Below, in pieces: positions 1-64,000 of a stretch of DNA of 64,000 bases. The translations under genes and the position numbers were made by a program. The DNA is taken from assembly GCA_000961655.1 (NCBI GenBank), contig LADR01000029.1, positions 1 to 64,000 of the forward strand. The letters are read 5' to 3'. Position 1 is the first letter of the stretch, and each line of letters begins with the position of its first letter. This stretch comes from Desulfatitalea sp. BRH_c12 (GTDB taxonomy: Bacteria; Desulfobacterota; Desulfobacteria; Desulfobacterales; Desulfosarcinaceae). The notes beneath the pieces are model-generated. The model had not been told where the DNA came from and made no database searches. It saw only the letters and a list, made by a program, of their open reading frames with translations.

Positions 1-36
1 GACATCCATGCCGATAAATATGTTATTGTGTTCCAT
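1..36 (-). mobile_element. IS110-like transposase, N-terminal 12 codons (cut by window edge)
   Basis: Reading leftwards from an ATG at 36, twelve codons give MEHNNIFIGMDV, which runs out of the window in frame. The hydrophobic stretch ending in G-M-D-V resembles the start of IS110/IS1111 (DEDD) transposases, where the Asp is the first catalytic acidic residue. A strong AAGGAGG sits 5 bases upstream of the ATG. Only 12 residues are visible, so the family is a suggestion; any protein with an actin/RNase-H-like first strand could look alike. Confidence 0.45.
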
Positions 37-161
37 ACCTGCCTCCTTGATTTTGGCTCTGTGTTGGGTGTTTGTATTGACTTCCAGCATAACCCACGAC
101 TCTCAAGGATGGCAGGTATTTTTTTTATGATTTAGTCGGTTCTACCCGCGCTATCTAGCGG

Positions 162-227
162 AAAATTATTCATGGGGCCGAGAATGGGCCCATAAATTTG
201 CTCGTCGGAGGCCCCATGAATAATTTT
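162..227. repeat. 18-bp perfect inverted repeat, probable hairpin
   Basis: AAAATTATTCATGGGGCC at 162-179 is exactly complementary to 210-227, with a 30-base spacer. It lies about 130 bases upstream of the transposase start. It may be an end or a structured RNA of the element, or a bidirectional terminator, since A-rich and T-rich runs form the base of the stem. Confidence 0.6.
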
Positions 228-329
228 TTGCGGGTCTTTTGAGAGAACCAACTCCCGGGGTTACTTCCGGGATGCTGTCAACCATTATGTCTACCATGGC
301 TTTTCACCGTGTCATCGCTGGGCTTGCAC

Positions 330-510
330 CTGTAGGGTGGGCATTGCCCACCACCGCTCTATTACAACATCACCGGTTTCCGACACTGATTCCACCCAAG
401 CGATTGAACAAACACCGGAGCGAACATAGCGATGAAACGTTGAATACGGCCAATCACAGAAGCGATCGACATAAGTTAATGGTGGGCGGTGCCCACCCTA
501 CCATTGCTAC
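330..510. repeat. Dispersed GTGGGC/GCCCAC element, single copy
   Basis: The segment begins with TGTAGGGTGGGCATTGCCC and ends with GGTGGGCGGTGCCCACCC. Its interior (ACACTGATTCC, GAACATAGCGATGAAACG, ACGGCCAATCAC) matches the tandem array at 58.97-59.88 kb almost base for base. Both ends are palindromic. The element carries an open frame (239-556) that I treat as spurious, because the same frame recurs wherever the repeat occurs. It may be a MITE- or REP-like non-autonomous element. Confidence 0.7.
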
Positions 511-552
511 CTTCTCAAAATTATTGCCGCCTGATTTTTACAGGCGATTGCC

Positions 553-580
553 CTGAACACGGTTCAGCCTTTTATTGACA
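553..580 (+). promoter_or_regulatory. Possible operator plus -35 box of the RND operon
   Basis: CTGAAC-acg-GTTCAG (553-567) is a perfect 6+6 palindrome, and TTGACA follows at 575-580. RND operons are often controlled by TetR-type repressors at such sites, but no convincing -10 follows at 17 bases and no regulator gene lies next door. Weak evidence. Confidence 0.3.
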
Positions 581-707
581 GACCTGTGCGCAATCGATTA
601 AGAGTCCGGATTGCTCACTAGGGCGCAATCTCGCGCCCATTGCCACCTTACCGGCTTTGTCGGCGTGTTCAGCACACCACCACCCCAATGGAGTAAAAAC
701 GCTTGCC

Positions 708-1868
708 ATGGAAGAAAATAATGCCACGCGCGGGATCGACAATCCACCGCCCACGCTTTTGCAGCGGCTGCGCGGTCGCGCGCCGCTGATCGTGATTCTG
801 GTGCTGGTCGCGGCGGTCGTTTTGCTGACCGGCCTGATCCGAGGACAAAGTGAGGATCTCAAGGCCAAGAACAGCACCGAGATGGGCAAGACCAAGCCGC
901 CGGCCAACGTGATTGCGATGGAGGTTTTGGCCGACCGCTTGCGCGACAAGATCGATCTGCCGGGGCATGTCAAGCCGTGGGTTTCCCTGAAGGTGGTCGC
1001 CGAAGTCAAAGGGATCATTATCGAAAAATGCGTTGCGGAGGGCGCGCGGGTCAAAAAGGGCGACCTGCTGGCCCGGATCGATGCACGCGACTATGTCAAT
1101 GCGCACGCTTCGGCCAGGGCCGCCTACACGGTTGCGGCTGCCAATGAGCGACGCCTGCAGAGCCTTTTCGAAGACAAGGTGGCCACCCGGGCGCAGCTCG
1201 ACGAAATTGAAGGCAGCGCGGCCACGAGCAAGGCGGCCATGGACAATGCCGCCCTGGCCTTGGCGCGCTGTGCGATCCGCGCGCCCATGGACGGCGTGGT
1301 CGATCGTATGTACGTGGAGCCCGGCCAGTTCATGGATGTGGCCACGCCGGTGGCGCAGATTCTGCAGCTCGACCGCGTGAAGATCGAGGTGGGCATTCCC
1401 GAATCGGACGTGGACGCGGTGCGGCGCCTGCAGCGGTTCAGCCTGACCGTCGATGCGCTGGGCGGCAAGGTGTTCGAAGGCACGCGCCACTACCTGCAGA
1501 AAAGCAGCGAAAGCGCCGCACGCCTGTACAACCTGGAAATCGCGGTGGACAATCCGACGCATGCCATTTTGCCGGATATGTTTACCCGCGTGCATATCGT
1601 CAAAAACGAGGTGACCGACGGACTGGCCGTGCCGCTGTATGCCCTGGTGGGCAAAACCGACCTGCAGGCGGTGTATGTGATCGACGATAGCCTGACGGCG
1701 CGATTGCGGCCGGTGGAGATCGGTTTTCAGGATGGCTGGCGGATGCTGGTGCGCAAGGGGCTTGTCGCCGGTGAAAAGGTGGTGGTGGTCGGCCAGCGCG
1801 GCCTCGAGGACGGCGCGGCCGTGACGGTCGCGCGCACGGTGCGCTCGATGGAGGAGCTGGTCCAATGA
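708..1868 (+). CDS. RND efflux periplasmic adaptor (membrane fusion protein)
   Basis: This 386-residue protein bridges an inner-membrane RND pump and an outer-membrane channel in the periplasm. One N-terminal membrane anchor is visible at about residues 25-44, followed by a biotinyl-lipoyl-like half domain (GVAEGARVKKGDLLARID region, about 90-120), a helical hairpin rich in Ala and Arg (about 125-185), the second lipoyl half (CAIRAPMDGVVDRMYVEPG) and beta-barrel/membrane-proximal domains. Start: the ATG at 708 is preferred over an upstream in-frame start because it is preceded by GGAG (about 14 bases away, rather long) and begins just before the anchor. Its last codons overlap the pump gene by ATGA, so the two are translationally coupled. 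No outer-membrane factor gene is nearby. The substrate cannot be told. Confidence 0.9.
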   Translation: MEENNATRGIDNPPPTLLQRLRGRAPLIVILVLVAAVVLLTGLIRGQSEDLKAKNSTEMGKTKPPANVIAMEVLADRLRDKIDLPGHVKPWVSLKVVAEVKGIIIEKCVAEGARVKKGDLLARIDARDYVNAHASARAAYTVAAANERRLQSLFEDKVATRAQLDEIEGSAATSKAAMDNAALALARCAIRAPMDGVVDRMYVEPGQFMDVATPVAQILQLDRVKIEVGIPESDVDAVRRLQRFSLTVDALGGKVFEGTRHYLQKSSESAARLYNLEIAVDNPTHAILPDMFTRVHIVKNEVTDGLAVPLYALVGKTDLQAVYVIDDSLTARLRPVEIGFQDGWRMLVRKGLVAGEKVVVVGQRGLEDGAAVTVARTVRSMEELVQ

Positions 1869-4800
1869 TCGTTTCGGATGCCGCGGTCAAAAACCGCCTC
1901 AGCGTGGTCGTGTTCTGCATCATCATCGCCATCATCGGAACGGCCAGCTATATCGCCCTGCCGCGCGAAAGTTCGCCGGACATCACCATTCCGCACGTGT
2001 TCGTGCAAACCACCTACCGCGGGGTGTCCGCTTCGGATATCGAAACCGGCATCACCATCAACATCGAAAAAAAGCTCAAGGGGCTGGACCGCGTCAAGAA
2101 GATCAAGTCGGTCAGCGCCGAGGGCATGTCGCAGATCGATATTGAATTCATTCCGGGAACCAACATCGAGGATGTGCTGCCCAGGGTCAAGGACAAGGTG
2201 GACGAAGCCCGCCCCGACCTGCCCAACGACCTGGAGAACGAGCCGTCGGTTTTCGAAGTGAATTTCTCGGAAATGCCGATCATTGTTTTTTCGCTGTCCG
2301 GCCCGAGCGGACCGCGCGTGCTGAGGGAAATTGCCGACGATCTCAAGGACGACATCGAGGCGATACCGGGGGTGCTCGAGGCCGAGGTGACCGGCGGCCA
2401 CGAGCGTGAGATCCGCATTGAGGTCGATACGGACAAACTGGCGTACTACCGCATCCCGATCACGGCTTTTCAGCAGGTCGTGCCCAGTGAGAACCAGAAC
2501 ACGTCTGGCGGCGCGCTCACCCTGGGCCAGGGCCGTTTTCAATTGCGCGTGCCGGGCGAGTTCGAAACACCCGATGAGATCCTGGGCCTGATCGTGGCCA
2601 CGCACGATGGCCGGCCGGTTTACCTGAAGGATGTGGCCAAGGTGCTCGACAGCGTCAAGGACGAAACCAGCCGCTCGCGCCTGGACGGTATGGACGCGGT
2701 CAACATCTCGGTCAAAAAACGTATCGGCGAGAACATTATCGCAATCACCGAAAATATCGAACAAACGATTGCGCGCGTCGCGCAAGGCTGGCCGGCCGGC
2801 ACCCGCATCACCAAGCTGATGGACCGCTCCAAGGAGATCCGCAACATGGTGGCCGACCTGGAGAACAACATCATTTCGGGCCTGCTGCTGGTCATGGTGG
2901 TGCTGCTTTTCTCGCTGGGCCTGCGCAATGCGGTGATGGTCTGCCTGGCGATACCCTTTTCGATGCTGATCTCGTTTGCAACCCTGCATGCAATGGGGAT
3001 CACGCTGAACATGGTGGTGCTTTTTTCGCTGACTTTGGCCCTGGGCATGCTGGTGGACAACGCCATCGTGATCGTCGAGAATATTTACCGCTACATGGAG
3101 CAGGGGGTGCCCCGCATTCCGGCGGCCATGCGCGCCACCAGCGAAGTGGCCTGGCCGGTGATCGGCTCCACACTCACAACCGTGGCGGCCTTTTTCCCCA
3201 TGATTTTCTGGCCTGGCCTGATGGGCGAGTTCATGAAGTTTTTGCCTATCACGCTGGTGGTCACCCTGAGCGCCAGCCTGCTGGTGGCGCTGGTGATCAA
3301 CCCGGCTTTGTGCGCGATCTTCATGCGCCTGAAGGATGGCGGTCCGGTACCGGCGGCGCATGCGGATGGGGCTGAGTCGGTCGCGGTGGGCGGCGAGCAG
3401 CCCATCCGCATTCAGGGGCGAATTTTGACCCACTACGCGCGCGTGCTGCGGTTCTGCCTGGCGCACAAGCCCCTGGTTCTGGTGACCTCTTTTGCATTGC
3501 TGATCATCATGGGGCAGGTGTGGTTGCTTTCGGTGGGGCTGGAGCGGCCGGTCGAGTTTTTTCCGGCCGTCGATCCTAAAAATGTCTATATCAACATCGA
3601 TCCGCCCGAGGGCGCAGATCTTGACTATGTGGACAGCGTCCTGCGCTGGGCCGAACTGGCCGTCCTGGGCATAGAGGATGTCTATGCGGTCGACGGCTAT
3701 GCCGCGGCGTACCGGCCGCAGCAGCACACCAAGGCGGACGGTACGGCGTTCGAGGGGCCCGGAGATCTGAACAATGTCGAGCATGTGTATACCCGGGCTG
3801 TGCAGGGCGGCAGCGGTTTTTCGTTCGACAGCAACCTGCCCAACCACATTGGCGTGCAGTTTGTCGATTTCCACGAACGACGGAAGCCGACAGCCATTGA
3901 TATCGAGACGCTGCGGCAGCGGATGTCCGCGATTCCCGGGGGGCGCATCACGGTCGATGAGCAGGAAGAAGGGCCGCCCACCGGCGCGCCGATCAACATC
4001 GAAATTGCCGGCGAAGATTTCCGCATTCTGGGGGCGCTGGCCGAGCAGGTGCGCGCGGTAGTGGAAAAGCTCCCGCATGTCTTTGACGTGCGCGATGACT
4101 ATGTGGCCGGTCTGCCGTCGGTGCTGGTGCGCATCGACCGGCAGCGTGCGGCTCTTTTCGGGCTGACCAGCGGCACAATCGGGGCCGCCTTGAAGACCGC
4201 CTACAACGGCCTGGACATCACCACCTATTATGAAGGCGATGAGGATTACGATGTCACGGTAACGCTCAACGATGCCGACCGGCGCGTCACGGATGTGCTG
4301 CACAAACTGATGATCCCCACCCCGGCCGGCCCGATGTTGCCGCTGACCACCCTGGCGCGCATAGAATTCGGCGGCAGCATCGGCGACATCGTGCGCATCA
4401 ACCATGAACGGGTGGTCACCGTCAAAGCCAATGTGGATGAAAAGCGTGTGCCCGGTGCCGTGGCGCGCGCCCACGCCGAAAAGATGCTGGCGGCATTCAG
4501 CCTGCCACCCGGCTACCATGTTAAGTTCACTGGCGAAAACGAGTTTCAGCAGGAGTCCCAGGAGTTCCTGTCGTGGGCCTTCGCCATTTCGGTGTTGTTG
4601 ATTTTTCTGATCCTGGTGACGCTTTTCAACTCCATCGCCCAGCCATTGATCATTCTGACCTCGGTGCTGCTGTCGCTGGGCGGGGCGTTTTTGGGGTTGT
4701 TTGTGATTCAATCGCCGTTCGGCATCATCATGAGCGGCGTGGGGATCATTTCACTGGCCGGCGTGGTGGTCAACAACGCCATCGTGCTCATCGATTACAC

Positions 4801-5167
4801 CAACAAGCTGGTCACGCGCGGCATGCCACTGGCCGACGCCGTGATCGCAGCGGGTGCCACGCGCCTGCGGCCGGTCATGCTGACGGCGATCACCACCACC
4901 CTGGGCTTGATTCCCATGGTCCTGGGGGTGAGCTACGATTTTCACACCTGGGAGATTTCCTGGGTCAGCGAGTCTACCCAATGGTGGCGCTCGATGTCGA
5001 TAGTGGTCATCTTCGGCCTGCTGGTGTCGACGGTGCTGACCCTGGTCGTGGTCCCGGTTCTTTATGCCCTGACGGCATCGCTGCAAGAGCGCTCGGCCGC
5101 CATTGCGGCCCGGCTGCGTGCGCGCTTGGGTCGATCATCGGCGCTGATTCCCGGTGAGGGTGAATGA
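1865..5167 (+). CDS. RND efflux pump, AcrB/MdtC-like inner-membrane permease
   Basis: At 1100 residues it has the usual length of HAE-1/MdtB-type pumps. The N-terminus (ISDAAVKNRLSVVVFCIIIA region) is the first membrane helix, followed by the periplasmic porter domain with the family motif PRESSPDITIP. A block of helices around residues 335-500 contains LALGMLVDNAIVIVENIYR, the conserved TM4 segment with the proton-relay acidic residues. A second porter domain and a second helix block (about 900-1075, with SGVGIISLAGVVVNNAIVLID) complete the duplicated architecture. It overlaps the adaptor gene by 4 bases. Exported compounds are unknown. The porter insert around SESTQWWRSM before the last helix is typical of environmental relatives. 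Confidence 0.93.
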   Translation: MIVSDAAVKNRLSVVVFCIIIAIIGTASYIALPRESSPDITIPHVFVQTTYRGVSASDIETGITINIEKKLKGLDRVKKIKSVSAEGMSQIDIEFIPGTNIEDVLPRVKDKVDEARPDLPNDLENEPSVFEVNFSEMPIIVFSLSGPSGPRVLREIADDLKDDIEAIPGVLEAEVTGGHEREIRIEVDTDKLAYYRIPITAFQQVVPSENQNTSGGALTLGQGRFQLRVPGEFETPDEILGLIVATHDGRPVYLKDVAKVLDSVKDETSRSRLDGMDAVNISVKKRIGENIIAITENIEQTIARVAQGWPAGTRITKLMDRSKEIRNMVADLENNIISGLLLVMVVLLFSLGLRNAVMVCLAIPFSMLISFATLHAMGITLNMVVLFSLTLALGMLVDNAIVIVENIYRYMEQGVPRIPAAMRATSEVAWPVIGSTLTTVAAFFPMIFWPGLMGEFMKFLPITLVVTLSASLLVALVINPALCAIFMRLKDGGPVPAAHADGAESVAVGGEQPIRIQGRILTHYARVLRFCLAHKPLVLVTSFALLIIMGQVWLLSVGLERPVEFFPAVDPKNVYINIDPPEGADLDYVDSVLRWAELAVLGIEDVYAVDGYAAAYRPQQHTKADGTAFEGPGDLNNVEHVYTRAVQGGSGFSFDSNLPNHIGVQFVDFHERRKPTAIDIETLRQRMSAIPGGRITVDEQEEGPPTGAPINIEIAGEDFRILGALAEQVRAVVEKLPHVFDVRDDYVAGLPSVLVRIDRQRAALFGLTSGTIGAALKTAYNGLDITTYYEGDEDYDVTVTLNDADRRVTDVLHKLMIPTPAGPMLPLTTLARIEFGGSIGDIVRINHERVVTVKANVDEKRVPGAVARAHAEKMLAAFSLPPGYHVKFTGENEFQQESQEFLSWAFAISVLLIFLILVTLFNSIAQPLIILTSVLLSLGGAFLGLFVIQSPFGIIMSGVGIISLAGVVVNNAIVLIDYTNKLVTRGMPLADAVIAAGATRLRPVMLTAITTTLGLIPMVLGVSYDFHTWEISWVSESTQWWRSMSIVVIFGLLVSTVLTLVVVPVLYALTASLQERSAAIAARLRARLGRSSALIPGEGE

Positions 5168-5189
5168 AAAGACCACTAAAGTTGATTTC

Positions 5190-5218
5190 TTGACAGAACA
5201 ATCGCCGGAGGATATTTT
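5190..5218 (+). promoter_or_regulatory. Candidate sigma-70 promoter for the aap operon
   Basis: TTGACA (5190-5195), 17 bases, then TATTTT (5213-5218). It lies about 210 bases upstream of aapJ, in the only intergenic gap before the operon. The -35 is perfect and the -10 matches 4 of 6. Confidence 0.4.
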
Positions 5219-5430
5219 ATTTGCAAGAAGATACACCTCTGTGATCCCGATAGATTCAGTGCATTATTCTCCTTTTACTTAATAAGCAATCCCCTGAGTT
5301 CAATGATGCCGTTGTGCATTTGCCTATAGTGCGCAAGTCGCTTGGCAGCACAGCAAGGAAATGCGGCATAAGGCGGAACTCATGGGGCGATCCCCTTGAA
5401 CCACAAACCTGAATGCAAGGAGAAGGACGC

Positions 5431-6456
5431 ATGAAGCTTACAAGAACCGCGATAATCGTTTTGTTGGCTGCCATTTTCATGATGTTGCCCCTGATTGCCG
5501 GGGCCGGTGAGACACTCGATGCCGTCAAGGGGCGGGGGCATCTGATCGTAGGGGTTCACAGCTCCCTTTTTGGTTTCGGAATGCCGGATGAAAAAGGCGT
5601 ATGGCGCGGCCTGGACGTGGACACCGGACGGGCCGTTGCAACGGCCGTCTTTGGCAGCCCGGACAAGATCAAATTCATAACGCTCACCACGCAAACCCGC
5701 TTCACGGCCTTGCAATCCAAAGAAATCGACGTGCTGTGCCGCAATGCCACCCGCACCCTGACCCGCGAAACCGAATTGGGGCTCACTTTTGTCGCCACCA
5801 ACTACTATGATGGCCAGGGGTTCATGGTTCCTAAGAAGCTGGGCGTCAAGCAGGCCAAAGAACTGGACGGGGCCACCATCTGCGTGCTGCCGGGCACCAC
5901 CACCGAACAAAATGTATCGGATTATTTCCGCACCTACAAAATATCCATGAAGCCGGTCGTGATTGAACAGGCCACCGAGCTCAACAAGGCATTTTTTGCC
6001 GGCCGCTGTGACTGCCTCACCTCGGATGCTTCCCAATTGGCGTCCGTCCGTGCCGTGGCCCCCAACCCGGATGATTATGTCATCCTGCCGGAAATCATCT
6101 CCAAAGAACCGTTGTCTCCTGCAGTACGGCATGGCGACGACCAGTGGCGCGACATCGTCGATTTTGCTGTGTTGGCGATGATCGCTGCGGAAGACTTGGG
6201 AATCAACTCGAAAAACCTCGATGAAATGCTGAAAAGCAATGATCCCAACATAAAGCGCTTTTTGGGCGTCACGCCGGGCAATGGAAAGGCTTTGGGCCTG
6301 GATGAGAAGTGGGCCTACAACATTGTAAAATACGTAGGCAACTATGGGGAGGTCTTCGAACGCAATGTCGGCAAAAACACATCGCTGAAGCTTCCTCGCG
6401 GCCTTAATGCACAATGGAAAGACGGCGGTCTGATGTATTCACCGCCTTTCAAATAA
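5431..6456 (+). CDS. aapJ: General L-amino-acid ABC transporter, periplasmic binding protein
   Basis: This 341-residue solute-binding protein captures polar/general L-amino acids in the periplasm and delivers them to the AapQM permease. A signal peptide occupies about residues 1-26 (hydrophobic IIVLLAAIFMMLPLIAGA). The mature part carries the family-3 binding-protein fold: a GHLIVGV strand, WRGLDVDTGRAVATAVFG, and CRNATRTLTRE in the region that contacts the ligand. Length and motif order are those of AapJ rather than the shorter GlnH. Start: ATG at 5431 with AAGGAG 8 bases upstream; an earlier in-frame codon lacks a ribosome site. It is first in a four-gene operon with aapQ, aapM and aapP. 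Confidence 0.92.
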   Translation: MKLTRTAIIVLLAAIFMMLPLIAGAGETLDAVKGRGHLIVGVHSSLFGFGMPDEKGVWRGLDVDTGRAVATAVFGSPDKIKFITLTTQTRFTALQSKEIDVLCRNATRTLTRETELGLTFVATNYYDGQGFMVPKKLGVKQAKELDGATICVLPGTTTEQNVSDYFRTYKISMKPVVIEQATELNKAFFAGRCDCLTSDASQLASVRAVAPNPDDYVILPEIISKEPLSPAVRHGDDQWRDIVDFAVLAMIAAEDLGINSKNLDEMLKSNDPNIKRFLGVTPGNGKALGLDEKWAYNIVKYVGNYGEVFERNVGKNTSLKLPRGLNAQWKDGGLMYSPPFK

Positions 6457-6498
6457 GTGGGGTCCGCAAGCTGATCGACAATTGTGGAGCAGGAACGG

Positions 6499-7695
6499 AT
6501 GTCGACTGCACAGAATCACACAGACGGGCCGGAGATCTCGCAGGAAGTTCCGTTCTGGCATGACCCCGGCAAGCGGGCCATCGTCTTTCAGGCGCTGATT
6601 TTGTGTCTGGTATTCGCCGCCGGCTACTATATATTCGCCAACACGCAGGCCAACCTTCGCCGCCAGGCCATTTCCACGGGATTCGGGTTTTTAGGCCGCG
6701 AAGCCGGCTTCGGCATCGGCGAAGCGTTAATCCCCTATTCGGCGGCCAATTCCTACGCGCACGCCCTGCTGGTCGGCTTGCTGAATACTTTGAATGTGGC
6801 CTTCATCGGCATACTCCTCACGCTGCTCTTGGGAGTCGTGATCGGCATCGCCCGTCTTTCCAGCAACTGGCTGGTATCCAAACTGGCTACCGGTTACATC
6901 GAGGTTCTGCAAAACATTCCGGTTCTGCTCCAGCTCTTTTTCTGGTATTCCCTATTCAACGATTTGCTGCCTTCACCGCGCCAATCCTTTTCTCCCCTGC
7001 CCGGCGTGTTCTTCAGCAATCGCGGATTCTATTTTCCGGTGCCCGTGGGTCACTGCGCCTTTGGATGGGCAGCGGCGGCCTTCGGTGGCGCAGCTTTGGT
7101 GTGCTTTCTGCTGCGCCGCTGGGCCCGGAAACGCCAGGATCAGACCGGACAGATTTTTCCGTTCTGGCCGGTATCGGCAGTCCTGCTGGTCGGCTTTCCT
7201 CTACTGGCCTGGTCGCTGGCCGGCGCTCCCACTGCTATGAGCATTCCGCATCTGACGGGTTTTAATTTTCAAGGCGGCTTTTCGCTGAGCCCGGAATTCG
7301 GAGCACTGCTGATAGGTCTGGTGCTGTACACCTCTGCCTTTGTGGCGGAAATCGTCCGGGCGGGCATTCAGGCTATTTCCATAGGCCAGAGCGAGGCGGC
7401 CATGAGTCTGGGCCTGAAATCCAATCTCGTGCTGTCGTTGATCATCCTGCCCCAGGCGATGCGTATCATCATTCCGCCGCTCACCAGTCAGATGCTCAAT
7501 TTAACCAAGAACAGCTCGCTTGCCGTCGCGATCGGCTATCCGGACTTTGTATCGGTCGCCAATACCACCATCAACCAAACCGGACAGGCCATCGAAGGGG
7601 TGCTGATCATCATGGTGGTTTATCTGATTCTCAGCCTGCTCACCTCTGCTTTCATGAACTGGTACAATAAAAATAAGGCCTTGGTGGAGAGGTAA
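6499..7695 (+). CDS. aapQ: General L-amino-acid ABC transporter permease AapQ
   Basis: A 398-residue inner-membrane protein of the polar amino-acid (PAAT) transporter family. It has an N-terminal helix near residues 28-48, a family-specific GFGFLGREAGFGIGE loop, and helices that include LLNTLNVAFIGILLTLLLG. The C-terminal EAA loop (EAAMSLGLKSNLVLSLIILP) docks on the ATPase. Start: ATG at 6499, preceded by GGAG at 9 bases; a GTG 15 bases earlier is possible. It follows aapJ by 42 bases and precedes aapM by 4. Confidence 0.92.
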   Translation: MSTAQNHTDGPEISQEVPFWHDPGKRAIVFQALILCLVFAAGYYIFANTQANLRRQAISTGFGFLGREAGFGIGEALIPYSAANSYAHALLVGLLNTLNVAFIGILLTLLLGVVIGIARLSSNWLVSKLATGYIEVLQNIPVLLQLFFWYSLFNDLLPSPRQSFSPLPGVFFSNRGFYFPVPVGHCAFGWAAAAFGGAALVCFLLRRWARKRQDQTGQIFPFWPVSAVLLVGFPLLAWSLAGAPTAMSIPHLTGFNFQGGFSLSPEFGALLIGLVLYTSAFVAEIVRAGIQAISIGQSEAAMSLGLKSNLVLSLIILPQAMRIIIPPLTSQMLNLTKNSSLAVAIGYPDFVSVANTTINQTGQAIEGVLIIMVVYLILSLLTSAFMNWYNKNKALVER

Positions 7696-7699
7696 TCGT

Positions 7700-8788
7700 A
7701 TGCGCACGCCCATTCCGGCATCGGCCGTCGAAGATCTCAAGCCGCCCGTCAGTTCGGCAGGGCCGCTGGGCTGGCTTCGTGCCAATCTATTCAAAGGACC
7801 GTTCAATTCTTTATTAACCCTGTTCATCCTGTTCTGCTTGTACAAGATGGCCCCGCCGCTGATTCGATGGGCTTTCATCGACAGCTATTGGTTTTCCGAT
7901 GCCGATGTTTGCCGAGCCGGCGACGGCGCCTGCTGGTCGGTCGTCAGCCAGAACCTGCGTTTCATCCTGTTCGGTTTTTATCCTTATCTTCTGCAGTGGC
8001 GGCCCGCCATGGCGGTTCTCATTCTGATAGGCCTGTTTTTTTACAGCCGCGATACCGGCCGTTGGAACCGCAGACTTGGGGTCGTTTGGGCGGCAGGTTT
8101 GGTGGTTATGGGAATCCTCATGCATGGGGGTGTGCTTGGACTGGCGGAGGTGGAAACCGACCAATGGGGCGGCATTTCGCTGACCCTGCTGCTTGCCTTG
8201 TTCGGCCTCACCGCCGCTTATCCGCTGGGCGTGCTGTTGGCTCTTGGACGCCGTTCCAGGTTGCCCGCCATCAAAACCGTATGTGTGATCTATATCGAAC
8301 TGATCCGCGGCGTACCTTTGATCAGTATGCTGTTCATGGCGTCGGTCATGTTCCCGCTGTTTCTGCCCGAAGGTGTCACGATCAACAAAATACTCCGCGC
8401 GCAGGCCGCCATCATCCTGTTCACCGCCGCCTATATTGCCGAAGTGGTTCGCGGTGGGCTGCAGGCCATACCAAGAGGTCAGTACGAGGCTGCCGAATCA
8501 CTCGGGCTGAACTATTCACAAAAGATGCGCCTGATTATCCTGCCCCAGGCGCTCAAGATCGTGATCCCGCCCACGGTGAGTATTCTGATTTCAGCTTTTA
8601 AGGACACCTCCCTGGTGGTGATCATCGGGTTGTTCGATCTGCTCAAGACAACCCAGGTGACCCTTTCGAATCCGGCATGGATAAGGTTCAGCGCCGAAGC
8701 CTATCTTTTTATCGCGGTATTGTACTTCCTGGGTTGTTTTTCCATGTCCAATTTCAGCCGGCACCTTGAAAAAGAGCTCAAGGCCTGA
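7700..8788 (+). CDS. aapM: General L-amino-acid ABC transporter permease AapM
   Basis: The 362-residue second permease subunit, heterodimeric with AapQ. It has an N-terminal helix (about residues 35-55), the [20 protein letters not shown] region typical of AapM, a conserved [19 protein letters not shown] segment and the EAA loop ([21 protein letters not shown]). It starts 4 bases after the aapQ stop, so translation is probably coupled. Confidence 0.92.
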
Positions 8789-8807
8789 AAGAGAGGGATT
8801 TGCGTTC

Positions 8808-9584
8808 ATGACCGATCCTACCAAAGAATCGCCCACGACAGCACCGGAAAACGAGCCGATCATTAAACTGATCGGCGTGCACAAATGGTTCGGTGATTTC
8901 CATGTTCTCAAGGACATCAATCTCAGCGTCGATCGCGGGGAGCGAATCGTCGTCTGTGGGCCTTCGGGATCCGGCAAATCGACGATGATCCGCTGCATCA
9001 ATCGACTTGAGGAGCATCAGCGCGGCAAGATCATTGTCGATAACATCGAACTCACCAATGATATCAAAAAAATCGAAAAGATCCGAGCAGAAGTGGGGAT
9101 GGTGTTCCAACACTTCAATTTGTTTCCGCACCTGACGGTTCTGGAGAACCTCTCTCTGGGGCCTATCTGGGTGCGTAAATTTCCGCGCACCGTGGCGGAA
9201 CAAACAGCCTTGTATTATCTGGAAAAGGTGCACATCGCCGAACAGGCCCACAAATACCCCGGCCAGCTATCCGGAGGCCAGCAGCAGCGGGTGGCCATCG
9301 CGCGTAGTTTGTGCATGAAGCCGAAGGTGATGCTTTTTGATGAACCGACCAGTGCCCTGGATCCCGAAATGGTCAAAGAGGTCCTCGATGCCATGATCGA
9401 ACTGGCGCATGAAGGGATGACCATGATCGTCGTGTCGCACGAGATGGGCTTTGCCAGAAGTGTGGCCCATCGCGTGCTGTTCATGGACCACGGCCAAATC
9501 CTGGAAGAAAATACGCCTGACGAATTTTTCTCCAACCCTCAGAACGAACGCACGAAGCTGTTCTTGAGCCAGATTCTGCATTGA
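8808..9584 (+). CDS. aapP: General L-amino-acid ABC transporter ATPase AapP
   Basis: A 258-residue cytoplasmic ATPase energising AapQM. Visible motifs are Walker [11 protein letters not shown]-loop [14 protein letters not shown], signature [15 protein letters not shown], Walker [13 protein letters not shown] and the switch His in VVSHEMGFA. The start at 8808 has GAGAGGG about 9 bases upstream; an in-frame ATG 42 bases earlier would overlap aapM and is less likely. The fold is nearly identical to GlnQ/HisP, so the assignment to Aap rests on the operon. Confidence 0.93.
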
Positions 9585-9651
9585 TGTCCGGTCCGGGCGA
9601 AGTCACGCCTGACCGATCCATCAGCCTGGGCCTGATTCCCATGGTTTTGGC

Positions 9652-9671
9652 GGGGCGCCCGGCGGCGCCCC
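9652..9671. terminator. GC-rich hairpin between convergent genes
   Basis: GGGGCGCC-cggc-GGCGCCCC is a perfect 8-bp stem with a 4-base loop between the aap operon and the convergent acyl-CoA synthetase gene. It has no T-run on either side, so it may only slow RNA polymerase. Confidence 0.4.
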
Positions 9672-9715
9672 TGCCCCCGCTAACCGATGAATGCAGACCC
9701 GTATATCAATATAGA

Positions 9716-11326
9716 TCAGTTGACCTTGCGCTCACGGCCCTGCCACTCTTTTTCGCGTAGTTTGAATTTCTGAATCTTGCCGGTGGCGGTTTTGGGCAGC
9801 GCAGAGAATTCGACAATTTTGGGCGCCTTGAACCGGGCCAAGTGCTGCTTGCAGAAATCGATGATGCTTTCGGCCGTGGGATTCTTGCCCTGTTTGGCCA
9901 CCACAAAGGCTTTGGGCACCTCGCCCCACTTCTCATCCGGAACGGGGATGACGGCGACTTCCAGCACATCGGGGTGCTTGAAAATCACATTCTCGATTTC
10001 AACGGTGGAGATGTTCTCGCCGCCGCTGATGATGATGTCCTTTTTGCGATCCATGATCTGGACATACGCGTCGGGATGCATGACGGCCAGATCGCCGCTG
10101 TGGAACCACCCTCCGGCAAAGGCGACCTCCGTGGCCTTGGGATCTTTGTAGTAGCCGAGCATGACATTGTTGCCGCGCATGACGATTTCGCCGATGGTCT
10201 GGCCGTCGCGCGGCACCGGCTGCATGGTGACCGGGTCGACAACATCCATGTACTGCGTGGTGACATAGGGAACGCCCTGGCGCGATTTGAATTTGGCGCG
10301 CTCTTCCGTGGGCAGGGAATCCCATTGCGGTTTCCAGGCGCACACGCTGTGGGGGCCGAACACCTCGGTCAATCCATAGGTATGCGTGATGACCGCCCCC
10401 AGGGCTTCGACGTTTTCGATAATCCTGGGGGCCGGTGGCGCGCCGGCCGTCATGATGCGCAGAGTGCCCTTGATTTTCAAATCCTTGGCGCCCGGATAGT
10501 TGGACATCATCACCAGCACGGTCGGCGCGGCGCACATATGCGTGACCTGCTCGGTCTCGATCAGCCGGAACACGGCCTCAGGCAACACGGCCCGCAAGCA
10601 GACATGCGTGCCGCCGATGGCGGTGACGGCCCAGGTGAAGCACCAGCCATTGCAATGAAACATCGGCAATGTCCAAAGATAAACCGAATTGGCATCGAGC
10701 TGCGCCTCGATAATCTCGCCCAGGGCATTCAAATAGGCGCCCCGGTGGTGATACATCACCCCTTTGGGAAGGCCGGTGGTGCCGCTGGTGTAGTTGATGG
10801 TGGCCACGTCGCGCTCATTGTCGACGGCAATGGGCACGGGATCGGGAGCGCCTGTGGTCAGAAAGGTTTCATAGTCAGGGCCGTCAAACGGCCGGGCATC
10901 GCTGACGTCACAAATAGTGACGATCAGTTTGACTTTTTCCAGCTGATCCAATACGGGTTGAACGACCCCCGCAAATTCGTTGTCCACAAACAAGGCCGCT
11001 GCATCGGAATGGTTGATGATGTAGGCCACTTCGTTGGCGGACAAGCGGATGTTGATGCTGACCAGGGCTGCACCCAGCATGGGAACGGCATAATGGGCTT
11101 CAAGCATGGGAGGCGTGTTCGGGCAAAGAAAAGCGACTTTATCGCCTTTCCCGATACCCTTTTTGCGCAGCGCGTCGGCAAGGCGATTGACCCTTTGAAA
11201 TAATTCCAGATAGGTATAGCGGGTGCTGCCATGGACCACAGCGACTTTTTCCGGATATACCGCGGCGGTGCGCGTCAGGAATTTAACCGGGCTTAATACA
11301 TCGTAATTGACACTGGGTTCGTTCAT
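9716..11326 (-). CDS. Acyl-CoA synthetase (AMP-forming), fatty-acid/short-branched acid type
   Basis: A 536-residue ANL-superfamily enzyme that activates a carboxylic acid with ATP to an acyl-adenylate and then an acyl-CoA. The AMP-binding motif TSGTTGLPKG lies at about residues 176-185. YGLTE is the A5 motif, WFHSGDLAVMHPD the hinge aspartate region (A7/A8), and the C-terminal lysine sits in LPKTATGKIQK. The sequence resembles medium-chain and DMSP/3-methylthiopropionate-type CoA ligases, but the substrate cannot be read. It is monocistronic and convergent with aapP. A palindromic site at 11428-11453 could be its operator. Confidence 0.9.
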   Translation of the reverse strand: MNEPSVNYDVLSPVKFLTRTAAVYPEKVAVVHGSTRYTYLELFQRVNRLADALRKKGIGKGDKVAFLCPNTPPMLEAHYAVPMLGAALVSINIRLSANEVAYIINHSDAAALFVDNEFAGVVQPVLDQLEKVKLIVTICDVSDARPFDGPDYETFLTTGAPDPVPIAVDNERDVATINYTSGTTGLPKGVMYHHRGAYLNALGEIIEAQLDANSVYLWTLPMFHCNGWCFTWAVTAIGGTHVCLRAVLPEAVFRLIETEQVTHMCAAPTVLVMMSNYPGAKDLKIKGTLRIMTAGAPPAPRIIENVEALGAVITHTYGLTEVFGPHSVCAWKPQWDSLPTEERAKFKSRQGVPYVTTQYMDVVDPVTMQPVPRDGQTIGEIVMRGNNVMLGYYKDPKATEVAFAGGWFHSGDLAVMHPDAYVQIMDRKKDIIISGGENISTVEIENVIFKHPDVLEVAVIPVPDEKWGEVPKAFVVAKQGKNPTAESIIDFCKQHLARFKAPKIVEFSALPKTATGKIQKFKLREKEWQGRERKVN

Positions 11327-11707
11327 TCAGCCTTTCCTCCTTGACGGTTCTGGTAAACCTGCGTCATGGTTTCAACGCTGCCCGGGAGACAATCCGGGGG
11401 CCGCAGCTGAAGCATGGGCAGCATCATTGAATTTCAAATTCATTTAATGAATTGTATTTTATTTCAAGGTCTATTTCAACCGGTTTACAGCTCAAAAACG
11501 TACTTTTAGAGGTGTGCGCGCAAGAGTTGGACGCGCTTGATCACACCTGTGCAGAAACGGGGCTATGCGACTGCCTTTCGGGTTCGATTCGCCGCAAACG
11601 CAGGGGTAGAATATGGCACTAATAATGCTTGCCAATACGCACAACCTTACATAGGGACACCTGGGTTTTCGTAGTGTGTCCAATTGGAAGCGATCGGAGG
11701 AAGGACC
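11327..11707. other. Gene-free stretch between the acyl-CoA synthetase and the beta-helix remnant
   Basis: Apart from the palindromes at 11428-11453 nothing is evident. A TTCGATT near 11583 recalls a tRNA T-loop, but the flanking bases do not pair. Confidence 0.5.
11428..11453. promoter_or_regulatory. Nested AT-rich palindromes upstream of the acyl-CoA synthetase gene
   Basis: TGAATTT-c-AAATTCA (11428-11442) overlaps AATTCATT-t-AATGAATT (11437-11453). Both are perfect. They sit about 100 bases upstream of the synthetase start on its promoter side, as expected for a TetR/FadR-type fatty-acid regulator site. No regulator gene is adjacent. Confidence 0.4.
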
Positions 11708-12114
<407 letters not shown>

Positions 12115-12372
12115 GAATCAGGGGCAGGGTCACACCGAAGAAGACGCGCAGCGGGCCGGCGCCCAGCGTGCGCGCGGCCTCTTCCAGCCCGCGGTCCACA
12201 CTGTCGAACGAAAGCCGCAGGGCACGCACCAGCAGCCGGTAAAATCGCAGCGCGAAAGTATCCAAGCCACGGCGATGCCCAACGGCAGACTGGCCGCTAC
12301 CGCCCAGCCCGAGACCCACAGGCTCAATCGCAGCGCTTCGACTTCGATGGGCGTCAAGGCCCAGGTGTTCAC
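12115..12372 (-). pseudogene. modB: Molybdate ABC permease remnant (internally deleted, frameshifted)
   Basis: The first 40 or so codons from a GTG at 12372 read MNTWALTPIEVEALRLSL, then VAASLPLGIAVAWILSR, which is the first helix of ModB. At about 12240 the frame changes and the reading resumes with RLSFDSVDRGLEEAARTLGA followed by FFGVTLPLIL, the ModB EAA loop. Roughly 70-80 codons of the middle are missing and the C-terminus is cut where the beta-helix remnant begins. The GTG overlaps the modA stop, as in intact mod operons. Confidence 0.75.
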
Positions 12373-12557
12373 CAGTGCACCGTAAAACCCGCCTTTTCAA
12401 AGATGGCCCTGGCGGGGGCGGATCGCAAAAATGCGACGTAGCGCTGAACCACCGGCGTTTGCCGGCCGGCGACCACCGCCACCGGATAAGTAATCGAAGG
12501 ATGACTTTGCAGCGGGAAAACCCCCACTACCTTGACCTTATCGGAAATGGCCGCGGC
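12369..12557 (-). pseudogene. modA: Molybdate-binding protein remnant, C-terminal part only
   Basis: The frame ending at TGA 12369-12371 reads ISDKVKVVGVFPLQSHPSIT, then YPVAVVAG and RSAPARAIFEKAGFTVHW. This is the last quarter of ModA, including the conserved FP..SHP.I.YPVA segment. The N-terminal three quarters are absent and the fragment is joined directly to the 3' end of fdhA. Translation cannot start, so it is a relic. Confidence 0.75.
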
Positions 12558-15316
12558 TTGTCGATCCGCACGGCACAGGCCTTGTATTCGGCGGTCATGG
12601 TGATGTTGTCGAAAGCCGCATGGGTGAGCCAGTTGGCATTGGCCTCGCGGAAGTGGAACGCCATCCAGACCATGCCGGCGGGCACCTGGCCGGTGACGTT
12701 GGCCTTTACGTCGACTTGGCCGCGCCGGGAACTGACGCGGATCGTTTCACCGTGCGCAATGTCCAGCCGCGCCGCGTCTGCCGGGGAGATATCGGCGGTT
12801 TCTTCTCCCAGGATGTCATTGAGCCCTTCACAGCGGCCTGTCTGAGTGCGGGTGTGGTAATGGGTCAGACGCCGGCCGGTGCTGAGCACCAGGGGATATT
12901 GTTCGTCGGGCACTTCGGCCGGCGGGGTCCACTCGGCCGGTGAAAAAACACCCAGGCCGCAGGTGAAGTGACCGTCCCTGTGCAGATAACAGGTGCCCGG
13001 GTGGGCTTCGTCCGGGCAGGGCCACTGCAGCCCGTCGCCTTCCAGGCGATGGTACTTGATGCCGCACAGTTGCGGGGCCAGCACAGAGACCTCGTCATCC
13101 CAGATCTCGCGGGCGCTGTCCGCGGCCCACGTTTGGCCGAACCGGGCGGCGACCTGTTTGAAGATCCACCAGTTGGGCCTGGCCTCGCCCGGCGCCGGGC
13201 TGGCTGTGCGCACCCGGCTGACGCGCCGCTCGCTGTTGGTGAAGGTGCCGTCGTTTTCGCTCCAGGCGGCCGCGGGCAGCACCACGTGCGCAAAACGGGT
13301 GGTCTCGTTGGGAAAAATGTCCTGGACCACCAGAAACTCGGCTGCGGCCAATTCGTGTTCGACCTTGCGGATATCTGGCTCGGTATTGGCCAGATTCTCG
13401 CCGAAGATGTAAAACCCGCGCACTTTGCCGCTGACCAATCCTTCCATCATCTCGGGGATCATCAGACCGTTGGCATGCGGTAAATCGTTCACGCCCCAGG
13501 CACGTTCGAATTTCTCGCGCGCGGCCGCGTCGCCGACCCGCTGGTAGCCTGGAAAGACATTGGGCAAGGCACCCATGTCGCAGGCGCCCTGCACGTTGTT
13601 CTGGCCGCGCAACGGATTGACGCCGCCGCACTCGACCCCCATGTTGCCCAGCAGCATCTGCAGGTTGGCCACGCTCATCACGTTGTGCGTGCCGCAGGTG
13701 TGCTCGGTGATGCCCAACGTATAACATAGCATCATCGGCTTGACCGACGAGATGCGCCGGGCCGTATCGCGAATCATCGCCGCCGGAACCCCGCAGATGT
13801 CGGCCGCATACTCGGGCGTATAACGCGCCACCGTGGCGGCCAGTTTTTCAAAGCCCACCGTGCAGGATTGGACGAACGCCTTGTCGTACCATCCTTCAGC
13901 GATGAGCACATGCATCAGCGCATTGAGAAAGGCGATGTCGCTGCCCACGCGGATGGGCACGTGCAGTGCGGCCAGCGCGGCCAACGCATGGCGGCGCGGG
14001 TCAACCACGATCAGCGGCGCCCCCTTCAAAACGGCATTCTTGACAAAGGTGGCCGCTACCGGGTGGGCTTCGGTCATGTTCGAACCGATCACCATAATCA
14101 TTTTGGCCCGCGCCAATTCGTTGAACGAGTTGGTCATCGCCCCTGAACCAAACGTAGTCGCCAGTCCGGCGACTGTAGGCGCATGTCAAGTGCGGGCACA
14201 GTGGTCGATGTTGTTGGTTTTGAGGGCCGCGCGGAAGAGCTTCTGCATGTTGTAGGAGTCTTCGTTGATGCTGCGCGCGCAGCTCACACCCGCCAGGGCG
14301 CCGGGCCCGCTTTCGGCAATGATCTGCTTGAGTTTGGTTGCCACCAAATCCAGCGCCTCGTCCCAGGAAGCTTCGCGGAAGCCGTCCTTTTCACGGATCA
14401 AAGGGGTTTTCAGACGCTCTTCGGAGTAAATGAAGTCGTAGCCGAAGCGACCCTTGACGCACAAGCGCCCCTGGTTGGGCTCAGCCTTCTCCACCCCGGT
14501 CACCTTGACGATGCGTCCATCCTGCACATGCAACAGCTGTTGGCAGCCCACGCCGCAGTAAGGACAGGTGGTGCGCACGGTGGTCTCTTGCCAGGGCCGC
14601 CACTGGTAGCGCGACTTTTTTTCAACCAGGGCGCCCACCGGGCAGGCCTGGATGCACTCGCCGCAAAAGACGCATTCCGACTCGGCCAGGGTGCGGTCGC
14701 CGGCGGCCACGATCTTGCTCCGGGTGCCCCGGTAACCGTGGCTGATGGCGCGGTTGACCTGCACCTCATTGCAGGCCTGCACGCAACGCCCGCACAGGAT
14801 GCAGCGCGAAAAATCGCGCACGATCAGCGGGTTGGCCATTTCGGTCGGATAGGCGCCCGGTTCGGGTTTGAAGCGACCGGACGTGACCTGATAGCGGAAA
14901 GCCAAATCCTGCAGCCGGCATTCGCCCCAGACCGGACATAGATCGTTTGAACCGTCGTGTCGCTGAACGTCCAGCTGAAAATCGGTCCAGCTCTGGCCAT
15001 TATCGTTGTGCACGGCACAGTTGTGGTTGCCCGAAGCCAGCAGCAGTTCCAGCACCAGGCGCCGGGCTTCAACGACTTTTTCGGATTCGGTGCGCACGCG
15101 CATGCCGGCAACGGCGGGCGTTGCACAGGCCGGCTGCAGGGCGCGTGCACCCGCCACCTCCACCAGACAGATGCGACAGGCGCCGGTCGGGGTGGCCCCC
15201 TTCAGGTGGCACAGGGTAGGAATCCATATATCAACGGCCTGGGCGGCCTCCAAAATGGTCTGGCCCGGCGTAAACCCGACCGTGTGACCGTTGATCATCA
15301 GCTCGTTTTCAGCCAT
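12527..15316 (-). CDS. fdhA: Formate dehydrogenase catalytic subunit, selenocysteine-containing, NuoG-type N-terminus
   Basis: A 929-residue Mo/W-bis-MGD enzyme that oxidises formate to CO2. An in-frame TGA at 14186-14188 (codon 377) follows HCART and precedes HAPTVAGLATTFGSGAM, exactly the active-site position of selenocysteine in FdhF/FdhA, so the two open halves are one gene. Order of domains: [2Fe-2S] (CHLKGATPTGACRIC), His/Cys cluster (CPVWGEC), two [4Fe-4S] (CILCGRCVQAC; CVFCGECIQAC), catalytic-domain [4Fe-4S] (CPYCGVGC), then MGD-binding domains. No Tat signal is visible, so it is cytoplasmic, and the electron acceptor is probably a ferredoxin or NAD partner encoded elsewhere. The last dozen residues come from out-of-frame modA DNA because of a fusion at about 12557; the normal C-terminus is only slightly longer than the conserved YKACAVRID, so activity is probably kept. 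Confidence 0.9.
14156..14188 (-). promoter_or_regulatory. Bacterial SECIS hairpin and UGA(Sec) codon of fdhA
   Basis: Starting 11 bases after the UGA (14188-14186), AGTCGCC-GGACT-GGCGACT (14174-14156) forms a perfect 7-bp stem. Its apical loop begins with GG, as in the SelB-binding E. coli fdhF hairpin (loop GGUCU). Distance and loop agree with bacterial SECIS rules. The selenocysteine machinery is not in this window. Confidence 0.8.
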
Positions 15317-15419
15317 GTTCTCTTATACTCCCTTTTTCACCCCATCATCATAGCGCTCGCATATGACGGGTGTTTTGGATCTTTGCACTTTTGCGTGCAA
15401 TGGTTCGGTGCAGAAACCG

Positions 15420-15444
15420 CAGGGCGAACAAGAGGTTCGCTCTG
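15420..15444. repeat. GGGCGAAC hairpin, diverged copy
   Basis: CAGGGCGAAC-aagag-GTTCGCTCTG lies between fdhA and the upstream oxidoreductase gene. It is a variant of the GTAGGGGCGAAC hairpin found at 27.5, 58.9 and 59.95 kb. One G-T pairing offset is present. Confidence 0.5.
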
Positions 15445-15473
15445 CAAATGAAATGTATTGCGAAAATATCTGT

Positions 15474-17555
15474 CTAGCGACACTTGCGCACGGTCACGAA
15501 ATGCTCCTGATACGCAATGGCGCCACCGGCCGGATCCCAGATATCGAGACCTCCCGGCATGAACTTGTTGTCAGCAAGGCCCTTGCCCAGCGCACGGCTT
15601 TCCACCGGCAGGGTATGACCGAAGCCGTGCACAACGAAGACCGCTTCGGGGTGGATGGCATCGGTCACCTTGGCGCGGATCGTTTCGGCGCAGCCGTCCT
15701 GCGATACTTCGACCCGGTCGCCGTCGGCGATGCCCAAATCCCTGGCCGCCCCGGCATGGATCCAGAGCACGTTCTCGGGCATCTGCTCGAACAGCAGGGT
15801 GTTGTTGACCGTATGCCCCTGGGTGTGCAGCACGCAGCGGCCGAAGGTCAGGCGGAATTGGCCCTGGCCAGGGCGCGCCGGGGATTCGTAGGGGGCAAGG
15901 GAAGCGATGCCGTGCTTTTCAAGGTTGCTCGAAAGCATCTCGATTTTATTGCTGGGGGTCTTGAAGGCTATAGTGTCCCGGTCGCGGTATATCTTGGCGG
16001 GGGCCAACGGCACCATGCCGGTGGCTGCAAAATCGTCCGGGGAAACGCCGGTGCCCTCCAATTGAAAACGCCAAATGTCTTCAATGGTATCGAAGTCGAG
16101 TTGGGGCAGTCCCAGTCGCTGTGCCAGTCCGCCTACGATCTGCCAATCGGCGCGCGTATCGTAGCAAGGCGCCACGGCGCGGCGCCGCACGAAAAAGTAG
16201 GGCTGCAGTGCGTTCTTGCAGGCGATGATACTCTCCCGCTCCAGGTAGGTCGAAAGCGGCAGCACCACGTCTGCGTACCAGGCCGTATCCGACCAGCTGA
16301 ACGTCACGGCCACCAGAAGATCCAGCCGGTCGAAGATGCGCTTCAGCCGCTCGGGCTCGGGGAATCCCATCAAGGGATCATGGCGATAGGCGATGTAGGC
16401 TTTGACCGGATAGGGATCGTCGCTTTCCATGGCTTTGTAGAGCAGGTGGGCCAATCCCGGACCTTTATCGAAATGAGGATAACGCCAGCCGACGCCGTCG
16501 GCGCGCTTCTCGGCAGGGGCCGGATAGAGGGACAGGAACGTTTTGAGACCCTTGCGGCCGACGTCTGCCGGCTTGTTGACCAGCGGCAGCCCCCCTTGCG
16601 TACCGATTGCCCCCAGCAAGGCATTGATGATGTAAATGGTGCGGCACACGTAAAAAGAGTGCCGATAGCGGGCCGCCATCCAGCCGGGATGCCAGATGAT
16701 GTTCGGCGCGGCTTCAGCCAGTTCGCGCGCGAATCGGCGTATACGGTCTTCGGCGATGCCGGTCTCGGCAGCGGCCCACTCGGGCGTATAGGGTTTTACG
16801 AACCGCTCCAGCCATCCCATATCTTGAATGCAGCGCGCAGCATAGGCGGCATCGTACAACCGCTCTTTGAGCAGAACATGAATCACCGCCAGGTTGAAGG
16901 CATAATCGCTGCCCGGCCGCAGCATAAAAAACTGCTGGGCCTTGGCGGCCGAGACTGTGGCCCGGATATCGATCACGGTCAACTTGCAGCCTTTTTCCAG
17001 GGCGGCCATCAAAGTGTTGACCTCCTGCACGTCCACCGCTTCAAAGATATTTCTCAGTTGCAGCACCACGTGGCGCGCGTTGCCGTAATCGTAAGACACA
17101 TCCTTACGGCCCAGGCCGGTCAGCGATAAATGAGCGTGATGCACGTTGCGCGCGCAGGAGGCATCGTGATTGACGTAGTTGGGCGAGCCAAGGCCGCGCA
17201 GCAGGGCGCGATGCATGTCCCGGAATGGACCGCCACGGTCCGACAGGGCCACGCCGCGTGGGCCATGCGTGCCGATCACCGCCATGAGCCGGTCAGCCAC
17301 GTAATCGAGGGCTTCATCCCAGGAAACGGGCCGCCAGCGGCCTTCGCCACGCGCGCCCTCGCGAATCAGGGGCATTTGAGGGCGCTCGTCGTCATTCACC
17401 AGGGCCGTGCCGGCCGCGCCGCGCGGGCACAGGCTGCCGGCCATGGCCGGGAAATGGGGGTTGCCTTGCAGGAAGCGAATCCGACCGTTTTCCACACTGG
17501 CCATGATAGGACAACGTACTGTGCACATGCCGCATACTGAATAGATCTTTTCCAT
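15474..17555 (-). CDS. Molybdopterin oxidoreductase, PhsA/PsrA-like, cytoplasmic
   Basis: A 693-residue member of the DMSO-reductase superfamily. The N-terminal cluster motif VCGMCTVRCP (about residues 6-15) with a distal SLCPRG binds a [4Fe-4S]. SWDEALDYVADRL and the region DASCARNVHHAH follow, where a Cys is positioned to ligate Mo/W. The C-terminal molybdopterin-dinucleotide domain contains HTVNNTLLFEQMPEN and GFGHTLPVESRALGKGL, typical of thiosulfate/polysulfide reductase-like proteins. It has no Tat signal and no membrane or Fe-S partner subunit beside it, so respiratory PhsABC is unlikely; the real substrate is unknown. Start: ATG at 17555 with GGGAG 6 bases upstream. It lies in a minus-strand run with fdhA. 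Confidence 0.8.
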   Translation of the reverse strand: MEKIYSVCGMCTVRCPIMASVENGRIRFLQGNPHFPAMAGSLCPRGAAGTALVNDDERPQMPLIREGARGEGRWRPVSWDEALDYVADRLMAVIGTHGPRGVALSDRGGPFRDMHRALLRGLGSPNYVNHDASCARNVHHAHLSLTGLGRKDVSYDYGNARHVVLQLRNIFEAVDVQEVNTLMAALEKGCKLTVIDIRATVSAAKAQQFFMLRPGSDYAFNLAVIHVLLKERLYDAAYAARCIQDMGWLERFVKPYTPEWAAAETGIAEDRIRRFARELAEAAPNIIWHPGWMAARYRHSFYVCRTIYIINALLGAIGTQGGLPLVNKPADVGRKGLKTFLSLYPAPAEKRADGVGWRYPHFDKGPGLAHLLYKAMESDDPYPVKAYIAYRHDPLMGFPEPERLKRIFDRLDLLVAVTFSWSDTAWYADVVLPLSTYLERESIIACKNALQPYFFVRRRAVAPCYDTRADWQIVGGLAQRLGLPQLDFDTIEDIWRFQLEGTGVSPDDFAATGMVPLAPAKIYRDRDTIAFKTPSNKIEMLSSNLEKHGIASLAPYESPARPGQGQFRLTFGRCVLHTQGHTVNNTLLFEQMPENVLWIHAGAARDLGIADGDRVEVSQDGCAETIRAKVTDAIHPEAVFVVHGFGHTLPVESRALGKGLADNKFMPGGLDIWDPAGGAIAYQEHFVTVRKCR

Positions 17556-17583
17556 GCTTTCTCCCGCAGGTTGTTTGGTTCGT

Positions 17584-17694
17584 TCAAGTGGTCTGGTACG
17601 GTGAATCCCCCTGACAGGCGCGGCAGCACGAACCGTGTCGCAAGGGGTAGGATTCACCGCAGCGGTAACAAAGGGCCCTTTGCCCCACTCTCAT
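17584..17694 (-). CDS. 36-residue double-CxxC miniprotein
   Basis: The ATG at 17694 overlaps the TGA of the upstream MoeA-like gene (ATGA), and the stop is 28 bases before the oxidoreductase start. The protein begins MRVGQRALCYRCGESYPLRH and then reads GSCCRACQG, ending DSPYQTT. Two CxxC knuckles 13 residues apart resemble a minimal zinc ribbon or rubredoxin-like metal site. The coupling and location between two molybdoenzyme-related genes suggest a co-translated metal-binding or maturation partner. I do not recognise a named family. A 10-bp inverted repeat (CGGTGAATCC/GGATTCACCG) lies inside the gene. Confidence 0.6.
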   Translation of the reverse strand: MRVGQRALCYRCGESYPLRHGSCCRACQGDSPYQTT

Positions 17695-18713
17695 CCACTG
17701 CCGAAGCCGCAGACAGGGTAGCGGCATTCGGCGCAGCCGTTGCAAAATCCACCGTGCCCCAGGGCGGTGATATCCTCGCGCCGTAAACGCTCGCCGGCCA
17801 GCAGGCGCGGCACCACAAGGTCGAAAACGCTGGTCTTGTAGTACATGACACATCCGGGCAGGCCGAGCACCGGCACATTGCCGATGTAAGCCAGCATAAA
17901 CATGGCCCCGGGAAAAGTGGGCGCGCCGTAGGTGACGATCTGCGCGCCCGCAGCGCGGATGGCGGCCGGGGTCAGATCGTCGGGGTCCACGGACATGCCG
18001 CCGGTGACCACGATCATCTGCGCCCCCTCCCGGATCAAGGTGCGAATGGCATCGGCGGTCATACTCGCCACGTCGGAGACCATAATCTGGCGCAGGATAC
18101 GACTGCCCAGGGACTCGAATTTCTTGCGCACCACCGGGCCGAACGTGTCCGCGATGCGGCCGTTGTAGATCTCGCTGCCGGTGGTCACCATGCCAACCGA
18201 AAGGGCGTGAAACGGTTTGATCTGAATCAGGGGAAAAGCCTGTCGGCAGAATGCTTCGGCAGCCGCAATCTTTTCGGCCGCAACCGCCAGGGGAACAATG
18301 CGCAGACCGGCTACCGGCCGCCCGGCGAGCGCCTGATGGTTGGTATGCAGGGTCGACACGACGATCTCTTCGAAGGCGTTGAGTTGGTGCAGGACCGCCA
18401 CGTCGATCTTCAGCAAACCGGTGTGGCGTGCGACCAGATTGACGCGCCCTTCGCAGGGTTCGGTCACGTCCAGTCCCGGCCCGGCCACGGCCCGTGCCAG
18501 GCGCTCGGCGGCTTGGTCCTCGTGGAACATGCCCGGCGGCAGGTCGGTCACAAAGACGTGCTGTTTACCAATATCGAGAAAGGCCGGGACATCGGCCGCC
18601 TGAATGGTGTGGCCTTTTCGAAAAGCCGGTCCTTTCTCGCCGCCTGTCACAATGCGGGTCACGTCATGGCTTAGAATCATGCCTACGGCATGCTTAACAG
18701 GAATTGCTTTCAT
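17691..18713 (-). CDS. MoeA/MogA-like molybdopterin-binding protein with Cys-rich tail
   Basis: A 340-residue protein with the molybdopterin-binding (MoCF/MPTb) fold: GMVTTGSEIYNGRI and VVTGGMSVDPDDLTPAAIR are the classic MogA/MoeA signature strands. The N-terminal part (AVGMILSHDVTRI) matches the MoeA linker region, but the protein is shorter than MoeA. It ends in GFCNGCAECRYPVCGFGSG, a four-Cys tail that could bind a metal or Fe-S cluster. It probably inserts or sorts Mo/W for the molybdoenzymes encoded next. Start: ATG at 18713 with AAAGAGA upstream. First gene of the minus-strand run, divergent from the ModE-like regulator. Confidence 0.8.
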   Translation of the reverse strand: MKAIPVKHAVGMILSHDVTRIVTGGEKGPAFRKGHTIQAADVPAFLDIGKQHVFVTDLPPGMFHEDQAAERLARAVAGPGLDVTEPCEGRVNLVARHTGLLKIDVAVLHQLNAFEEIVVSTLHTNHQALAGRPVAGLRIVPLAVAAEKIAAAEAFCRQAFPLIQIKPFHALSVGMVTTGSEIYNGRIADTFGPVVRKKFESLGSRILRQIMVSDVASMTADAIRTLIREGAQMIVVTGGMSVDPDDLTPAAIRAAGAQIVTYGAPTFPGAMFMLAYIGNVPVLGLPGCVMYYKTSVFDLVVPRLLAGERLRREDITALGHGGFCNGCAECRYPVCGFGSG

Positions 18714-19025
18714 AGTCTCTTTCCACATTGGAACCGGGCTGATCGCTTGCAATGGTTATGCGGCGACATGACCACAGATTAAAGGTGAGATATCCATTCG
18801 CCGCACAGCCAGATTGCGACCATCATGAAGGCGTTGTGTATCTGAACTCGGCTTGTTATGTCAATATTGATACAGCCATTAAAGAGTATTGTGAGATTAT
18901 TTTTCTTTTGAGGGTTGAATACCAACTCTGGTTAACCCGAAATGACACTTCAATTTATTCTTGCAAAAAATGAGCGATGGGTATTTGAAGGAAATTGAAC
19001 CGACTCATGCCGGGAGGACCCGATC
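18714..19025. promoter_or_regulatory. Divergent control region between the MoeA-like gene and the ModE-like regulator
   Basis: An AT-rich 312-base region. TCAATATTGA (18861-18870) is a perfect palindrome near its centre. ModE-type regulators usually act at such divergent regions, but I cannot point to a certain operator or promoter. Confidence 0.35.
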
Positions 19026-19376
19026 GTGCCGACTCAGCGCACCCCCTTTTGTATCCGCTCGAAAATCTGGATTGAAGACGATCAGGGTCATGTTGTCTTC
19101 GGTCTTGGCCGTTACCGCATTCTGCAAACCGTACGCCAGACCGGCTCCATGCACGCCGCCGCAAAAGCTTTGAAGATGAGTTACCGTTCGGTGTGGATGC
19201 GCATTCGCGCCTCGGAACAACGCATCGGAAAGCCGCTGGTTGTCCGGGAGGGCAACGGCTCGCGCCTGACATCCTTTGGGGAAAAGCTGATGGCAGGGTT
19301 CGAAAGACTCCAGCAGCGCGTAAAAGACGAATCGGACAGCGTTTTCGACAGCCTCATGTCCGATCACCTGAAGTGA
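19026..19376 (+). CDS. ModE-like winged-helix regulator (DNA-binding domain only)
   Basis: A 116-residue one-domain protein. VFGLGRYRILQTVRQTGSMH is followed by AAAKALKMSYRSVWMRIRAS, the LysR/ModE-type N-terminal winged helix-turn-helix, and then by PLVVREGNGSRLTSFGEKL, the wing and linker helix of ModE. No molybdate-binding TOBE domain follows, so Mo sensing would need another protein or another ligand. It is divergent from molybdoenzyme genes and close to relics of modA/modB, which fits a role in Mo/W control. GTG start at 19026 with GGGAGG upstream. Confidence 0.75.
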   Translation: MPTQRTPFCIRSKIWIEDDQGHVVFGLGRYRILQTVRQTGSMHAAAKALKMSYRSVWMRIRASEQRIGKPLVVREGNGSRLTSFGEKLMAGFERLQQRVKDESDSVFDSLMSDHLK

Positions 19377-19856
19377 TCGGTAGGCTATTTGCCCTGATCG
19401 CCCATCTTGCGAATGCGATCGCTGCGTCTGAAATTTGCCTTGACAAGTTGCCCATTGTCTCCTACACAGCCATCAGCTTCAATTAAGCAGGCTTCGTACG
19501 AAATACTATCTGATCGCCCCTTTCATACAGTTGAAGAAAAGCATACCCGCTTCGAGCGGCGTGGTTCGGTCGTTTTTACTACCACTGAAAGACGGTTGGA
19601 AACACAAACGGTAGAAGACAGCATAGAAGAAACGCATCTTGCGCGCTTCCGTCCTGTTATTTTCTGGTTTCCCATTGGGCGCGCTATTCTCGCCGAAACG
19701 CCGCCGGCCGTTCGAGCCACTGCGACGCTCGACGGGCAAGGCTTCGACATCCGAGTACGACACACATAAGCCCCGGGCGTTTACCCGGAAGGCAACAAAC
19801 CCAAAGCTGCGGTGCCGCCTCTTGTCCGGGCGCTCCTCGGACAGGTGTACAGGTAT
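19377..19856. other. Gene-free stretch before the VgrG island
   Basis: Both strands carry open frames of up to about 120 residues here, but they have no ribosome site or recognisable domain. A short GC hairpin lies near 19770 (CCGGGCGTTTACCCGG). I see no other feature. Confidence 0.4.
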
Positions 19857-21140
19857 ATGAGCAGATACAGTCCCTACTTTCTCTCCCATACGATCGGGCT
19901 CGAGGACCATCACTGCCAGTACTACGTGCAGGACGCGCGCTGGTGCCATGATGATATTTTCGACGTGCCCTGCATGCAGTTTTTTCACGAAGAAGAAGCC
20001 GAGCAGTGGCTCTGCGAATGCATCGCCTATGCCCCCGAGGAAACCCTCACCGGGCTGCGCCGTTACCTGAGCGATGATGGCCGGCAGGGGTATTCGGTTC
20101 ATCGCATGAACGATGAAGCGGTGGTGGGGGCTGTTGCGCGGGAACTGGCGCTGCACGGCTTCAAAATCGTGATCCGGCCCAAGCACGGCGTGGCGGTCGC
20201 GCTAGCGGACAGCTTTGCAGGCGACGGCTTTCCCTTGCGGCTTTCGCTTGCCCCGGATCTCGATACCCAACTGAGCACCCTGGCAAAGCACCTCGATGCG
20301 CTGGTAAACGATCAGCAGCACCGGCTGGCCAGCCTGCAGGATCTGCCTGCCGAGGCCCGGGCCGAAGAGATCGAAGCCGCGCCCGGCCAGCTCGCGCGGG
20401 CCGTGACCGCATTTCCCGGTTTTCACCCCGGTCTGATCCGAGAGCTGACGCACATCGGCCAGGCCCCGGTCCGCATCTCTGCAACCGAGCAGCAGGCCGG
20501 CATCGGCGACGGCCGGGGACATCTCCATGCGCAGGTCGAAAAGGTGGCTACGGCACTGCATTCCGATCGCGAGCAGGTCCTGGCATGCTGTGCCATGCTC
20601 ACGCCCTTGCTGACCGATTTTGAGACCCTGCAGGTCGTCCAGGATTTCGCTCAGCGTCACTTGGCCGCCACGCATGCGCGCGAACGCGGCCAGCTGGGCA
20701 TAAGCACCACCGCCGACATGGTCACGGCCCTTGTCCTGGCGCTCGCCCTGATGCATTCCGGCCGCGCCGAGACCATCGCCGCCCAAGTGCCCGTTCTGTC
20801 CGAAGCATCCGGGCAGCTCCAACGACTTGCCAGTGCTCTCAAGAGCATTGAACCACGCCAGCCGCCGGCCAAAAAAGACCCCGCGACGAGCGAGGCCGCC
20901 GCCCCGGCAAAGGCTCTCCCGGCCGCGCTGCGCAGCGACCCGGTTACCCACTGGATTGAAATCGTGTTGCTCGATGATAGCGGTCTGCCGGCGAAGGGGA
21001 TGGTCGTTAGCGCTACCGGGCCGGATGGGAAAGTCACCCAGGGCGTCACCGGGCCGGATGGCAGCGTGCGATTCGACCCTATCGAAGCAGGTAATTACGA
21101 TCTGGCGTTGCCGGAAATCGACGCAGATTTCTGGCGTTAA
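19857..21140 (+). CDS. Unknown protein with C-terminal HWIEI beta-sandwich domain, VgrG-island member
   Basis: A 427-residue protein. The N-terminal half (residues 1-110, with FFHEEEAEQWLCECIAYAPE) is not recognised. A helical middle (about 140-330) is Ala/Leu/Gln-rich, and a Pro/Ala-rich linker follows near 335. The last 70 residues start HWIEIVLLDDSGLPAKGMVV and contain GPDGKVTQGVTGPDGSVRF and GNYDLALPEIDADFW. This resembles the small beta-sandwich domain often attached to type VI secretion spike, PAAR and effector proteins. It lies 47 bases before the LysM-amidohydrolase gene. I infer an adaptor or cargo-loading role; the start (ATG 19857) has only a weak ribosome site. Confidence 0.6.
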   Translation: MSRYSPYFLSHTIGLEDHHCQYYVQDARWCHDDIFDVPCMQFFHEEEAEQWLCECIAYAPEETLTGLRRYLSDDGRQGYSVHRMNDEAVVGAVARELALHGFKIVIRPKHGVAVALADSFAGDGFPLRLSLAPDLDTQLSTLAKHLDALVNDQQHRLASLQDLPAEARAEEIEAAPGQLARAVTAFPGFHPGLIRELTHIGQAPVRISATEQQAGIGDGRGHLHAQVEKVATALHSDREQVLACCAMLTPLLTDFETLQVVQDFAQRHLAATHARERGQLGISTTADMVTALVLALALMHSGRAETIAAQVPVLSEASGQLQRLASALKSIEPRQPPAKKDPATSEAAAPAKALPAALRSDPVTHWIEIVLLDDSGLPAKGMVVSATGPDGKVTQGVTGPDGSVRFDPIEAGNYDLALPEIDADFWR

Positions 21141-21187
21141 GCCCAACTATCCACATGACCCATCACTTTTGCAGATGATTGCTGAAA

Positions 21188-24100
21188 ATGAAAAAACACA
21201 CTGTAGCGCAAGGCGACACGCTGACCAAGATATCCCGGCGGTATAACGTACCGGTTCAAAAAATCTGGGAACATCCCGGCAATGGAGAACTGCGCGAAAA
21301 ACGCAGGCATCCGGATGTGCTGTACCCCGGCGATACCGTCACGATCCCCGATCCGCAACGCAAAACCGTCACCCGGCCTTCGGATCAACGGCATGTCTTT
21401 CATCTCAAGCGGCCCGCGGCCAACCTGCATTTGCGCATCATGCTGAACGGCGAGCCCTGCAGCGGCGCCGTCTGCTGCCTCGATGCCGCTGGCCCGCAGA
21501 CCGCCGACGACCAAGGCCTGGTGACGTTTCCGATCGAGGCCGATCTTGAACGATCCAAGCTGACCATCCAAGTGCCGCCCGGCCTTCCCAGCGACCGGTC
21601 GGATGGCGCGGACGACAACCGCACCCATGCGGTCGATGTGATGATCGGGCATTTGGATCCGGAAGACGAAATCACCGGCATCCAGGCGCGCTTATGCGGC
21701 GTGGGCTTCCATGCCGACCCGATCGCGGGTGACTTGAACCAGCGCACCCACAACGCCGTCGCCCGCTTCCAAAAGGCCTTTGAGATCCTTGAGACGCCCA
21801 CCGGCGAGATAGACGGAAAAACGAAAGCCGAGTTGGTCCGGGTGTACGAAAAAGATCAGCGTTGGAAACGGACATTCACGGACGAGGATAAGATCTGCCG
21901 CTCCGAGAAGCCGCCCGTCTGTCCCGTCAGCCCCACGCTCTGGAACCTCATCAACCTGCTCAACGGCCCCCAGATCATCATCGACAGCCACATGCACATC
22001 CAAAGCGGCCGATGCTGCCCGGTCCCCCTGTTCTGGGATAAAACGCCTTACGCGAACCGTTTGTGGCCGGACCCCACGGATCGCGAAAAAATCGAAAACG
22101 GCATTGACTGGGCTCTTACCAAGCTGGACATGTCTCTAAAAAAGACACGATCGGTGTTGGCGCGACCGGTCGCGCTGCTGAACCAGTTGGGTGGAAAAAG
22201 CATCGACACATCCGAAAAGATCGCCTCGCGCTTAATCGTGATCGTGGCCGAAGCCCTGATCACGCTCAACTACGTCCAAACCGGGTTGGTCCAGGCCGGC
22301 AACACCGCAGCAGCCAATGGCGCCGCCGCCCTGGTCGACGGCGTGGGCGAAAAGCTGGATCAGGGCGCCGGATTTTTGCACGGCCTTTCCGCCATTTATG
22401 ATCGGCTGGCGCAGACACTGCGCCAGATCGGCCAGGGCGAGGCGGAGGCCTGCGTGGACGTGCTGGACCGCACGACCGGCGTTGCCACCCGCATCGTAGA
22501 AGAAGTCTTGAAAGTACATAAGCACGCAGCGGATGCGGCTGCCGGTTACGCCGCCGACATGGCCGATCGAAAAGCGCAAAGAGCAAAACTGATCGCCATG
22601 GTCGAAGCCGAACTGGCCCAAGTCTGCTATGCGATCGCTGTAGACATGAACGCAATTGCCGATGAGATGAACCGCGCCATGGACCTTGCCTACACACATG
22701 CCGCCGGACTGGTCAGCTATGTCGCCAACGAGATCGCCAATGTCGTCCATTTCCAGGCCGAAGCCAACCGGGCCGTGCTGGCCGCCTTGCAAACGCTGCC
22801 TGCAAAGGCAGACCGGATCGTGCAGTCGGCGATCGACGATGCCGCCACCTTGCACGCCTTTACCGACAAATCGGCTCAAAAAACGGTAGACATCGGAAAG
22901 CAGGCGGTGGCGGAAAATCGCGCCACGTATGCCCAACTGCCGGTAGCCCCTTACAACGACCGGCTCAGCATGATGATGGTCATGCCCATGGACATGGATT
23001 TCGGGCACCTGGACGGCTACGAAGGCAAGCAAATTTACGACAAGGTCCTGCACCGGCACACATGGCATTACGCCCTCGATCCGTGGTTCGCGGCCGCAAA
23101 CGCAACGGGCGGCGGCATGCCCCCCATGCCGGCCGTACTGCCGCCGGGCACCGATGTTTCTACGCCCGAATATCAGGACGGCACCATCACGGAAGAAAAA
23201 GGCCCTTTTTACTATTACTACAGACGGGTCGGCAACGCCGATAAGGAGCGTAAAAAACTGATCTGGATGAGTAAATCGGAATACGATCTTTTTGAAGATT
23301 ATCCGCGTCAAATAATGCAAACCATTGCTGTATCTACTGAAAACCCGTGGGAGTTGATACCCTTGTATCATTATGATCCACGACGCTGGTCAGAGCAATC
23401 CGGCGTTGACCCTGGTACGGAGGCGTTCGACAACAAAATCTGGGACATTTTCCCCCGGGCTTGGGACGAGCCGTTCACCAAATATTTCAATGAATCATCA
23501 TCGCGCCAGTTCATAGGTTTTAAGCTTTATACAGCCTTGGGATATAAGCCCCTGGACCCGAAACTTCCAAATCAGCAACATTTCTATGCAAAATGCATCG
23601 AAGGCGATCTGCCCATCGTGTGCCATGCAACCCCGGCTGGCATGTACGCATACGACCGGCTGCGGTATGCGGCCTACAATGCAAAAACACAGGGCATCGC
23701 GCTCTCTGAGTTGGAAAAACAAACCAAGCGCCTGATGGCTGAACGTGGCGTCAAAGCCGATTGGCGTGAATACTATTTTTGCGAGCACTATATTTCACCG
23801 CGTGCCTGGAAAAAAGTACTGGACAGCCCGGGCTGCCAGAATCTGAGATTATGCCTGGCCCATTTTGGTGGCGATGAAGAGCAGTACACCACCTGGAACG
23901 GTGACGACAAGGAAGATCGATGGGACCAGGAAATGGTCCGCATGGCTCTGGCGTATCCCAATTTTTACATCGACATTTCCTATTTCTTCGTAAACAAATA
24001 CTTTGACAAGTTTGCCAAAGCCATCAAAACGCACAAACATCTCAAAGATAAAATTCTTTTCGGCACCGACTGGTGGTTGATCGGTTCAAGCATTTACACC

Positions 24101-24334
24101 TATGAAAGCTACTGTCTGGAAACAAAGGCAAAACTCGACCAGATCGATCCCGAACTCTGGCCGCGCTTTTCCTGGATCAATCCAATGCGCTTTTATCGCA
24201 TTAAGGAGAATAAGGATGCGATATGTAATGGACTGAAATCTGCGGTCAAGATTTTCAAAAACGATAAAATCGTGGAAGAAGTCAAAGGAAAGATATTAAA
24301 AGGTTTCAGGATAATCGAAAACCTGGAGAACTAA
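21188..24334 (+). CDS. LysM / peptidoglycan-binding / amidohydrolase fusion, candidate T6SS cargo
   Basis: A 1048-residue protein. LysM (residues 2-55: HTVAQGDTLTKISRRYNVPV), a beta-rich segment (70-140), a peptidoglycan-binding type-1 repeat (about 155-220: IQARLCGVGFHADPIAGDL) and then a metal-dependent amidohydrolase barrel. Putative metal ligands are His268 and His270 (DSHMH), Lys779 (FKLYTALGYKP), His813 (IVCHAT), His892 (CLAHFGG) and Asp961 (FGTDWW). Between the first and second ligands lies a roughly 300-residue Ala-rich helical insert (about 300-600). The HxH...H...D order is that of the Amidohydro_2 family (COG2159). The cell-wall-binding N-terminus and the genes around it (HWIEI protein, exported protein, VgrG) suggest a secreted enzyme acting in the envelope. 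The substrate is unknown. Start at 21188 lacks a strong ribosome site. Confidence 0.75.
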   Translation: MKKHTVAQGDTLTKISRRYNVPVQKIWEHPGNGELREKRRHPDVLYPGDTVTIPDPQRKTVTRPSDQRHVFHLKRPAANLHLRIMLNGEPCSGAVCCLDAAGPQTADDQGLVTFPIEADLERSKLTIQVPPGLPSDRSDGADDNRTHAVDVMIGHLDPEDEITGIQARLCGVGFHADPIAGDLNQRTHNAVARFQKAFEILETPTGEIDGKTKAELVRVYEKDQRWKRTFTDEDKICRSEKPPVCPVSPTLWNLINLLNGPQIIIDSHMHIQSGRCCPVPLFWDKTPYANRLWPDPTDREKIENGIDWALTKLDMSLKKTRSVLARPVALLNQLGGKSIDTSEKIASRLIVIVAEALITLNYVQTGLVQAGNTAAANGAAALVDGVGEKLDQGAGFLHGLSAIYDRLAQTLRQIGQGEAEACVDVLDRTTGVATRIVEEVLKVHKHAADAAAGYAADMADRKAQRAKLIAMVEAELAQVCYAIAVDMNAIADEMNRAMDLAYTHAAGLVSYVANEIANVVHFQAEANRAVLAALQTLPAKADRIVQSAIDDAATLHAFTDKSAQKTVDIGKQAVAENRATYAQLPVAPYNDRLSMMMVMPMDMDFGHLDGYEGKQIYDKVLHRHTWHYALDPWFAAANATGGGMPPMPAVLPPGTDVSTPEYQDGTITEEKGPFYYYYRRVGNADKERKKLIWMSKSEYDLFEDYPRQIMQTIAVSTENPWELIPLYHYDPRRWSEQSGVDPGTEAFDNKIWDIFPRAWDEPFTKYFNESSSRQFIGFKLYTALGYKPLDPKLPNQQHFYAKCIEGDLPIVCHATPAGMYAYDRLRYAAYNAKTQGIALSELEKQTKRLMAERGVKADWREYYFCEHYISPRAWKKVLDSPGCQNLRLCLAHFGGDEEQYTTWNGDDKEDRWDQEMVRMALAYPNFYIDISYFFVNKYFDKFAKAIKTHKHLKDKILFGTDWWLIGSSIYTYESYCLETKAKLDQIDPELWPRFSWINPMRFYRIKENKDAICNGLKSAVKIFKNDKIVEEVKGKILKGFRIIENLEN

Positions 24335-24335
24335 T

Positions 24336-25517
24336 TTGAAAAAAAAAGAGACATACTTCCTGCGGTCAGCTACAATAATCTGTTCACTATTCCTATTACT
24401 TTTTAGTTTCAAGACTATCGTGTTTGGAGGATCACATCAAATGAATGAACTATATTCTATTAATGATAAAAAATTGTCTTACATTGAAGGAAAAGGGTTT
24501 CCGGTAAAAAGAGAAATTCAAACCATATTCGCAGTGCCGGAAATAAACACGGTAGGCACCAATGCCTTGAACAATGCCATTACATTACTCAAGTTCAATG
24601 ATGAAAAAGGAACTATGAAATATGACACAGTTAGAAGGAATTTTAAAAAGTATGTTTATGGTGGCGATATGTTTTTTTTACCTGAATTTTCGAAAGACAC
24701 TATCGCTTATTCCCAAACCAGAGGTTTTTTACTATTCAATATAAACGATAAAACCTTTATGGATTTTTCTATAGGTAGAGTTCTGGGGATCGTCATTGAA
24801 GAGGTCTTTCCCATTGATGGTGAAAAAAATCTTTTTTTATTTGATTTAAGTTATTTGTTGGGAATGGATAAAGAAATCAAAGTACTCAAACTGCTTGATC
24901 TCACCAAGGAGGAACCCAAAGAAATAGCATATTTTGATATTGAAAAGCACCCTTTGTGGGCGGCCCTCGGCAAAACGACTTTTTATTTTACAGAGGAAGA
25001 TGAAATTCGTAGCTTACACGCACTCAATCAATTATTAAAGCCGATCGATCACCCGCTTTGTGCAGTATACAATACTAAAACTGAAGGGGTTGGCCGGTTC
25101 GGACTGCCCCATATTCATCCAAGCCTGCCTTTTGCTATATTGAGCGAGAATAACCCCCAAAATGCAGAACATCTCGTTACGTGGGTAGCCACCTGGCGAG
25201 ATAAAGAACCAAAGATGTACAAAATTTTTGGAGATAATTTACTAGGCCGTTTCCAGTTTTCTCCTGACGGAAAATGGCTGCTTTTTCAGGATGATACTAT
25301 CAAAAAAGATATGCTGATGGTCATGCCGGTGGATCCTGACCTGCCGCATTTTCTCAGCCCGCCAATCATGCTGCAAAGCAATGATACCATGAACGGTGAC
25401 CTGAATGGCAAATGCGCCTGGATATCCGATCCATTGAGCGTCGTTACGACCAGGCCTGACAAATTGATCAAATGGCAAATTTCTCCAAATACTATCCATT
25501 ACAAAATCACCAAATGA
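24336..25517 (+). CDS. Exported AT-rich protein, possible beta-propeller, candidate immunity protein
   Basis: A 393-residue protein beginning with TTG one base after the previous stop, with GGAG 7 bases upstream. Residues 1-32 form a signal peptide (IICSLFLLLFSFKTIVFGG), possibly uncleaved. The rest shows repeated strand-turn motifs such as FFLPEFSKDTIAYSQTRG, FYFTEEDEIRSL and FQFSPDGKWLLFQDD, reminiscent of WD/TolB-type propeller blades. Base composition is clearly more AT-rich than the neighbours, which suggests recent acquisition. Direct coupling to the amidohydrolase gene and the periplasmic location fit an immunity protein against an envelope-acting effector. This is inference; no family was recognised. 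Confidence 0.6.
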   Translation: MKKKETYFLRSATIICSLFLLLFSFKTIVFGGSHQMNELYSINDKKLSYIEGKGFPVKREIQTIFAVPEINTVGTNALNNAITLLKFNDEKGTMKYDTVRRNFKKYVYGGDMFFLPEFSKDTIAYSQTRGFLLFNINDKTFMDFSIGRVLGIVIEEVFPIDGEKNLFLFDLSYLLGMDKEIKVLKLLDLTKEEPKEIAYFDIEKHPLWAALGKTTFYFTEEDEIRSLHALNQLLKPIDHPLCAVYNTKTEGVGRFGLPHIHPSLPFAILSENNPQNAEHLVTWVATWRDKEPKMYKIFGDNLLGRFQFSPDGKWLLFQDDTIKKDMLMVMPVDPDLPHFLSPPIMLQSNDTMNGDLNGKCAWISDPLSVVTTRPDKLIKWQISPNTIHYKITK

Positions 25518-25599
25518 TCGACCGGATCAAACACAGCAACTCCTATCCTGTTCAGGCAAACCGTAACATGCAATACAAAAGCAACATGGAGGCAACCCG

Positions 25600-27432
25600 A
25601 TGACCCTTTTACAAACCGACCGGCTGATCCGCATTGCCACGCCACTGGGTAAGGACGATTTGGTGGTGCTCTCGTTTTCGGGCACGGAGCAGATGTCCGG
25701 CCTGTTTGCCTTCGAGCTGAAAATGGCCGCCGAACGGGCCGATATCACCTTTGAGCAGTTGGCCGGCAAGAACGTGACGGTGGCCATCGGCTCCGCGGAC
25801 GGCGGGCAGCGCTTTTTCAACGGCATCATCACCGGCTTTGCCCCCGGCCAGAGTTCGGCCAAGCAGGGATTCAGCGAATACAGGGCCTCCATGCGGCCAA
25901 CAGCCTGGCTGCTGACCCGCTGCGTGGATTGCCGCGTGTTCCAGGACCAAAGCGTGCCCGATATTATCAAGCAGGTTTTCAATACTGCCGGTGAAAAAGG
26001 CATCCGCCAGCAGATCGATGTTCGCATGGCGCTTTCGGGCAGTTACGAGCCGCGCGAGATCTGCATCCAGTACAATGAAACCGACATGACCTTTATCGAA
26101 CGCCTGTGCGCCGCCGAGGGCATCTTCTACTTTTTCGAGCATCACAACGGCAAGCACGTCCTGGTTTTTTCCGATACTTCTGACAAGCACCCGGCGCACA
26201 TGGATGGCGACAAACAAGTGGTGCTTTTTCAAAGCACGCTCGGCGCTGTCGAGGCGCGCGAAGGGGTGCGGTACCTGCAGCCGGACAACAAGCTGATGAG
26301 CGGCAAATACATGGCCCGCGACTACAACTTCACCAATCCGGACCTGGACATGACCGTGATGTGTGCAAGCCGCCAGCAAAACCCGCAAAGCCCCGGGGTG
26401 ATCTATGAATATCCTGGCGACTACCAGTCGCCCATGGGGCGCGGTGAAAGCCTGGCCGCGATGCGCATCGCAGCCGAAGATGCCCGCATGCACACGCTCA
26501 ATGGCCAAAGCGACTGCCGCGGCTTTGCAGCCGGGTTTACCTTCAGGCTCAAAGAGCACCCGGTCGCCCAGCTCGACAACAAAACCTATCTGCTGACGCG
26601 GGTGCGCCATGAGGCCCGCCAGCACTTTGCCACCGACACCACCGGCGACAGTTACAGCAACCACTTTGTCTGCCTGCCGCAAAGCATCCCGTACCGGCCG
26701 CGGCGCATCCACCCCGGTCCCGTGATCGCCGGCACCCAGACAGCCATCGTCACCGGACCCAAGAACGAAGAGATCCATACCGATCAGAATGGACGCGTCA
26801 AGGTCAAATTTCATTGGGACCGGCGCGGCGATCAACAGGGCGACGGCAACCTGTCGTGCTGGATCCGGGTATCGCAGATATGGGCCGGTTCCAAGTATGG
26901 CGCCATGCACATACCCCGCGTAGGCCAGGAGGTCATCGTGGGTTTTCTGGACGGCGACCCCGACAGGCCCATCATCACCGGCCGGGTCTATCACGGCCAT
27001 AACCTGCCGCCCTATGATCTTCCGGCCGAAAAGACCAAGAGCACCATCAAGTCCTGCTCCTCCAAGCAGGGCCAGAACAACTTCAACGAGATCCGCTTCG
27101 AGGACCTGACGGGCTCAGAAGAATTTTTCACCCATGCGGCCAAGGACCAAAACGAAGTGGTGCAAAACGACATGGTTACCCAGGTCAAAAACAACCAGCG
27201 CATCGATGTGGAGAATAACCGCGCGGTCACGGTGGCCAGCGGCAACGAGGTCGTGACCATTCAAAGCGGCGGACGGCAGATCTCGGTGCAGGCGGACGAG
27301 CAGCACACCAACGCGGCCGGCTTTAACCACAAGGTGGGGGCCAACTTCACCCTCAAGGTCAACGGCAATATCACCATCGATGCTTCGGGCATCGTCAGCA
27401 TCAACGGGTCGCGGATCATCCTCAATGGATAA
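25600..27432 (+). CDS. vgrG: Type VI secretion spike protein VgrG (TssI)
   Basis: A 610-residue spike protein that caps the Hcp tube and carries effectors. The N-terminal gp27-like region includes FFNGIITGFAPGQSS and YNETDMTFIERLCAAEGIFY, the family signature. The gp5 OB-fold follows (NGRVKVKFHWDRRGDQQGDG, WIRVSQIWAGSKYGAMHIPR, VGQEVIVGFLDGDPDRPIIT), then a C-terminal beta-helix needle with repeats like VTVASGNEVVTIQSGGRQIS. No extension domain is fused after the needle, so effectors must bind non-covalently. The ribosome site GGAGGCAACCCG precedes the ATG at 25600. No other T6SS structural gene is present, so it is an orphan VgrG island; here it lies downstream of its presumed cargo genes, opposite to the usual order. 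Confidence 0.93.
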   Translation: MTLLQTDRLIRIATPLGKDDLVVLSFSGTEQMSGLFAFELKMAAERADITFEQLAGKNVTVAIGSADGGQRFFNGIITGFAPGQSSAKQGFSEYRASMRPTAWLLTRCVDCRVFQDQSVPDIIKQVFNTAGEKGIRQQIDVRMALSGSYEPREICIQYNETDMTFIERLCAAEGIFYFFEHHNGKHVLVFSDTSDKHPAHMDGDKQVVLFQSTLGAVEAREGVRYLQPDNKLMSGKYMARDYNFTNPDLDMTVMCASRQQNPQSPGVIYEYPGDYQSPMGRGESLAAMRIAAEDARMHTLNGQSDCRGFAAGFTFRLKEHPVAQLDNKTYLLTRVRHEARQHFATDTTGDSYSNHFVCLPQSIPYRPRRIHPGPVIAGTQTAIVTGPKNEEIHTDQNGRVKVKFHWDRRGDQQGDGNLSCWIRVSQIWAGSKYGAMHIPRVGQEVIVGFLDGDPDRPIITGRVYHGHNLPPYDLPAEKTKSTIKSCSSKQGQNNFNEIRFEDLTGSEEFFTHAAKDQNEVVQNDMVTQVKNNQRIDVENNRAVTVASGNEVVTIQSGGRQISVQADEQHTNAAGFNHKVGANFTLKVNGNITIDASGIVSINGSRIILNG

Positions 27433-27475
27433 GCAAAAATCTGGCACGGGACCTTCGCTCTACCTGCAGGGGAAT

Positions 27476-27551
27476 CTTGTGTTCGCCCGGTGCGTTTTAT
27501 GGGTTGCGTTTTTGTTTGTGATGCCCGCTGTCCGACGCGGGCGAACACAAG
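27476..27551. repeat. 14-bp inverted repeat of the GGGCGAACACAAGG family
   Basis: CTTGTGTTCGCCCG (27476-27489) is the exact complement of 27538-27551. The right arm continues as GGTTCGCCCCTAC. It may end the vgrG transcript or be two half copies of the GTAGGGGCGAAC element in opposite orientation. Confidence 0.65.
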
Positions 27552-27687
27552 GTTCGCCCCTACGGTGAAACCGGGCATTGTGCTGGGACGGCGGGTGGCA
27601 CACGGCCAAAATAGACCTCCCGCCGTTGATCGACCATTTGGAAAAAACCTTAAGAAGCATAATTACCTTGAGTCTGCTAAGGCAGAG

Positions 27688-27795
27688 GTCGGCCTGGGCC
27701 TGATGAGCTTGGGGGACAGGAGCGTGCAGATTAGGAGTTTGGAAATACAAAGTTCGCCGGGACAAGGCAGCCACTTTAGGCTGATACTACCATAA
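27688..27795 (+). pseudogene. C-terminal scrap of a NarL-family histidine kinase
   Basis: The frame ending at 27795 reads VGLGLMSLGDRSVQIRSLEI followed by QSSPGQGSHFRLILP. This is the G2 box and final strand of a HATPase domain (compare the common GLGLMGMRER...I.S.PG.GT pattern). Nothing upstream in this or other frames continues the kinase. A relic. Confidence 0.6.
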
Positions 27796-27817
27796 ACAGG
27801 AACCCGGCGGCCAAGTT

Positions 27818-28441
27818 CTACTTTTTGGCCATGTAGCTGGTGATCAGGTTTCTGTAGTTGGGAATGTGATTCGAGAATAGCTCCCCCAGCCCCTCAATAT
27901 CGTTGCGCCAATCGCGGTGCAGCTCACAGGCGACCCCGAACCAGTTCATCAACTGAACGCCGGCTGCCGCCATCCGTGCCCATGCCGCATGGCGAGTAAC
28001 CTCGTTGAAGGTTCCAGAAGCGTCGGTGACGATGAACACTTCAAATCCCTCCTCAATGGCGGAAAGGGCCGGAAAGGCGACACACACTTCGGTCACCACC
28101 CCGGCGATTATGAGTTGCTTGCGACCGGTTTGTTTGACGGCACCAACAAACTCCTCATTGTCCCAGGCGTTGATTTGTCCTGGACGGGGTATGTACTTGG
28201 CATCGGGAAACATCTCCTTCAGCTCGGGAACCATCGGGCCGTTGGGGCCATTCTCGAAGCTGGTTGTAAGGATCGTGGGGATTTTGAAATATTTGGCACT
28301 GGCGGCAAGCGCCAGCACGTTGTTCTTGAACTCACCCGGTGAAAAGTCATGCACCAGTGAGATAAGCCCGGCCTGGTGGTCTACCAGCAGGCAGACGGCA
28401 TCGTCTTTGGACAAGCGTGTATATTTGATTGATGGGTTCAT
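27818..28441 (-). CDS. Isochorismatase-family hydrolase, YcaC-like
   Basis: A 207-residue cysteine hydrolase. The catalytic Asp is in CLLVDHQAGLI, the nucleophile Cys in IIAGVVTEVCVAFPALSAIE, with RPGQINAWDNEEF between them as in YcaC. The reaction of this subgroup is unsettled (nitrilase- or amidase-like). Start: ATG at 28441 with AAGGAG 6 bases upstream. Transcribed on the minus strand, ahead of it a LapA-like gene and otsA; convergent with vgrG. Confidence 0.85.
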   Translation of the reverse strand: MNPSIKYTRLSKDDAVCLLVDHQAGLISLVHDFSPGEFKNNVLALAASAKYFKIPTILTTSFENGPNGPMVPELKEMFPDAKYIPRPGQINAWDNEEFVGAVKQTGRKQLIIAGVVTEVCVAFPALSAIEEGFEVFIVTDASGTFNEVTRHAAWARMAAAGVQLMNWFGVACELHRDWRNDIEGLGELFSNHIPNYRNLITSYMAKK

Positions 28442-28613
28442 GATTGGCTCCTTACTTGCGAATTGAATGCGGACCATCTCCAACTTTTAGGCAGGGTGCT
28501 CGGCATGTCAATTGCGTGAATCAGAATGAACAGGTGAGAACCACACCTGGTATTATGCATGGTTTCATGGGCCGCAAAATGCCTTGGGGAAGTTTTCGGG
28601 TTTTTGCTGCTCC

Positions 28614-28638
28614 AAAAGGCTTTCCTGACGGAAAAGCC
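28614..28638 (-). terminator. Probable terminator downstream of the LapA-like gene
   Basis: On the minus strand GGCTTTTCC-gtca-GGAAAGCC is followed by TTTT. The stem has one bulged base. It lies 17 bases after the stop at 28655. Confidence 0.5.
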
Positions 28639-28654
28639 ACGCCCCATCATCTAT

Positions 28655-28900
28655 TCAGGGTTGGGGGCTTTTGTTGTCCCGAGCATTGCTTCTTTTTTGG
28701 TTGTGTAAGCTGTGCAGCAACCAGCCAAGGCCAATCCCTACTGCCAGTATCAGAAGCGTAAACAACGACCGGGACATGGACAGGGTCCAGAATAAAAAGC
28801 TCAGATCCATGACCGCGAGATTCTGGATCATGAATATGGCAGCGACAACCGCCAGAACTATGGCAAAAATGACTTTGACGCTCATGTCTGTTTTCCCCAT
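28655..28900 (-). CDS. LapA-domain small membrane protein (DUF1049)
   Basis: 81 residues with two transmembrane helices (about 8-28 and 44-64) and a basic, Asn/Ser-rich cytoplasmic tail. The pattern IFMIQNLAVMDLSFLFW between the helices is characteristic of the LapA family, which takes part in lipopolysaccharide assembly in E. coli. GAGGG lies 4 bases before the ATG. It follows otsA on the same strand by 25 bases. Confidence 0.8.
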   Translation of the reverse strand: MGKTDMSVKVIFAIVLAVVAAIFMIQNLAVMDLSFLFWTLSMSRSLFTLLILAVGIGLGWLLHSLHNQKRSNARDNKSPQP

Positions 28901-28925
28901 AAAGCCCTCATTAAGTTATTCTGTG

Positions 28926-30395
28926 CTAACTGAAATCGATCTGGGGCCTGTAATCCTGTACTTTATGGAAGTAATCGATGCTTTCGGCAAAGGCGCCTTT
29001 CATGAAGGCGTTCACCCACCAGTGGATGTCGGTTTGCCGGATTGTCTCGCGCATCCGGTCCATGCGTTCGGATCTTTCTGCAAAAGGCATCTTATAGGCG
29101 CGGTAGATCGCATCTGCGATGGCTTTTTGATCGTTCGGGTTGACCATCAGGGCGCCGTGCTGCAGCTGATCCGCGGCTCCCGCGGACTCTGCAAGGATCA
29201 AGACGCTATTGCGGTCCACACTCGCCGCGCAAAATTCTTTTGCAATCAGGTTCATGCCGTCTTTGATCGGCGTTATGAGCGCGATTTCCGAGGTCCGGTA
29301 GTATGCCAGGAGTTCCTCGCGCGAAAGGGAACGAAAAAAGTAGTGTACCGGCGTCCAGTCGAAGCGGCCGAACTCACCATTGATCTTTCCTACCAACCGT
29401 TCGATTTCATCTTTTAAAGCCTCATACTCCGGAATATTACGCCTGCTTGGAACAACCACTTGGACCAGAATGATTTTACCGCAAAGCTCCGGGTACGCAT
29501 CAAGCGCATACCTGTATGCCTTCAGCCTTTCAGGTATGCCCTTGGTGTAATCCAGCCGGTCGATGCCAAGAACCATCTGGCGCCCCGGCTGCTGCTCATG
29601 GATGTACCAGGATTTATCCGCGACTAAACTGCCGGCGGCGGAAGTGGCGAAATCATTGTAGTCTATGCCGATAGGAAGGGCCCCCACCCGCACTTCTCTA
29701 TTGTCCAGAAAAAGGGTGAGAATCTGACCGCCGCCTTCGACCGTGGCCTCCATCATGTGTTTGCGCACGCATTGAATGAAGTTGCGCTGGTCGCGCATGG
29801 TTTGCAGCCCGATGAGATTGCAGGAAAGCAGCGCCTTGAGGATATCGAGGCCCCATGGCAATTGAAGGAATATGTCCGGAGAGGGGAACGGGATATGCAG
29901 GAAGAACCCGATGCGCTCTTTGACCCCCATTTCGCGTAGCGCCTGGCCGACACACAGGAGATGATAGTCGTGAATCCAAACATAATCGTCGGGTCTCAGA
30001 TGTTGGAGGATTTTGGCAGCAAATTTCCGGTTGACGGCCTGGTAGGAAGACCAGTATTCGGGATCGAAGTTGCACCTTCCCGCCATGTCGTGGAAAAGCG
30101 GCCAGAGAATTTCATTTGAAAAACCGGCATAATAGGTATCGATCTCCCCTGAGGTAAGTGAAACCGGTGCGAAATCGATTTGCGCGATGGAGGAAGCATC
30201 CGACATGGCCCTTTTCAGCGCCTCTGCAGACGCTTCAGAGGTGCCTGGCCAGCCGATCCACAATCCGCCCCGCCCTTTCAACACCGGGGCGAGAGCCGTG
30301 ACCAACCCTCCGGAACTGGGGCCGGCCTGCCATTGGCCTCTTTCATCCTTTTCCATGACCACCGGAAGGCGATTGGAAACCACTATAAGCCGCAT
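28926..30395 (-). CDS. otsA: Trehalose-6-phosphate synthase (GT20)
   Basis: A 489-residue cytoplasmic glycosyltransferase joining UDP-glucose (or a related nucleotide sugar) to glucose-6-phosphate. It starts MRLIVVSNRLPVV, the OtsA hallmark, then the GGLVTAL loop, YWSSYQAVNRKFA, VWIHDYHLL, IGFFLHIPFPSPD and DRLDYTKGIPERLKA, all in the canonical order. Start: ATG at 30395 with GGAAGGAA upstream. No OtsB phosphatase is fused or adjacent. GT20 relatives make glucosylglycerol phosphate, so the acceptor is likely but not certain. Confidence 0.9.
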   Translation of the reverse strand: MRLIVVSNRLPVVMEKDERGQWQAGPSSGGLVTALAPVLKGRGGLWIGWPGTSEASAEALKRAMSDASSIAQIDFAPVSLTSGEIDTYYAGFSNEILWPLFHDMAGRCNFDPEYWSSYQAVNRKFAAKILQHLRPDDYVWIHDYHLLCVGQALREMGVKERIGFFLHIPFPSPDIFLQLPWGLDILKALLSCNLIGLQTMRDQRNFIQCVRKHMMEATVEGGGQILTLFLDNREVRVGALPIGIDYNDFATSAAGSLVADKSWYIHEQQPGRQMVLGIDRLDYTKGIPERLKAYRYALDAYPELCGKIILVQVVVPSRRNIPEYEALKDEIERLVGKINGEFGRFDWTPVHYFFRSLSREELLAYYRTSEIALITPIKDGMNLIAKEFCAASVDRNSVLILAESAGAADQLQHGALMVNPNDQKAIADAIYRAYKMPFAERSERMDRMRETIRQTDIHWWVNAFMKGAFAESIDYFHKVQDYRPQIDFS

Positions 30396-30430
30396 AAATT
30401 GTTCCTTCCGCTTGTTCGTAGGAAAACCAC

Positions 30431-30472
30431 GGTGATCCGGGTGGGTGGTCCGCGCCACCCACCCGGATCACC
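30431..30472. repeat. Perfect REP-like palindrome (GTGATCCGGG family), full copy
   Basis: GGTGATCCGGGTGGGTGG (30431-30448) pairs over 18 bases with 30455-30472 around the loop TCCGCG. It lies between the FAD oxidoreductase and otsA. Other copies: 40636-40677, 51073-51128, and half copies at 55831-55870 (reverse), 58994-59016 and 63101-63127. Confidence 0.85.
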
Positions 30473-30580
30473 TTTCAAAAGCATGCAGGTTAAAGCAGAA
30501 TGCCTCCCTTTACACTTTAAACTTTACACTTAACACTTCGCCCATAACACTTGAGCGAAGTGCATAACCAGTAAAGCATA

Positions 30581-31963
30581 TTATGCCCTTATGTTCTGAT
30601 TATTTCGAAACATATTGTCAGGGTCATACTTCCTTTTTATCTCCTGAAGTCGTCGATAATTGGCACCGTAAGCAGACGCCACGCGGGCGCTCTCGTCGCC
30701 GGTCATAAAATTTACGTAAGCCCCGGCCGAGGCATACGGCGCTGCCGCTTCAAAAAACGCGCGTGCCCATTCAATACAGGCCGTGTCATCTGCTGCCTGA
30801 TCCCAGCGTCCATGCACATTGAGCACAAACCTGGCATCCCGATGCGCATATGCCATAGCATTCGAAGGTACGCGATTGGCGGCGCCCGCAATGAGCCCCA
30901 TGAAGATTTCACATTGCGGTGAAGGTAGACTGCCCGCAAATTCGACGATTTTATCTATGGCGCCATCCTTCAGTTCCGTAAAATTATGCGATTTCCAGTA
31001 GTTCCTTGCACCGGCGGTGAGAAGCGGATCAAAGGCCTTCTGCCAGTTTACGAATGGCATAACGCCGATATGTTCACCATAGGGATCTCCAAAGCCTCTC
31101 ATGATATTTATTAGCTTTTCACCTTCTATAGGATCGCCCAAATAAAATACGGGCAACACCATAACGCCTTTGCCATGTACTTCTTGGGGAAGAAATGGCA
31201 ATGGAGGCGCCTTGCGCAAGACCGCCCACACATTGAGTTCTTCAGGTGCGGTCTCTATGAGTTGCCGGTATCTGCGGAAAACTTGCTTGGCCTGTTCAAG
31301 CGGAAAGACGAGCAGCCCGGCCAGCACCTCGGGGGTCATGGCGTGAAGCGCAAATTCAAATTGGGTCACAACGCCGAAATTGCCGCCGCCGCCGCGAATG
31401 GCCCAGAACAGATCACTATTTTCATCTTCCGATACGCGTATCTCTCTTTCCTCAGCAGTTACCATGTTTGCAGAAATAAGATTATCGACAGTCATACCCA
31501 TTTTGCGCGTCAGCCACCCAAAACCGCCTCCCAATGTTAAGCCGGCAATACCAGTGGTTGAGTTGATACCAGTAGGCGTTGTCAGTCCGTAGGCCTGTGT
31601 GTTTTCATCAAAATCGGCAAGCGAGGCACCAGGTTCGACAAAGGCTCGCTTTTTCCTTTCATCGACCCTGACCTTTTTCATTTGGGAAAAGTCGATCATT
31701 ACGCCGCCATCGCACAGGGCGCTCCCGGCGATGTTGTGCCCACCTCCCCTGACGGATATTTCCAATCCGTTTGAACGTGCATAAGAAATCGTATGCAAAA
31801 CGTCTTTAGGTTCAACGCACTGAACAATCATGGCCGGTTGACGATCGATCATGGCATTCCAGATTTTCCGAAGATCATCATAATCGGAATCGCCGGGCCG
31901 TATGATGTGACCCTTAACTTTGTTTTTGAAAGTTTCTATGCTTTCACGTGTTCTCGCTATCAT
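30581..31963 (-). CDS. Berberine-bridge-type FAD-linked oxidoreductase
   Basis: A 460-residue enzyme. The N-terminal FAD (PCMH) domain shows SVRGGGHNIAGSALCDGGVM, whose His is the usual site of covalent FAD attachment. TLGGGFGWLTRKMGMTVDNL lacks the Cys of bicovalent members. The C-terminal BBE motif YANFMTGDE-like (AYVNFMTGDE) and YGANYRRLQEIKRKYDPDNM anchor the family. It oxidises an alcohol, sugar or alkaloid-like substrate with O2 or another acceptor, which is odd in a strict anaerobe. Start: ATG with GAGGATAAAGCG upstream. Confidence 0.85.
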   Translation of the reverse strand: MIARTRESIETFKNKVKGHIIRPGDSDYDDLRKIWNAMIDRQPAMIVQCVEPKDVLHTISYARSNGLEISVRGGGHNIAGSALCDGGVMIDFSQMKKVRVDERKKRAFVEPGASLADFDENTQAYGLTTPTGINSTTGIAGLTLGGGFGWLTRKMGMTVDNLISANMVTAEEREIRVSEDENSDLFWAIRGGGGNFGVVTQFEFALHAMTPEVLAGLLVFPLEQAKQVFRRYRQLIETAPEELNVWAVLRKAPPLPFLPQEVHGKGVMVLPVFYLGDPIEGEKLINIMRGFGDPYGEHIGVMPFVNWQKAFDPLLTAGARNYWKSHNFTELKDGAIDKIVEFAGSLPSPQCEIFMGLIAGAANRVPSNAMAYAHRDARFVLNVHGRWDQAADDTACIEWARAFFEAAAPYASAGAYVNFMTGDESARVASAYGANYRRLQEIKRKYDPDNMFRNNQNIRA

Positions 31964-32284
31964 CGCTTTATCCTCGCTTTGAAAAAGCTATCGATTTATC
32001 GGATTTACACGGTGGGTATTCGAAGGGTAAAAGATGGCGGTTCAGTGTGGATCCAAGGTTGGCGGCTGTCAGGGTCCTGCAAATTAAAATTGCTGGATCA
32101 TTTTGCGCGAATAAAACATCTATGGTGTATGTAATGCATTATACGAACCTTCGGTAACCCAAGTATTGAGAGATTAATCAGGGTAAATTGATCCTGCTAT
32201 AAGGGATATGCCTGATATAATGACTACATAGGTAGCCCAGTCCTCGTCATTTTTAAGTTCACTCAGACTGATGCGATGACTTCA
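31964..32284. other. Gene-free AT-rich stretch
   Basis: It separates the FAD oxidoreductase from the GT4 gene on the same strand. It contains the perfect palindrome TAATGCATTA (32132-32141), which may be a control site. Nothing else was recognised. Confidence 0.4.
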
Positions 32285-33376
32285 TCAGAAGCTCATGACC
32301 TCCCCCTTTGTACCGGCAAAACTCAAAACCTTTTTAGGGGCGGACACTGAACGTACTTCGGATTGATTCCGATAGATGCGGATGTAATCTTGGGCCATTC
32401 GGTTTACCGAAAACCGGGATTCAAATGTGCGCCTGACCGTTGCACGATTGAGCTTTCCGATTTTGGCGACCGCCTCAACGGCTTCGGGGATGTTTTGAAC
32501 TATGAATCCTGAAACGCCATCTTCAACTACCTCCGGAACAGAGCCGCGGTCGAAAGCAATTGCAGGTGTCGCGCACGCCATGGCCTCGATCATGGAGATC
32601 CCAAAAGGTTCCGGCCAGTCCACCGGGAATAGAAGGGCGGCAGCGTTTCCGAGAAATGCATTTTTTTCCGAGTCACTGATTTCACCAATGAACTCAATTC
32701 CTGGAGCTTTCAGCAACGGAACGATTTTGCTGTGGTAATACTCACGGTCTACTTTATCTATTTTGGCCGCTATCTTCAGCGGTCGACCACTCCGGAGCGC
32801 AATTTCAACAGCTCGGTCGACCCCTTTTTCCGGACTGATTCTTCCGATAAACGCAAGATAATCTGAAGGGGTCAAACACGGATTGTACAATTCCATAGGC
32901 AAACCGTGATACACGGTCTCCTGCCAGTTGGCCCAGGGCAGAGGCCGGCGCTGACTGTTTGAGATCGATACAAGGCCCATTTCCTTAAATTCTCTATATA
33001 ACGGCTGCAGGTCTGGGATATCCAGCCGCCCGTGCAAGGTTGTGATTGCGGGTGTGGGAACTCTTTTGAGCATTGAAAAGGGCAGATAATCGATGTGATT
33101 GTGGATGATATCAAATTCGTGGGCGTGTTGCCAGATTTTCTCAAGCATCAGAATATGATGGGATAAAGAATCTAACGAATTATTTTCCAGCCGCAAGGCG
33201 CGCGGACAACCGGCAATCAATTGTGAATTGGTGATTGAATCCCCGCTGGCAAAAAGGGTCACATCATGGCCCTGACGCACGAGTTCTTCGGTTAAATAAG
33301 AAACCACCCTCTCGGTTCCACCGTATAATCGAGGTGGTACGCTTTCGGTTAGCGGTGAAATTTGAGCGATGCGCAT
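32285..33376 (-). CDS. Family 4 glycosyltransferase
   Basis: A 363-residue GT-B enzyme. The donor-binding domain carries YLAFIGRISPEKGVDRAVEI and PVDWPEPFGISMIEAMACAT, with the conserved E..G...E pattern and GSVPEVVEDGVSGFIV. The N-terminus (PPRLYGGTERVVSYLTEELV) is the acceptor-side glycine loop of GT4. The sugar is unknown. It lies directly downstream of a glycogen-debranching-like gene and in the same direction as otsA, so a storage-sugar or compatible-solute role is reasonable. Confidence 0.87.
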   Translation of the reverse strand: MRIAQISPLTESVPPRLYGGTERVVSYLTEELVRQGHDVTLFASGDSITNSQLIAGCPRALRLENNSLDSLSHHILMLEKIWQHAHEFDIIHNHIDYLPFSMLKRVPTPAITTLHGRLDIPDLQPLYREFKEMGLVSISNSQRRPLPWANWQETVYHGLPMELYNPCLTPSDYLAFIGRISPEKGVDRAVEIALRSGRPLKIAAKIDKVDREYYHSKIVPLLKAPGIEFIGEISDSEKNAFLGNAAALLFPVDWPEPFGISMIEAMACATPAIAFDRGSVPEVVEDGVSGFIVQNIPEAVEAVAKIGKLNRATVRRTFESRFSVNRMAQDYIRIYRNQSEVRSVSAPKKVLSFAGTKGEVMSF

Positions 33377-33495
33377 GATATACCTCCTGTGAACGCGAAT
33401 ACATATAATGGCTAAGTTAAGACCGGCCCGTTTCTAAGGTGATTAATGATTCGGTCTATTTTGATGACGATCAGAGGGGGGATTGTATTGTTGGC

Positions 33496-35658
33496 TTATT
33501 TATGGATCAGTACTGAAACGTCGCCGGTCACCTGAATGCTGACATCCTCTGCTTGACCGGTCACTGCGCAATCGATAACGGCGTCGCCCACGGAAAGATT
33601 GCGAATGGTGATCTTTTGGATATCGATAGGCAAATAGGGATGATGGAAACGCACTTGTCGCGCCAGGCCATCAACGGACAATCCCAGGCAAGAGCTGAGC
33701 AGGGAAAAGGGGGCCGCAGCTGACCAAGCCTGTGGAGAGCAGGCCACAGGATACAGGGTAGGCCCCTGGTTGGGCCTCCTTCGGAATCCACAAAAAAGCT
33801 CAGGAAAGCGGTTCAATTCCGTAAAACGACCCAGATCGCTCATAGCAGTAAACACCCGTGCGCACTCCCGTTTAAAGCCGTAACGGGCCAATCCTTCGGC
33901 GATCAGGGCGTTGTCATGCGGCCAGATCGAACCGTTATGGTAGGACATCGGATTGTAGCGGGGTTCGTCTTGGGCCAGGGTCCGGACACCCCATCCGCTA
34001 AAAAAGCGATCTTCCATTAAAAGATCGGCTACTGCGCGGGCATGCTGGGGAGAGGCAATACCTGCGAAAAGGCAGTGCCCCATGTTGGATGCTCTGACAC
34101 GGCATGGCTTTTTGTTTTTGTCCAGGGCTATCACGAAACCGGGCAAATCAGGGTCCCAGAACACCTGCTCAAACTGCTGCTGCAGGCTGCAGGCCTGCTG
34201 CGTCAGGTTCCGGGCAAGATCGTTCAATCCAAGCTGCTCGGCAATGAAGGCAGCCTCTTTTTTGGCAGCAAATACATAAGCCTGAACCTCACAAATCGCA
34301 ATCGGTGCCTCAGCCAAGGTACCGTTCTGGTGAAAAACGGAATCGAACGAATCTTTCCATGCCTGATTTTCTATGCCGTGTTCGGTTTTTCGGGCGTATT
34401 CGACGAACCCGTCGCCGTCCTGATCTCCGAATTGGTCGATCCACGTAAGCGCCCGCTCAATATGAGGCCAAATTTTGCGGGCAAACGCGACATCTCCGCT
34501 TCGCTGAAGGTACTTTCCGCAAAGCAGGATAAACATCGGGGTGGCATCGGCGCTGCCGTAATATTGGGAAAAAGGGAGTTCGCCGGTATTGGTCATCTCT
34601 CCCATGCGGATCTCGTGCAGGATCTTTCCCGGTTCGGCATCCTGGGCCACATTCATTTGGTCGGCTTGATGGTCTGCAAGGTATTCCAGCACGCCGCGGC
34701 TGATATCGGGATTGAACCATAGCGTCTCCAGGGCGGTGATCAACCCGTCCCGCCCGAAAGGGGTACAGAACCAGGGGATCCCCGCGTAAGGATACAGCAA
34801 ACCGTTTTCTTCCGTCAGCAGCATGCGCATATCACTGGTGGCGCGCGTCAGGAGCGAATTGATGTGCGCGTTGGAAGTCGAAATATCGCACTCACTGCCA
34901 CGCCACATGATCAACGGCTTTAAAGACTCCTGATAAGCGATTGGATAGGTATCCGGTGAACTTGTGGTACTTTCACCCATAAGGCATGAAACGATCACTT
35001 CAAAATCAATCTCTTCAGCAACGTCCAGCTTAAATGCAAATGTGGCCTGCCGAACACTTAAATTTTCCGGCGCAATGGAAAAATCGAGTCGGGTTAAACG
35101 CCGAATTCCGTCCAATCCCTCGTATCCGATTTCAACCCACTGCTCGCCAAGCCTTCCATCTTGGAATTGGCCTTTGCGTTCGCGGCACATTCCGCGCACT
35201 TCGAAAATATCGGCAAAATCGGCCTTGAAAGTGACTGTAGCCCGGAAATCCAAAGGTTCACCCGCATAGTTTTTAATCCTGTATTTTTCATAGCAGCGAG
35301 TTTGCCATAGAAATTTCGACCGGAACACATGGATCTCCCCTCGCTTGATCCTGGGACTGCTACCGGAGATCACATCGGGATTGGTCATATCCACAGTGAT
35401 TAAATGATTGTCACGGGTGATATCTGAACTGAGCAGCAGCGGTTTGGCATGCTCAATAAAAAATTCATAGCCTGACAAGAAGCGGGTTCCATGATGATAG
35501 ATCCCCTGGTCTCCGCCTGTGTCCGGCACGCGGATCTCGCCGTTTTGATCAAAAACGGCAAAAGTATTGGCGTGCTTCACCGTCAAACTCTTTGCCGCCG
35601 CCATGGCGGAGGCCACGAGCACATTGGTGTCACTGTCTTTGTTCTCTTTGCACTTCAT
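33496..35658 (-). CDS. Amylo-alpha-1,6-glucosidase / glycogen-debranching-like protein
   Basis: A 720-residue protein with an N-terminal beta-sandwich (GDE N-terminal type; DQGIYHHGTRFLSGYEFFIE, about residues 55-75) and a C-terminal (alpha/alpha)6 barrel. IPWFCTPFGRDGLITALETL and LPFSQYYGSADATPMFILL are hallmark motifs; GDQDGDGFVEYARKTEHGI follows, and PYNPMSYHNGSIWPHDNALI-like residues (RYNPMSYHNGSIWPHDNALI) carry catalytic-site residues. Such proteins sit with GT4 and OtsA genes in many bacteria. The start at 35658 has no clear ribosome site; an earlier TTG at 35694 or a later ATG are alternatives. Confidence 0.87.
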   Translation of the reverse strand: MKCKENKDSDTNVLVASAMAAAKSLTVKHANTFAVFDQNGEIRVPDTGGDQGIYHHGTRFLSGYEFFIEHAKPLLLSSDITRDNHLITVDMTNPDVISGSSPRIKRGEIHVFRSKFLWQTRCYEKYRIKNYAGEPLDFRATVTFKADFADIFEVRGMCRERKGQFQDGRLGEQWVEIGYEGLDGIRRLTRLDFSIAPENLSVRQATFAFKLDVAEEIDFEVIVSCLMGESTTSSPDTYPIAYQESLKPLIMWRGSECDISTSNAHINSLLTRATSDMRMLLTEENGLLYPYAGIPWFCTPFGRDGLITALETLWFNPDISRGVLEYLADHQADQMNVAQDAEPGKILHEIRMGEMTNTGELPFSQYYGSADATPMFILLCGKYLQRSGDVAFARKIWPHIERALTWIDQFGDQDGDGFVEYARKTEHGIENQAWKDSFDSVFHQNGTLAEAPIAICEVQAYVFAAKKEAAFIAEQLGLNDLARNLTQQACSLQQQFEQVFWDPDLPGFVIALDKNKKPCRVRASNMGHCLFAGIASPQHARAVADLLMEDRFFSGWGVRTLAQDEPRYNPMSYHNGSIWPHDNALIAEGLARYGFKRECARVFTAMSDLGRFTELNRFPELFCGFRRRPNQGPTLYPVACSPQAWSAAAPFSLLSSCLGLSVDGLARQVRFHHPYLPIDIQKITIRNLSVGDAVIDCAVTGQAEDVSIQVTGDVSVLIHK

Positions 35659-35900
35659 ACGAGATAACCATAAGTCATTTGAAAGCGCTGACAATCCTTT
35701 TTTTTACGATTGGCCCAAATCAAGCATATCCATTCACCTTTTTTGAGCTTTGTAGGCGGGCCGTTTACACGGTGCAACATGCAACCTGCGGCCAGAACAA
35801 GGGCTTTCGGCACACTCCGGCCAATTTGCAACGTGGTGCTGACCCGCAATCCATAGATTTTAAGATTTGCAGGTCGTCATAAAATATGAACACTTTTTTA

Positions 35901-35937
35901 TTGATATATTTTATATACTATATATAATATATAAAAT
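35901..35937 (+). promoter_or_regulatory. Promoter with embedded palindromic operator of the HxlR-type gene
   Basis: TTGATA (35901-35906), 16 bases, TATAAT (35923-35928). A 10-bp perfect inverted repeat ATTTTATATA (35908-35917) / TATATAAAAT (35928-35937) overlaps the spacer and the -10 box. This is where an autorepressor of the MarR/HxlR type would bind. Confidence 0.6.
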
Positions 35938-35953
35938 CGGACAAAGGCTTCGC

Positions 35954-36628
35954 ATGACGACCCAATATGATCATTTTTGCCCCATCGCGCGGGCGCTTGA
36001 AATCGTAGGAGACAAATGGTCCCTGCTCATTGTTCGCGACCTTCTGGATAAGCCGCAAAGGTTTTCCGATCTGATGGCAACGTTAGGGAAAATATCACCC
36101 AGATTGCTGACCCAACGGCTCCGGGACCTGGAAGCGGCAGGTATTATCGAACGAGATTTTCAAAAGGGCCGGCGCGAGGTGTGGTACCGCCTGTCTGCGG
36201 CAGGTCTCGAGCTTTCACCAGTCGTGGATTCGCTTTTAGATTGGGGGCTACGAAATGCCATGCGGCCGCCGCTACCGGGAGAAGTCCTCAACCCCGAGTT
36301 GATGATGCGGGGATTAACCCGCTCGCTGAACAACAAAGCAAAAGGTCTAGCTGGCGCTGTACGATGGATCATGCACTTTCCCGGCGGGACTTACACCATC
36401 TCGTATGATGGCCAACGCTGGAGCAGCCACCCTGGTGAATCGCCGGATGCGGACGTTACCATCACGACAACGCCCGAAACCTGGGCGCGTGTGCTCACAA
36501 TGCCGCGCCACGAGAGATGCCGCATGGCCAAAATGATCGACCTGGACGGGCGATCGGATAAAATTGAGGGATTCACCGCCCTATTCGGCTTACGGGCAAA
36601 AGACTCTAAAGAAAAAAGCAAAGTTTAA
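35954..36628 (+). CDS. HxlR-family regulator with C-terminal SCP2-like domain
   Basis: A 224-residue protein. Residues 1-100 form the HxlR winged helix (CPIARALEIVGDKWSLLIVR; the Cys at about residue 10 is the redox-active one in HypR-type members; ISPRLLTQRLRDLEAAGII). The C-terminal half (TYTISYDGQRWSSHPGESPD, DVTITTTPETWARVLTMPRH) resembles an SCP2 sterol-carrier/lipid-binding domain that may sense a hydrophobic ligand. It lies directly upstream of a MATE exporter and is the obvious candidate to control it. ATG at 35954 with AAAGG 6 bases before it. Confidence 0.82.
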   Translation: MTTQYDHFCPIARALEIVGDKWSLLIVRDLLDKPQRFSDLMATLGKISPRLLTQRLRDLEAAGIIERDFQKGRREVWYRLSAAGLELSPVVDSLLDWGLRNAMRPPLPGEVLNPELMMRGLTRSLNNKAKGLAGAVRWIMHFPGGTYTISYDGQRWSSHPGESPDADVTITTTPETWARVLTMPRHERCRMAKMIDLDGRSDKIEGFTALFGLRAKDSKEKSKV

Positions 36629-36697
36629 ATTGCTCGTCCACGGCATCTTCAAGACAGAAAGTTTCAATTTGGTTCAATCCAGAGGAGAGCGGAATCG

Positions 36698-38128
36698 ATG
36701 CAAGCCCAATGCGTTTCCACCCAGAGTTCACCGCTCGAAGTAGAAGAAAAAGGCATCCGAAATACGGTTCCCCTGAGAAGCACTTTGACCGAAAGTCTTT
36801 TGCAGGGGCCGATTATACCTCTGTTAATCCGATTGGCGAGCCCCAACGTGCTGGCCTTTTTTATCCAGTCTCTGGTCAGTATCGCCGAGGTCTGGTACGT
36901 GGGCCAACTGGGAACCGTTTACCTGGCCGGGTTGGCCCTGGTTTATCCGCTGTTGATGTTGATGCAAATGATGTCTGCCGGCGCTTTGGGCGGAGCGGTG
37001 GCATCATCTGTCGCACGCGCCATTGGTAAGGGAAGTATTGACCGCGCCGAGTCCCTGATATGGCATGCACTGGTGCTGGCCTTAATGGGGGCAGGATTTT
37101 TCAGCGCCGCCTATTTTAGCTTCGGGCAGCCATTTCTTGAGTTACTCGGGGGGCGCGGCGAGATGCTGGTCGAGGCCCAGTCTTACGCTCTTGTGCTGTT
37201 TTCGGGCTGCTTTCTGATTTGGACCACCAACATTTTCGCCAGCATCTTCCGTGGTATGGGCGATATGAGATACCCTGCCATCTTGATGGTGCTGGGCGTT
37301 TGCATTCAGGTACCCCTATCCGGTGCGCTCATATTGGGGTGGGGGCACTTCCCCCAACTGGGAGTTGCCGGGGGCGCCGTGTCCGCCATTCTTTCCGCGG
37401 CGATAACGACCGCACTGCTGCTTTGGCCTCTCATCAAGGGAAGCCGGGCGGTTAAAATGCGAATTGGATCCTTCCGACTGCAATATGCATTATTTAAAGA
37501 TATTCTGCGTGTCGGTCTGCTTGCATCCGTGTCGCCCATCCTCACCGTATTTACAATTCTGTGCATAACGAGCTTGGTGAGTCGCTTCGGTCCGGCCGCG
37601 CTCGCCGGTTACGGAATCGGCGCCCGTCTGGAATTCTTGTTGATCCCATTGATCTTTGGCATTGGCGCCGCGTTGACGGCTATGGTCGGGGTGAACATGG
37701 GTGCCGGAAACCTTAATCGGGCGTTACGCATCGGCTGGACCGGCGCTGCGGCGGCGGGGTTGCTTTCTGGCCTTATCGGTCTTGTAGTGGCTGTGCGACC
37801 CGCTTTATGGGTTGGATTATACACCCAAGATCCTTCCGTAATCGAAGCCGGCTCGAACTACCTGAAAATTGTGGGCAGCGCGTATCTATTTCAGGGTGTC
37901 GGGCTTTCCCTGTACTTTGCTTCTCAGGGAGCCGGTACAGTGTTCTGGCCAGTTGCGGCAGGTGTCCTGCGGGTCATTATCTCTGTAGGCGGCGCAGCGG
38001 TGGCTGTGCTGCTGCTGGACATGGGATTGAACAGCCTGTTCATTTTGACCGCCGCGGGCATGGTCATTTTCGGCATCATCACTGCGCTTTCGATTTTATT
38101 CGGCGCCTGGCGCAAATTCGCGCCCTAA
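36698..38128 (+). CDS. MATE-family multidrug exporter
   Basis: A 476-residue membrane protein with about twelve helices in two repeats. GGAVASSVARAIGKGSIDRA in the first half and GYGIGARLEFLLIPLIFGIG with AALTAMVGVNMGAGNLNRAL in the second half are the MATE signature segments. The N-terminal 25 residues are a hydrophilic extension. The ribosome site AGAGGAG precedes the ATG by 9 bases. Adjacent to an HxlR-type regulator, so efflux is probably induced by the ligand of that regulator. Confidence 0.92.
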   Translation: MQAQCVSTQSSPLEVEEKGIRNTVPLRSTLTESLLQGPIIPLLIRLASPNVLAFFIQSLVSIAEVWYVGQLGTVYLAGLALVYPLLMLMQMMSAGALGGAVASSVARAIGKGSIDRAESLIWHALVLALMGAGFFSAAYFSFGQPFLELLGGRGEMLVEAQSYALVLFSGCFLIWTTNIFASIFRGMGDMRYPAILMVLGVCIQVPLSGALILGWGHFPQLGVAGGAVSAILSAAITTALLLWPLIKGSRAVKMRIGSFRLQYALFKDILRVGLLASVSPILTVFTILCITSLVSRFGPAALAGYGIGARLEFLLIPLIFGIGAALTAMVGVNMGAGNLNRALRIGWTGAAAAGLLSGLIGLVVAVRPALWVGLYTQDPSVIEAGSNYLKIVGSAYLFQGVGLSLYFASQGAGTVFWPVAAGVLRVIISVGGAAVAVLLLDMGLNSLFILTAAGMVIFGIITALSILFGAWRKFAP

Positions 38129-38161
38129 CTCAGGTGGATTACCATTTTAAATGAGGTGTTT

Positions 38162-39247
38162 ATGAAATCAAAGGTATACCAAGATTTGCTTACGGTAATG
38201 CAGATGCGTCGAGGACCGTATGCCGGGCTGGACATTCCAGAGTTCTTTGCTTTGGTGAAGGAATTGTTTACTCCCGAAGAGGCAGAGGTGAACAATGCAC
38301 TCAGCACTCAGCCTGCAACCATTGAGCAAATCGCACATAAATTAAAGTGCGACCCAAACAGACTCAGCCCGCTTCTTGAAGCCATGGCTGATAAGGGGCT
38401 CTGTGCTACTTTTACCGTGGTCGGGCAACGCTTTTTTAAAGGTCTGCCGTTTATGCCCGGCATTTTCGAGTATCAGTTTATCGGGGGGGATGAATCACGG
38501 CGCCATCGAAAACTGGCACAACTGATATATGCTTACAAAAGCGCCTGTAACGCTTCCAAGGGCGCTGAGAAAATTACATTTCCGTTAACACGCGTGATAC
38601 CCGTCGATAAGACCATCGATGCGGGCAATCAAATTCATACCTATGACCAGGTTGCAACCTATGTTCAAAAAAACGATTCCATCGCTGTAGGCACCTGTTA
38701 TTGCCGGCATGCGGCAAAACTGCGCGGAGAAGATACGCACGACATGCCAATGGAGGTGTGTATGTGGTTTGGCCATGCAGCCGACTATATGGTTGAGCGT
38801 ATAGGCGGCAGAAAGGTGACGAAGAGTGAAGCCCTGTCGCTTTTGGATCAGGCGGAAAAGTCCGGGCTGATCCATATGAGCCGCAACACCACCGAAAACA
38901 TCGAGTATTTATGCAATTGCGATCGATGGCACTGTGAGGTGGTCACCAATGTACTCAAACAGCCAAAACCTGGCTGGGCCTTCAACTCCGGTTACCAACC
39001 CCGTTTTGATTCCGATCGATGCATCGCCTGTGGAACGTGCCTGGATCGGTGTCCACCCGAAGCGCTTGCAATGGGTGAGGCCCCGGTTCCTATCGTCAAT
39101 TTGGATAGATGTTTTGGATGTGCAGTCTGCGCGAGCGGATGTCCTGAAGCGGCCATCGTTATGGAAGCTAAACCCGAATTCCCTTCCCCCCCAAATACTG
39201 TCAAGGAGCTGGTTGCTGCATTGAAGGCATGTCGTACACACCCATGA
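38162..39247 (+). CDS. Ferredoxin-like 2x[4Fe-4S] protein with winged-helix-like N-terminus
   Basis: A 361-residue protein. The N-terminal 90 residues (STQPATIEQIAHKLKCDPNR then LSPLLEAMADKGL) look like a winged helix. The middle contains VGTCYCRHAAKLRGEDTHDM and NIEYLCNCDRWHC, extra Cys-rich sites. The C-terminus has two [4Fe-4S] motifs, CIACGTCLDRCP and CFGCAVCASGCP. Such proteins are common in sulfate reducers and Clostridia; the role is electron transfer, with an unknown partner. It is followed 24 bases later by a DUF3786 gene. Confidence 0.75.
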   Translation: MKSKVYQDLLTVMQMRRGPYAGLDIPEFFALVKELFTPEEAEVNNALSTQPATIEQIAHKLKCDPNRLSPLLEAMADKGLCATFTVVGQRFFKGLPFMPGIFEYQFIGGDESRRHRKLAQLIYAYKSACNASKGAEKITFPLTRVIPVDKTIDAGNQIHTYDQVATYVQKNDSIAVGTCYCRHAAKLRGEDTHDMPMEVCMWFGHAADYMVERIGGRKVTKSEALSLLDQAEKSGLIHMSRNTTENIEYLCNCDRWHCEVVTNVLKQPKPGWAFNSGYQPRFDSDRCIACGTCLDRCPPEALAMGEAPVPIVNLDRCFGCAVCASGCPEAAIVMEAKPEFPSPPNTVKELVAALKACRTHP

Positions 39248-39271
39248 GGCAGATGCGCTGAATACAACAAA

Positions 39272-39955
39272 ATGAAAGTGGTTCGGGCGTTTCCTTGGCA
39301 ATCGAACGATCAACAGGATCCTATTGTGAAAGACACATTGATCATTGGCGGCCATAAGAAGATTTACGAAGATCTTCTCCAATGTTTGAAGAGTGCTGAT
39401 ATTGCCACTTCGGCAAGGCATCTTGATCTTGCGCTGAATGCTAAAGGAGAAGCCGAGGTCCCTTTTTTTGGCACGACCTACCTGGTGTCGCACGAGGGGG
39501 TGCGGCGAGCGGATGAAAAGAGATTTTCAGATGCCATCGCAAGTGCATTGATCCATTATATTCTAAAAGGCAGCGACTGCCGGTCGAAGGGACAATTTGT
39601 CACGCTTGCGCAGCTTGCCGGTCCTCTCTTCGAGCACAGCAGTTACGCTCAGAGTGCGTTGGAACGCCCCATCGTAAAAAGATTTCAAACAAAAATTCAT
39701 GAACTACTAACAATCGCTGCGTCGGTTGGGGGCCACCCGGGCGGGGAAGCGGGATTGGGGGCGGTCAGCCTGATTTTTAATTTACTACCGCATATCCCAA
39801 TACAACTTATTTTCTATGACCGGGATGACGAATTTCCTGCCCGGGCGACCCTGTTGTTCGACCGCAATGCGACCCAATTTATTGATTTTGAAGTTTTGGC
39901 TGTTGCCGTAACGGTATTTGTAAGGTTCTTGACCAAAGACCAGCCTGAAAGATAA
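39272..39955 (+). CDS. DUF3786 protein
   Basis: A 227-residue protein. The conserved segments are FFGTTYLVSHEGVRRADEKR, LIHYILKGSDCRSKGQFVTL and the C-terminal PIQLIFYDRDDEFPARATLL with LFDRNATQFIDFEVLAVAVT. These define DUF3786, found mainly in anaerobes and often beside corrinoid or Fe-S protein genes. Function is unknown. No ribosome site is evident before the ATG at 39272; the in-frame GTG at 39326 (VKDTLIIGG) is a possible later start. Confidence 0.78.
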   Translation: MKVVRAFPWQSNDQQDPIVKDTLIIGGHKKIYEDLLQCLKSADIATSARHLDLALNAKGEAEVPFFGTTYLVSHEGVRRADEKRFSDAIASALIHYILKGSDCRSKGQFVTLAQLAGPLFEHSSYAQSALERPIVKRFQTKIHELLTIAASVGGHPGGEAGLGAVSLIFNLLPHIPIQLIFYDRDDEFPARATLLFDRNATQFIDFEVLAVAVTVFVRFLTKDQPER

Positions 39956-39975
39956 CCTTAGATTCAGAGCTGATG

Positions 39976-40032
39976 TCAGACAATCAACGATCCGGAATTT
40001 TACACGTTATCTTCCGGATCGTTGGTGTCTGA
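39976..40032. terminator. Long bidirectional terminator hairpin
   Basis: CAACGATCCGGAA (39985-39997) pairs perfectly with 40012-40024. The stem is extended by TCAGACA (39976-39982) with TGTCTGA (40026-40032). It sits between the convergent DUF3786 and rhodanese genes. Confidence 0.75.
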
Positions 40033-40053
40033 GGGTCGTCGGTTAACCTATTC

Positions 40054-40584
40054 CTATTCGACCTTTTCTACCGGGTATTTGGCGCCCTTCCAGGCAAATA
40101 CACCGCCTGAGTAGCGATAGACATTTTTATAGCCTGATTTGACGGCCCAGGCGGCGCCGTTGTGGCTGCGGGTGCATTTAACGAATCCGCAGTAAATCAC
40201 GATGATTTTCTCTTTGTCGCTACCCAGCATGCGGATAAAATCCTCCTGGGTTTTGCCGTCGGTCTCTTTGCTGTCCCATTCGGTCATATCCGGGATGGGA
40301 AACAGGAACTGAAGCGCGCCCGGCACATGCTCTTTTTTGTAGCTATCCGCAAAGGGCATGCTGTCCACGATCACCATCTGTTTGCCGCTGTCGATCCATT
40401 GCTTCAGCTCACCTGTGGTCACCAGGGAATACCCGCCGCGCTGAACGTCGCGCAGCAATTTGACGGCGTCGGTTTCCTTCTCCAACTCTTTTACGAATTT
40501 GTTGCCGAATACCGCCATTGCCGGACAGGTTAAACCCAACACCAGAACGAGCACCATCGCCACTTGCAACATCCGTTTAGACAT
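40054..40584 (-). CDS. Exported rhodanese-like protein
   Basis: A 176-residue protein with a signal peptide (about residues 1-24, cleavage after AMA). The rhodanese domain has MVIVDSMPFADSYKKEHVPG (CH2A-like region) and the active loop IYCGFVKCTRSHNGA. The loop Cys is the likely persulfide carrier, and the second Cys four residues on is unusual. It probably handles sulfur in the periplasm. ATG at 40584 with GGAG 7 bases upstream. Last gene of the minus-strand reductase cluster, after a REP-like palindrome. Confidence 0.82.
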   Translation of the reverse strand: MSKRMLQVAMVLVLVLGLTCPAMAVFGNKFVKELEKETDAVKLLRDVQRGGYSLVTTGELKQWIDSGKQMVIVDSMPFADSYKKEHVPGALQFLFPIPDMTEWDSKETDGKTQEDFIRMLGSDKEKIIVIYCGFVKCTRSHNGAAWAVKSGYKNVYRYSGGVFAWKGAKYPVEKVE

Positions 40585-40635
40585 ACACATTCTCCTTTTT
40601 TTAGGTTAGTCTTCAACTCTCGGGTTCCAAACGCC

Positions 40636-40677
40636 GGTGATCCGGGCGTGTTGTCCGCGCCACACGCCCGGATCACC
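40636..40677. repeat. REP-like palindrome (GTGATCCGGG family), copy with compensatory changes
   Basis: GGTGATCCGGGCGTGTTG (40636-40653) pairs with 40660-40677 with one mismatch. Compared with 30431-30472, positions 12 and 14 of the stem changed in both arms (T:A to C:G, G:C to T:A). It begins one base after the stop of the MauE-like gene. Confidence 0.85.
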
Positions 40678-41172
40678 TCACTCGTGCCAATCCCGAAAGT
40701 TGAGGTAAGTAAGTCGTTTATTGATCAACCAGGTCACCCGAATCGGGGTCACACGGTCGTAGATCCGCCATGCATACAGATAGGCTATCGCCGCCAGCAT
40801 AGCGAGGTCCCGGTAAAGGCCCCACTTGAGGCCGTGGAAGGCATCGGCTTCGGGGTCTTCCGGGCCAAAGCAGCCGCAATCCACATCCAGCCCCAAGTGG
40901 ATGCCGTATCCCAAAAGCGCCACAAACAGCAGCAGCAAACCCGTAATGACCGCCAGGCTGCCGCGAAGATCAACCAGCAACCCGGCTCCGGCCACCACCT
41001 CCACCACCGGTAGTATCACGGCCGCCGGCAAGAGCAGCGCTTCGGGCACCAACCCGAAGGCTTCAATCAGAACCGCAAAGGTCTCGGGCGCCAGAAGCTT
41101 GGTTACACCGGAATAGATAAAAGTGATGCCCAACATCCAGCGCAGGCAGCGATAACTCCAGACAAGCATCAC
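40678..41172 (-). CDS. MauE/DoxX-like membrane protein
   Basis: A 164-residue protein with four membrane helices (about residues 8-26, 44-66, 70-92 and 115-135). LGITFIYSGVTKLLAPETFA is the DoxX/MauE first-helix motif and LDVDCGCFGPED carries the CxC redox motif typical of MauE, which helps form disulfides or supplies reductant across the membrane. It overlaps the stop of the activator gene by one base. A redox link between the periplasmic rhodanese and the cytoplasmic Fe-S reductase is conceivable. Confidence 0.78.
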   Translation of the reverse strand: MMLVWSYRCLRWMLGITFIYSGVTKLLAPETFAVLIEAFGLVPEALLLPAAVILPVVEVVAGAGLLVDLRGSLAVITGLLLLFVALLGYGIHLGLDVDCGCFGPEDPEADAFHGLKWGLYRDLAMLAAIAYLYAWRIYDRVTPIRVTWLINKRLTYLNFRDWHE

Positions 41173-41930
41173 TACCCCTCCCCTCTCGCCAGCAGTGCCG
41201 CTCCCAAGGCGCCGGCGAATTGCGGTTGTTCGGGTACCAGGATGCCACGGCCCAGTTTTTCAGCCAACAGCGCACGCATGCAGGGATTGTTGGCCACACC
41301 GCCGGTGAAAACGATCGGGCCTTCGGACGACACACGCTGGATCATGGCGACGGCGCGGCGGATAACGCTGAGATGCAGTCCCCGCGAGATTTCGCTGCGG
41401 TTTTCGCCCCGGGCGATCAGGGAGGTGACCTCAGATTCAGCAAAAACCGTGCACATGCTGGAGATGGCCAAATCCTTTTCGGCCAGGAGGGCCGCCCAGC
41501 CAAAACGCCCAATGTCGTAGCCCAGGTTGCGGGCCATGATTTCCATGAACTTGCCGGTGCCGGCGGCGCAGCGGTCGTTCATTTCAAATTTCTTCACCTT
41601 GCCGTTTTCATACAAGGCGACGGCCTTGCTGTCCTGACCGCCGATGTCCAGAATAGCGCGGGCCTGGGGGAAGTAAAAGCGCGCCCCCGTGGCATGGGCT
41701 TTGATCTCGGTCACCGTCTGGGCATCGAAGGCGATTTCGTACAGATTGCGGCCGTAACCGGTGGCCATGATGCGATCGTAAGCGACCCCCTCGGTCATCC
41801 GCTTGGCTTCGGCCATGGGGTCAAAGCCGGTGTCGGACTGTCGGCTGAGAAGGATATTTCCGGATACGTCGACGATAACCAACTCGATGGTGCGCGAGCC
41901 GATGTCGATGCCTGCGAAACGATTGCGCAT
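41172..41930 (-). CDS. ATP-dependent activator of a 2-hydroxyacyl-CoA-dehydratase-family reductase (BadF/HgdC)
   Basis: A 252-residue ASKHA-fold ATPase, dimeric with a single bridging [4Fe-4S] cluster. It begins with FAGIDIGSRTIELVIVDVSG (phosphate 1), then DIGGQDSKAVAL (phosphate 2) and FTGGVANNPCMRALL (adenosine). The cluster-binding Cys pair is in MNDRCAAGTGKFME and SMCTVFAESEV. ATP hydrolysis drives electron transfer to the partner encoded 2 bases upstream. The length equals HgdC/DCCP-R. Confidence 0.92.
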   Translation of the reverse strand: MRNRFAGIDIGSRTIELVIVDVSGNILLSRQSDTGFDPMAEAKRMTEGVAYDRIMATGYGRNLYEIAFDAQTVTEIKAHATGARFYFPQARAILDIGGQDSKAVALYENGKVKKFEMNDRCAAGTGKFMEIMARNLGYDIGRFGWAALLAEKDLAISSMCTVFAESEVTSLIARGENRSEISRGLHLSVIRRAVAMIQRVSSEGPIVFTGGVANNPCMRALLAEKLGRGILVPEQPQFAGALGAALLARGEG

Positions 41931-41932
41931 AC

Positions 41933-43213
41933 TTAACTCGTTATCTGCTCGACGAACGCTTCCACGCGCGTCTTGAGCTGGCCCATGTCTTCCATGCTGT
42001 AATCGGTTTCGATGCGCAGACAGGGGATATTCATCTCTTCGAGAGCTTTTTCCACCGGTATGGATTCCATCAGGTAGGGCTGGCAGAACTGCAGGCCGTA
42101 GTGGATAACGCCGTCGGCTTTATAGGCGGCGACCATCTCCTCGATATGGATCAGGCGCTCCTGGTTGGGCGTGAAGATGGCACAATCGACTTGGAAGTAG
42201 CGCTCCACGATGGCTTCCAGCATCTCGTCGATGGTTTGTCCGGATTCAACGGTAAGATTGCGGGTACCGCGCTCGCCCACGCAGGACTCTTCGCCCACGA
42301 TCACCGCGCCGGCGCTCTCCACGATCATGGGCAGCTTCCAATTGGGCACGGCCTGGGGGCAGCCCGCTATGAGGATACGCGGTGTTCCGGCGGGAAAAAC
42401 GCCTATGTTGTCCGCGATGCCCTGTTCCAATTCATCGCAGATGGTGTTCACCGAGGCGGTAAAGCGGGCCGGGTTGTCGTAGAAGGAGACCTGGTTGGTC
42501 AAAAGGGCATCCAGACCGGATATGGGCGTCGGGCTGGCCTTGCGCAAGGCGCAGAGCCTGTGGATGGCGGCGCGCTTGGCGTTCACGGTGCGGATGGCCT
42601 GCCTGAGGGAATCGGCGGTGATGGCTACGCCGGTGAGGTCTTCGACGGCGGTCTTGAAGCGCAGATACTCCGCTTTGAGAAGCTGCCGGCCGTTGATTGA
42701 TTTGACCTGGGGCAGATCCATCACGTAGAGGTTGTCCACCAGGTCGCCCAGGGATTCATAGGCTTTTTTCTTGCCGTCGCAGGTGTTCTCGCCCACGATC
42801 ATGTCCGCGCTTTCCAGGTACGGGCAGACCTTGCCGATTTTGAACCCGAAGGCGGATTTGATCAGGGCGCAGGTGTTGCGCGGCAGCAATTTTTCCACCT
42901 CTTCGGTGGCGAAATCGGCGCCGGAGCACAAGCCTATCAAGGTGGCGTTGGCGGCCAGCACGATCTCTTCGGGGACAAACACGCAGTAGGAGCCGATGAT
43001 TTTGCGGCCGGCGGCTTTTTCGTCGAGCAACTCCTTGATGCGCAGGCCGTGCACTTCGCTCATGACAAAATCGAAATAGGCCATCCCTTCCGGGCGCTCT
43101 TTCTGAAATAAGTAGATATCCTGATAGGCTTTTCCCAATACCCCCAGCAGTGCATCATGGCCGGCCAAGTCCATTCCCAGTTCGGCCCACATGGAACGAT
43201 AGTCTTCACTCAT
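41933..43213 (-). CDS. Double-cubane-cluster anaerobic reductase (HgdB-like, single subunit)
   Basis: A 426-residue protein of the 2-hydroxyacyl-CoA dehydratase D-component superfamily. The pattern YCVFVPEEIVLAANATLIGL, CSGADF, LLPRNTCALIKSAFGFKIGK, VCPYLESAD and GENTCDGKKKAYESLG matches the single-subunit double-cubane proteins, whose [Fe8S9] cluster reduces small molecules, rather than the two-subunit dehydratases, because no second dehydratase subunit is present. The adjacent ATPase is its activator. The true substrate is unknown. Start: ATG at 43213 with GAGAGGG upstream; an in-frame extension of 39 residues is Cys-rich but lacks a ribosome site. Confidence 0.85.
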   Translation of the reverse strand: MSEDYRSMWAELGMDLAGHDALLGVLGKAYQDIYLFQKERPEGMAYFDFVMSEVHGLRIKELLDEKAAGRKIIGSYCVFVPEEIVLAANATLIGLCSGADFATEEVEKLLPRNTCALIKSAFGFKIGKVCPYLESADMIVGENTCDGKKKAYESLGDLVDNLYVMDLPQVKSINGRQLLKAEYLRFKTAVEDLTGVAITADSLRQAIRTVNAKRAAIHRLCALRKASPTPISGLDALLTNQVSFYDNPARFTASVNTICDELEQGIADNIGVFPAGTPRILIAGCPQAVPNWKLPMIVESAGAVIVGEESCVGERGTRNLTVESGQTIDEMLEAIVERYFQVDCAIFTPNQERLIHIEEMVAAYKADGVIHYGLQFCQPYLMESIPVEKALEEMNIPCLRIETDYSMEDMGQLKTRVEAFVEQITS

Positions 43214-43292
43214 GATTGATTCCCTCTCAATTTTACCGGCCACCGGCATGAAATCCAGTTTGGCGGTAAGGGTGAATTTGTTTTCGCCCGCG

Positions 43293-43931
43293 TTAGCGCA
43301 GGAAGTAATGCAGCAGACGCAGCAAAGCACCGACCATGCGCGAGTGACGTCCGGTAAGAAACTGTTGGTCGGCCTTCCCTGAAAGATCGGGCCGCTGCCT
43401 CAGGATTTCACGGGCTGCCAGTTCGGCGGCGCCGGCAGTCAACCCGGCGCACTGCTGAAAATGAGCCTTGCTGTCGTGCTTGACTTTTTTGGACAACACC
43501 CTGCAGCAGGTCGCACCGTAAGCGGCTTTGAAGGCATCGTGCAGATGGCGGGCGTCGGCGCGCAACTGCCTGCGGCGGCGATAGGGCCGCTCGCCGCCGG
43601 ATAGCAATCCGCAGCCCATCACCGCACCGCTCAGGGCCCCGCACAGACAACCGCTGTCCCCCATGGCCACGCAGAACGGGGCCGCCATGGCGATGACCTG
43701 GGCCTGGCTCAATCCTCCGTGCAGGCCGCTGTTCAGCGCGGCCAGCACGGCTTCGGCGCAGAGCATCTGGCGCGTTTCATACAGGTAGCGGGCGCTTTCG
43801 CGGATTTGGACGATGAGCGCTTCGGCCTGCGGGCTGGTCTGCGCTGCCGGTGCTGCGGCAAAGCCTGTCACGCGTTGAAGATCATCTTTTTTAAGTGCGT
43901 TCTTATTCACTGATGGCGCATCCCTATTCAT
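43293..43931 (-). CDS. C_GCAxxG_C_C family protein
   Basis: A 212-residue protein. MLCAEAVLAALNSGLHGG is followed by APFCVAMGDSGCLCGALSGA and VMGCGLLSG, the family pattern for a C-GCxxG-C-C protein with probable Fe-S or metal binding. An extra Arg-rich middle (about 115-130) and a C-terminal segment with CAGLTAGAAELAAREIL follow. Function is unsettled. It lies 79 bases upstream of the double-cubane reductase gene, on the same strand. Start ATG at 43931 has no good ribosome site; GTG at 43940 is an alternative. Confidence 0.7.
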   Translation of the reverse strand: MNRDAPSVNKNALKKDDLQRVTGFAAAPAAQTSPQAEALIVQIRESARYLYETRQMLCAEAVLAALNSGLHGGLSQAQVIAMAAPFCVAMGDSGCLCGALSGAVMGCGLLSGGERPYRRRRQLRADARHLHDAFKAAYGATCCRVLSKKVKHDSKAHFQQCAGLTAGAAELAAREILRQRPDLSGKADQQFLTGRHSRMVGALLRLLHYFLR

Positions 43932-44042
43932 CCGGGGCACAGCCCCTCATGCTTGGTTATGCAGTTGGCGCATGTGACTGTCGAATACCTTGGCTTGCCA
44001 CTTTCGTCTTTTTACTTTCCCGGTTTCCGACAAAGCAGGTTA

Positions 44043-44351
44043 TCAACAGCAATGGTCCGATGATCCGCAGCCACTGCATCCGCACGCCGACTGGAGCGAC
44101 GAAGAAACTTTAAACCCCTGCCCGGTGAAATCGATTTCGATGGGTTGGGCCTGTGATAGAAAATCTTTGTTCACCAGAAATTGGATACCGGCGAACTCGA
44201 AGGTCTCATCCTCGGGCTGTTTATCGTCCAAGGCCAGGGCGATCTGCGATCCGCCACAACCGCTGTTTAAAAACAATCGTATGGGTTTGACTTCGTTTTC
44301 TTTAAAAAACTGCGCAATCTGTTCCTGTGCTTTTTCGGTGACTTTCAGCAT
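44043..44351 (-). CDS. IscA/HesB-like Fe-S protein
   Basis: A 102-residue protein beginning MLKVTEKAQEQIAQFFKENE, with IRLFLNSGCGGSQIALALDD (first conserved Cys) and ending SACGCSGCGSSDHCC. The C-terminal CGCSGCG replaces the usual CGCG of A-type carriers and gives extra Cys. It could be a dedicated Fe-S scaffold for the neighbouring Fe-S proteins. ATG at 44351 with AAAGGAG 9 bases upstream. Confidence 0.82.
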   Translation of the reverse strand: MLKVTEKAQEQIAQFFKENEVKPIRLFLNSGCGGSQIALALDDKQPEDETFEFAGIQFLVNKDFLSQAQPIEIDFTGQGFKVSSSLQSACGCSGCGSSDHCC

Positions 44352-44429
44352 GGTTTCGAACTCCTTTAGCATTATTGAAGACTGGTTTTTCACTAATCCC
44401 GCCCAAGCGCCGGCCAACTGGAGATTCCA

Positions 44430-44453
44430 ATGGTGGGCGATGCCCACCCTACC
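44430..44453. repeat. GTGGGC/GCCCAC palindrome, end fragment of the dispersed element
   Basis: The 24 bases ATGGTGGGCGATGCCCACCC followed by TACC match the right end of the elements at 330-510 and 58.97-59.88 kb. Only this end is present here. Confidence 0.6.
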
Positions 44454-44557
44454 TTTCTGTTCTTTTCTTGGAGACATGATCCGCCCATTTCTGTTTTCTG
44501 GTTATCCACTTCGGTCAAGTGAGATACGGGCGTGGGGTGACGTAAAAACCAAGGCCA

Positions 44558-45040
44558 TCATCGCAGGCCTCCGATCAGGCCGCGGAAAACGCGACGTAAA
44601 TCTCTTTCGTCGATCAGCAGCACGGGATCGGGGTCGTTTTCTTCCGGGCTAGTCGTCACGACTTCCGGTTGCCCGGAGTCGTTCGCGACTGGCCGGGTGA
44701 TGCAGCGCTGCTCGATCTGTTCGAGGGTCAACTCGCGGTTATTTTCTATCCAGCGATGGCAATCGTCATGCGAGCCCACATAGAGCAGGAAAAACCGGCT
44801 GCCCTGTTTGAAGGTGACCAGGCGGTAGCCGCTGCCCAAGTCGTACTTCATTACCCCTTTAATTCGCAGTTCGCCGTGCTTGGTCACGGTTCCCACGCGA
44901 TCGGCAATGATGCCGCCTGACTGCAGGCGATCGATGATGTCGCGGGCTTTGGCGGCTGCCAAGGCGGCCTTCTTGCCTGACCGCTGCAGGGTGTCCAGAC
45001 GTTTATCTATTCTCGGGTCCAAATGAATGTTCTGCAGCAT
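44558..45040 (-). CDS. RelE-fold protein, possible toxin relative or RNA-binding partner
   Basis: A 160-residue protein. MKYDLGSGYRLVTFKQGSRF followed by FLLYVGSHDDCHRWIENN is the core of RelE/HigB-like folds (YR...G..F.LLYVG.HDD...W). No antitoxin gene is beside it; the two neighbours are an IscA-like and an HdrA gene on the same strand, 26 bases after HdrA begins counting from its stop. A role as a stand-alone toxin is therefore doubtful. Start with GAGGAG 8 bases upstream. Confidence 0.6.
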   Translation of the reverse strand: MLQNIHLDPRIDKRLDTLQRSGKKAALAAAKARDIIDRLQSGGIIADRVGTVTKHGELRIKGVMKYDLGSGYRLVTFKQGSRFFLLYVGSHDDCHRWIENNRELTLEQIEQRCITRPVANDSGQPEVVTTSPEENDPDPVLLIDERDLRRVFRGLIGGLR

Positions 45041-45065
45041 GATGATTACTCCTCGTTTTGCGGTC

Positions 45066-48000
45066 TTACGCCGCTTCGATCATGGCCATGATCTGGGCGT
45101 CGTCGAACCCCAGCAGCCGCAAGGCGCCGGAACGACAGGAGGCCACGCATAACCCGCACCCCTTGCACAAGGCCGGGTTGACTTCGGCTTTGCCGGCAAA
45201 GGGGCCATCGCCTTTCAAAGCAGGGGCGTTATACGGACACAGGGCCACGCACACGCCACAACCGGCGCAGAGGCGCGGATCGACTTGAGCCGTGGTGCCG
45301 CTGGTCAAAATGGTTTTCCGGGAGAGCAGCACCGTGGCAGCCGATGCGGCGGCCTGGGCCTGGGCGATGGCCTCGTCAATGGGTTTGGGGTAATGGGCCA
45401 GGCCGCAGAGAAACACGCCGTCGGTGGCAAACGCGCAGGGGTTCAGCTTGACATGGGCTTCCACGAAAAAGCCATCGGCGTTCATGGGCACCTTGAAAAA
45501 CTGAGCCAACGTCTCGTCCCGGTAGGGTACGATGGCTGCGGCCAGCGTGAGCAGATCGGCGCGCAGGGTCACCGGGCGGCGCAGCACATGATCTTCGACA
45601 GTGATTTCCAGGGCCTCCGCTGTGGCGTTGACGACAGGTTTGCGCTCACGGTCATAGCGGAGAAAGATGACCCCTTTCTGGCGTGCCTGCTGATACAGGG
45701 ATTCGCGTTCGCCATAGGTGCGTATGTCGCGGTAGAGAATAAAAACCTGCATGTCCGGATTGCACTCTTTCAGGTGCAAGGCAGAGACGACCGCGTGGGT
45801 GCAGCAGATGCGCGAGCAGTAAGGCCTTTCGGGTTCACGCGAGCCGACGCACTGAATAAACACCGCTGTGCGGGCCTGCGCCACAGCGGCATCGTCCTCG
45901 CGCAGGCGCCGATCGAGTTCCAGGCCGGTCATTACCCGAGGGTCTTGGCCGAACAGGTACTCTTGCGGCTGAAGCTCGCGGGCCCCACTGGCGATAACGG
46001 TCACGCCGTGTTCGACAACCGTCTGCCGACCGCCGGCGGTCAGGATGGATTTGAAATTGCCGACGAATCCTTCGACACGGTACAGCTCGGAGTTCAGGTG
46101 GACGGTGATGCGCGGATCGTCCGCCACCTGCCGAATGATTTGCGCTAACCGGTCCTGAACGTTGTCGCCCTTGGCCGTGCGGAAAAGATGGCGGGCCTGG
46201 CCGCCGAGCGCGCCGTCGCGTTCGACAATCACGGCCGGAAACCCCTGGCGCGAGAAGGCCAGGGCCGCGGCCATGCCGGACACGCCCCCCCCGATGATCA
46301 TGGCCTTGGGCGCGATCTCCAATTTTTCTTCTTTCAGCGGCGCCAGCCGCAGTGCTTTGGCCACGGCCATGCGCACCAAGTCTTTGGCTTTGGCGGTGGC
46401 GCGCGCAGGATCCTGCATGTGTACCCAGGAGTTCTGGTTGCGAATGTTGACGAACTCGAGCAGGTATTTGTTAAGCCCGGCCGCGGCCAGGGTTTCCTGA
46501 AACAACGGTTCGTGGGTTTTGGGGGAACAGGCCGCCACGACGATGCGGTTAAGGTTTTCCGCGCGGATTTTGGCAGTAATGATGTTCTGGGTGTCCTGCG
46601 AACAGGAGTACAGGTTATCGGCCACGTAGGCCACCTCCTGCAAGGTGGCTGCATAGTGGCGCACGGCCGGTACATCCACCACGCCGCCGATGTTGATGCC
46701 GCAGTGACAGACGAAGACGCCGACGCGCGGCGGCTCGCCGCGCATGTCGCGTTCAGGCGGCAACGCACCATGAACGGTCAGGCTGTTGCGGGCTTCAGAC
46801 AAATCGGCCCCGGCGCACAAAGCCGCGCTGCCGGCCTCGATGACGGATTGGGGGATGTCCTTGGGGCCGGCGAACGCGCCACACACGTATATGCCGTCGC
46901 GCGAAGCGGCGGTGGGGGCGAAATCGTCGATCCGGCAAAAACCGCCCTCGCCCAGCGCGATACCCAGACTGCAGGCCCAGCGGCGCTGTTCCACGGCTGT
47001 TTGCAGTCCGACGGAGAGGATGACCAGATCGAAGTGTTCTTCCTGGATGTGGCCGGATTCATCCGCGTAACGCAACGCCAGCTGTCGGCTTTGTTGATCG
47101 GGCACTACGGTATGTACGCGGCTGCGTACAAAACGCACGCCGTGCTTGTGGCGCGCTTCGTTGTAGCAATCCTCGAATCCTTTGCCGTGCGTGCGCATGT
47201 CCATGAAAAAAATACTGCAATCGAGCGGGTGGTCGGCATGCTCCTTGGCGATGATGGCCTGCTTGATGGCGTACATGCAGCAGACTGCCGAGCAGTAGAA
47301 GTGATCGCAGCGGTTTTGGTCACGCGAGCCGATACACTGCAGCCAAGCAATGCGCCGGGGTTCGCGCCGGTCGGAAGGCCGCATGAGATGGCCACCAAAG
47401 GGACCTGAGGCGGACAGGATGCGTTCGAATTCGAGCGAGGTCATTACGTCCGGATGGGCGCCATAGCTCAAATGATCCTGCCCGGTGGGATTGAAAGGCT
47501 GGAATCCGGGCGCCAGAATCACCGCGCCGACGGTGAGCGTCTGCGTTGCCTCACGATCGTTGAGCCGGACGGCGCCGGCTGGGCACACGTTGGCGCAGAC
47601 GCCGCATTTGCCTTTTTGCAGGTAGATGCAGTTGTCGGCATCGATAAGGTACTTGAGCGGCACGGCTTGCGGATAGAGCACATAGGCGGCTTTGCGCATG
47701 ATCAATCCCTGGTTGAAACTGTCGCTGACCTTCTTGGGGCATTTTTCGGCGCACAGGCCGCAGGCGATGCATTTATCCGGATCGACGTAGCGCGGACGCC
47801 GGCGCAACGTTACCGAAAAGTCGCCCTTCACACCGTCAATAGCCTGGATATCGGTCATCGTAAGAATGTCGATATTGGGATGACGCCCTACTTCCACCAG
47901 CTTGGGGCTCATGATGCACATGGCGCAGTCGTTGGTGGGAAATGTCTTGTCGAGCATGGCCATCACGCCGCCGATCGCTGCGTCTTGCTCGACGAGATAC

Positions 48001-48098
48001 ACTTTGTAGCCGGAATTGGCCAGATCCAGGGCGGCTTGAATACCGGCGATGCCGCCGCCGGCCACCATGACTGCTCCGATAGGTTGAGAAAGGGTCAT
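45066..48098 (-). CDS. Fused double HdrA-like flavoprotein (heterodisulfide reductase subunit A family)
   Basis: A 1010-residue protein made of two HdrA-like modules. Module 1: FAD loop VAGGGIAGIQAALDLANSGY (about 12-31), CIACGLCAEKCP and CGVCANVCP clusters, CIGSRD...C..VCCMYAIKQA. A HdrA linker VGVFVCHCGINIGGVVDVP with CSQDTQNII follows. Module 2: FAD loop IIGGGVSGMAAALAFSRQGF, CVGSREPERPYCSRICC, and C-terminal CAGCGVCVALCP and CKGCGLCVASC clusters. HdrA bifurcates electrons through FAD in complex with MvhD and HdrBC, and these proteins are all encoded upstream. The Cys in VCHC is a normal codon here. Start with GAGG before the ATG. No hydrogenase or F420-type partner is adjacent. Confidence 0.9.
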   Translation of the reverse strand: MTLSQPIGAVMVAGGGIAGIQAALDLANSGYKVYLVEQDAAIGGVMAMLDKTFPTNDCAMCIMSPKLVEVGRHPNIDILTMTDIQAIDGVKGDFSVTLRRRPRYVDPDKCIACGLCAEKCPKKVSDSFNQGLIMRKAAYVLYPQAVPLKYLIDADNCIYLQKGKCGVCANVCPAGAVRLNDREATQTLTVGAVILAPGFQPFNPTGQDHLSYGAHPDVMTSLEFERILSASGPFGGHLMRPSDRREPRRIAWLQCIGSRDQNRCDHFYCSAVCCMYAIKQAIIAKEHADHPLDCSIFFMDMRTHGKGFEDCYNEARHKHGVRFVRSRVHTVVPDQQSRQLALRYADESGHIQEEHFDLVILSVGLQTAVEQRRWACSLGIALGEGGFCRIDDFAPTAASRDGIYVCGAFAGPKDIPQSVIEAGSAALCAGADLSEARNSLTVHGALPPERDMRGEPPRVGVFVCHCGINIGGVVDVPAVRHYAATLQEVAYVADNLYSCSQDTQNIITAKIRAENLNRIVVAACSPKTHEPLFQETLAAAGLNKYLLEFVNIRNQNSWVHMQDPARATAKAKDLVRMAVAKALRLAPLKEEKLEIAPKAMIIGGGVSGMAAALAFSRQGFPAVIVERDGALGGQARHLFRTAKGDNVQDRLAQIIRQVADDPRITVHLNSELYRVEGFVGNFKSILTAGGRQTVVEHGVTVIASGARELQPQEYLFGQDPRVMTGLELDRRLREDDAAVAQARTAVFIQCVGSREPERPYCSRICCTHAVVSALHLKECNPDMQVFILYRDIRTYGERESLYQQARQKGVIFLRYDRERKPVVNATAEALEITVEDHVLRRPVTLRADLLTLAAAIVPYRDETLAQFFKVPMNADGFFVEAHVKLNPCAFATDGVFLCGLAHYPKPIDEAIAQAQAAASAATVLLSRKTILTSGTTAQVDPRLCAGCGVCVALCPYNAPALKGDGPFAGKAEVNPALCKGCGLCVASCRSGALRLLGFDDAQIMAMIEAA

Positions 48099-48186
48099 GC
48101 GTCGTCCTCAAGGAAATACATTGAAAGATGAAGGTGCGTCTTTCTTGTCATGCGTTGCCACGCGGTGGCGTGGAAACGCAGGGGGC

Positions 48187-48627
48187 CTATGCTTCAACAG
48201 CTTGCGCCCGTATGGGCGCTTTGACCATGTATCGCGCCGGGCCAAGGGCCTGGACCGCTTCGGTCACCTGCCGGGCTGTGGCAGCGAATTTGGTCGCTTC
48301 GGCCGATGAGATCCATGAGAAGTGCAGACGTCCCGCCTCCAGGCCCATATACGTCATCAGGTTCTTGAGCAGGGCGAACTTGCGGCGCGCGTAAAAGTTG
48401 CCCTCGATGTAGTGGCAGTCCCCGGGATGGCAGCCGGAAACCCAGATGCCGTCAGCGCCGCTGCGCAGGGCCGAGAGAATCAGTTTGGGGCTGATGCGGC
48501 CGCTGCAGGGCACCCGGATCACACGGATGTTGGGCGGATATTGCAGGCGACTGACGCCGGCCAGGTCGGCGGCGCCATAAGTGCACCAGTTGCAGAAAAA
48601 GGCGATGATTTTGGGTTGCCAGCACAT
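48187..48627 (-). CDS. MvhD-like iron-sulfur subunit 1
   Basis: 146 residues. PKIIAFFCNWCTYGAADLAG, RVPCSGRISPKLILSALRSG and GCHPGDCHYIEGN are the MvhD pattern: a [2Fe-2S] ligated by Cys and a HdrA-docking loop. It passes electrons between HdrA and a partner dehydrogenase. AAAGGAG precedes the ATG by 9 bases. A second paralogue lies 42 bases upstream. Confidence 0.9.
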   Translation of the reverse strand: MCWQPKIIAFFCNWCTYGAADLAGVSRLQYPPNIRVIRVPCSGRISPKLILSALRSGADGIWVSGCHPGDCHYIEGNFYARRKFALLKNLMTYMGLEAGRLHFSWISSAEATKFAATARQVTEAVQALGPARYMVKAPIRAQAVEA

Positions 48628-48669
48628 CGGCGAAGTCTCCTTTGTTCTATTATTAACGTGACGACGCCA

Positions 48670-49119
48670 TCACGTCAGCATCTTCTCTTTCACGGCGATG
48701 TCGACCTTTCGGATGGTGTTGGGACCGAGGCGGCGCACCGCCGCGGTCATCTCGGTGGCAATTTCGGCAAACCGCGGCCCCATGGCCGAGCTCAGATTGA
48801 ACATGCGCACCCTATCAGCCGCGATGCCGGCCTCGACCAAGAGCTTTCGAACCGCCGCCACCTTCTTTTTGGTTTTGAGGTTGCCTTCAATGAAGTGGCA
48901 CTCGCCTTCCAGGCAACCGGCCACATAGACCCCATCAGCACCCTCTTCAATCGCTTTGAGCAGATGGAGCATGTCCACCCGTCCGGTGCAGGGCACCTGG
49001 ATGATCTTGACATTAGACGGATAGTCCAAGCGCATGCTACCGGCCAGGTCTCCGGCGGCATAAGCGCAGTACTTGCAACAAAATGCCAGGATCTGCGGTT
49101 CAAAGTTCTTCTCGATCAC
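48670..49119 (-). CDS. MvhD-like iron-sulfur subunit 2
   Basis: 149 residues, beginning with GTG (VIEKNFEPQILAFCCKYCAY). VPCTGRVDMLHLLKAIEEGA and GCLEGECHFIEGN repeat the MvhD signature. The GTG start at 49119 is chosen because AAGGAGG lies 6 bases before it; a longer frame has none. Two MvhD paralogues in one cluster suggests two electron-entry partners or a heteromeric pair. Confidence 0.9.
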   Translation of the reverse strand: MIEKNFEPQILAFCCKYCAYAAGDLAGSMRLDYPSNVKIIQVPCTGRVDMLHLLKAIEEGADGVYVAGCLEGECHFIEGNLKTKKKVAAVRKLLVEAGIAADRVRMFNLSSAMGPRFAEIATEMTAAVRRLGPNTIRKVDIAVKEKMLT

Positions 49120-49133
49120 TGTTTTCCTCCTTG

Positions 49134-50468
49134 TCAGCGGCCCGCGAAGGGATCGGGCGTCCCGGGCTCCCCCGGCAGCCATACCTCTTTTAAGTCGTCA
49201 CCCAGGTACTCGCGTTCGTTTTCGGCCAGGATGCCCAGGGCCAGTGCGATGATGGTCCACAGGTGCGTGACATGGTAGCGGCCCTCGAAGTGTTCGGCCA
49301 GGTCGTGGATCTGGGCGTGGCAGTTGTGGCAGGGCGTCAGACAGTAATCAGCGCCTGTGGCGATGATCTGGTCGAACTTGATTTTACCGTAGTGGTGGCG
49401 CGCTTCGGTGTAGCCGGATTGCAGATAGCCGCCCCCGCCGCCGCAGCAGTAGTTGTTGGAGCGGTTGGGAACCATGTCGATGAAGTTCTCTTCGCCCACG
49501 CAGGCTTTGACCACGTAGCGCATTTTGTCGGCCTGGACGTCGCCATAACTTTTGCGGATCTGGTTGCACGGGTCCTGGACGGTGAACTTGATCTTCAAAT
49601 CCCGGTTCCAGGCGGAGCTGACCTTGAGCTTTCCCGATGTGATCCACTCATAGTAGTAGGCCACCATCGGCGCGATCTCCAAACCCGAATTGAGCGCAAA
49701 ACGTTTGTCGGCGGCCCATACGGAATAGGTTGAGTGGCCGCATTCGGTGTTCAGGTAGACTTTGCAGCCCAGATCCTTGGCTCGTTGCAGCGAGCTGGCC
49801 GCGATTTTCTTCCAATTTTCATCGTCGGCCAGGAACATGCAGTAGTTTTCACCGCCCCACCCTGTGCAACTGTAAGTCCAATCCGCGCCCGCCAGGTGCA
49901 GGATTTTCCACAGGGGTACCATTTCATCCGGTTCAGTGACCGGTTCGCGTGAGTTCTGGCTGAGGAAGAAATGCGCGCCCTGCTTGTCGAGCGGCGCTTG
50001 CAGGTCCTCCCATCCAGGCTGCGTTTCACGGACTTCGGCCGCCACATCCTCGACCACAAAGCGAAAATCTTCGGGAGGTGTGCCCATGGCGCTGCAGCTT
50101 TCGTTACGCAGGGCCATGTCGCACGATCCCAGAATGCCTTTGGGGCGTTCCTCGCGCGGCCACAGTTTACGGGCCTCGAAAACCAAACCGGCAATGTTGA
50201 TCTCCATGGGGCATACATAGGTGCAGCGCATGCACATCGAGCACATCCATACCCAGGGATGTCGGGTGATTTCCGCATCCATGCCGAGAGCGATCATGCG
50301 CACAAACTTACGCGGGTCCATGTCTTCCAGGCCGGTGGCCGGGCATCCCGAGGCGCATGCGCCACAGGTGAGACACAGACTCAAATTGCCGCCATTGGGT
50401 AGAATGGATTTGACTTTATCGATGAATCGGTTTGACTTTTCAGCTGGAAGGGTGATGACAAGGCTCAT
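49134..50468 (-). CDS. HdrC-HdrB fusion (HdrD/DsrK-type Fe-S reductase)
   Basis: 444 residues. The N-terminal HdrC part has two [4Fe-4S] motifs, CLTCGACASGCP and CSMCMRCTYVCP (about residues 32-43 and 79-90). The HdrB part has CCG-type Cys clusters: YLNTECGHSTYSVW, QDPCNQIRK, NNYCCGGGGGYLQSG and LTPCHNCHAQIHD. The CCG motifs can hold a noncubane [4Fe-4S] as in HdrB/HdrD/DsrK. It probably reduces a disulfide or a thiol-linked acceptor. It starts the minus-strand operon hdrCB, mvhD, mvhD, hdrA. ATG at 50468 with AAAGGAG upstream. Confidence 0.9.
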   Translation of the reverse strand: MSLVITLPAEKSNRFIDKVKSILPNGGNLSLCLTCGACASGCPATGLEDMDPRKFVRMIALGMDAEITRHPWVWMCSMCMRCTYVCPMEINIAGLVFEARKLWPREERPKGILGSCDMALRNESCSAMGTPPEDFRFVVEDVAAEVRETQPGWEDLQAPLDKQGAHFFLSQNSREPVTEPDEMVPLWKILHLAGADWTYSCTGWGGENYCMFLADDENWKKIAASSLQRAKDLGCKVYLNTECGHSTYSVWAADKRFALNSGLEIAPMVAYYYEWITSGKLKVSSAWNRDLKIKFTVQDPCNQIRKSYGDVQADKMRYVVKACVGEENFIDMVPNRSNNYCCGGGGGYLQSGYTEARHHYGKIKFDQIIATGADYCLTPCHNCHAQIHDLAEHFEGRYHVTHLWTIIALALGILAENEREYLGDDLKEVWLPGEPGTPDPFAGR

Positions 50469-51175
50469 GCACAAGGCTCCTTTGCTCTTTTGACATATGG
50501 CGGTTGCCGCTGAAAATGGCTGTCGCCCGAGCCGAGCCGAAAAAAAGAAGGGTCTCACCACGCATTAGCGGGGGAGTATCTGGTATGGGGTGCGATTTCT
50601 TCCGAAAAAAGTGTCAGGAGATATGCACCGATCCAGAGTCTTTACCTTCGCTTGCCAGCCCGGGCAGCGAGCAGCAGTTCGCTCAGGTAAAACCTATGAA
50701 TCGGCGTAAAGAGGACATATGTTCCTAAGCCGGCCGAACCGGCGTGTTGCGTATGACGTGTCGCACACATCTAAGCCTTACTTCTTATCTTGCGGTCGAT
50801 GTGGGCGAAATAAAAATTCGATGGGCATTTGCTTAATATGACCAAGCTTTAAAAGTCAAAGAAAAAATTGAACCGCAAGTTGTTTTATCGGGTTATGCAG
50901 GTCGCTCCTTCGTATGAACCCCATAACTATGTCACCTGACGGAAGTGTGTGCCCGGAAGATGTGCCCAGCGCGTAAGAAATTTTCACTTCACGGTTGCGG
51001 AGAATTGCCGGTTTCGATCTATCTATGCTATTGTGCGATTCAAGGACAACTTAAGGTTTTTCAAACCCCGGCAATCCGGGTGGGTGGTCCGCGCCAGCAG
51101 CCATTCGTGGACCGCCTACCCGGATCACCTCGCCCGTACGAATTTGAAAAGTTCAGGCATCAAGGAGTCCGATGA
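50469..51175. other. Gene-free stretch upstream of the hdr operon
   Basis: Roughly 700 bases without a convincing gene. The right part holds the palindrome at 51073-51128. The left half has GC-poor patches (50790-50910) likely containing promoters, but I could not assign boxes with confidence. Confidence 0.5.
51073..51128. repeat. REP-like palindrome (GTGATCCGGG family) with inserted loop
   Basis: AATCCGGGTGGGTGGTCCGC at 51073-51092 is partly complementary to GCCTACCCGGATCACC near 51113-51128, with an extra sequence between the arms. It matches the copies at 30.4 and 40.6 kb in the outer arm. Confidence 0.6.
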
Positions 51176-51388
51176 ATGGAATTCATTATTGTAGCACTTG
51201 CGGCTTGCGCGGTTTTCATTTTCTGCTTTGCCGTGTTTCTGTTCAAGGGGCGTAAGCAGGATGCGCCGCGCTTGCATACGTGCGGACAGGGGAATGACTG
51301 CCGCTGTCATGGCAGTGGGTCGTCGGGTCGGCCGCCAACGGGGAACGCTCCAGGTGCCGGATGCGCTGTCAGGCGTACAAATCGATGA
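51176..51388 (+). CDS. Small Cys-rich membrane protein
   Basis: 70 residues with one N-terminal membrane helix (about 3-23, IIVALAACAVFIFCFAVFLF) and a soluble tail RKQDAPRLHTCGQGNDCRCH followed by a Gly/Ser-rich end. The CGQG..CRCH segment suggests metal binding. AAGGAG lies 8 bases before this ATG; an out-of-frame ATG 4 bases earlier was discounted. I do not know a named family. Confidence 0.6.
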   Translation: MEFIIVALAACAVFIFCFAVFLFKGRKQDAPRLHTCGQGNDCRCHGSGSSGRPPTGNAPGAGCAVRRTNR

Positions 51389-51593
51389 TCCCGCCAAGTT
51401 GGGGATTCAGGGCATGAGTGGCACCGGGACCATAAACGATGGACCCGGCCGGCTGTTTTCCGGGGATGCGATAGATACGCGGTTGCCAGCTTTGCGGTGG
51501 GGCGGTGCGTTGGCGGGTCAAACCGCCGCTGTCCACCGTAACGCGCGCGGGGATCAAAACGGGCAAATACTGGATGTCCGGTTGGACAGTCAT
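51369..51593 (-). CDS. Possible small protein of unknown function
   Basis: A 74-residue frame beginning MTVQPDIQYLPVLIPARVTV and ending GPGATHALNPQLGGIIDLYA. AAAAGGAAG lies about 10 bases upstream. It overlaps the end of the small membrane protein gene. The composition is protein-like, but there is no homologue I recognise; it may be a chance frame. Confidence 0.25.
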   Translation of the reverse strand: MTVQPDIQYLPVLIPARVTVDSGGLTRQRTAPPQSWQPRIYRIPGKQPAGSIVYGPGATHALNPQLGGIIDLYA

Positions 51594-51893
51594 CACCGAT
51601 ATCTTCCTTTTCGTCAATCGATGACCATTAAACCTGGAACATGAGCGGCCGTAAGACTTACCGTTACCGTCAGCATCCTTTCGAGGCGCGTCAAGGGGTT
51701 CGCCCCTTCTTTAAACGTGGCCGTATCCGAACAAGGCCTTTGTGGTTTTCGGCACCTTCTGGCAGTAACATAGGCCGTGGACCTTTGTCGATCATGAATG
51801 CAAATACGCTTTAAAAGCGATCCGGCGTCGTCTGGCACGGCGGTCTGCGGGATCAGCCAACCCGAACGCCAGCAAGATCCAGGAGCATGCAGG

Positions 51894-53882
51894 ATGGCGA
51901 TTTTGAAAGCCCTTTTTTCATCGGTCAGGCCGGATGGCGACCTGCGGATGGTGGTCCATCCGCTGACGCTGACGTTCACCGGAGAATGCACCGCTCTGGA
52001 AAAACCGTTTTTGGAGGATTACCTGCGCCGATCGCTGCCTCAGATACGGGTGGCGCTGGTGCTGGGCATTTTCTTTTATGCCGCTTTCGGAATCCTGGAT
52101 GCCATTGTCGCGCCCCAGCTTAAATATCACCTCTGGTGGGTACGTTTTGCCGTGGTATGCCCGACGTTAGGCGTCATATTCCTGCTCTCCTATACTCGCC
52201 ATAACGTACGGTATCTACCGGCCAGCATTATGGCCGCGGGATTGATCGCCGGCCTGGCGATCGTCTACATGACCGTGATCGGCAATGCCCTGATTGCAGG
52301 CACCTACTATGCCGGGTTGATGCTGGTGCTGATGTTTGCCTACAGTTTTGTGTGGGCGCGTTTCGTCTGGTCCACGTTGTGTGGCTGGATCATGGTGGTG
52401 GTGTATATTGCGGCCGCGACCCACAAGAGTGGGTTGCCGATGGAGATCCTGGCCACCAATGCGTTTTTCTGCGTCTCGGCCAACCTGATCGGGATGGCGA
52501 TCTGCTATTCTTTCGAATACTATAATCGGCGCGATTTTTTTATGCGCCGACTGCTCAGTGAACAGCATCAAAAGGTCAAGGTCGCCCGCAATGCCCTGGA
52601 AGAGCGCGTCAGCGAACGGACCCTCCTGCTGGCCAGGGCCAATGAAGACCTGCGGCGCGAAATAGAAGCCCACCAGAGGCTGTCCTGGGAAAAGCAGGTG
52701 TTGGAAAGCCAGTTGCGCCAGGCACAGAAAATGGAGGCCATCGGGACGCTGGCCGGCGGCATCGCACACGATTTCAACAATATATTGGCCGCTATCATGG
52801 GCCATTCAGAACTGGCGCTCATGCAGATGACCGATGACGAGGAGGCGGAGGTCAGTCTTGCGGAAGTCATTAAAGCCAGCTATCGGGCCAAAGACCTGGT
52901 CGGTCAGATTCTTTCTTTCAGCCGGCAGAGCGAAAGCGAGCTCAAGCCGCTGAAAATCAGCCTTGTCATCAAAGAAGCCATGCGCCTGATCAAGGCCACC
53001 TTGCCTGCGACGCTCACGATCGAGCAGCATATCCAGGCCACGCAGAGCATTGCGGTGGCGGATGCCACGCAGATTCACCAGATCGTCATCAATCTGTGTA
53101 CCAATGCCTCACATGCCATGGAAGACCACGGCGGCACCCTGGTGGTATCCTTGAAGGATGTGGATGTCGAACGCCACCGGATTGGGGAGCCTGCGCATCC
53201 GAGCCAGCTTGAATCGGGCAAGTATATCTGCCTGACCGTGAGTGACACGGGTTATGGCATTCCGGAGCACCTCATGGATCGGATTTTCGATCCCTATTTC
53301 ACCACCAAGGCCAAAGGGATGGGAACCGGATTGGGGCTGGCGGTAGTGCGCGGCATCGTGCTGAATCATGGCGGCATCATCGATGTCAAAAGCACCCCCG
53401 GCGTGGGCACATCCTTTATGGTATACCTGCCCAGGGTGGAAGGCCGCCAGATATCGGAAATACATCAATTGCAGTTGCTCAGTCAGGGAAACGAACGAAT
53501 TCTGCTGGTCGACGATGAGGAGGGGCTGGCCGAGTTGGGGGCCAAGCTGCTGACGGCTCTGGGATATCGGGTCACTGCCATGACGTCTCCGGAAACGGCC
53601 CTGGCCGCCGTGCGCGACCAGGTCGGCGGCTTTGACCTGATCATCACGGATATGATCATGCCCAAGATGAGCGGAGAGGCGCTGGCGCGGGAAGTCCTGG
53701 CGCTGCGACCGGATATGCCCATTATCATCTACACGGGTTTCACCGACATGGTGTCGGCCGAAAGGATCATGCAATTGGGCGTCAAGGCCGTGTTGCGCAA
53801 GCCGATCACCATTTACAGCCTTTCCCAGGCGATCCGCAAGGTGTTCATGGAGCGCTCCGACGCGCCACCGCAAACAGATTGA
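51894..53882 (+). CDS. Membrane hybrid histidine kinase (sensor, HisKA, HATPase, receiver)
   Basis: 662 residues. Five or six N-terminal membrane helices (about residues 50-205) form a MASE-like sensor, then a coiled coil (RRLLSEQHQKVKVARNALEE). The HisKA H-box is AGGIAHDFNNILAAIMGHSE, followed by the N-box INLCTNASHAMEDHGG, G1 VSDTGYGIPEHLMDRIFDPY and G2 GMGTGLGLAVVRGIVLNHGG. The C-terminal receiver domain has LLVDDEEGLAELG and phospho-acceptor Asp in LIITDMIMPKMSGE, with Lys in VLRKPI. It lacks a DNA-binding output. ATG at 51894 with GGAG 8 bases upstream. Its 3' end overlaps the convergent next gene by 38 bases. Confidence 0.92.
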   Translation: MAILKALFSSVRPDGDLRMVVHPLTLTFTGECTALEKPFLEDYLRRSLPQIRVALVLGIFFYAAFGILDAIVAPQLKYHLWWVRFAVVCPTLGVIFLLSYTRHNVRYLPASIMAAGLIAGLAIVYMTVIGNALIAGTYYAGLMLVLMFAYSFVWARFVWSTLCGWIMVVVYIAAATHKSGLPMEILATNAFFCVSANLIGMAICYSFEYYNRRDFFMRRLLSEQHQKVKVARNALEERVSERTLLLARANEDLRREIEAHQRLSWEKQVLESQLRQAQKMEAIGTLAGGIAHDFNNILAAIMGHSELALMQMTDDEEAEVSLAEVIKASYRAKDLVGQILSFSRQSESELKPLKISLVIKEAMRLIKATLPATLTIEQHIQATQSIAVADATQIHQIVINLCTNASHAMEDHGGTLVVSLKDVDVERHRIGEPAHPSQLESGKYICLTVSDTGYGIPEHLMDRIFDPYFTTKAKGMGTGLGLAVVRGIVLNHGGIIDVKSTPGVGTSFMVYLPRVEGRQISEIHQLQLLSQGNERILLVDDEEGLAELGAKLLTALGYRVTAMTSPETALAAVRDQVGGFDLIITDMIMPKMSGEALAREVLALRPDMPIIIYTGFTDMVSAERIMQLGVKAVLRKPITIYSLSQAIRKVFMERSDAPPQTD

Positions 53883-55356
53883 TGCCTTCTTCTTCGGCGA
53901 TGATGTCGACATTCCCGTCAAAAGGGGTCTCGGTGAACAGTGCGCGCATCTCTTGCGGTGTACGGTAAATCAGGCGCCAGTAAAGCAGATGATCCATGAT
54001 CGGCCGGTCGCTGTTGGCCGGCGAGAAGTTGCCGATAATCAGAACCCCACCCGGCTTCAGATGCGCGTAACAACGCCGGATCAGGGCCGTTACCAGCCGC
54101 TGGTCGAGATAGTCGCACAATCCCGAGGAATAGATCACATCCTGCACGCCGAAATCCTGCCTGACGCGTCCAAGCGCCCACTTGATGACATTCTCGTTCA
54201 TGAATCGGACGCTGGCATTGTGTGTGAAAGCGACGGCCTGGTCGGCGGCGAATTCAAGCGCCTCGGCGTCAATGTCGATGCACAAAGCATGAATGCGCTC
54301 GCTGAAACCGCATGCGGCGATCAGGTCGAACAGTTCGCGGCAAGGACCGCAGGCCAGGTTCATGATATGCAGCGGCGCATCGCCCTGCAGGCGCTCGCGG
54401 CATAAGCGGTCGAGCGTGTGGTGCAGCAACCGGCGCCTTCCGCGCACCGCCCGGGAGGGCGTTTGTTCGAGAAGGATGCCATCGATCAGGCGCCCCAGCT
54501 TGCCGTCGCCTTCGGCCTGATTGCGGTAGATCTGCTCGATCATGTAAAAATCACCGGCATAGCCCTTGGGTTTGTAGTAGGCCCGTTCGAAAAAACGGCT
54601 GCGCATCAGATAGGGGAATACCTCCTTGAACACATAGCCCCAGATCAGCGCGGCGCTTTCATTTTCCGCGATCAGCGGTGCCGATTGCCGAATGGTTTCA
54701 AAAAAGGTGTTCAGAAGATTTTCGGCCTCGGCCCGATGTTCCGGGGAAACCCCAGGGGCCGGGTCTTTTTGCAGCCGATAGCCCAAATCGAACATGCGCG
54801 CCTTGAATTCTTCCATCCGCTCGCTGATGGTGCGCCATTCAGGTGATCCGAGCAGGTCGGCCGGCAGGGGCTGCAAGCCCCTGAAGTGGTCTTTGCCAGT
54901 AGACAAGGCTGCCGCGTAGGCGATCAGGGGGCCGCGATCGGAGAGTACCTGGCGGAAGCGGCCGCACACCGTGCGCAGCAAATACGCCATAAATCGGGCG
55001 TACAGGTGCGGATTTTCGGATAAAATGCGCTTCATCGTGGGACGATCGAAGATCCGCATACCGATGGGGTCGACGGCCCGGATGTTGCGCGTGCGCGTAA
55101 GCTGATCGAAAAAGCCGATTTCCCCGAAAAAATGTCCCGGACCGATCAGGGCCACAACGATGTCGGTTTGCCGGGCGCTGTAGGAGACTTCGAGGGTGCC
55201 TTTTTCCACGTAGTAAAAACTTTCGGCAGGGGCACCCATGGAGATAAGATCCGCACCGGATTCGCAGGCGAGGAATTCGGCATAGGGCAACACGTGGGCA
55301 AGCAGGTCGTTTTCCTCGGGGGACATGTCGCTTGCGGGGGGCATTGTTGGGGACAT
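53845..55356 (-). CDS. Cyclic-nucleotide-binding domain fused to a class I methyltransferase
   Basis: 503 residues. A cNMP-binding (CRP-like) domain spans about 15-135, with the phosphate-binding cassette GHFFGEIGFFDQLTRTRNIR. A helical middle (150-300) follows, then a SAM-dependent methyltransferase (about 320-500): IMNLACGPCRELFDLIAACG is the SAM-binding loop and DVIYSSGLCDYLDQRLV the catalytic region. The substrate is unknown. The gene converges on the hybrid kinase gene, with a 38-bp overlap of the 3' ends; the pair may be one signalling unit. ATG at 55356 with AAAGGA upstream. Confidence 0.85.
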   Translation of the reverse strand: MSPTMPPASDMSPEENDLLAHVLPYAEFLACESGADLISMGAPAESFYYVEKGTLEVSYSARQTDIVVALIGPGHFFGEIGFFDQLTRTRNIRAVDPIGMRIFDRPTMKRILSENPHLYARFMAYLLRTVCGRFRQVLSDRGPLIAYAAALSTGKDHFRGLQPLPADLLGSPEWRTISERMEEFKARMFDLGYRLQKDPAPGVSPEHRAEAENLLNTFFETIRQSAPLIAENESAALIWGYVFKEVFPYLMRSRFFERAYYKPKGYAGDFYMIEQIYRNQAEGDGKLGRLIDGILLEQTPSRAVRGRRRLLHHTLDRLCRERLQGDAPLHIMNLACGPCRELFDLIAACGFSERIHALCIDIDAEALEFAADQAVAFTHNASVRFMNENVIKWALGRVRQDFGVQDVIYSSGLCDYLDQRLVTALIRRCYAHLKPGGVLIIGNFSPANSDRPIMDHLLYWRLIYRTPQEMRALFTETPFDGNVDIIAEEEGINLFAVARRSAP

Positions 55357-56169
55357 CCGAGATCCTTTCTCAGACCGGACGGCAGGGGCCCCGCAGCAAA
55401 GAGGCACTTCCACCGTGCAAAAGAGCGCCTGGCGGACTTCCGGGTCCGGGCAGTGAAAAAATGCTTCAGCCGTCTGGCTGATTATGCGTGATTTGCGTAC
55501 GGCAGGTGAACAGTGGGATGCGTATGCGCACAGGCCCTGCAAAGCGCCCGTGCGGTGTTCAAGCCTATTTGAACGGGCGATCTTCCGTAGCGCTTTTCCG
55601 TATAATTGAAATCTACATGCGGGTCAATCGGCAATATACGGTAAATGTTCAGAGCCTTTGCGGGAGAATTAGGTTTCGCATTTTGGTGCGATGACCCAAA
55701 TACCGTGGTTCGCGTGGGCGACCGCCAGTCGCCCCTACAGCGCGCATCGTGCCCATGAGCATTATGACTCAACTTTCGGGATTGGCACGTAGTGAGGCAC
55801 ACTTTTAGCCTCACTGAGCGAAATGGCGTGTGGCGCGGACCACCTGCCAGGATCACCGGCGTTTGGAACCAGAAAGTTTAATTATGACCATAAACCTCGT
55901 GACCATCAAAGTGTCCATTCGCCCTGAAAAAAAAACGATGTCACCCTGTATACTTTCTCATCCCTCTTGCTTCTACCCCGCGCTATCGATTATGATGATT
56001 CTCCACAGTGCGCCTTTTCTTTTCTTGAAACGCGTCGTCCTGTTTCTCACATGAAGCATTCTCCGCTGTGTGCACGGGGGCGAACCGGGTACCCTGGTGG
56101 CGATGCAATGTTGCCGCCTTTCATCCAAAAACAACGGTAACATGCCGAACGAACCCTTGGGAGAAAAAG
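55357..56169. other. Gene-free stretch between the CNB-methyltransferase and ppdK
   Basis: It contains a GGGCGACCGCCAGTCGCCCC hairpin near 55714 (another short repeat of this genome) and a reverse-oriented half copy of the GTGATCCGGG palindrome at 55831-55870. Its flank GGTTCCAAACGCCGGTGATC matches the copy at 40.6 kb. The promoter of ppdK must lie in the right part, but I could not assign it. Confidence 0.5.
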
Positions 56170-58908
56170 ATGCAAACAAAAAAATGGGTCTATCTTTTCG
56201 ACGAGTTGGATCAGGCTATGCAGTATGTTGGCAACGATTGGGATGCTGTGCGCGGCCTGTTCGGGGGCAAGGGTGCCAATCTGGCGGATATGCAGCGCAT
56301 CGGCGTGCCGGTTCCGCCGGGGTTCACGGTGACCACCGAAGCCTGCAATGCCTATTTGTCCGGCGGTGGTGTCTTTCCGGATGGGATGTGGGATCAGGAG
56401 CTGAAATCCTTGATGGTCATCGAGAAAACCACTGGCAAGACCTTTGGCGACGGTGACAACCCGTTGCTTGTCTCGTGCCGTTCGGGCGCCAAATTTTCGA
56501 TGCCGGGCATGATGGATACCGTGCTCAACATTGGTCTCAATGATGAAACCGCCCAAGGCATGATCCGCCACACGCAGGACGCGCGTTTTGTGTATGATGC
56601 CTATCGCCGCCTGATCCAAATGTTTGGGTCGGTGGTCATGGGAATCCCGGATGAGGCGTTCGAATTGGCGATCGATCTGATCAAACAAAAAGCCTGTGTC
56701 CAGTCCGAGGCCGAGTTGAGCGCCGACCATTGGCGGGCCTTGACCGGGCAGTTCAAGACCATCTTCCGCAGCCATACCCAGGTGGATTTTCCCCAGGATC
56801 CGGTCGAACAGCTCAAAATGGCCACTGAAGCGGTTTTCAAAAGCTGGAATGGCAAGCGCGCGGTGGATTATCGCAATGCGGCAGGCATTGCCCATGATCT
56901 GGGCACAGCAGTCAGTATCGTGACCATGGTCTTCGGAAACATGGGCGACGACAGCGCCACCGGTGTGGCCATGACGCGCAATGGCGCCACGGGCGAGCCC
57001 AAACTGGAAGGCGACTACCTGATCAATGCCCAGGGCGAGGATGTGGTCGCCGGCATTCGCATGACCCAGGACATCGACCACATGGCCGTGGAGATGCCTG
57101 ACGATTACAAGGAGTTGCAGCAAATCGCCAGGACGCTTGAAAAGCATTACCGCGACATGCAGGATATGGAGTTTACCATTGAAAAGGGCAAGCTCTGGAT
57201 GCTGCAGACCCGCGACGGTAAACGTACGGCTCAGGCGGCGGTGCGCATTGCCGTGGACATGGTCGAAGAGGGCGTGATCACGCGCGAAGAAGCGGTGGCA
57301 CGGGTCACCCCTGAGCATATCGACTTCTTTTTGCACCCTCAGTTCGATAATAAAGCCTTGGCAGCCGCGCGCAGTGAGGGCAAGGTGCTGGCCAGGGGCC
57401 TGAATGTTTCTCCGGGAGCGGCCTACGGCATGGTGGCCTTTGATGCCGATGTGGCTGAAATGTGGGCCAAGGAGGAAGGCAAAGAGGTCATCATGGTGCG
57501 GCCGGAAACCAAGCCCGACGATGTGCATGGCATGCTGGCGGCCAAGGGCATTTTAACCAGCCGGGGCGGACGCACCAGCCACGCGGCCCTGGTGGCCCGT
57601 CAGTTCGGCAAACCGGCCGTGGTCGGAGTGTCCTCCTTGCAGATCGACTTGCGCAAGCGGCGCATGAATGTCGGCGACAAGGTGATTCTGGAAGGCGACT
57701 ACCTTTCCCTGGACGGGAACACCGGCGAGGTGTTCATCGGCCAATTGAAGACCATGGTGCCGGACATCAAAGATCTCTGGTTGATCAAGCTGCTGTCATG
57801 GGCCGACGACATCCGCACCCTGGGCGTGATGGCCAATGTCGACTACCCGATCGATGCACGGCGGGCGCGCGAGTACGGCGCCCAGGGCATCGGCTTGTGC
57901 CGCTCGGAACACATGTTTTTCGAAAGTGACCGCTTGCCGCATATCCAGAAAATGATTATGGCCACCCTGCCGATCGAACGGCGCGAGGCACTCAAAACCC
58001 TGCTGCCTTTCCAGCGCGAGGATTTTGCCGGTCTGTTTCGGGCCATGGACGGACTGCCGGTCATTATCCGCCTGATCGACCCGCCGCTGCACGAGTTTCT
58101 GCCGGACCTGGTCGAGTTGATCAACGAATTGGCCGACTTGAAGCTGCGGGTCAATCATGCCGCCACATTGGCCGAGATCGACACCTTGCTGCAGCAAATC
58201 CGCGTCAAGGAACGCATCCGGCGGCAGGCTGAGGATCTACGCGAACAGAACCCGATGCTGGGGCTGCGCGGCGTGCGTCTGGGCATCCAGATCCCCGAGT
58301 TGACCACCATGCAGGTGCGCGCCGTTTTCGAAGCGGCCTGCGAAGTGGCCCGCGAAGGCGTCCAGGTTTTCCCCAAGGTGATGATCCCCCTGACCAGCCA
58401 TGCCAACGAGCTCAAAGTGCAGCGCGCGGTCCTCGAAGCCGAGGCTAAAAAAGTAATGGCCGAGCAGGGTCTTTCGATAGATTATAAATTCGGTACGATG
58501 ATCGAGCTGCCGCGCGCAGCCATGACGGCCGACCGGATTGCCGAGCATGCGGAATTTTTCTCGTTCGGCACCAACGATCTGACCCAGACCACGTTTGGCA
58601 TATCCCGCGACGATGCCGAAGCCGGCTTTTTGATGGCCTATTTGAATCAAGGCATCCTGGAGGACAATCCTTTTGCCACATTGGACCGCGATGGTGTGGG
58701 CGAACTGATGCAGATCGCCGTCGCCAGAGGCCGCAAGGCCCGCCCCGGAATGGAATGCGGCATCTGCGGCGAACATGGCGGCGATCCGAAATCAATTGCG
58801 CTTTGCCATGAGCTGGGGCTGGACTACGTCTCCTGCTCGCCATTCCGCGTGCCGATCGCACGCCTGGCAGCGGCTCACGCGGCCCTGAAGCATAAGGCGG
58901 TCACGTAA
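56170..58908 (+). CDS. ppdK: Pyruvate, phosphate dikinase
   Basis: 912 residues, interconverting pyruvate + ATP + Pi and phosphoenolpyruvate + AMP + PPi. Order of domains: N-terminal ATP-grasp (FGGKGANLADMQRIGVPVPP; VSCRSGAKFSMPGMMDTVLN), central phosphohistidine domain (GILTSRGGRTSHAALVARQF, catalytic His in the TSHAA segment) and PEP/pyruvate barrel (GIGLCRSEHMFFE, FFSFGTNDLTQTTFGISRDD, GMECGICGEHGGDPKSIALC with the catalytic Cys). Length and order match the family. ATG at 56170 with GGGAG upstream. Its 3' end is duplicated 1 kb downstream. Confidence 0.96.
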   Translation: MQTKKWVYLFDELDQAMQYVGNDWDAVRGLFGGKGANLADMQRIGVPVPPGFTVTTEACNAYLSGGGVFPDGMWDQELKSLMVIEKTTGKTFGDGDNPLLVSCRSGAKFSMPGMMDTVLNIGLNDETAQGMIRHTQDARFVYDAYRRLIQMFGSVVMGIPDEAFELAIDLIKQKACVQSEAELSADHWRALTGQFKTIFRSHTQVDFPQDPVEQLKMATEAVFKSWNGKRAVDYRNAAGIAHDLGTAVSIVTMVFGNMGDDSATGVAMTRNGATGEPKLEGDYLINAQGEDVVAGIRMTQDIDHMAVEMPDDYKELQQIARTLEKHYRDMQDMEFTIEKGKLWMLQTRDGKRTAQAAVRIAVDMVEEGVITREEAVARVTPEHIDFFLHPQFDNKALAAARSEGKVLARGLNVSPGAAYGMVAFDADVAEMWAKEEGKEVIMVRPETKPDDVHGMLAAKGILTSRGGRTSHAALVARQFGKPAVVGVSSLQIDLRKRRMNVGDKVILEGDYLSLDGNTGEVFIGQLKTMVPDIKDLWLIKLLSWADDIRTLGVMANVDYPIDARRAREYGAQGIGLCRSEHMFFESDRLPHIQKMIMATLPIERREALKTLLPFQREDFAGLFRAMDGLPVIIRLIDPPLHEFLPDLVELINELADLKLRVNHAATLAEIDTLLQQIRVKERIRRQAEDLREQNPMLGLRGVRLGIQIPELTTMQVRAVFEAACEVAREGVQVFPKVMIPLTSHANELKVQRAVLEAEAKKVMAEQGLSIDYKFGTMIELPRAAMTADRIAEHAEFFSFGTNDLTQTTFGISRDDAEAGFLMAYLNQGILEDNPFATLDRDGVGELMQIAVARGRKARPGMECGICGEHGGDPKSIALCHELGLDYVSCSPFRVPIARLAAAHAALKHKAVT

Positions 58909-58965
58909 GCGGGCGGTGCGCGACATGGTTCTGCACGTAGAGGCGAACGCAAGGTTCGCCCCTAC
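58872..58965. repeat. ppdK 3'-end copy 1 with GTAGGGGCGAAC hairpin
   Basis: Runs from GGCTCACGCGGCCCTGAAGC in the last ppdK codons through the stop to the hairpin GTAGAGGCGAAC-gcaag-GTTCGCCCCTAC (58937-58965). A diverged second copy is at 59881-59975. Confidence 0.8.
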
Positions 58966-58969
58966 TTCT

Positions 58970-59882
58970 TTAATTTTCGTATCTGGTTAGGAAAGCCCCC
59001 GTGATCCGGGTGGGTGGGCCGCGCCAATCCCGAATGTAGGGTGGGCACTGCCCAGGGCACTGCCCACCACTTTCCCCGCACGCAACATCATCGGTTGACA
59101 CTGATCTCCCCAAGCGAATGAATAGACACCGGATCGAACATAGCGATGAAACGTTGAACACGGCCAATCTCAGAGGCGATCGAAATAAGACAATGGTGGG
59201 CGGTGCCCGGGCGGTGCCCACCCTACATGGCTTTAATTTTTGTATCTGGTTAGGAAAGCCCCCGTGATCCGGGTGAGTGGGCCGCGCCAATCCCGAATGT
59301 AGGGTGGGCACTGCCCACCACTTTCCCCGCACGCAACATCATCGGTTGACACTGATCTCCCCAAGCGAATGAATAGACACCGGATCGAACATAGTGATGA
59401 AACGTTGAACACGGCCAATCACTGAGGCGATCGACACAAGACAATGGTGGGCGGTGCCCACCCTACATGGCTTTAATTTTTGTATCTGGTTAGGAAAGCC
59501 CCCGTGATCCGGGTGAGTGGGCCGCGCCAATCCCGAATGTAGGGTGGGCACTGCCCACCACTTTCCCCGCACGCAACATCATCGGTTGACACTGATCTCC
59601 CCAAGCGAATGAATAGACACCGGATCGAACATAGTGATGAAACGTTGAACACGGCCAATCACTGAGGCGATCGACACAAGACAATGGTGGGCGGTGCCCA
59701 CCCTACATGGCTTTAATTTTTGTATCTGGTTAGGAAAGCCCCCGTGATCCGGGTGTCTGACACTGATCCCGCCCAAGCGAATGGATAGACACCGGATCGA
59801 ACATAGCGATGAAACGTTGAACACGGCCAATCTCAGAAACGATCAACATTAGACAATGGCGGGCGGTGCCCACCCTACATGG
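58970..59882. repeat. Tandem array of a 240-bp element (about 3.7 units)
   Basis: Units start near 58970, 59229, 59469 and 59709. The second and third (59229-59468, 59469-59708) are identical over 240 bases. The first is longer because of small duplications such as GCACTGCCCAGGGCACTGCC and GGTGCCCGGGCGGTGCCC. The last is truncated internally. Each unit carries a GTGATCCGGG half palindrome, a GTAGGGTGGGCACTGCCCAC palindrome, a conserved centre and GGTGGGCGGTGCCCACCC. A single interior copy is at 330-510. Confidence 0.9.
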
Positions 59883-59975
59883 CTCACGCGGCCCTGAAGC
59901 ATAAGGCGGTCACGTGAGCGGACGGGTGCGCAACATCATTCTGCGCGTAGGGGCGAACCATGTGTTCGCCCCTAC
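59881..59975. repeat. ppdK 3'-end copy 2 with perfect GTAGGGGCGAAC hairpin
   Basis: Repeats the ppdK tail with about ten to fifteen changes, the stop codon becoming TGA. The hairpin GTAGGGGCGAAC-catgt-GTTCGCCCCTAC (59947-59975) is perfect over 12 bp. It lies next to the pheA stop and may act as its terminator. Confidence 0.8.
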
Positions 59976-59983
59976 TACTTCTT

Positions 59984-61048
59984 TTATATCCCCGTGCGGT
60001 CCGCCGGGTAGCTTCCCAGGCATTTGAAGACGATGGCCATTTTTTCCAACTGCGCGAAGACGTCGGCTACGTTGGCATCCTGCATGTCCCCTTCGAAGTC
60101 GAGGAAAAAGCTGTAGTTGCCGGGGTCCGTACGCAACGGCATGGAGGCGATGCGCGTGAGGTTGATGTCGGCTTCCGCGAACAGGCGCAGTACATTGAAA
60201 AGCCGGCCTGCTTGATGCGCGGTTGCGAAAATGATGGAGGTTTTGTCGCCGCGCCCGGCATAGGCCTGTCGTGACAGCAGTAAAAAGCGCGTCGAATTGG
60301 CTGTGCCGTCGGCGATGCCTTCGGCAATAATTTCCATATCGTAGAGTTCGCCGCACAACTTGCTGGCAATGGCCGCGGCGGCACGGGGATTTTCGCGCGC
60401 CAGCATTTTGGCTGCACCGGCGGTATCATAGTAGGGACGCGGTTCCAACTTGTGCTGCAACAAGAAACGCTGGCATTGGGCCAGGGCCTGAGGATGAGAA
60501 TAGACCACCCTGAGATCGCGCAGATCCATGGGTTCGGTGGCCAGCAGGCAATGGTTGACGGCTACGCGCACTTCGCCGATCACCTTCAGGTCGGTCGTGG
60601 TCAGAAGGTCGTTGACCTGGGTGACAGCACCCTCCAGCGAGTTTTCCACCGGCACGACCCCCAGATCCAGGTAGCCTTCCTGAACGCCCTGAAACACATC
60701 GATAAATTCCATGCACGGAATGAACGCCGCACCAGGCATCAGGTGACGGCAGGCCACTTCGCTGTAGGCGCCCGGCTCGCCCTGAAAGGCCACCAGGGGG
60801 CGATCCTCCTGCTGCAGGCGGCGGCTTTCTTCGATGATCGTGCGCAGCAGCCGCCTGGAAAAAGAGCCCGGTACCAGGGCCAGATTCATGCGTTCGGCCC
60901 GGGAGAGCACGACTTCTTCGCGATCGACATCGACCACACTGCTTTTGAACTTTTTGGAGCGGATAGCCAGGCTCATGCGCTCTTGCAGCAGCACCAGCAA
61001 TTCACGATCGATCTTATCGATCTTGTGTCGAATCTCGTCTAAATTCAT
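59984..61048 (-). CDS. pheA: Bifunctional chorismate mutase / prephenate dehydratase (P-protein)
   Basis: 354 residues. The AroQ mutase domain (MNLDEIRHKIDKIDRELLVL, about 1-80) has the Arg and Lys pattern RMSLAIRSKKFK. The dehydratase domain (about 90-270) shows VAFQGEPGAYSEVACRHLM, VPVENSLEGAVTQVNDLL, and STRFLLLSR (the TRF motif). The ACT domain follows, with TSIIFATAHQAGRLFNVLRL and DPGNYSFFLDFEG, for feedback control by phenylalanine. Together these turn chorismate into phenylpyruvate. Start: the ATG at 61048 has GGAG 6 bases away; the ATG 6 bases earlier touches it directly. Confidence 0.95.
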   Translation of the reverse strand: MNLDEIRHKIDKIDRELLVLLQERMSLAIRSKKFKSSVVDVDREEVVLSRAERMNLALVPGSFSRRLLRTIIEESRRLQQEDRPLVAFQGEPGAYSEVACRHLMPGAAFIPCMEFIDVFQGVQEGYLDLGVVPVENSLEGAVTQVNDLLTTTDLKVIGEVRVAVNHCLLATEPMDLRDLRVVYSHPQALAQCQRFLLQHKLEPRPYYDTAGAAKMLARENPRAAAAIASKLCGELYDMEIIAEGIADGTANSTRFLLLSRQAYAGRGDKTSIIFATAHQAGRLFNVLRLFAEADINLTRIASMPLRTDPGNYSFFLDFEGDMQDANVADVFAQLEKMAIVFKCLGSYPADRTGI

Positions 61049-61449
61049 TTGCATCTCCGGCGGCGGCAGGGTCATCGCCATTGTTGTATCAGAAGCGGGA
61101 CTTGCTGTATGGCTATATACCGGAACGGTGGTCAGGAATCAACATCGATACCGCCATACCACAAGGTAACCGCATTGCGTATGGGCCGCATTTCAGAGAT
61201 GGAATATCGTTCTTTCCACGGGGCGAACCATGTGTAAGCGCCGGTGCGGGGAGATGCCGGTTGATACCTGGAGCGAATGGACACCTTGATGGGAACGGCG
61301 CTATGGTCATAATGCTTATGGGCACGATGCTCGCTGGAACCCCCTGCGATAACACGGTGAAAAGGGTTCGCGTAAGGTCCGCAGGAAGATATGGCCTTTT
61401 TTTAGCTCAGAGTAACGCTTTTAACAACCCTGCCAAGGAGGAGAAAAAC
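61049..61449. other. Gene-free stretch between pheA and the tautomerase
   Basis: Divergent promoter region. A degenerate copy of the GGGGCGAACCATGTG hairpin half lies near 61220. Nothing else is recognised. Confidence 0.5.
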
Positions 61450-61653
61450 ATGCCCTTCATCAATATCAAAATCACAAAAGAGGGTGCCACGGCCGAAAAA
61501 AAGGCCGAGCTGATCAAAGGGGTGACCGATCTGATGGTTTCCGTTTTGGGAAAAAATCCACAAACCACAGTCGTGATCATCGAGGAAGTGGACACGGACA
61601 ACTGGGGTATCGGAGGACTGACAGTCACGCAAAGGCGTCTTCAGAACCACTGA
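61450..61653 (+). CDS. 4-oxalocrotonate tautomerase-like protein
   Basis: 67 residues. After Met removal the N-terminal Pro (MPFINIKITKEG) is the catalytic base of this superfamily. GKNPQTTVVIIEEVDTDNWG matches the C-terminal beta-hairpin. The enzyme interconverts enol and keto acids, and the native substrate is not known. AAGGAGGAG lies 7 bases before the ATG at 61450. Confidence 0.88.
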   Translation: MPFINIKITKEGATAEKKAELIKGVTDLMVSVLGKNPQTTVVIIEEVDTDNWGIGGLTVTQRRLQNH

Positions 61654-61688
61654 GCGACCTCCCACGGCTTATCCGACGCCATTTGAAA

Positions 61689-61727
61689 CAAAAAAAGGCA
61701 GCGCCCCGGAAAACGGAACGCTGCCTT
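61689..61727 (-). terminator. Intrinsic terminator on the minus strand
   Basis: AAGGCAGCG (61695-61703) pairs with CGCTGCCTT (61719-61727); read on the minus strand, the stem is followed by seven T. It ends a transcript that comes from the HU gene side. Confidence 0.8.
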
Positions 61728-61918
61728 GAAAGGAACTGTGCGATGATTCGCTTCGGTGAAGTGAATGATCGGCTTTTTTCAAACCATTGTTGCCAAACCA
61801 AACGGTTCCGTGGCTTCCATGTAGCCACTTTGGACCTGGACGCAGACGCCGCGGCATTTGACGCCCTCAAGGGCTGACCGGCCGCTTTTAAAAACGGGCA
61901 TGAATGTCGACGCCGATA
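61728..61918 (-). ncRNA. Structured 3' untranslated region or small RNA downstream of the HU gene
   Basis: On the minus strand, between the HU stop and the terminator, hairpins can be drawn: GCCCTT-GAGGGC near 61867, GTGGCT-acatgg-AAGCCAC near 61820 and ATTC-CTTC/GAAG-GAAT near 61755. No protein gene is seen. It could be an sRNA processed from the HU mRNA. Low confidence. Confidence 0.3.
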
Positions 61919-62188
61919 TTAGCTGACGGCGTCTTTGAGTGCTTTTCCAGGAATAAATTTAGGTACATTGCGGGCCGGGATGTCGATGGAAGCGCCACTT
62001 TGGGGGTTGCGGCCGGTGCGGGCTTTGCGTTCACTTACTTTGAAGCTGCCGAATCCGGCGATCTGTACAGTGTCCTTGTCGGCCAACGCCTCGGTAATGG
62101 CGTCCAACATGCACTCTACTGCTTCTTTGGCTTGTTTCTGGGTACCGACGACGGTAGCGACTTTAGCGATTAAATCGGTTTTGTTCAT
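61919..62188 (-). CDS. hup: HU-family DNA-binding protein
   Basis: 89 residues, the usual length of HU/IHF. GFGSFKVSERKARTGRNPQS with GASIDIPARNVPKFIPGKAL is the DNA-binding arm and core, ending in KDAVS. It bends and compacts DNA as a dimer. AAAGGAGG precedes the ATG by 7 bases. Monocistronic, with a separate terminator about 190 bases away. Confidence 0.95.
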   Translation of the reverse strand: MNKTDLIAKVATVVGTQKQAKEAVECMLDAITEALADKDTVQIAGFGSFKVSERKARTGRNPQSGASIDIPARNVPKFIPGKALKDAVS

Positions 62189-62547
62189 CGATCTTCCTCC
62201 TTTAAGTGGAATTACATGTTATGCGGACAATGGTCGAAATGGGTGGCGGCCATGCCGTACCTGGATGCACCGCCGCGCTTCACTAAGCCTTGCCTTCGAG
62301 ATGAACCTCCCGAAAAGACTTGAACATTTATCGTATTGGCTGAGTGTAAAGCGGCTAACACATACCTGCGCCCACCGAAATATACAAGATCAAAACCTTT
62401 GACAGCAACAATTTTTCACATTATAGGCCCTCAGGCACCCTTCATCAAGGGGATCGCGCGGAGGCGTAAATCTAATCCGATTTGAGCTGGTGTATGGCAT
62501 CACCGACTACAGCAGCAGCCTTTGGCAGGCCTCATGGGATATTGCCG
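62189..62547. other. Gene-free divergent region between HU and the B12-fold gene
   Basis: It contains the promoter candidate at 62399-62427 for the rightward gene. I see no RNA gene. Confidence 0.5.
62399..62427 (+). promoter_or_regulatory. Candidate sigma-70 promoter for the B12-fold gene
   Basis: TTGACA (62399-62404), 17 bases, TATAGG (62422-62427). It lies about 120 bases upstream of the next rightward gene. Confidence 0.4.
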
Positions 62548-63054
62548 ATGCACTCATTGCGCCAACTATTGGAGGATTTGAGTCGAGAATGGATCCACAA
62601 CGGCCTTCCGTCTCGCGAACAGGTTATCCAGGCCGCCCATACCGTCATCCGGAACAAGCAACACCACAGCCTCCCGGGACTGTGGCCTGTTCGGCCACGC
62701 ATCATCACGGCCACGTTAGATGACGGAATTGGACAAGGTATTGAATTAATTGAAATATTTTCAGACGCGCTGGGTCTTGAGGTGGTCTCCCTCGGATTGA
62801 TGCAAAAACCTGACGCGATTCTGTCCGCGTGCCACCTTCACGTTCCCCGATATGTGGGGCTGACCGTGCTCCAACTGGACACGGAAGATGATTTAATGCA
62901 CATTGGCCGGCACTTGCCGGCAAGCATCCGCCTGGTTGCAGGCGGGCCGGCCTTCAGATATGACTCGGACCTGGCCGCACGTTGCGGGGTTCATGCCACT
63001 CCTGTGAATGTAGCCCATTTCATCGCTTTCATGTTATCGGAAGCATTAGAATAA
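62548..63054 (+). CDS. Degenerate cobalamin-binding-fold protein
   Basis: 168 residues. A helical N-terminus (LRQLLEDLSREWIHNGLPSR) is followed by a Rossmann-like B12-binding domain: RPRIITATLDDGIGQGIELI, EVVSLGLMQKPDAILSACHL and VAGGPAFRYDSDLAARCGVH. The cobalt-ligating His of DxHxxG is replaced, since the loop reads DDGIGQG. It probably senses or binds another ligand, or the cofactor base-on without His. The start at 62548 lacks a strong ribosome site, and a start at 62494 is possible. Confidence 0.6.
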   Translation: MHSLRQLLEDLSREWIHNGLPSREQVIQAAHTVIRNKQHHSLPGLWPVRPRIITATLDDGIGQGIELIEIFSDALGLEVVSLGLMQKPDAILSACHLHVPRYVGLTVLQLDTEDDLMHIGRHLPASIRLVAGGPAFRYDSDLAARCGVHATPVNVAHFIAFMLSEALE

Positions 63055-63100
63055 TGCTCTTCAGTGACTATAGGCGTTTTCGGGATTGGAGCACGGAGGA

Positions 63101-63127
63101 GGTGAGCCGGGTGGGTGGTCCGCGCCT
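63101..63127. repeat. Half copy of the GTGATCCGGG palindrome
   Basis: GGTGAGCCGGGTGGGTGGTC followed by CGCGCC matches the left arm of the 30.4 kb copy; the right arm is lost. Confidence 0.6.
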
Positions 63128-63203
63128 TCACTCCACTCCGTATCTCACTTGACCGAAGTGGATTACCAGATAATGCTCTTGTCACAAGATCCGGGAAAAA
63201 TTT

Positions 63204-64000
63204 ATGGAACGGCCGCCGCCTCCGGACCCATCGGATCAATCCACTGCCAACCGCAAGGCGCGTATTGACCGGGAACGCGTTCATCTGCTGTACAGGCAAT
63301 CCAGGATTGGTATCGCCGGGACACTCGGCAATGCCACCATCCTTTCTATTGGCTTGCGGCATCAGATCAAACCTACCCCGCTGGTCTGCTGGCTGATTAC
63401 GCTTCTGCTGTTATCACTTGTCCGCTTTTTCTTGATCTACCGATACCCGCGTCAGATGGCGGCGCCCGCCCAAGCGATCCGCTGGGGGCGCTGGAATTGC
63501 ATTTCCCTGGGCCTGACGGGCTCTGCCTGGGGAATGGCCGCCTGGGTGCTGTTTCCGCTGGATTCGGTCACGCACCAATTGCTACTTGCCTTGCTGATCT
63601 GCGGCTTGGTCGCCGGCAGCGCGATGGCTTTCGGCGTTATGATACGGGCCTTTTCGGCCTTCGCCATCCCGGCCATGCTGCCCCTGATTGTACGCTTGCT
63701 CACCCTTCCACGCGAGGAGTACGTGCTGGTCGGCATCATGGCCATGCTCTTTTTGGGGTTGAGCTACGTCATCGCCACCAACTATCAAAAAACACAATTG
63801 CAACTGCTGCACCTGAAAGAGGATCTCACCGACCGGGTCGCCCAGCGCACTTCCGAATTGGTTGCGGCCAACGACCAATTGCGCTCTGAAAACCAGCAGC
63901 GCAAGAATGTCGAGGCGCATTTACGCGAAGAGCGCGACCGACTGGAAACGATCACTGGGAACATCGGCGCCGGCCTGGCTGTCATCTCACGGGCATATGA
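63204..64000 (+). CDS. Membrane sensor protein, N-terminal part (kinase or cyclase; cut by window edge)
   Basis: 265 codons in frame to the window end with no stop. A hydrophilic start (MERPPPPDPSDQSTANRKAR) is followed by six or so membrane helices (about residues 38-190), a coiled coil (RTSELVAANDQLRSENQQRK) and the first residues of a PAS-like domain (LETITGNIGAGLAVI). The layout recalls hybrid histidine kinases and diguanylate cyclases. The output domain is out of view. Start at ATG 63204 with a weak GGGA upstream. Confidence 0.7.
   Translation, partial: MERPPPPDPSDQSTANRKARIDRERVHLLYRQSRIGIAGTLGNATILSIGLRHQIKPTPLVCWLITLLLLSLVRFFLIYRYPRQMAAPAQAIRWGRWNCISLGLTGSAWGMAAWVLFPLDSVTHQLLLALLICGLVAGSAMAFGVMIRAFSAFAIPAMLPLIVRLLTLPREEYVLVGIMAMLFLGLSYVIATNYQKTQLQLLHLKEDLTDRVAQRTSELVAANDQLRSENQQRKNVEAHLREERDRLETITGNIGAGLAVISRAY

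Follow-up and report, generated by a model that had tools for sequence, protein, structure and literature searches.

What does a double-cubane cluster protein (DCCP) reduce in the cell, and what does its gene neighborhood say about it? We took up this question for a DCCP encoded in the window, by which we mean the whole 64,000-nucleotide stretch of Desulfatitalea sp. BRH_c12 DNA analyzed here. The available portion of a 2025 paper (PMC11971306) still calls the relevance of the in vitro reactions of DCCPs unclear. DCCPs were found in 134 of the 395 genomes of the host's phylum and also in Escherichia coli and Methanocaldococcus jannaschii, which served as control genomes. We take the E. coli homologue and its activase to be yjiM and yjiL. 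A list of papers naming YjiM or YjiL gave nothing on function; one of these papers, on LysR regulators, names both once. A selenium role, if true, would be the first testable role for DCCP.

The DCCP gene lies within a string of 11 co-directional genes, all on the minus strand (40054-50561), with spacings between neighboring genes that run from -49 to +102 bases throughout. An earlier note on this DNA had placed the cluster at 40678-43931, an interval that does hold the DCCP, activase and MauE genes but leaves the rhodanese and IscA genes just outside; the genes that it named are all present as intact minus-strand open reading frames matching their families. Scans for promoters and terminators gave no more matches than in shuffled sequence. 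The upstream extension of the string to 50561 is absent from the earlier note. It comprises a ParE/RelE-fold protein, an HdrA-type flavoprotein of 1010 aa (45066..48098; NF040770 919.9 bits, below the cut-off of 1100), an MvhD/FlpD-type electron-transfer subunit (48187..48627; PF02662 178.3 bits, cut-off 22.3), a second MvhD-type subunit (48670..49182; NF045873 142.5 bits, below the cut-off of 215), and an HmcF/TmcB/DsrK-like Fe-S protein (49134..50561; 166.6 bits for TmcB and 157.2 for HmcF, each short of its cut-off).

The central gene (41933..43213) encodes 426 aa and scored 464.9 bits against the DCCP profile NF040772 (cut-off 350). Its open reading frame opens at 43330, and the ATG at 43213 is preceded by GAGAGGGAA. 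The best PDB match is a solved DCCP (7yyl/6eno, E ~1e-134) over nearly the whole length. Residues C77, C115, C145, C311, C344, and C377 align with all six [8Fe-9S] ligands of BzdN, from the class I benzoyl-CoA reductase BzdNO, as judged by hand on the PDB-match alignment against the ligand positions given in the available part of PMC11971306, with the codons verified. BzdNO, however, is a heterodimer with a CoA-ester substrate, and its similarity to the window's DCCP is low (66 bits). An activase gene (BadF/BadG-type ATPase, 252 aa, 41172..41930; TIGR00241 220.3 bits, cut-off 125.4) begins 2 bases past the DCCP end, and its product is the presumed electron donor to DCCP; at 65 of 92 clade-A DCCP loci, an activase follows downstream within 500 bases. 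By its profile score over cut-off, its six aligned cysteines, and its occurrence as one large subunit paired with an activase of its own, the central protein is, as far as sequence can tell, a DCCP.

The Pfam family HGD-D is common to DCCP and dehydratases, and the protein could on that ground be read as a 2-hydroxyacyl-CoA dehydratase or a benzoyl-CoA reductase subunit. We give this reading next to no chance. HadC reached 100.9 bits (cut-off 700) and BzdN 71.4 bits (cut-off 453.8), both far below their cut-offs, and DCCP is the only PF06050 match on its contig, with no partner large subunit there. In a quick tree (SH-aLRT support, long branches), the PF06050 paralogues of the same genome fell outside the DCCP rows. 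The score, the PDB match, and the tree agree with the earlier identification of the protein as a DCCP and not a dehydratase, and the clustering with dehydratases that the earlier note had named as contrary evidence was not seen. Jeoung and Dobbek reportedly described the DCCP of Carboxydothermus hydrogenoformans and its reductase in 2018 and 2022. According to the partial account available, that protein (PDB 6eno, 7yyl) is likewise single-subunit with an activase-type partner, whereas the DCCP of the window is embedded with HdrA/MvhD, a HesB-type IscA, a C_GCAxxG_C_C protein, MauE, and an exported rhodanese.

Related genomes suggest a part for DCCP in the cell's handling of selenium. In an even draw from the host's phylum, 33 of 92 clade-A DCCPs had a selenium-related gene within 6 kb: YedF in 19, SelD in 11, YedE in 9, SelB in 8, LysR_Se and DUF3343 in 6 each, and an SclA-like desulfurase in 5. 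Without SelB and the SclA-like genes the count was 29 of 92, and with stricter scores in addition 28 of 92; under the stricter rules, 11 of 31 clade-B DCCPs had such a neighbor as well. The selenium-related genes lie mostly on the strand of the DCCP (53 of 64), and loci with such a neighbor are scattered across the DCCP tree, with at least six changes. Rough Poisson figures, which ignore the clustering of selenium genes and the relatedness of genomes, put chance at 2.8 for any selenium-related gene and 0.35 for SelD alone. Neighbor labels came from phmmer with one query each. A single member of each selenium class was then examined with hmmscan, where the SclA-like member passed a cysteine desulfurase family and not SclA itself. 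The 120 DCCP regions are most, not all, of the places over cut-off (21 by hand count were left out or partial, mainly on short contigs or low-ranked). A further set of 80 loci overlaps the genomes of the phylum sample, and the counts of both sets were kept apart.

A hint of selenium for DCCP is already in print (PMC10418091, PMC5322559). In the portions available, PMC10418091 provisionally links a dicubane protein to selenium, and Lin 2015 (PMC5322559) lists a 2-hydroxyglutaryl-CoA dehydratase subunit and activase among the STRING partners of Slackia selenium genes. For the Slackia heliotrinireducens cluster, the dehydratase-like subunit and activase are listed as partners of YedF, DUF3343, and LysR_Se, alongside SelD and a protein of a Sec lyase family; the available text does not propose them as selenium genes and names no MauE or rhodanese partner. 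The string in the window differs from that cluster in having no selenium gene, and none was found within 6 kb of its DCCP. The host carries its SelD and YedF genes on a different contig, where no DCCP is close to them, and no YedE over cut-off was found in the host genome. The earlier suggestion of a sulfur or selenium compound is nonetheless borne out by neighborhoods in other genomes, more clearly for selenium.

YedE, TusA, and DUF3343 relatives may handle sulfur as well, and the system might instead act on sulfane sulfur (polysulfide, thiosulfate, or persulfides), with shared carriers of the TusA, DUF3343, and YedE type accounting for the selenium genes nearby. We regard this as unlikely, though worth serious attention. 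It fits the window, whose string has a rhodanese and an IscA and no selenium gene, and the host's family, the Desulfosarcinaceae, which are sulfate reducers. It also fits the presence of DCCPs over cut-off among 8 of the 47 genomes that lack a SelD over cut-off, because of which the link to selenium is not obligatory; by hand count, one of these eight genomes is 99% complete and one has a SelD just under cut-off. The same comparison also speaks for selenium, as a SelD over cut-off goes with a higher frequency of DCCP (126 of 348 genomes; Fisher p 0.009), but so many genomes have such a SelD (348 of the 395) that the evidence is weak. Against the sulfur reading, SelD is found within 6 kb of 11 of the 92 DCCPs, SelB within that distance of 8, and the selenium-associated LysR of 6.

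Two other readings bear on the same neighborhoods. DCCP could be a broad low-potential reductase of small molecules with incidental neighbors, which would suit both the in vitro activities on acetylene, azide, and hydrazine given in the available part of PMC11971306 and the differences in neighborhood among genomes. Co-location with selenium genes, however, greatly exceeds the rough chance estimate and has arisen repeatedly on the tree, and we consider incidental neighbors improbable. As evidence against a selenium role, 59 of 92 clade-A loci lack a selenium-related gene within 6 kb, although nearly full flanks are present at only 56 of 92. Alternatively, DCCP might act later, maturing or repairing selenoproteins or other metalloenzymes, for instance through reductive activation similar to that performed by the activase family elsewhere. 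The presence of SelB as well as SelD near DCCPs and of a HesB-type IscA and a C_GCAxxG_C_C protein in the string is consistent with such a role, but YedE, YedF, and DUF3343, presumed genes of transport and selenide supply, lie near other DCCPs and therefore point to supply rather than repair, making a later role quite improbable in our judgment.

The envelope genes downstream add a further link to selenium. The redox membrane protein with a CxC motif described earlier is a MauE/DoxX four-helix protein (40678..41172; PF07291 93 bits, cut-off 27), with C99-G-C101 in the motif DCGCF, and the CGC is kept in 29 of 29 aligned relatives. Its AF2 model has a pLDDT of 88. The charge of the CGC loop is negative in 24 of 24 and that of the C terminus positive in 23 of 24, and a periplasmic position is predicted for the loop. 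We rejected structural kinship of the protein with any known thiol oxidoreductase, as the fold search gave no match at E <=0.001; the NACHO/TMEM35A receptor chaperone came third and a VKOR-like protein twentieth. A redox role for MauE is suggested by the invariant CGC and its context only. Next to it is an exported rhodanese (40054..40590; PF00581 63.1 bits, cut-off 22.2) with the CxxxxC pair C134-GFVK-C139. All 29 aligned Cys-form relatives carry CGFxKCTRSHN and a hydrophobic N-terminal segment; Sec forms, which are split by TGA, were left out of this alignment. In two genomes, the rhodanese adjoining the DCCP and activase genes has TGA (Sec) codons at exactly both conserved cysteines, and both of these proteins match the N-terminal domain of TsoB, a selenoprotein with the published motif UxxxxU in the available part of PMC13188914. 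TsoB (NF045694) is a rhodanese/DsbD fusion that shares this N-terminal domain with the window's rhodanese, and both are partnered with a membrane protein having a cysteine pair. The rhodanese of the window is nevertheless not TsoB: it is 178 aa long, has CxxxxC in place of UxxxxU, lacks the fused DsbD domain, and reached only 88.6 of the 805 bits of the cut-off, and MauE, encoded by its own gene, belongs to a different family.

MauE and the rhodanese form a module of their own, adjacent in 22 of 22 cases in the phylum. YedF lies within 6 kb in 6 of the 22 (one of these also with SelD) and DCCP in 2, and the 16 modules that lack both a DCCP and any selenium-related gene in that range would again suit a sulfur role. 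Viewed from the DCCPs of the phylum sample, a MauE of at least 80 bits is within 6 kb at 1 of 92 clade-A and 1 of 31 clade-B loci; in the host's family, 5 of 16 strong MauE homologues are beside a DCCP, counting the window's own. We therefore rejected MauE, rhodanese, C_GCAxxG_C_C protein, and DCCP as a general four-gene cassette. The earlier note would have been countered by a neighborhood that is not conserved, and this holds by half, because the exact set is not broadly conserved and occurs at a minority of loci, while the MauE-DCCP association is recurrent, with at least five changes on the DCCP tree. Alongside the DCCP operon of Desulfosarcina widdelii, YedE and DUF3343 genes are present on the opposite strand. 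Our literature search found no paper tying DCCP to MauE/rhodanese or to Hdr.

We give about an even chance to the proposal, drawn from gene content, that the products of the string make up an ATP-driven system for the reduction of chalcogens, with selenium and possibly sulfane sulfur as its targets. The HdrA/MvhD set would supply low-potential electrons, although only 7 of 92 clade-A DCCPs have a same-strand Hdr or Mvh gene within 6 kb. ATP hydrolysis by the activase would push these electrons onto the [8Fe-9S] cluster, where a selenium compound (elemental, polyselenide, selenite-derived, or thiol-bound) would be reduced to selenide, which SelD uses as its substrate. Selenium or sulfane sulfur could be held in the periplasm on the CxxxxC pair of the rhodanese, with which the CGC of MauE would exchange electrons. 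More tentatively, and with considerable doubt, we suggest that the DCCPs of this clade may be ATP-driven selenium reductases making selenide for SelD, joined in some sulfate reducers by a periplasmic relay of selenium-capturing rhodanese (CxxxxC/UxxxxU) and MauE and by an HdrA/MvhD electron source. The selenium link in this phylum and the recurring envelope module, with selenoprotein forms beside the enzyme in two genomes, narrow the DCCP substrate to a testable short list.

Three further proteins are encoded upstream of DCCP. The C_GCAxxG_C_C cysteine-rich protein (43293..43940; PF09719 86.9 bits; TIGR01909 68.4 bits, cut-off 47.4) belongs to its family by profile score and cysteine pattern, its six cysteine columns being invariant in 8 of 8 aligned sequences. 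The IscA/HesB-like protein (44043..44477), a Cys form, had been called unusual for its motif CGCSGCG; the motif is present, but the protein is a member of a named family, NF038090 IscA_HesB_Se (93.2 bits, cut-off 85). No Sec codons were found in the fetched relatives of either protein (22 and 36 matches, respectively). The ParE/RelE-fold protein (44558..45040; PF24732 22.9 bits, just below the cut-off of 24.4) gave a model with a pLDDT of 76 and structural matches of the YafQ/RelE type, and a ParE-like gene is found within 1.5 kb of DCCP at 34 places, some of which are the same genome twice.

The genes that the earlier note had grouped around a double-cubane reductase were recovered intact on the minus strand, each matching its family profile. 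The window covers positions 1 to 64,000 of contig C18 in this 6.0-Mb genome. An IscA gene (44043-44477) precedes the noted group, which encodes a cysteine-rich C_GCAxxG_C_C protein (43293-43940), the double-cubane cluster protein (DCCP; 41933-43213), an activase (41172-41930) and MauE (40678-41172), and a rhodanese gene (40054-40590) follows MauE. Upstream, the same strand carries a ParE-like gene, HdrA, two MvhD genes and an HmcF/TmcB/DsrK-like protein to position 50561. Intergenic gaps along the whole string range from -49 to +102 bases, and judged from sequence 40054-50561 is likely a single transcript; promoter and terminator scans gave no more than shuffled sequence did. Downstream, a plus-strand group (35867-39955) encodes a MarR-like regulator (RrpB-like, below cut-off), a MATE transporter, a ferredoxin-domain protein and a DUF3786 protein.

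Assignment of the central protein as a DCCP rather than a dehydratase held up, since it scored 464.9 bits against the NCBIfam double-cubane model (cut-off 350) while dehydratase and benzoyl-CoA reductase models fell far under their own cut-offs. Its best PDB match was the solved DCCP (E about 1e-134), followed by BzdN (2.3e-17), MbdN (4.8e-17) and a dehydratase (3.3e-14). In an alignment read by hand, with codons checked, all six double-cubane ligands given for BzdN (Cys36, 73, 100, 263, 293 and 327; PMC11971306) are matched by cysteines of this protein of 426 residues (C77, C115, C145, C311, C344 and C377). The genome has four other PF06050 places, and in a profile scan each scored under every cut-off; the best score was HadC for one and HadB for another, a third was intermediate between DCCP and BzdN, and the fourth is weakly related to HadB. 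On the tree, none of the four groups with the DCCP rows, and their branches are long.

For neighborhood analysis, we made an even draw of 395 genomes from the phylum, 134 of which had a DCCP above cut-off, and retrieved 120 regions with 123 DCCP genes: 92 in clade A, the window's own (400 bits or more against its DCCP), and 31 in clade B. Within 6 kb, a selenium-related gene was found for 33 of the 92 clade A genes and 12 of the 31 clade B genes. The clade A neighbors comprised YedF (19), SelD (11), YedE (9), SelB (8), LysR_Se (6), DUF3343 (6) and an SclA-like desulfurase (5), and 53 of these 64 genes share the DCCP's strand. Activase lay within 6 kb of 66 clade A DCCPs, with ParE-like (10), MvhD (7), HdrA (4), IscA (2), rhodanese (2) and MauE (1) genes less often. 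By hmmscan, class representatives scored above the cut-offs of TIGR03527, TIGR04112, TIGR00476, TIGR00475, NF040786 and PF11823; the SclA-like representative was above the TIGR01977 (cysteine desulfurase family) cut-off but under that of SclA. Dropping SelB and SclA-like left 29/92 and 12/31 for clades A and B, stricter scores in addition left 28/92 and 11/31, and counting just SelD, YedE or LysR_Se gave 18/92 and 6/31. A rough Poisson expectation, which assumes 8 selenium genes per 3.5-Mb genome and takes no account of relatedness or operon clustering, was 2.8 for any selenium-related gene (33 observed) and 0.35 for SelD by itself (11 observed). On a tree of 156 proteins, the selenium label requires at least six changes by well-supported branches and is thus not one inherited block. 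Among the 80 nearest named loci, a set that overlaps the phylum sample, 32 had a selenium-related gene no more than 6 kb away.

At one DCCP locus (L272:7621-9038), DUF3343 is adjoined by a Carb_kinase-like protein (about 299 aa) that occurs in 23 of the clustered DCCP loci, with DUF3343 in 22 and YedE in 30 (overlapping sets); it is a candidate unnamed selenium gene. At two other loci (L233:9554-10105 and L192:5060-5716), a near-terminal DUF3343 cysteine aligns with a TGA that is either a selenocysteine codon or a plain stop.

The selenium association must be weighed against the window's own genome, where SelD, which contains an in-frame TGA, and YedF are on a different contig and not near any DCCP, and no YedE scored above cut-off. 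Across the draw, 126 of 348 genomes with SelD above cut-off had a DCCP above cut-off, compared with 8 of the 47 whose SelD did not pass (hand count; Fisher p 0.009). Completeness of those eight genomes ranges from 81 to 99%, and in one of them SelD falls just below cut-off.

The MauE/rhodanese pair forms a module of its own. Each of the 22 MauE homologues of at least 80 bits found in the phylum sample, not counting the window's, adjoins a rhodanese gene on its own strand. Within 6 kb of these modules were a selenium-related gene in six cases (YedF in all of them, and SelD, LysR_Se and SclA-like in one each), DCCP in two and a C_GCAxxG_C_C gene in three. In the window's own family, 16 of 30 genomes had a MauE homologue of at least 100 bits. 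Conservation of the DCCP, MauE and rhodanese neighborhood, which the earlier note named as a check, was borne out in part: the neighborhood recurs, with MauE proximity marking 11 rows of the DCCP tree and needing at least five changes, but it is a minority state (1/92 in clade A; adjoining DCCP in 5/16 family genomes). In Desulfosarcina the order is MauE-rhodanese-(C_GCAxxG_C_C)-DCCP-activase, whereas in the window it is C_GCAxxG_C_C-DCCP-activase-MauE-rhodanese. A functional tie would be expected to produce such co-location in altered order, yet only a minority show it. MauE's CGC and the rhodanese core CGFxKCTRSHN were invariant (29/29 each); a hydrophobic N-terminal segment is common to the 29 rhodaneses, three of which also show a lipobox-like motif. 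The CGC-bearing loop of MauE is negatively charged in 24/24 and the C terminus positively charged in 23/24, and by the positive-inside rule CGC is predicted to be periplasmic. The structural model of MauE was a four-helix protein (pLDDT 88), for which a PDB fold search gave no confident match.

Beside DCCP and activase, two genomes each encode a rhodanese with TGA, read as a residue, at exactly the Cys134 and Cys139 positions (L080:6931-7428 and L090:4790-5353; the latter genome also appears as L307 and L342). These UxxxxU proteins resemble the N-terminal part of the selenoprotein TsoB at about 200 bits, and UxxxxU is the motif reported for TsoB (PMC13188914). The literature describes TsoB as a fusion of rhodanese and DsbD, whereas neither two-TGA rhodanese has a DsbD part fused in the same frame. 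At L090 the genes run DCCP, activase, YedF, Sec-rhodanese, MauE, Cys-rhodanese, and MauE may take the place of TsoB's DsbD part.

Sequence establishes the parts of this system and their association; we infer the electron path and the reduction of selenium. Low-potential electrons would come from HdrA/MvhD, the activase would spend ATP in transferring them to the [8Fe-9S] cluster, and there a selenium compound would be reduced to selenide. BzdNO has [8Fe-9S]-type double-cubane and [4Fe-4S] clusters, and its second and third electrons require potentials below -600 mV (PMC11971306). Selenide, whose potential is near that of H2, is itself strongly reducing (PMC5187540), so a low-potential donor fits, though a need for ATP does not follow. 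Sulfane sulfur could be served by the same chemistry. A DCCP-selenium link had already been hinted at: STRING partners of Slackia selenium genes include a dehydratase-like subunit and activase (Lin 2015; PMC5322559), and the dicubane protein was "provisionally" tied to selenium (PMC10418091). Searches covering part of the literature turned up no paper on a MauE/rhodanese module with DCCP.

An Hdr or Mvh gene lies on the DCCP's strand within 6 kb at 7/92 phylum, 3/12 family and 7/80 named clade A loci; with so few, the proposed electron supply is a reading for the window's lineage rather than for DCCPs at large. The order HmcF-like, MvhD, HdrA piece, ParE-like, (IscA), DCCP is found in two genomes of the window's taxonomic order and two further Desulfatitalea loci.

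The ParE/RelE-fold protein (44558-45040) has HDxC and W among its invariant residues (alignment A2). At 34 listed places (some genomes counted twice) its gene is no more than 1.5 kb from a DCCP gene, on the same strand in 32 of them, and it occurs together with a HesB-type IscA within 6 kb at 9/12 family and 11/80 named clade A loci. Several relatives have a second, divergent DCCP next to activase (L190 8001, L191 9624, L194 9219, L198 9590), which the window lacks. A Shewanella fodinae DCCP (L236), which over its best segment shares 79% identity with the window protein, groups with those of the phylum in a quick tree, a placement reflecting either horizontal transfer or contamination.
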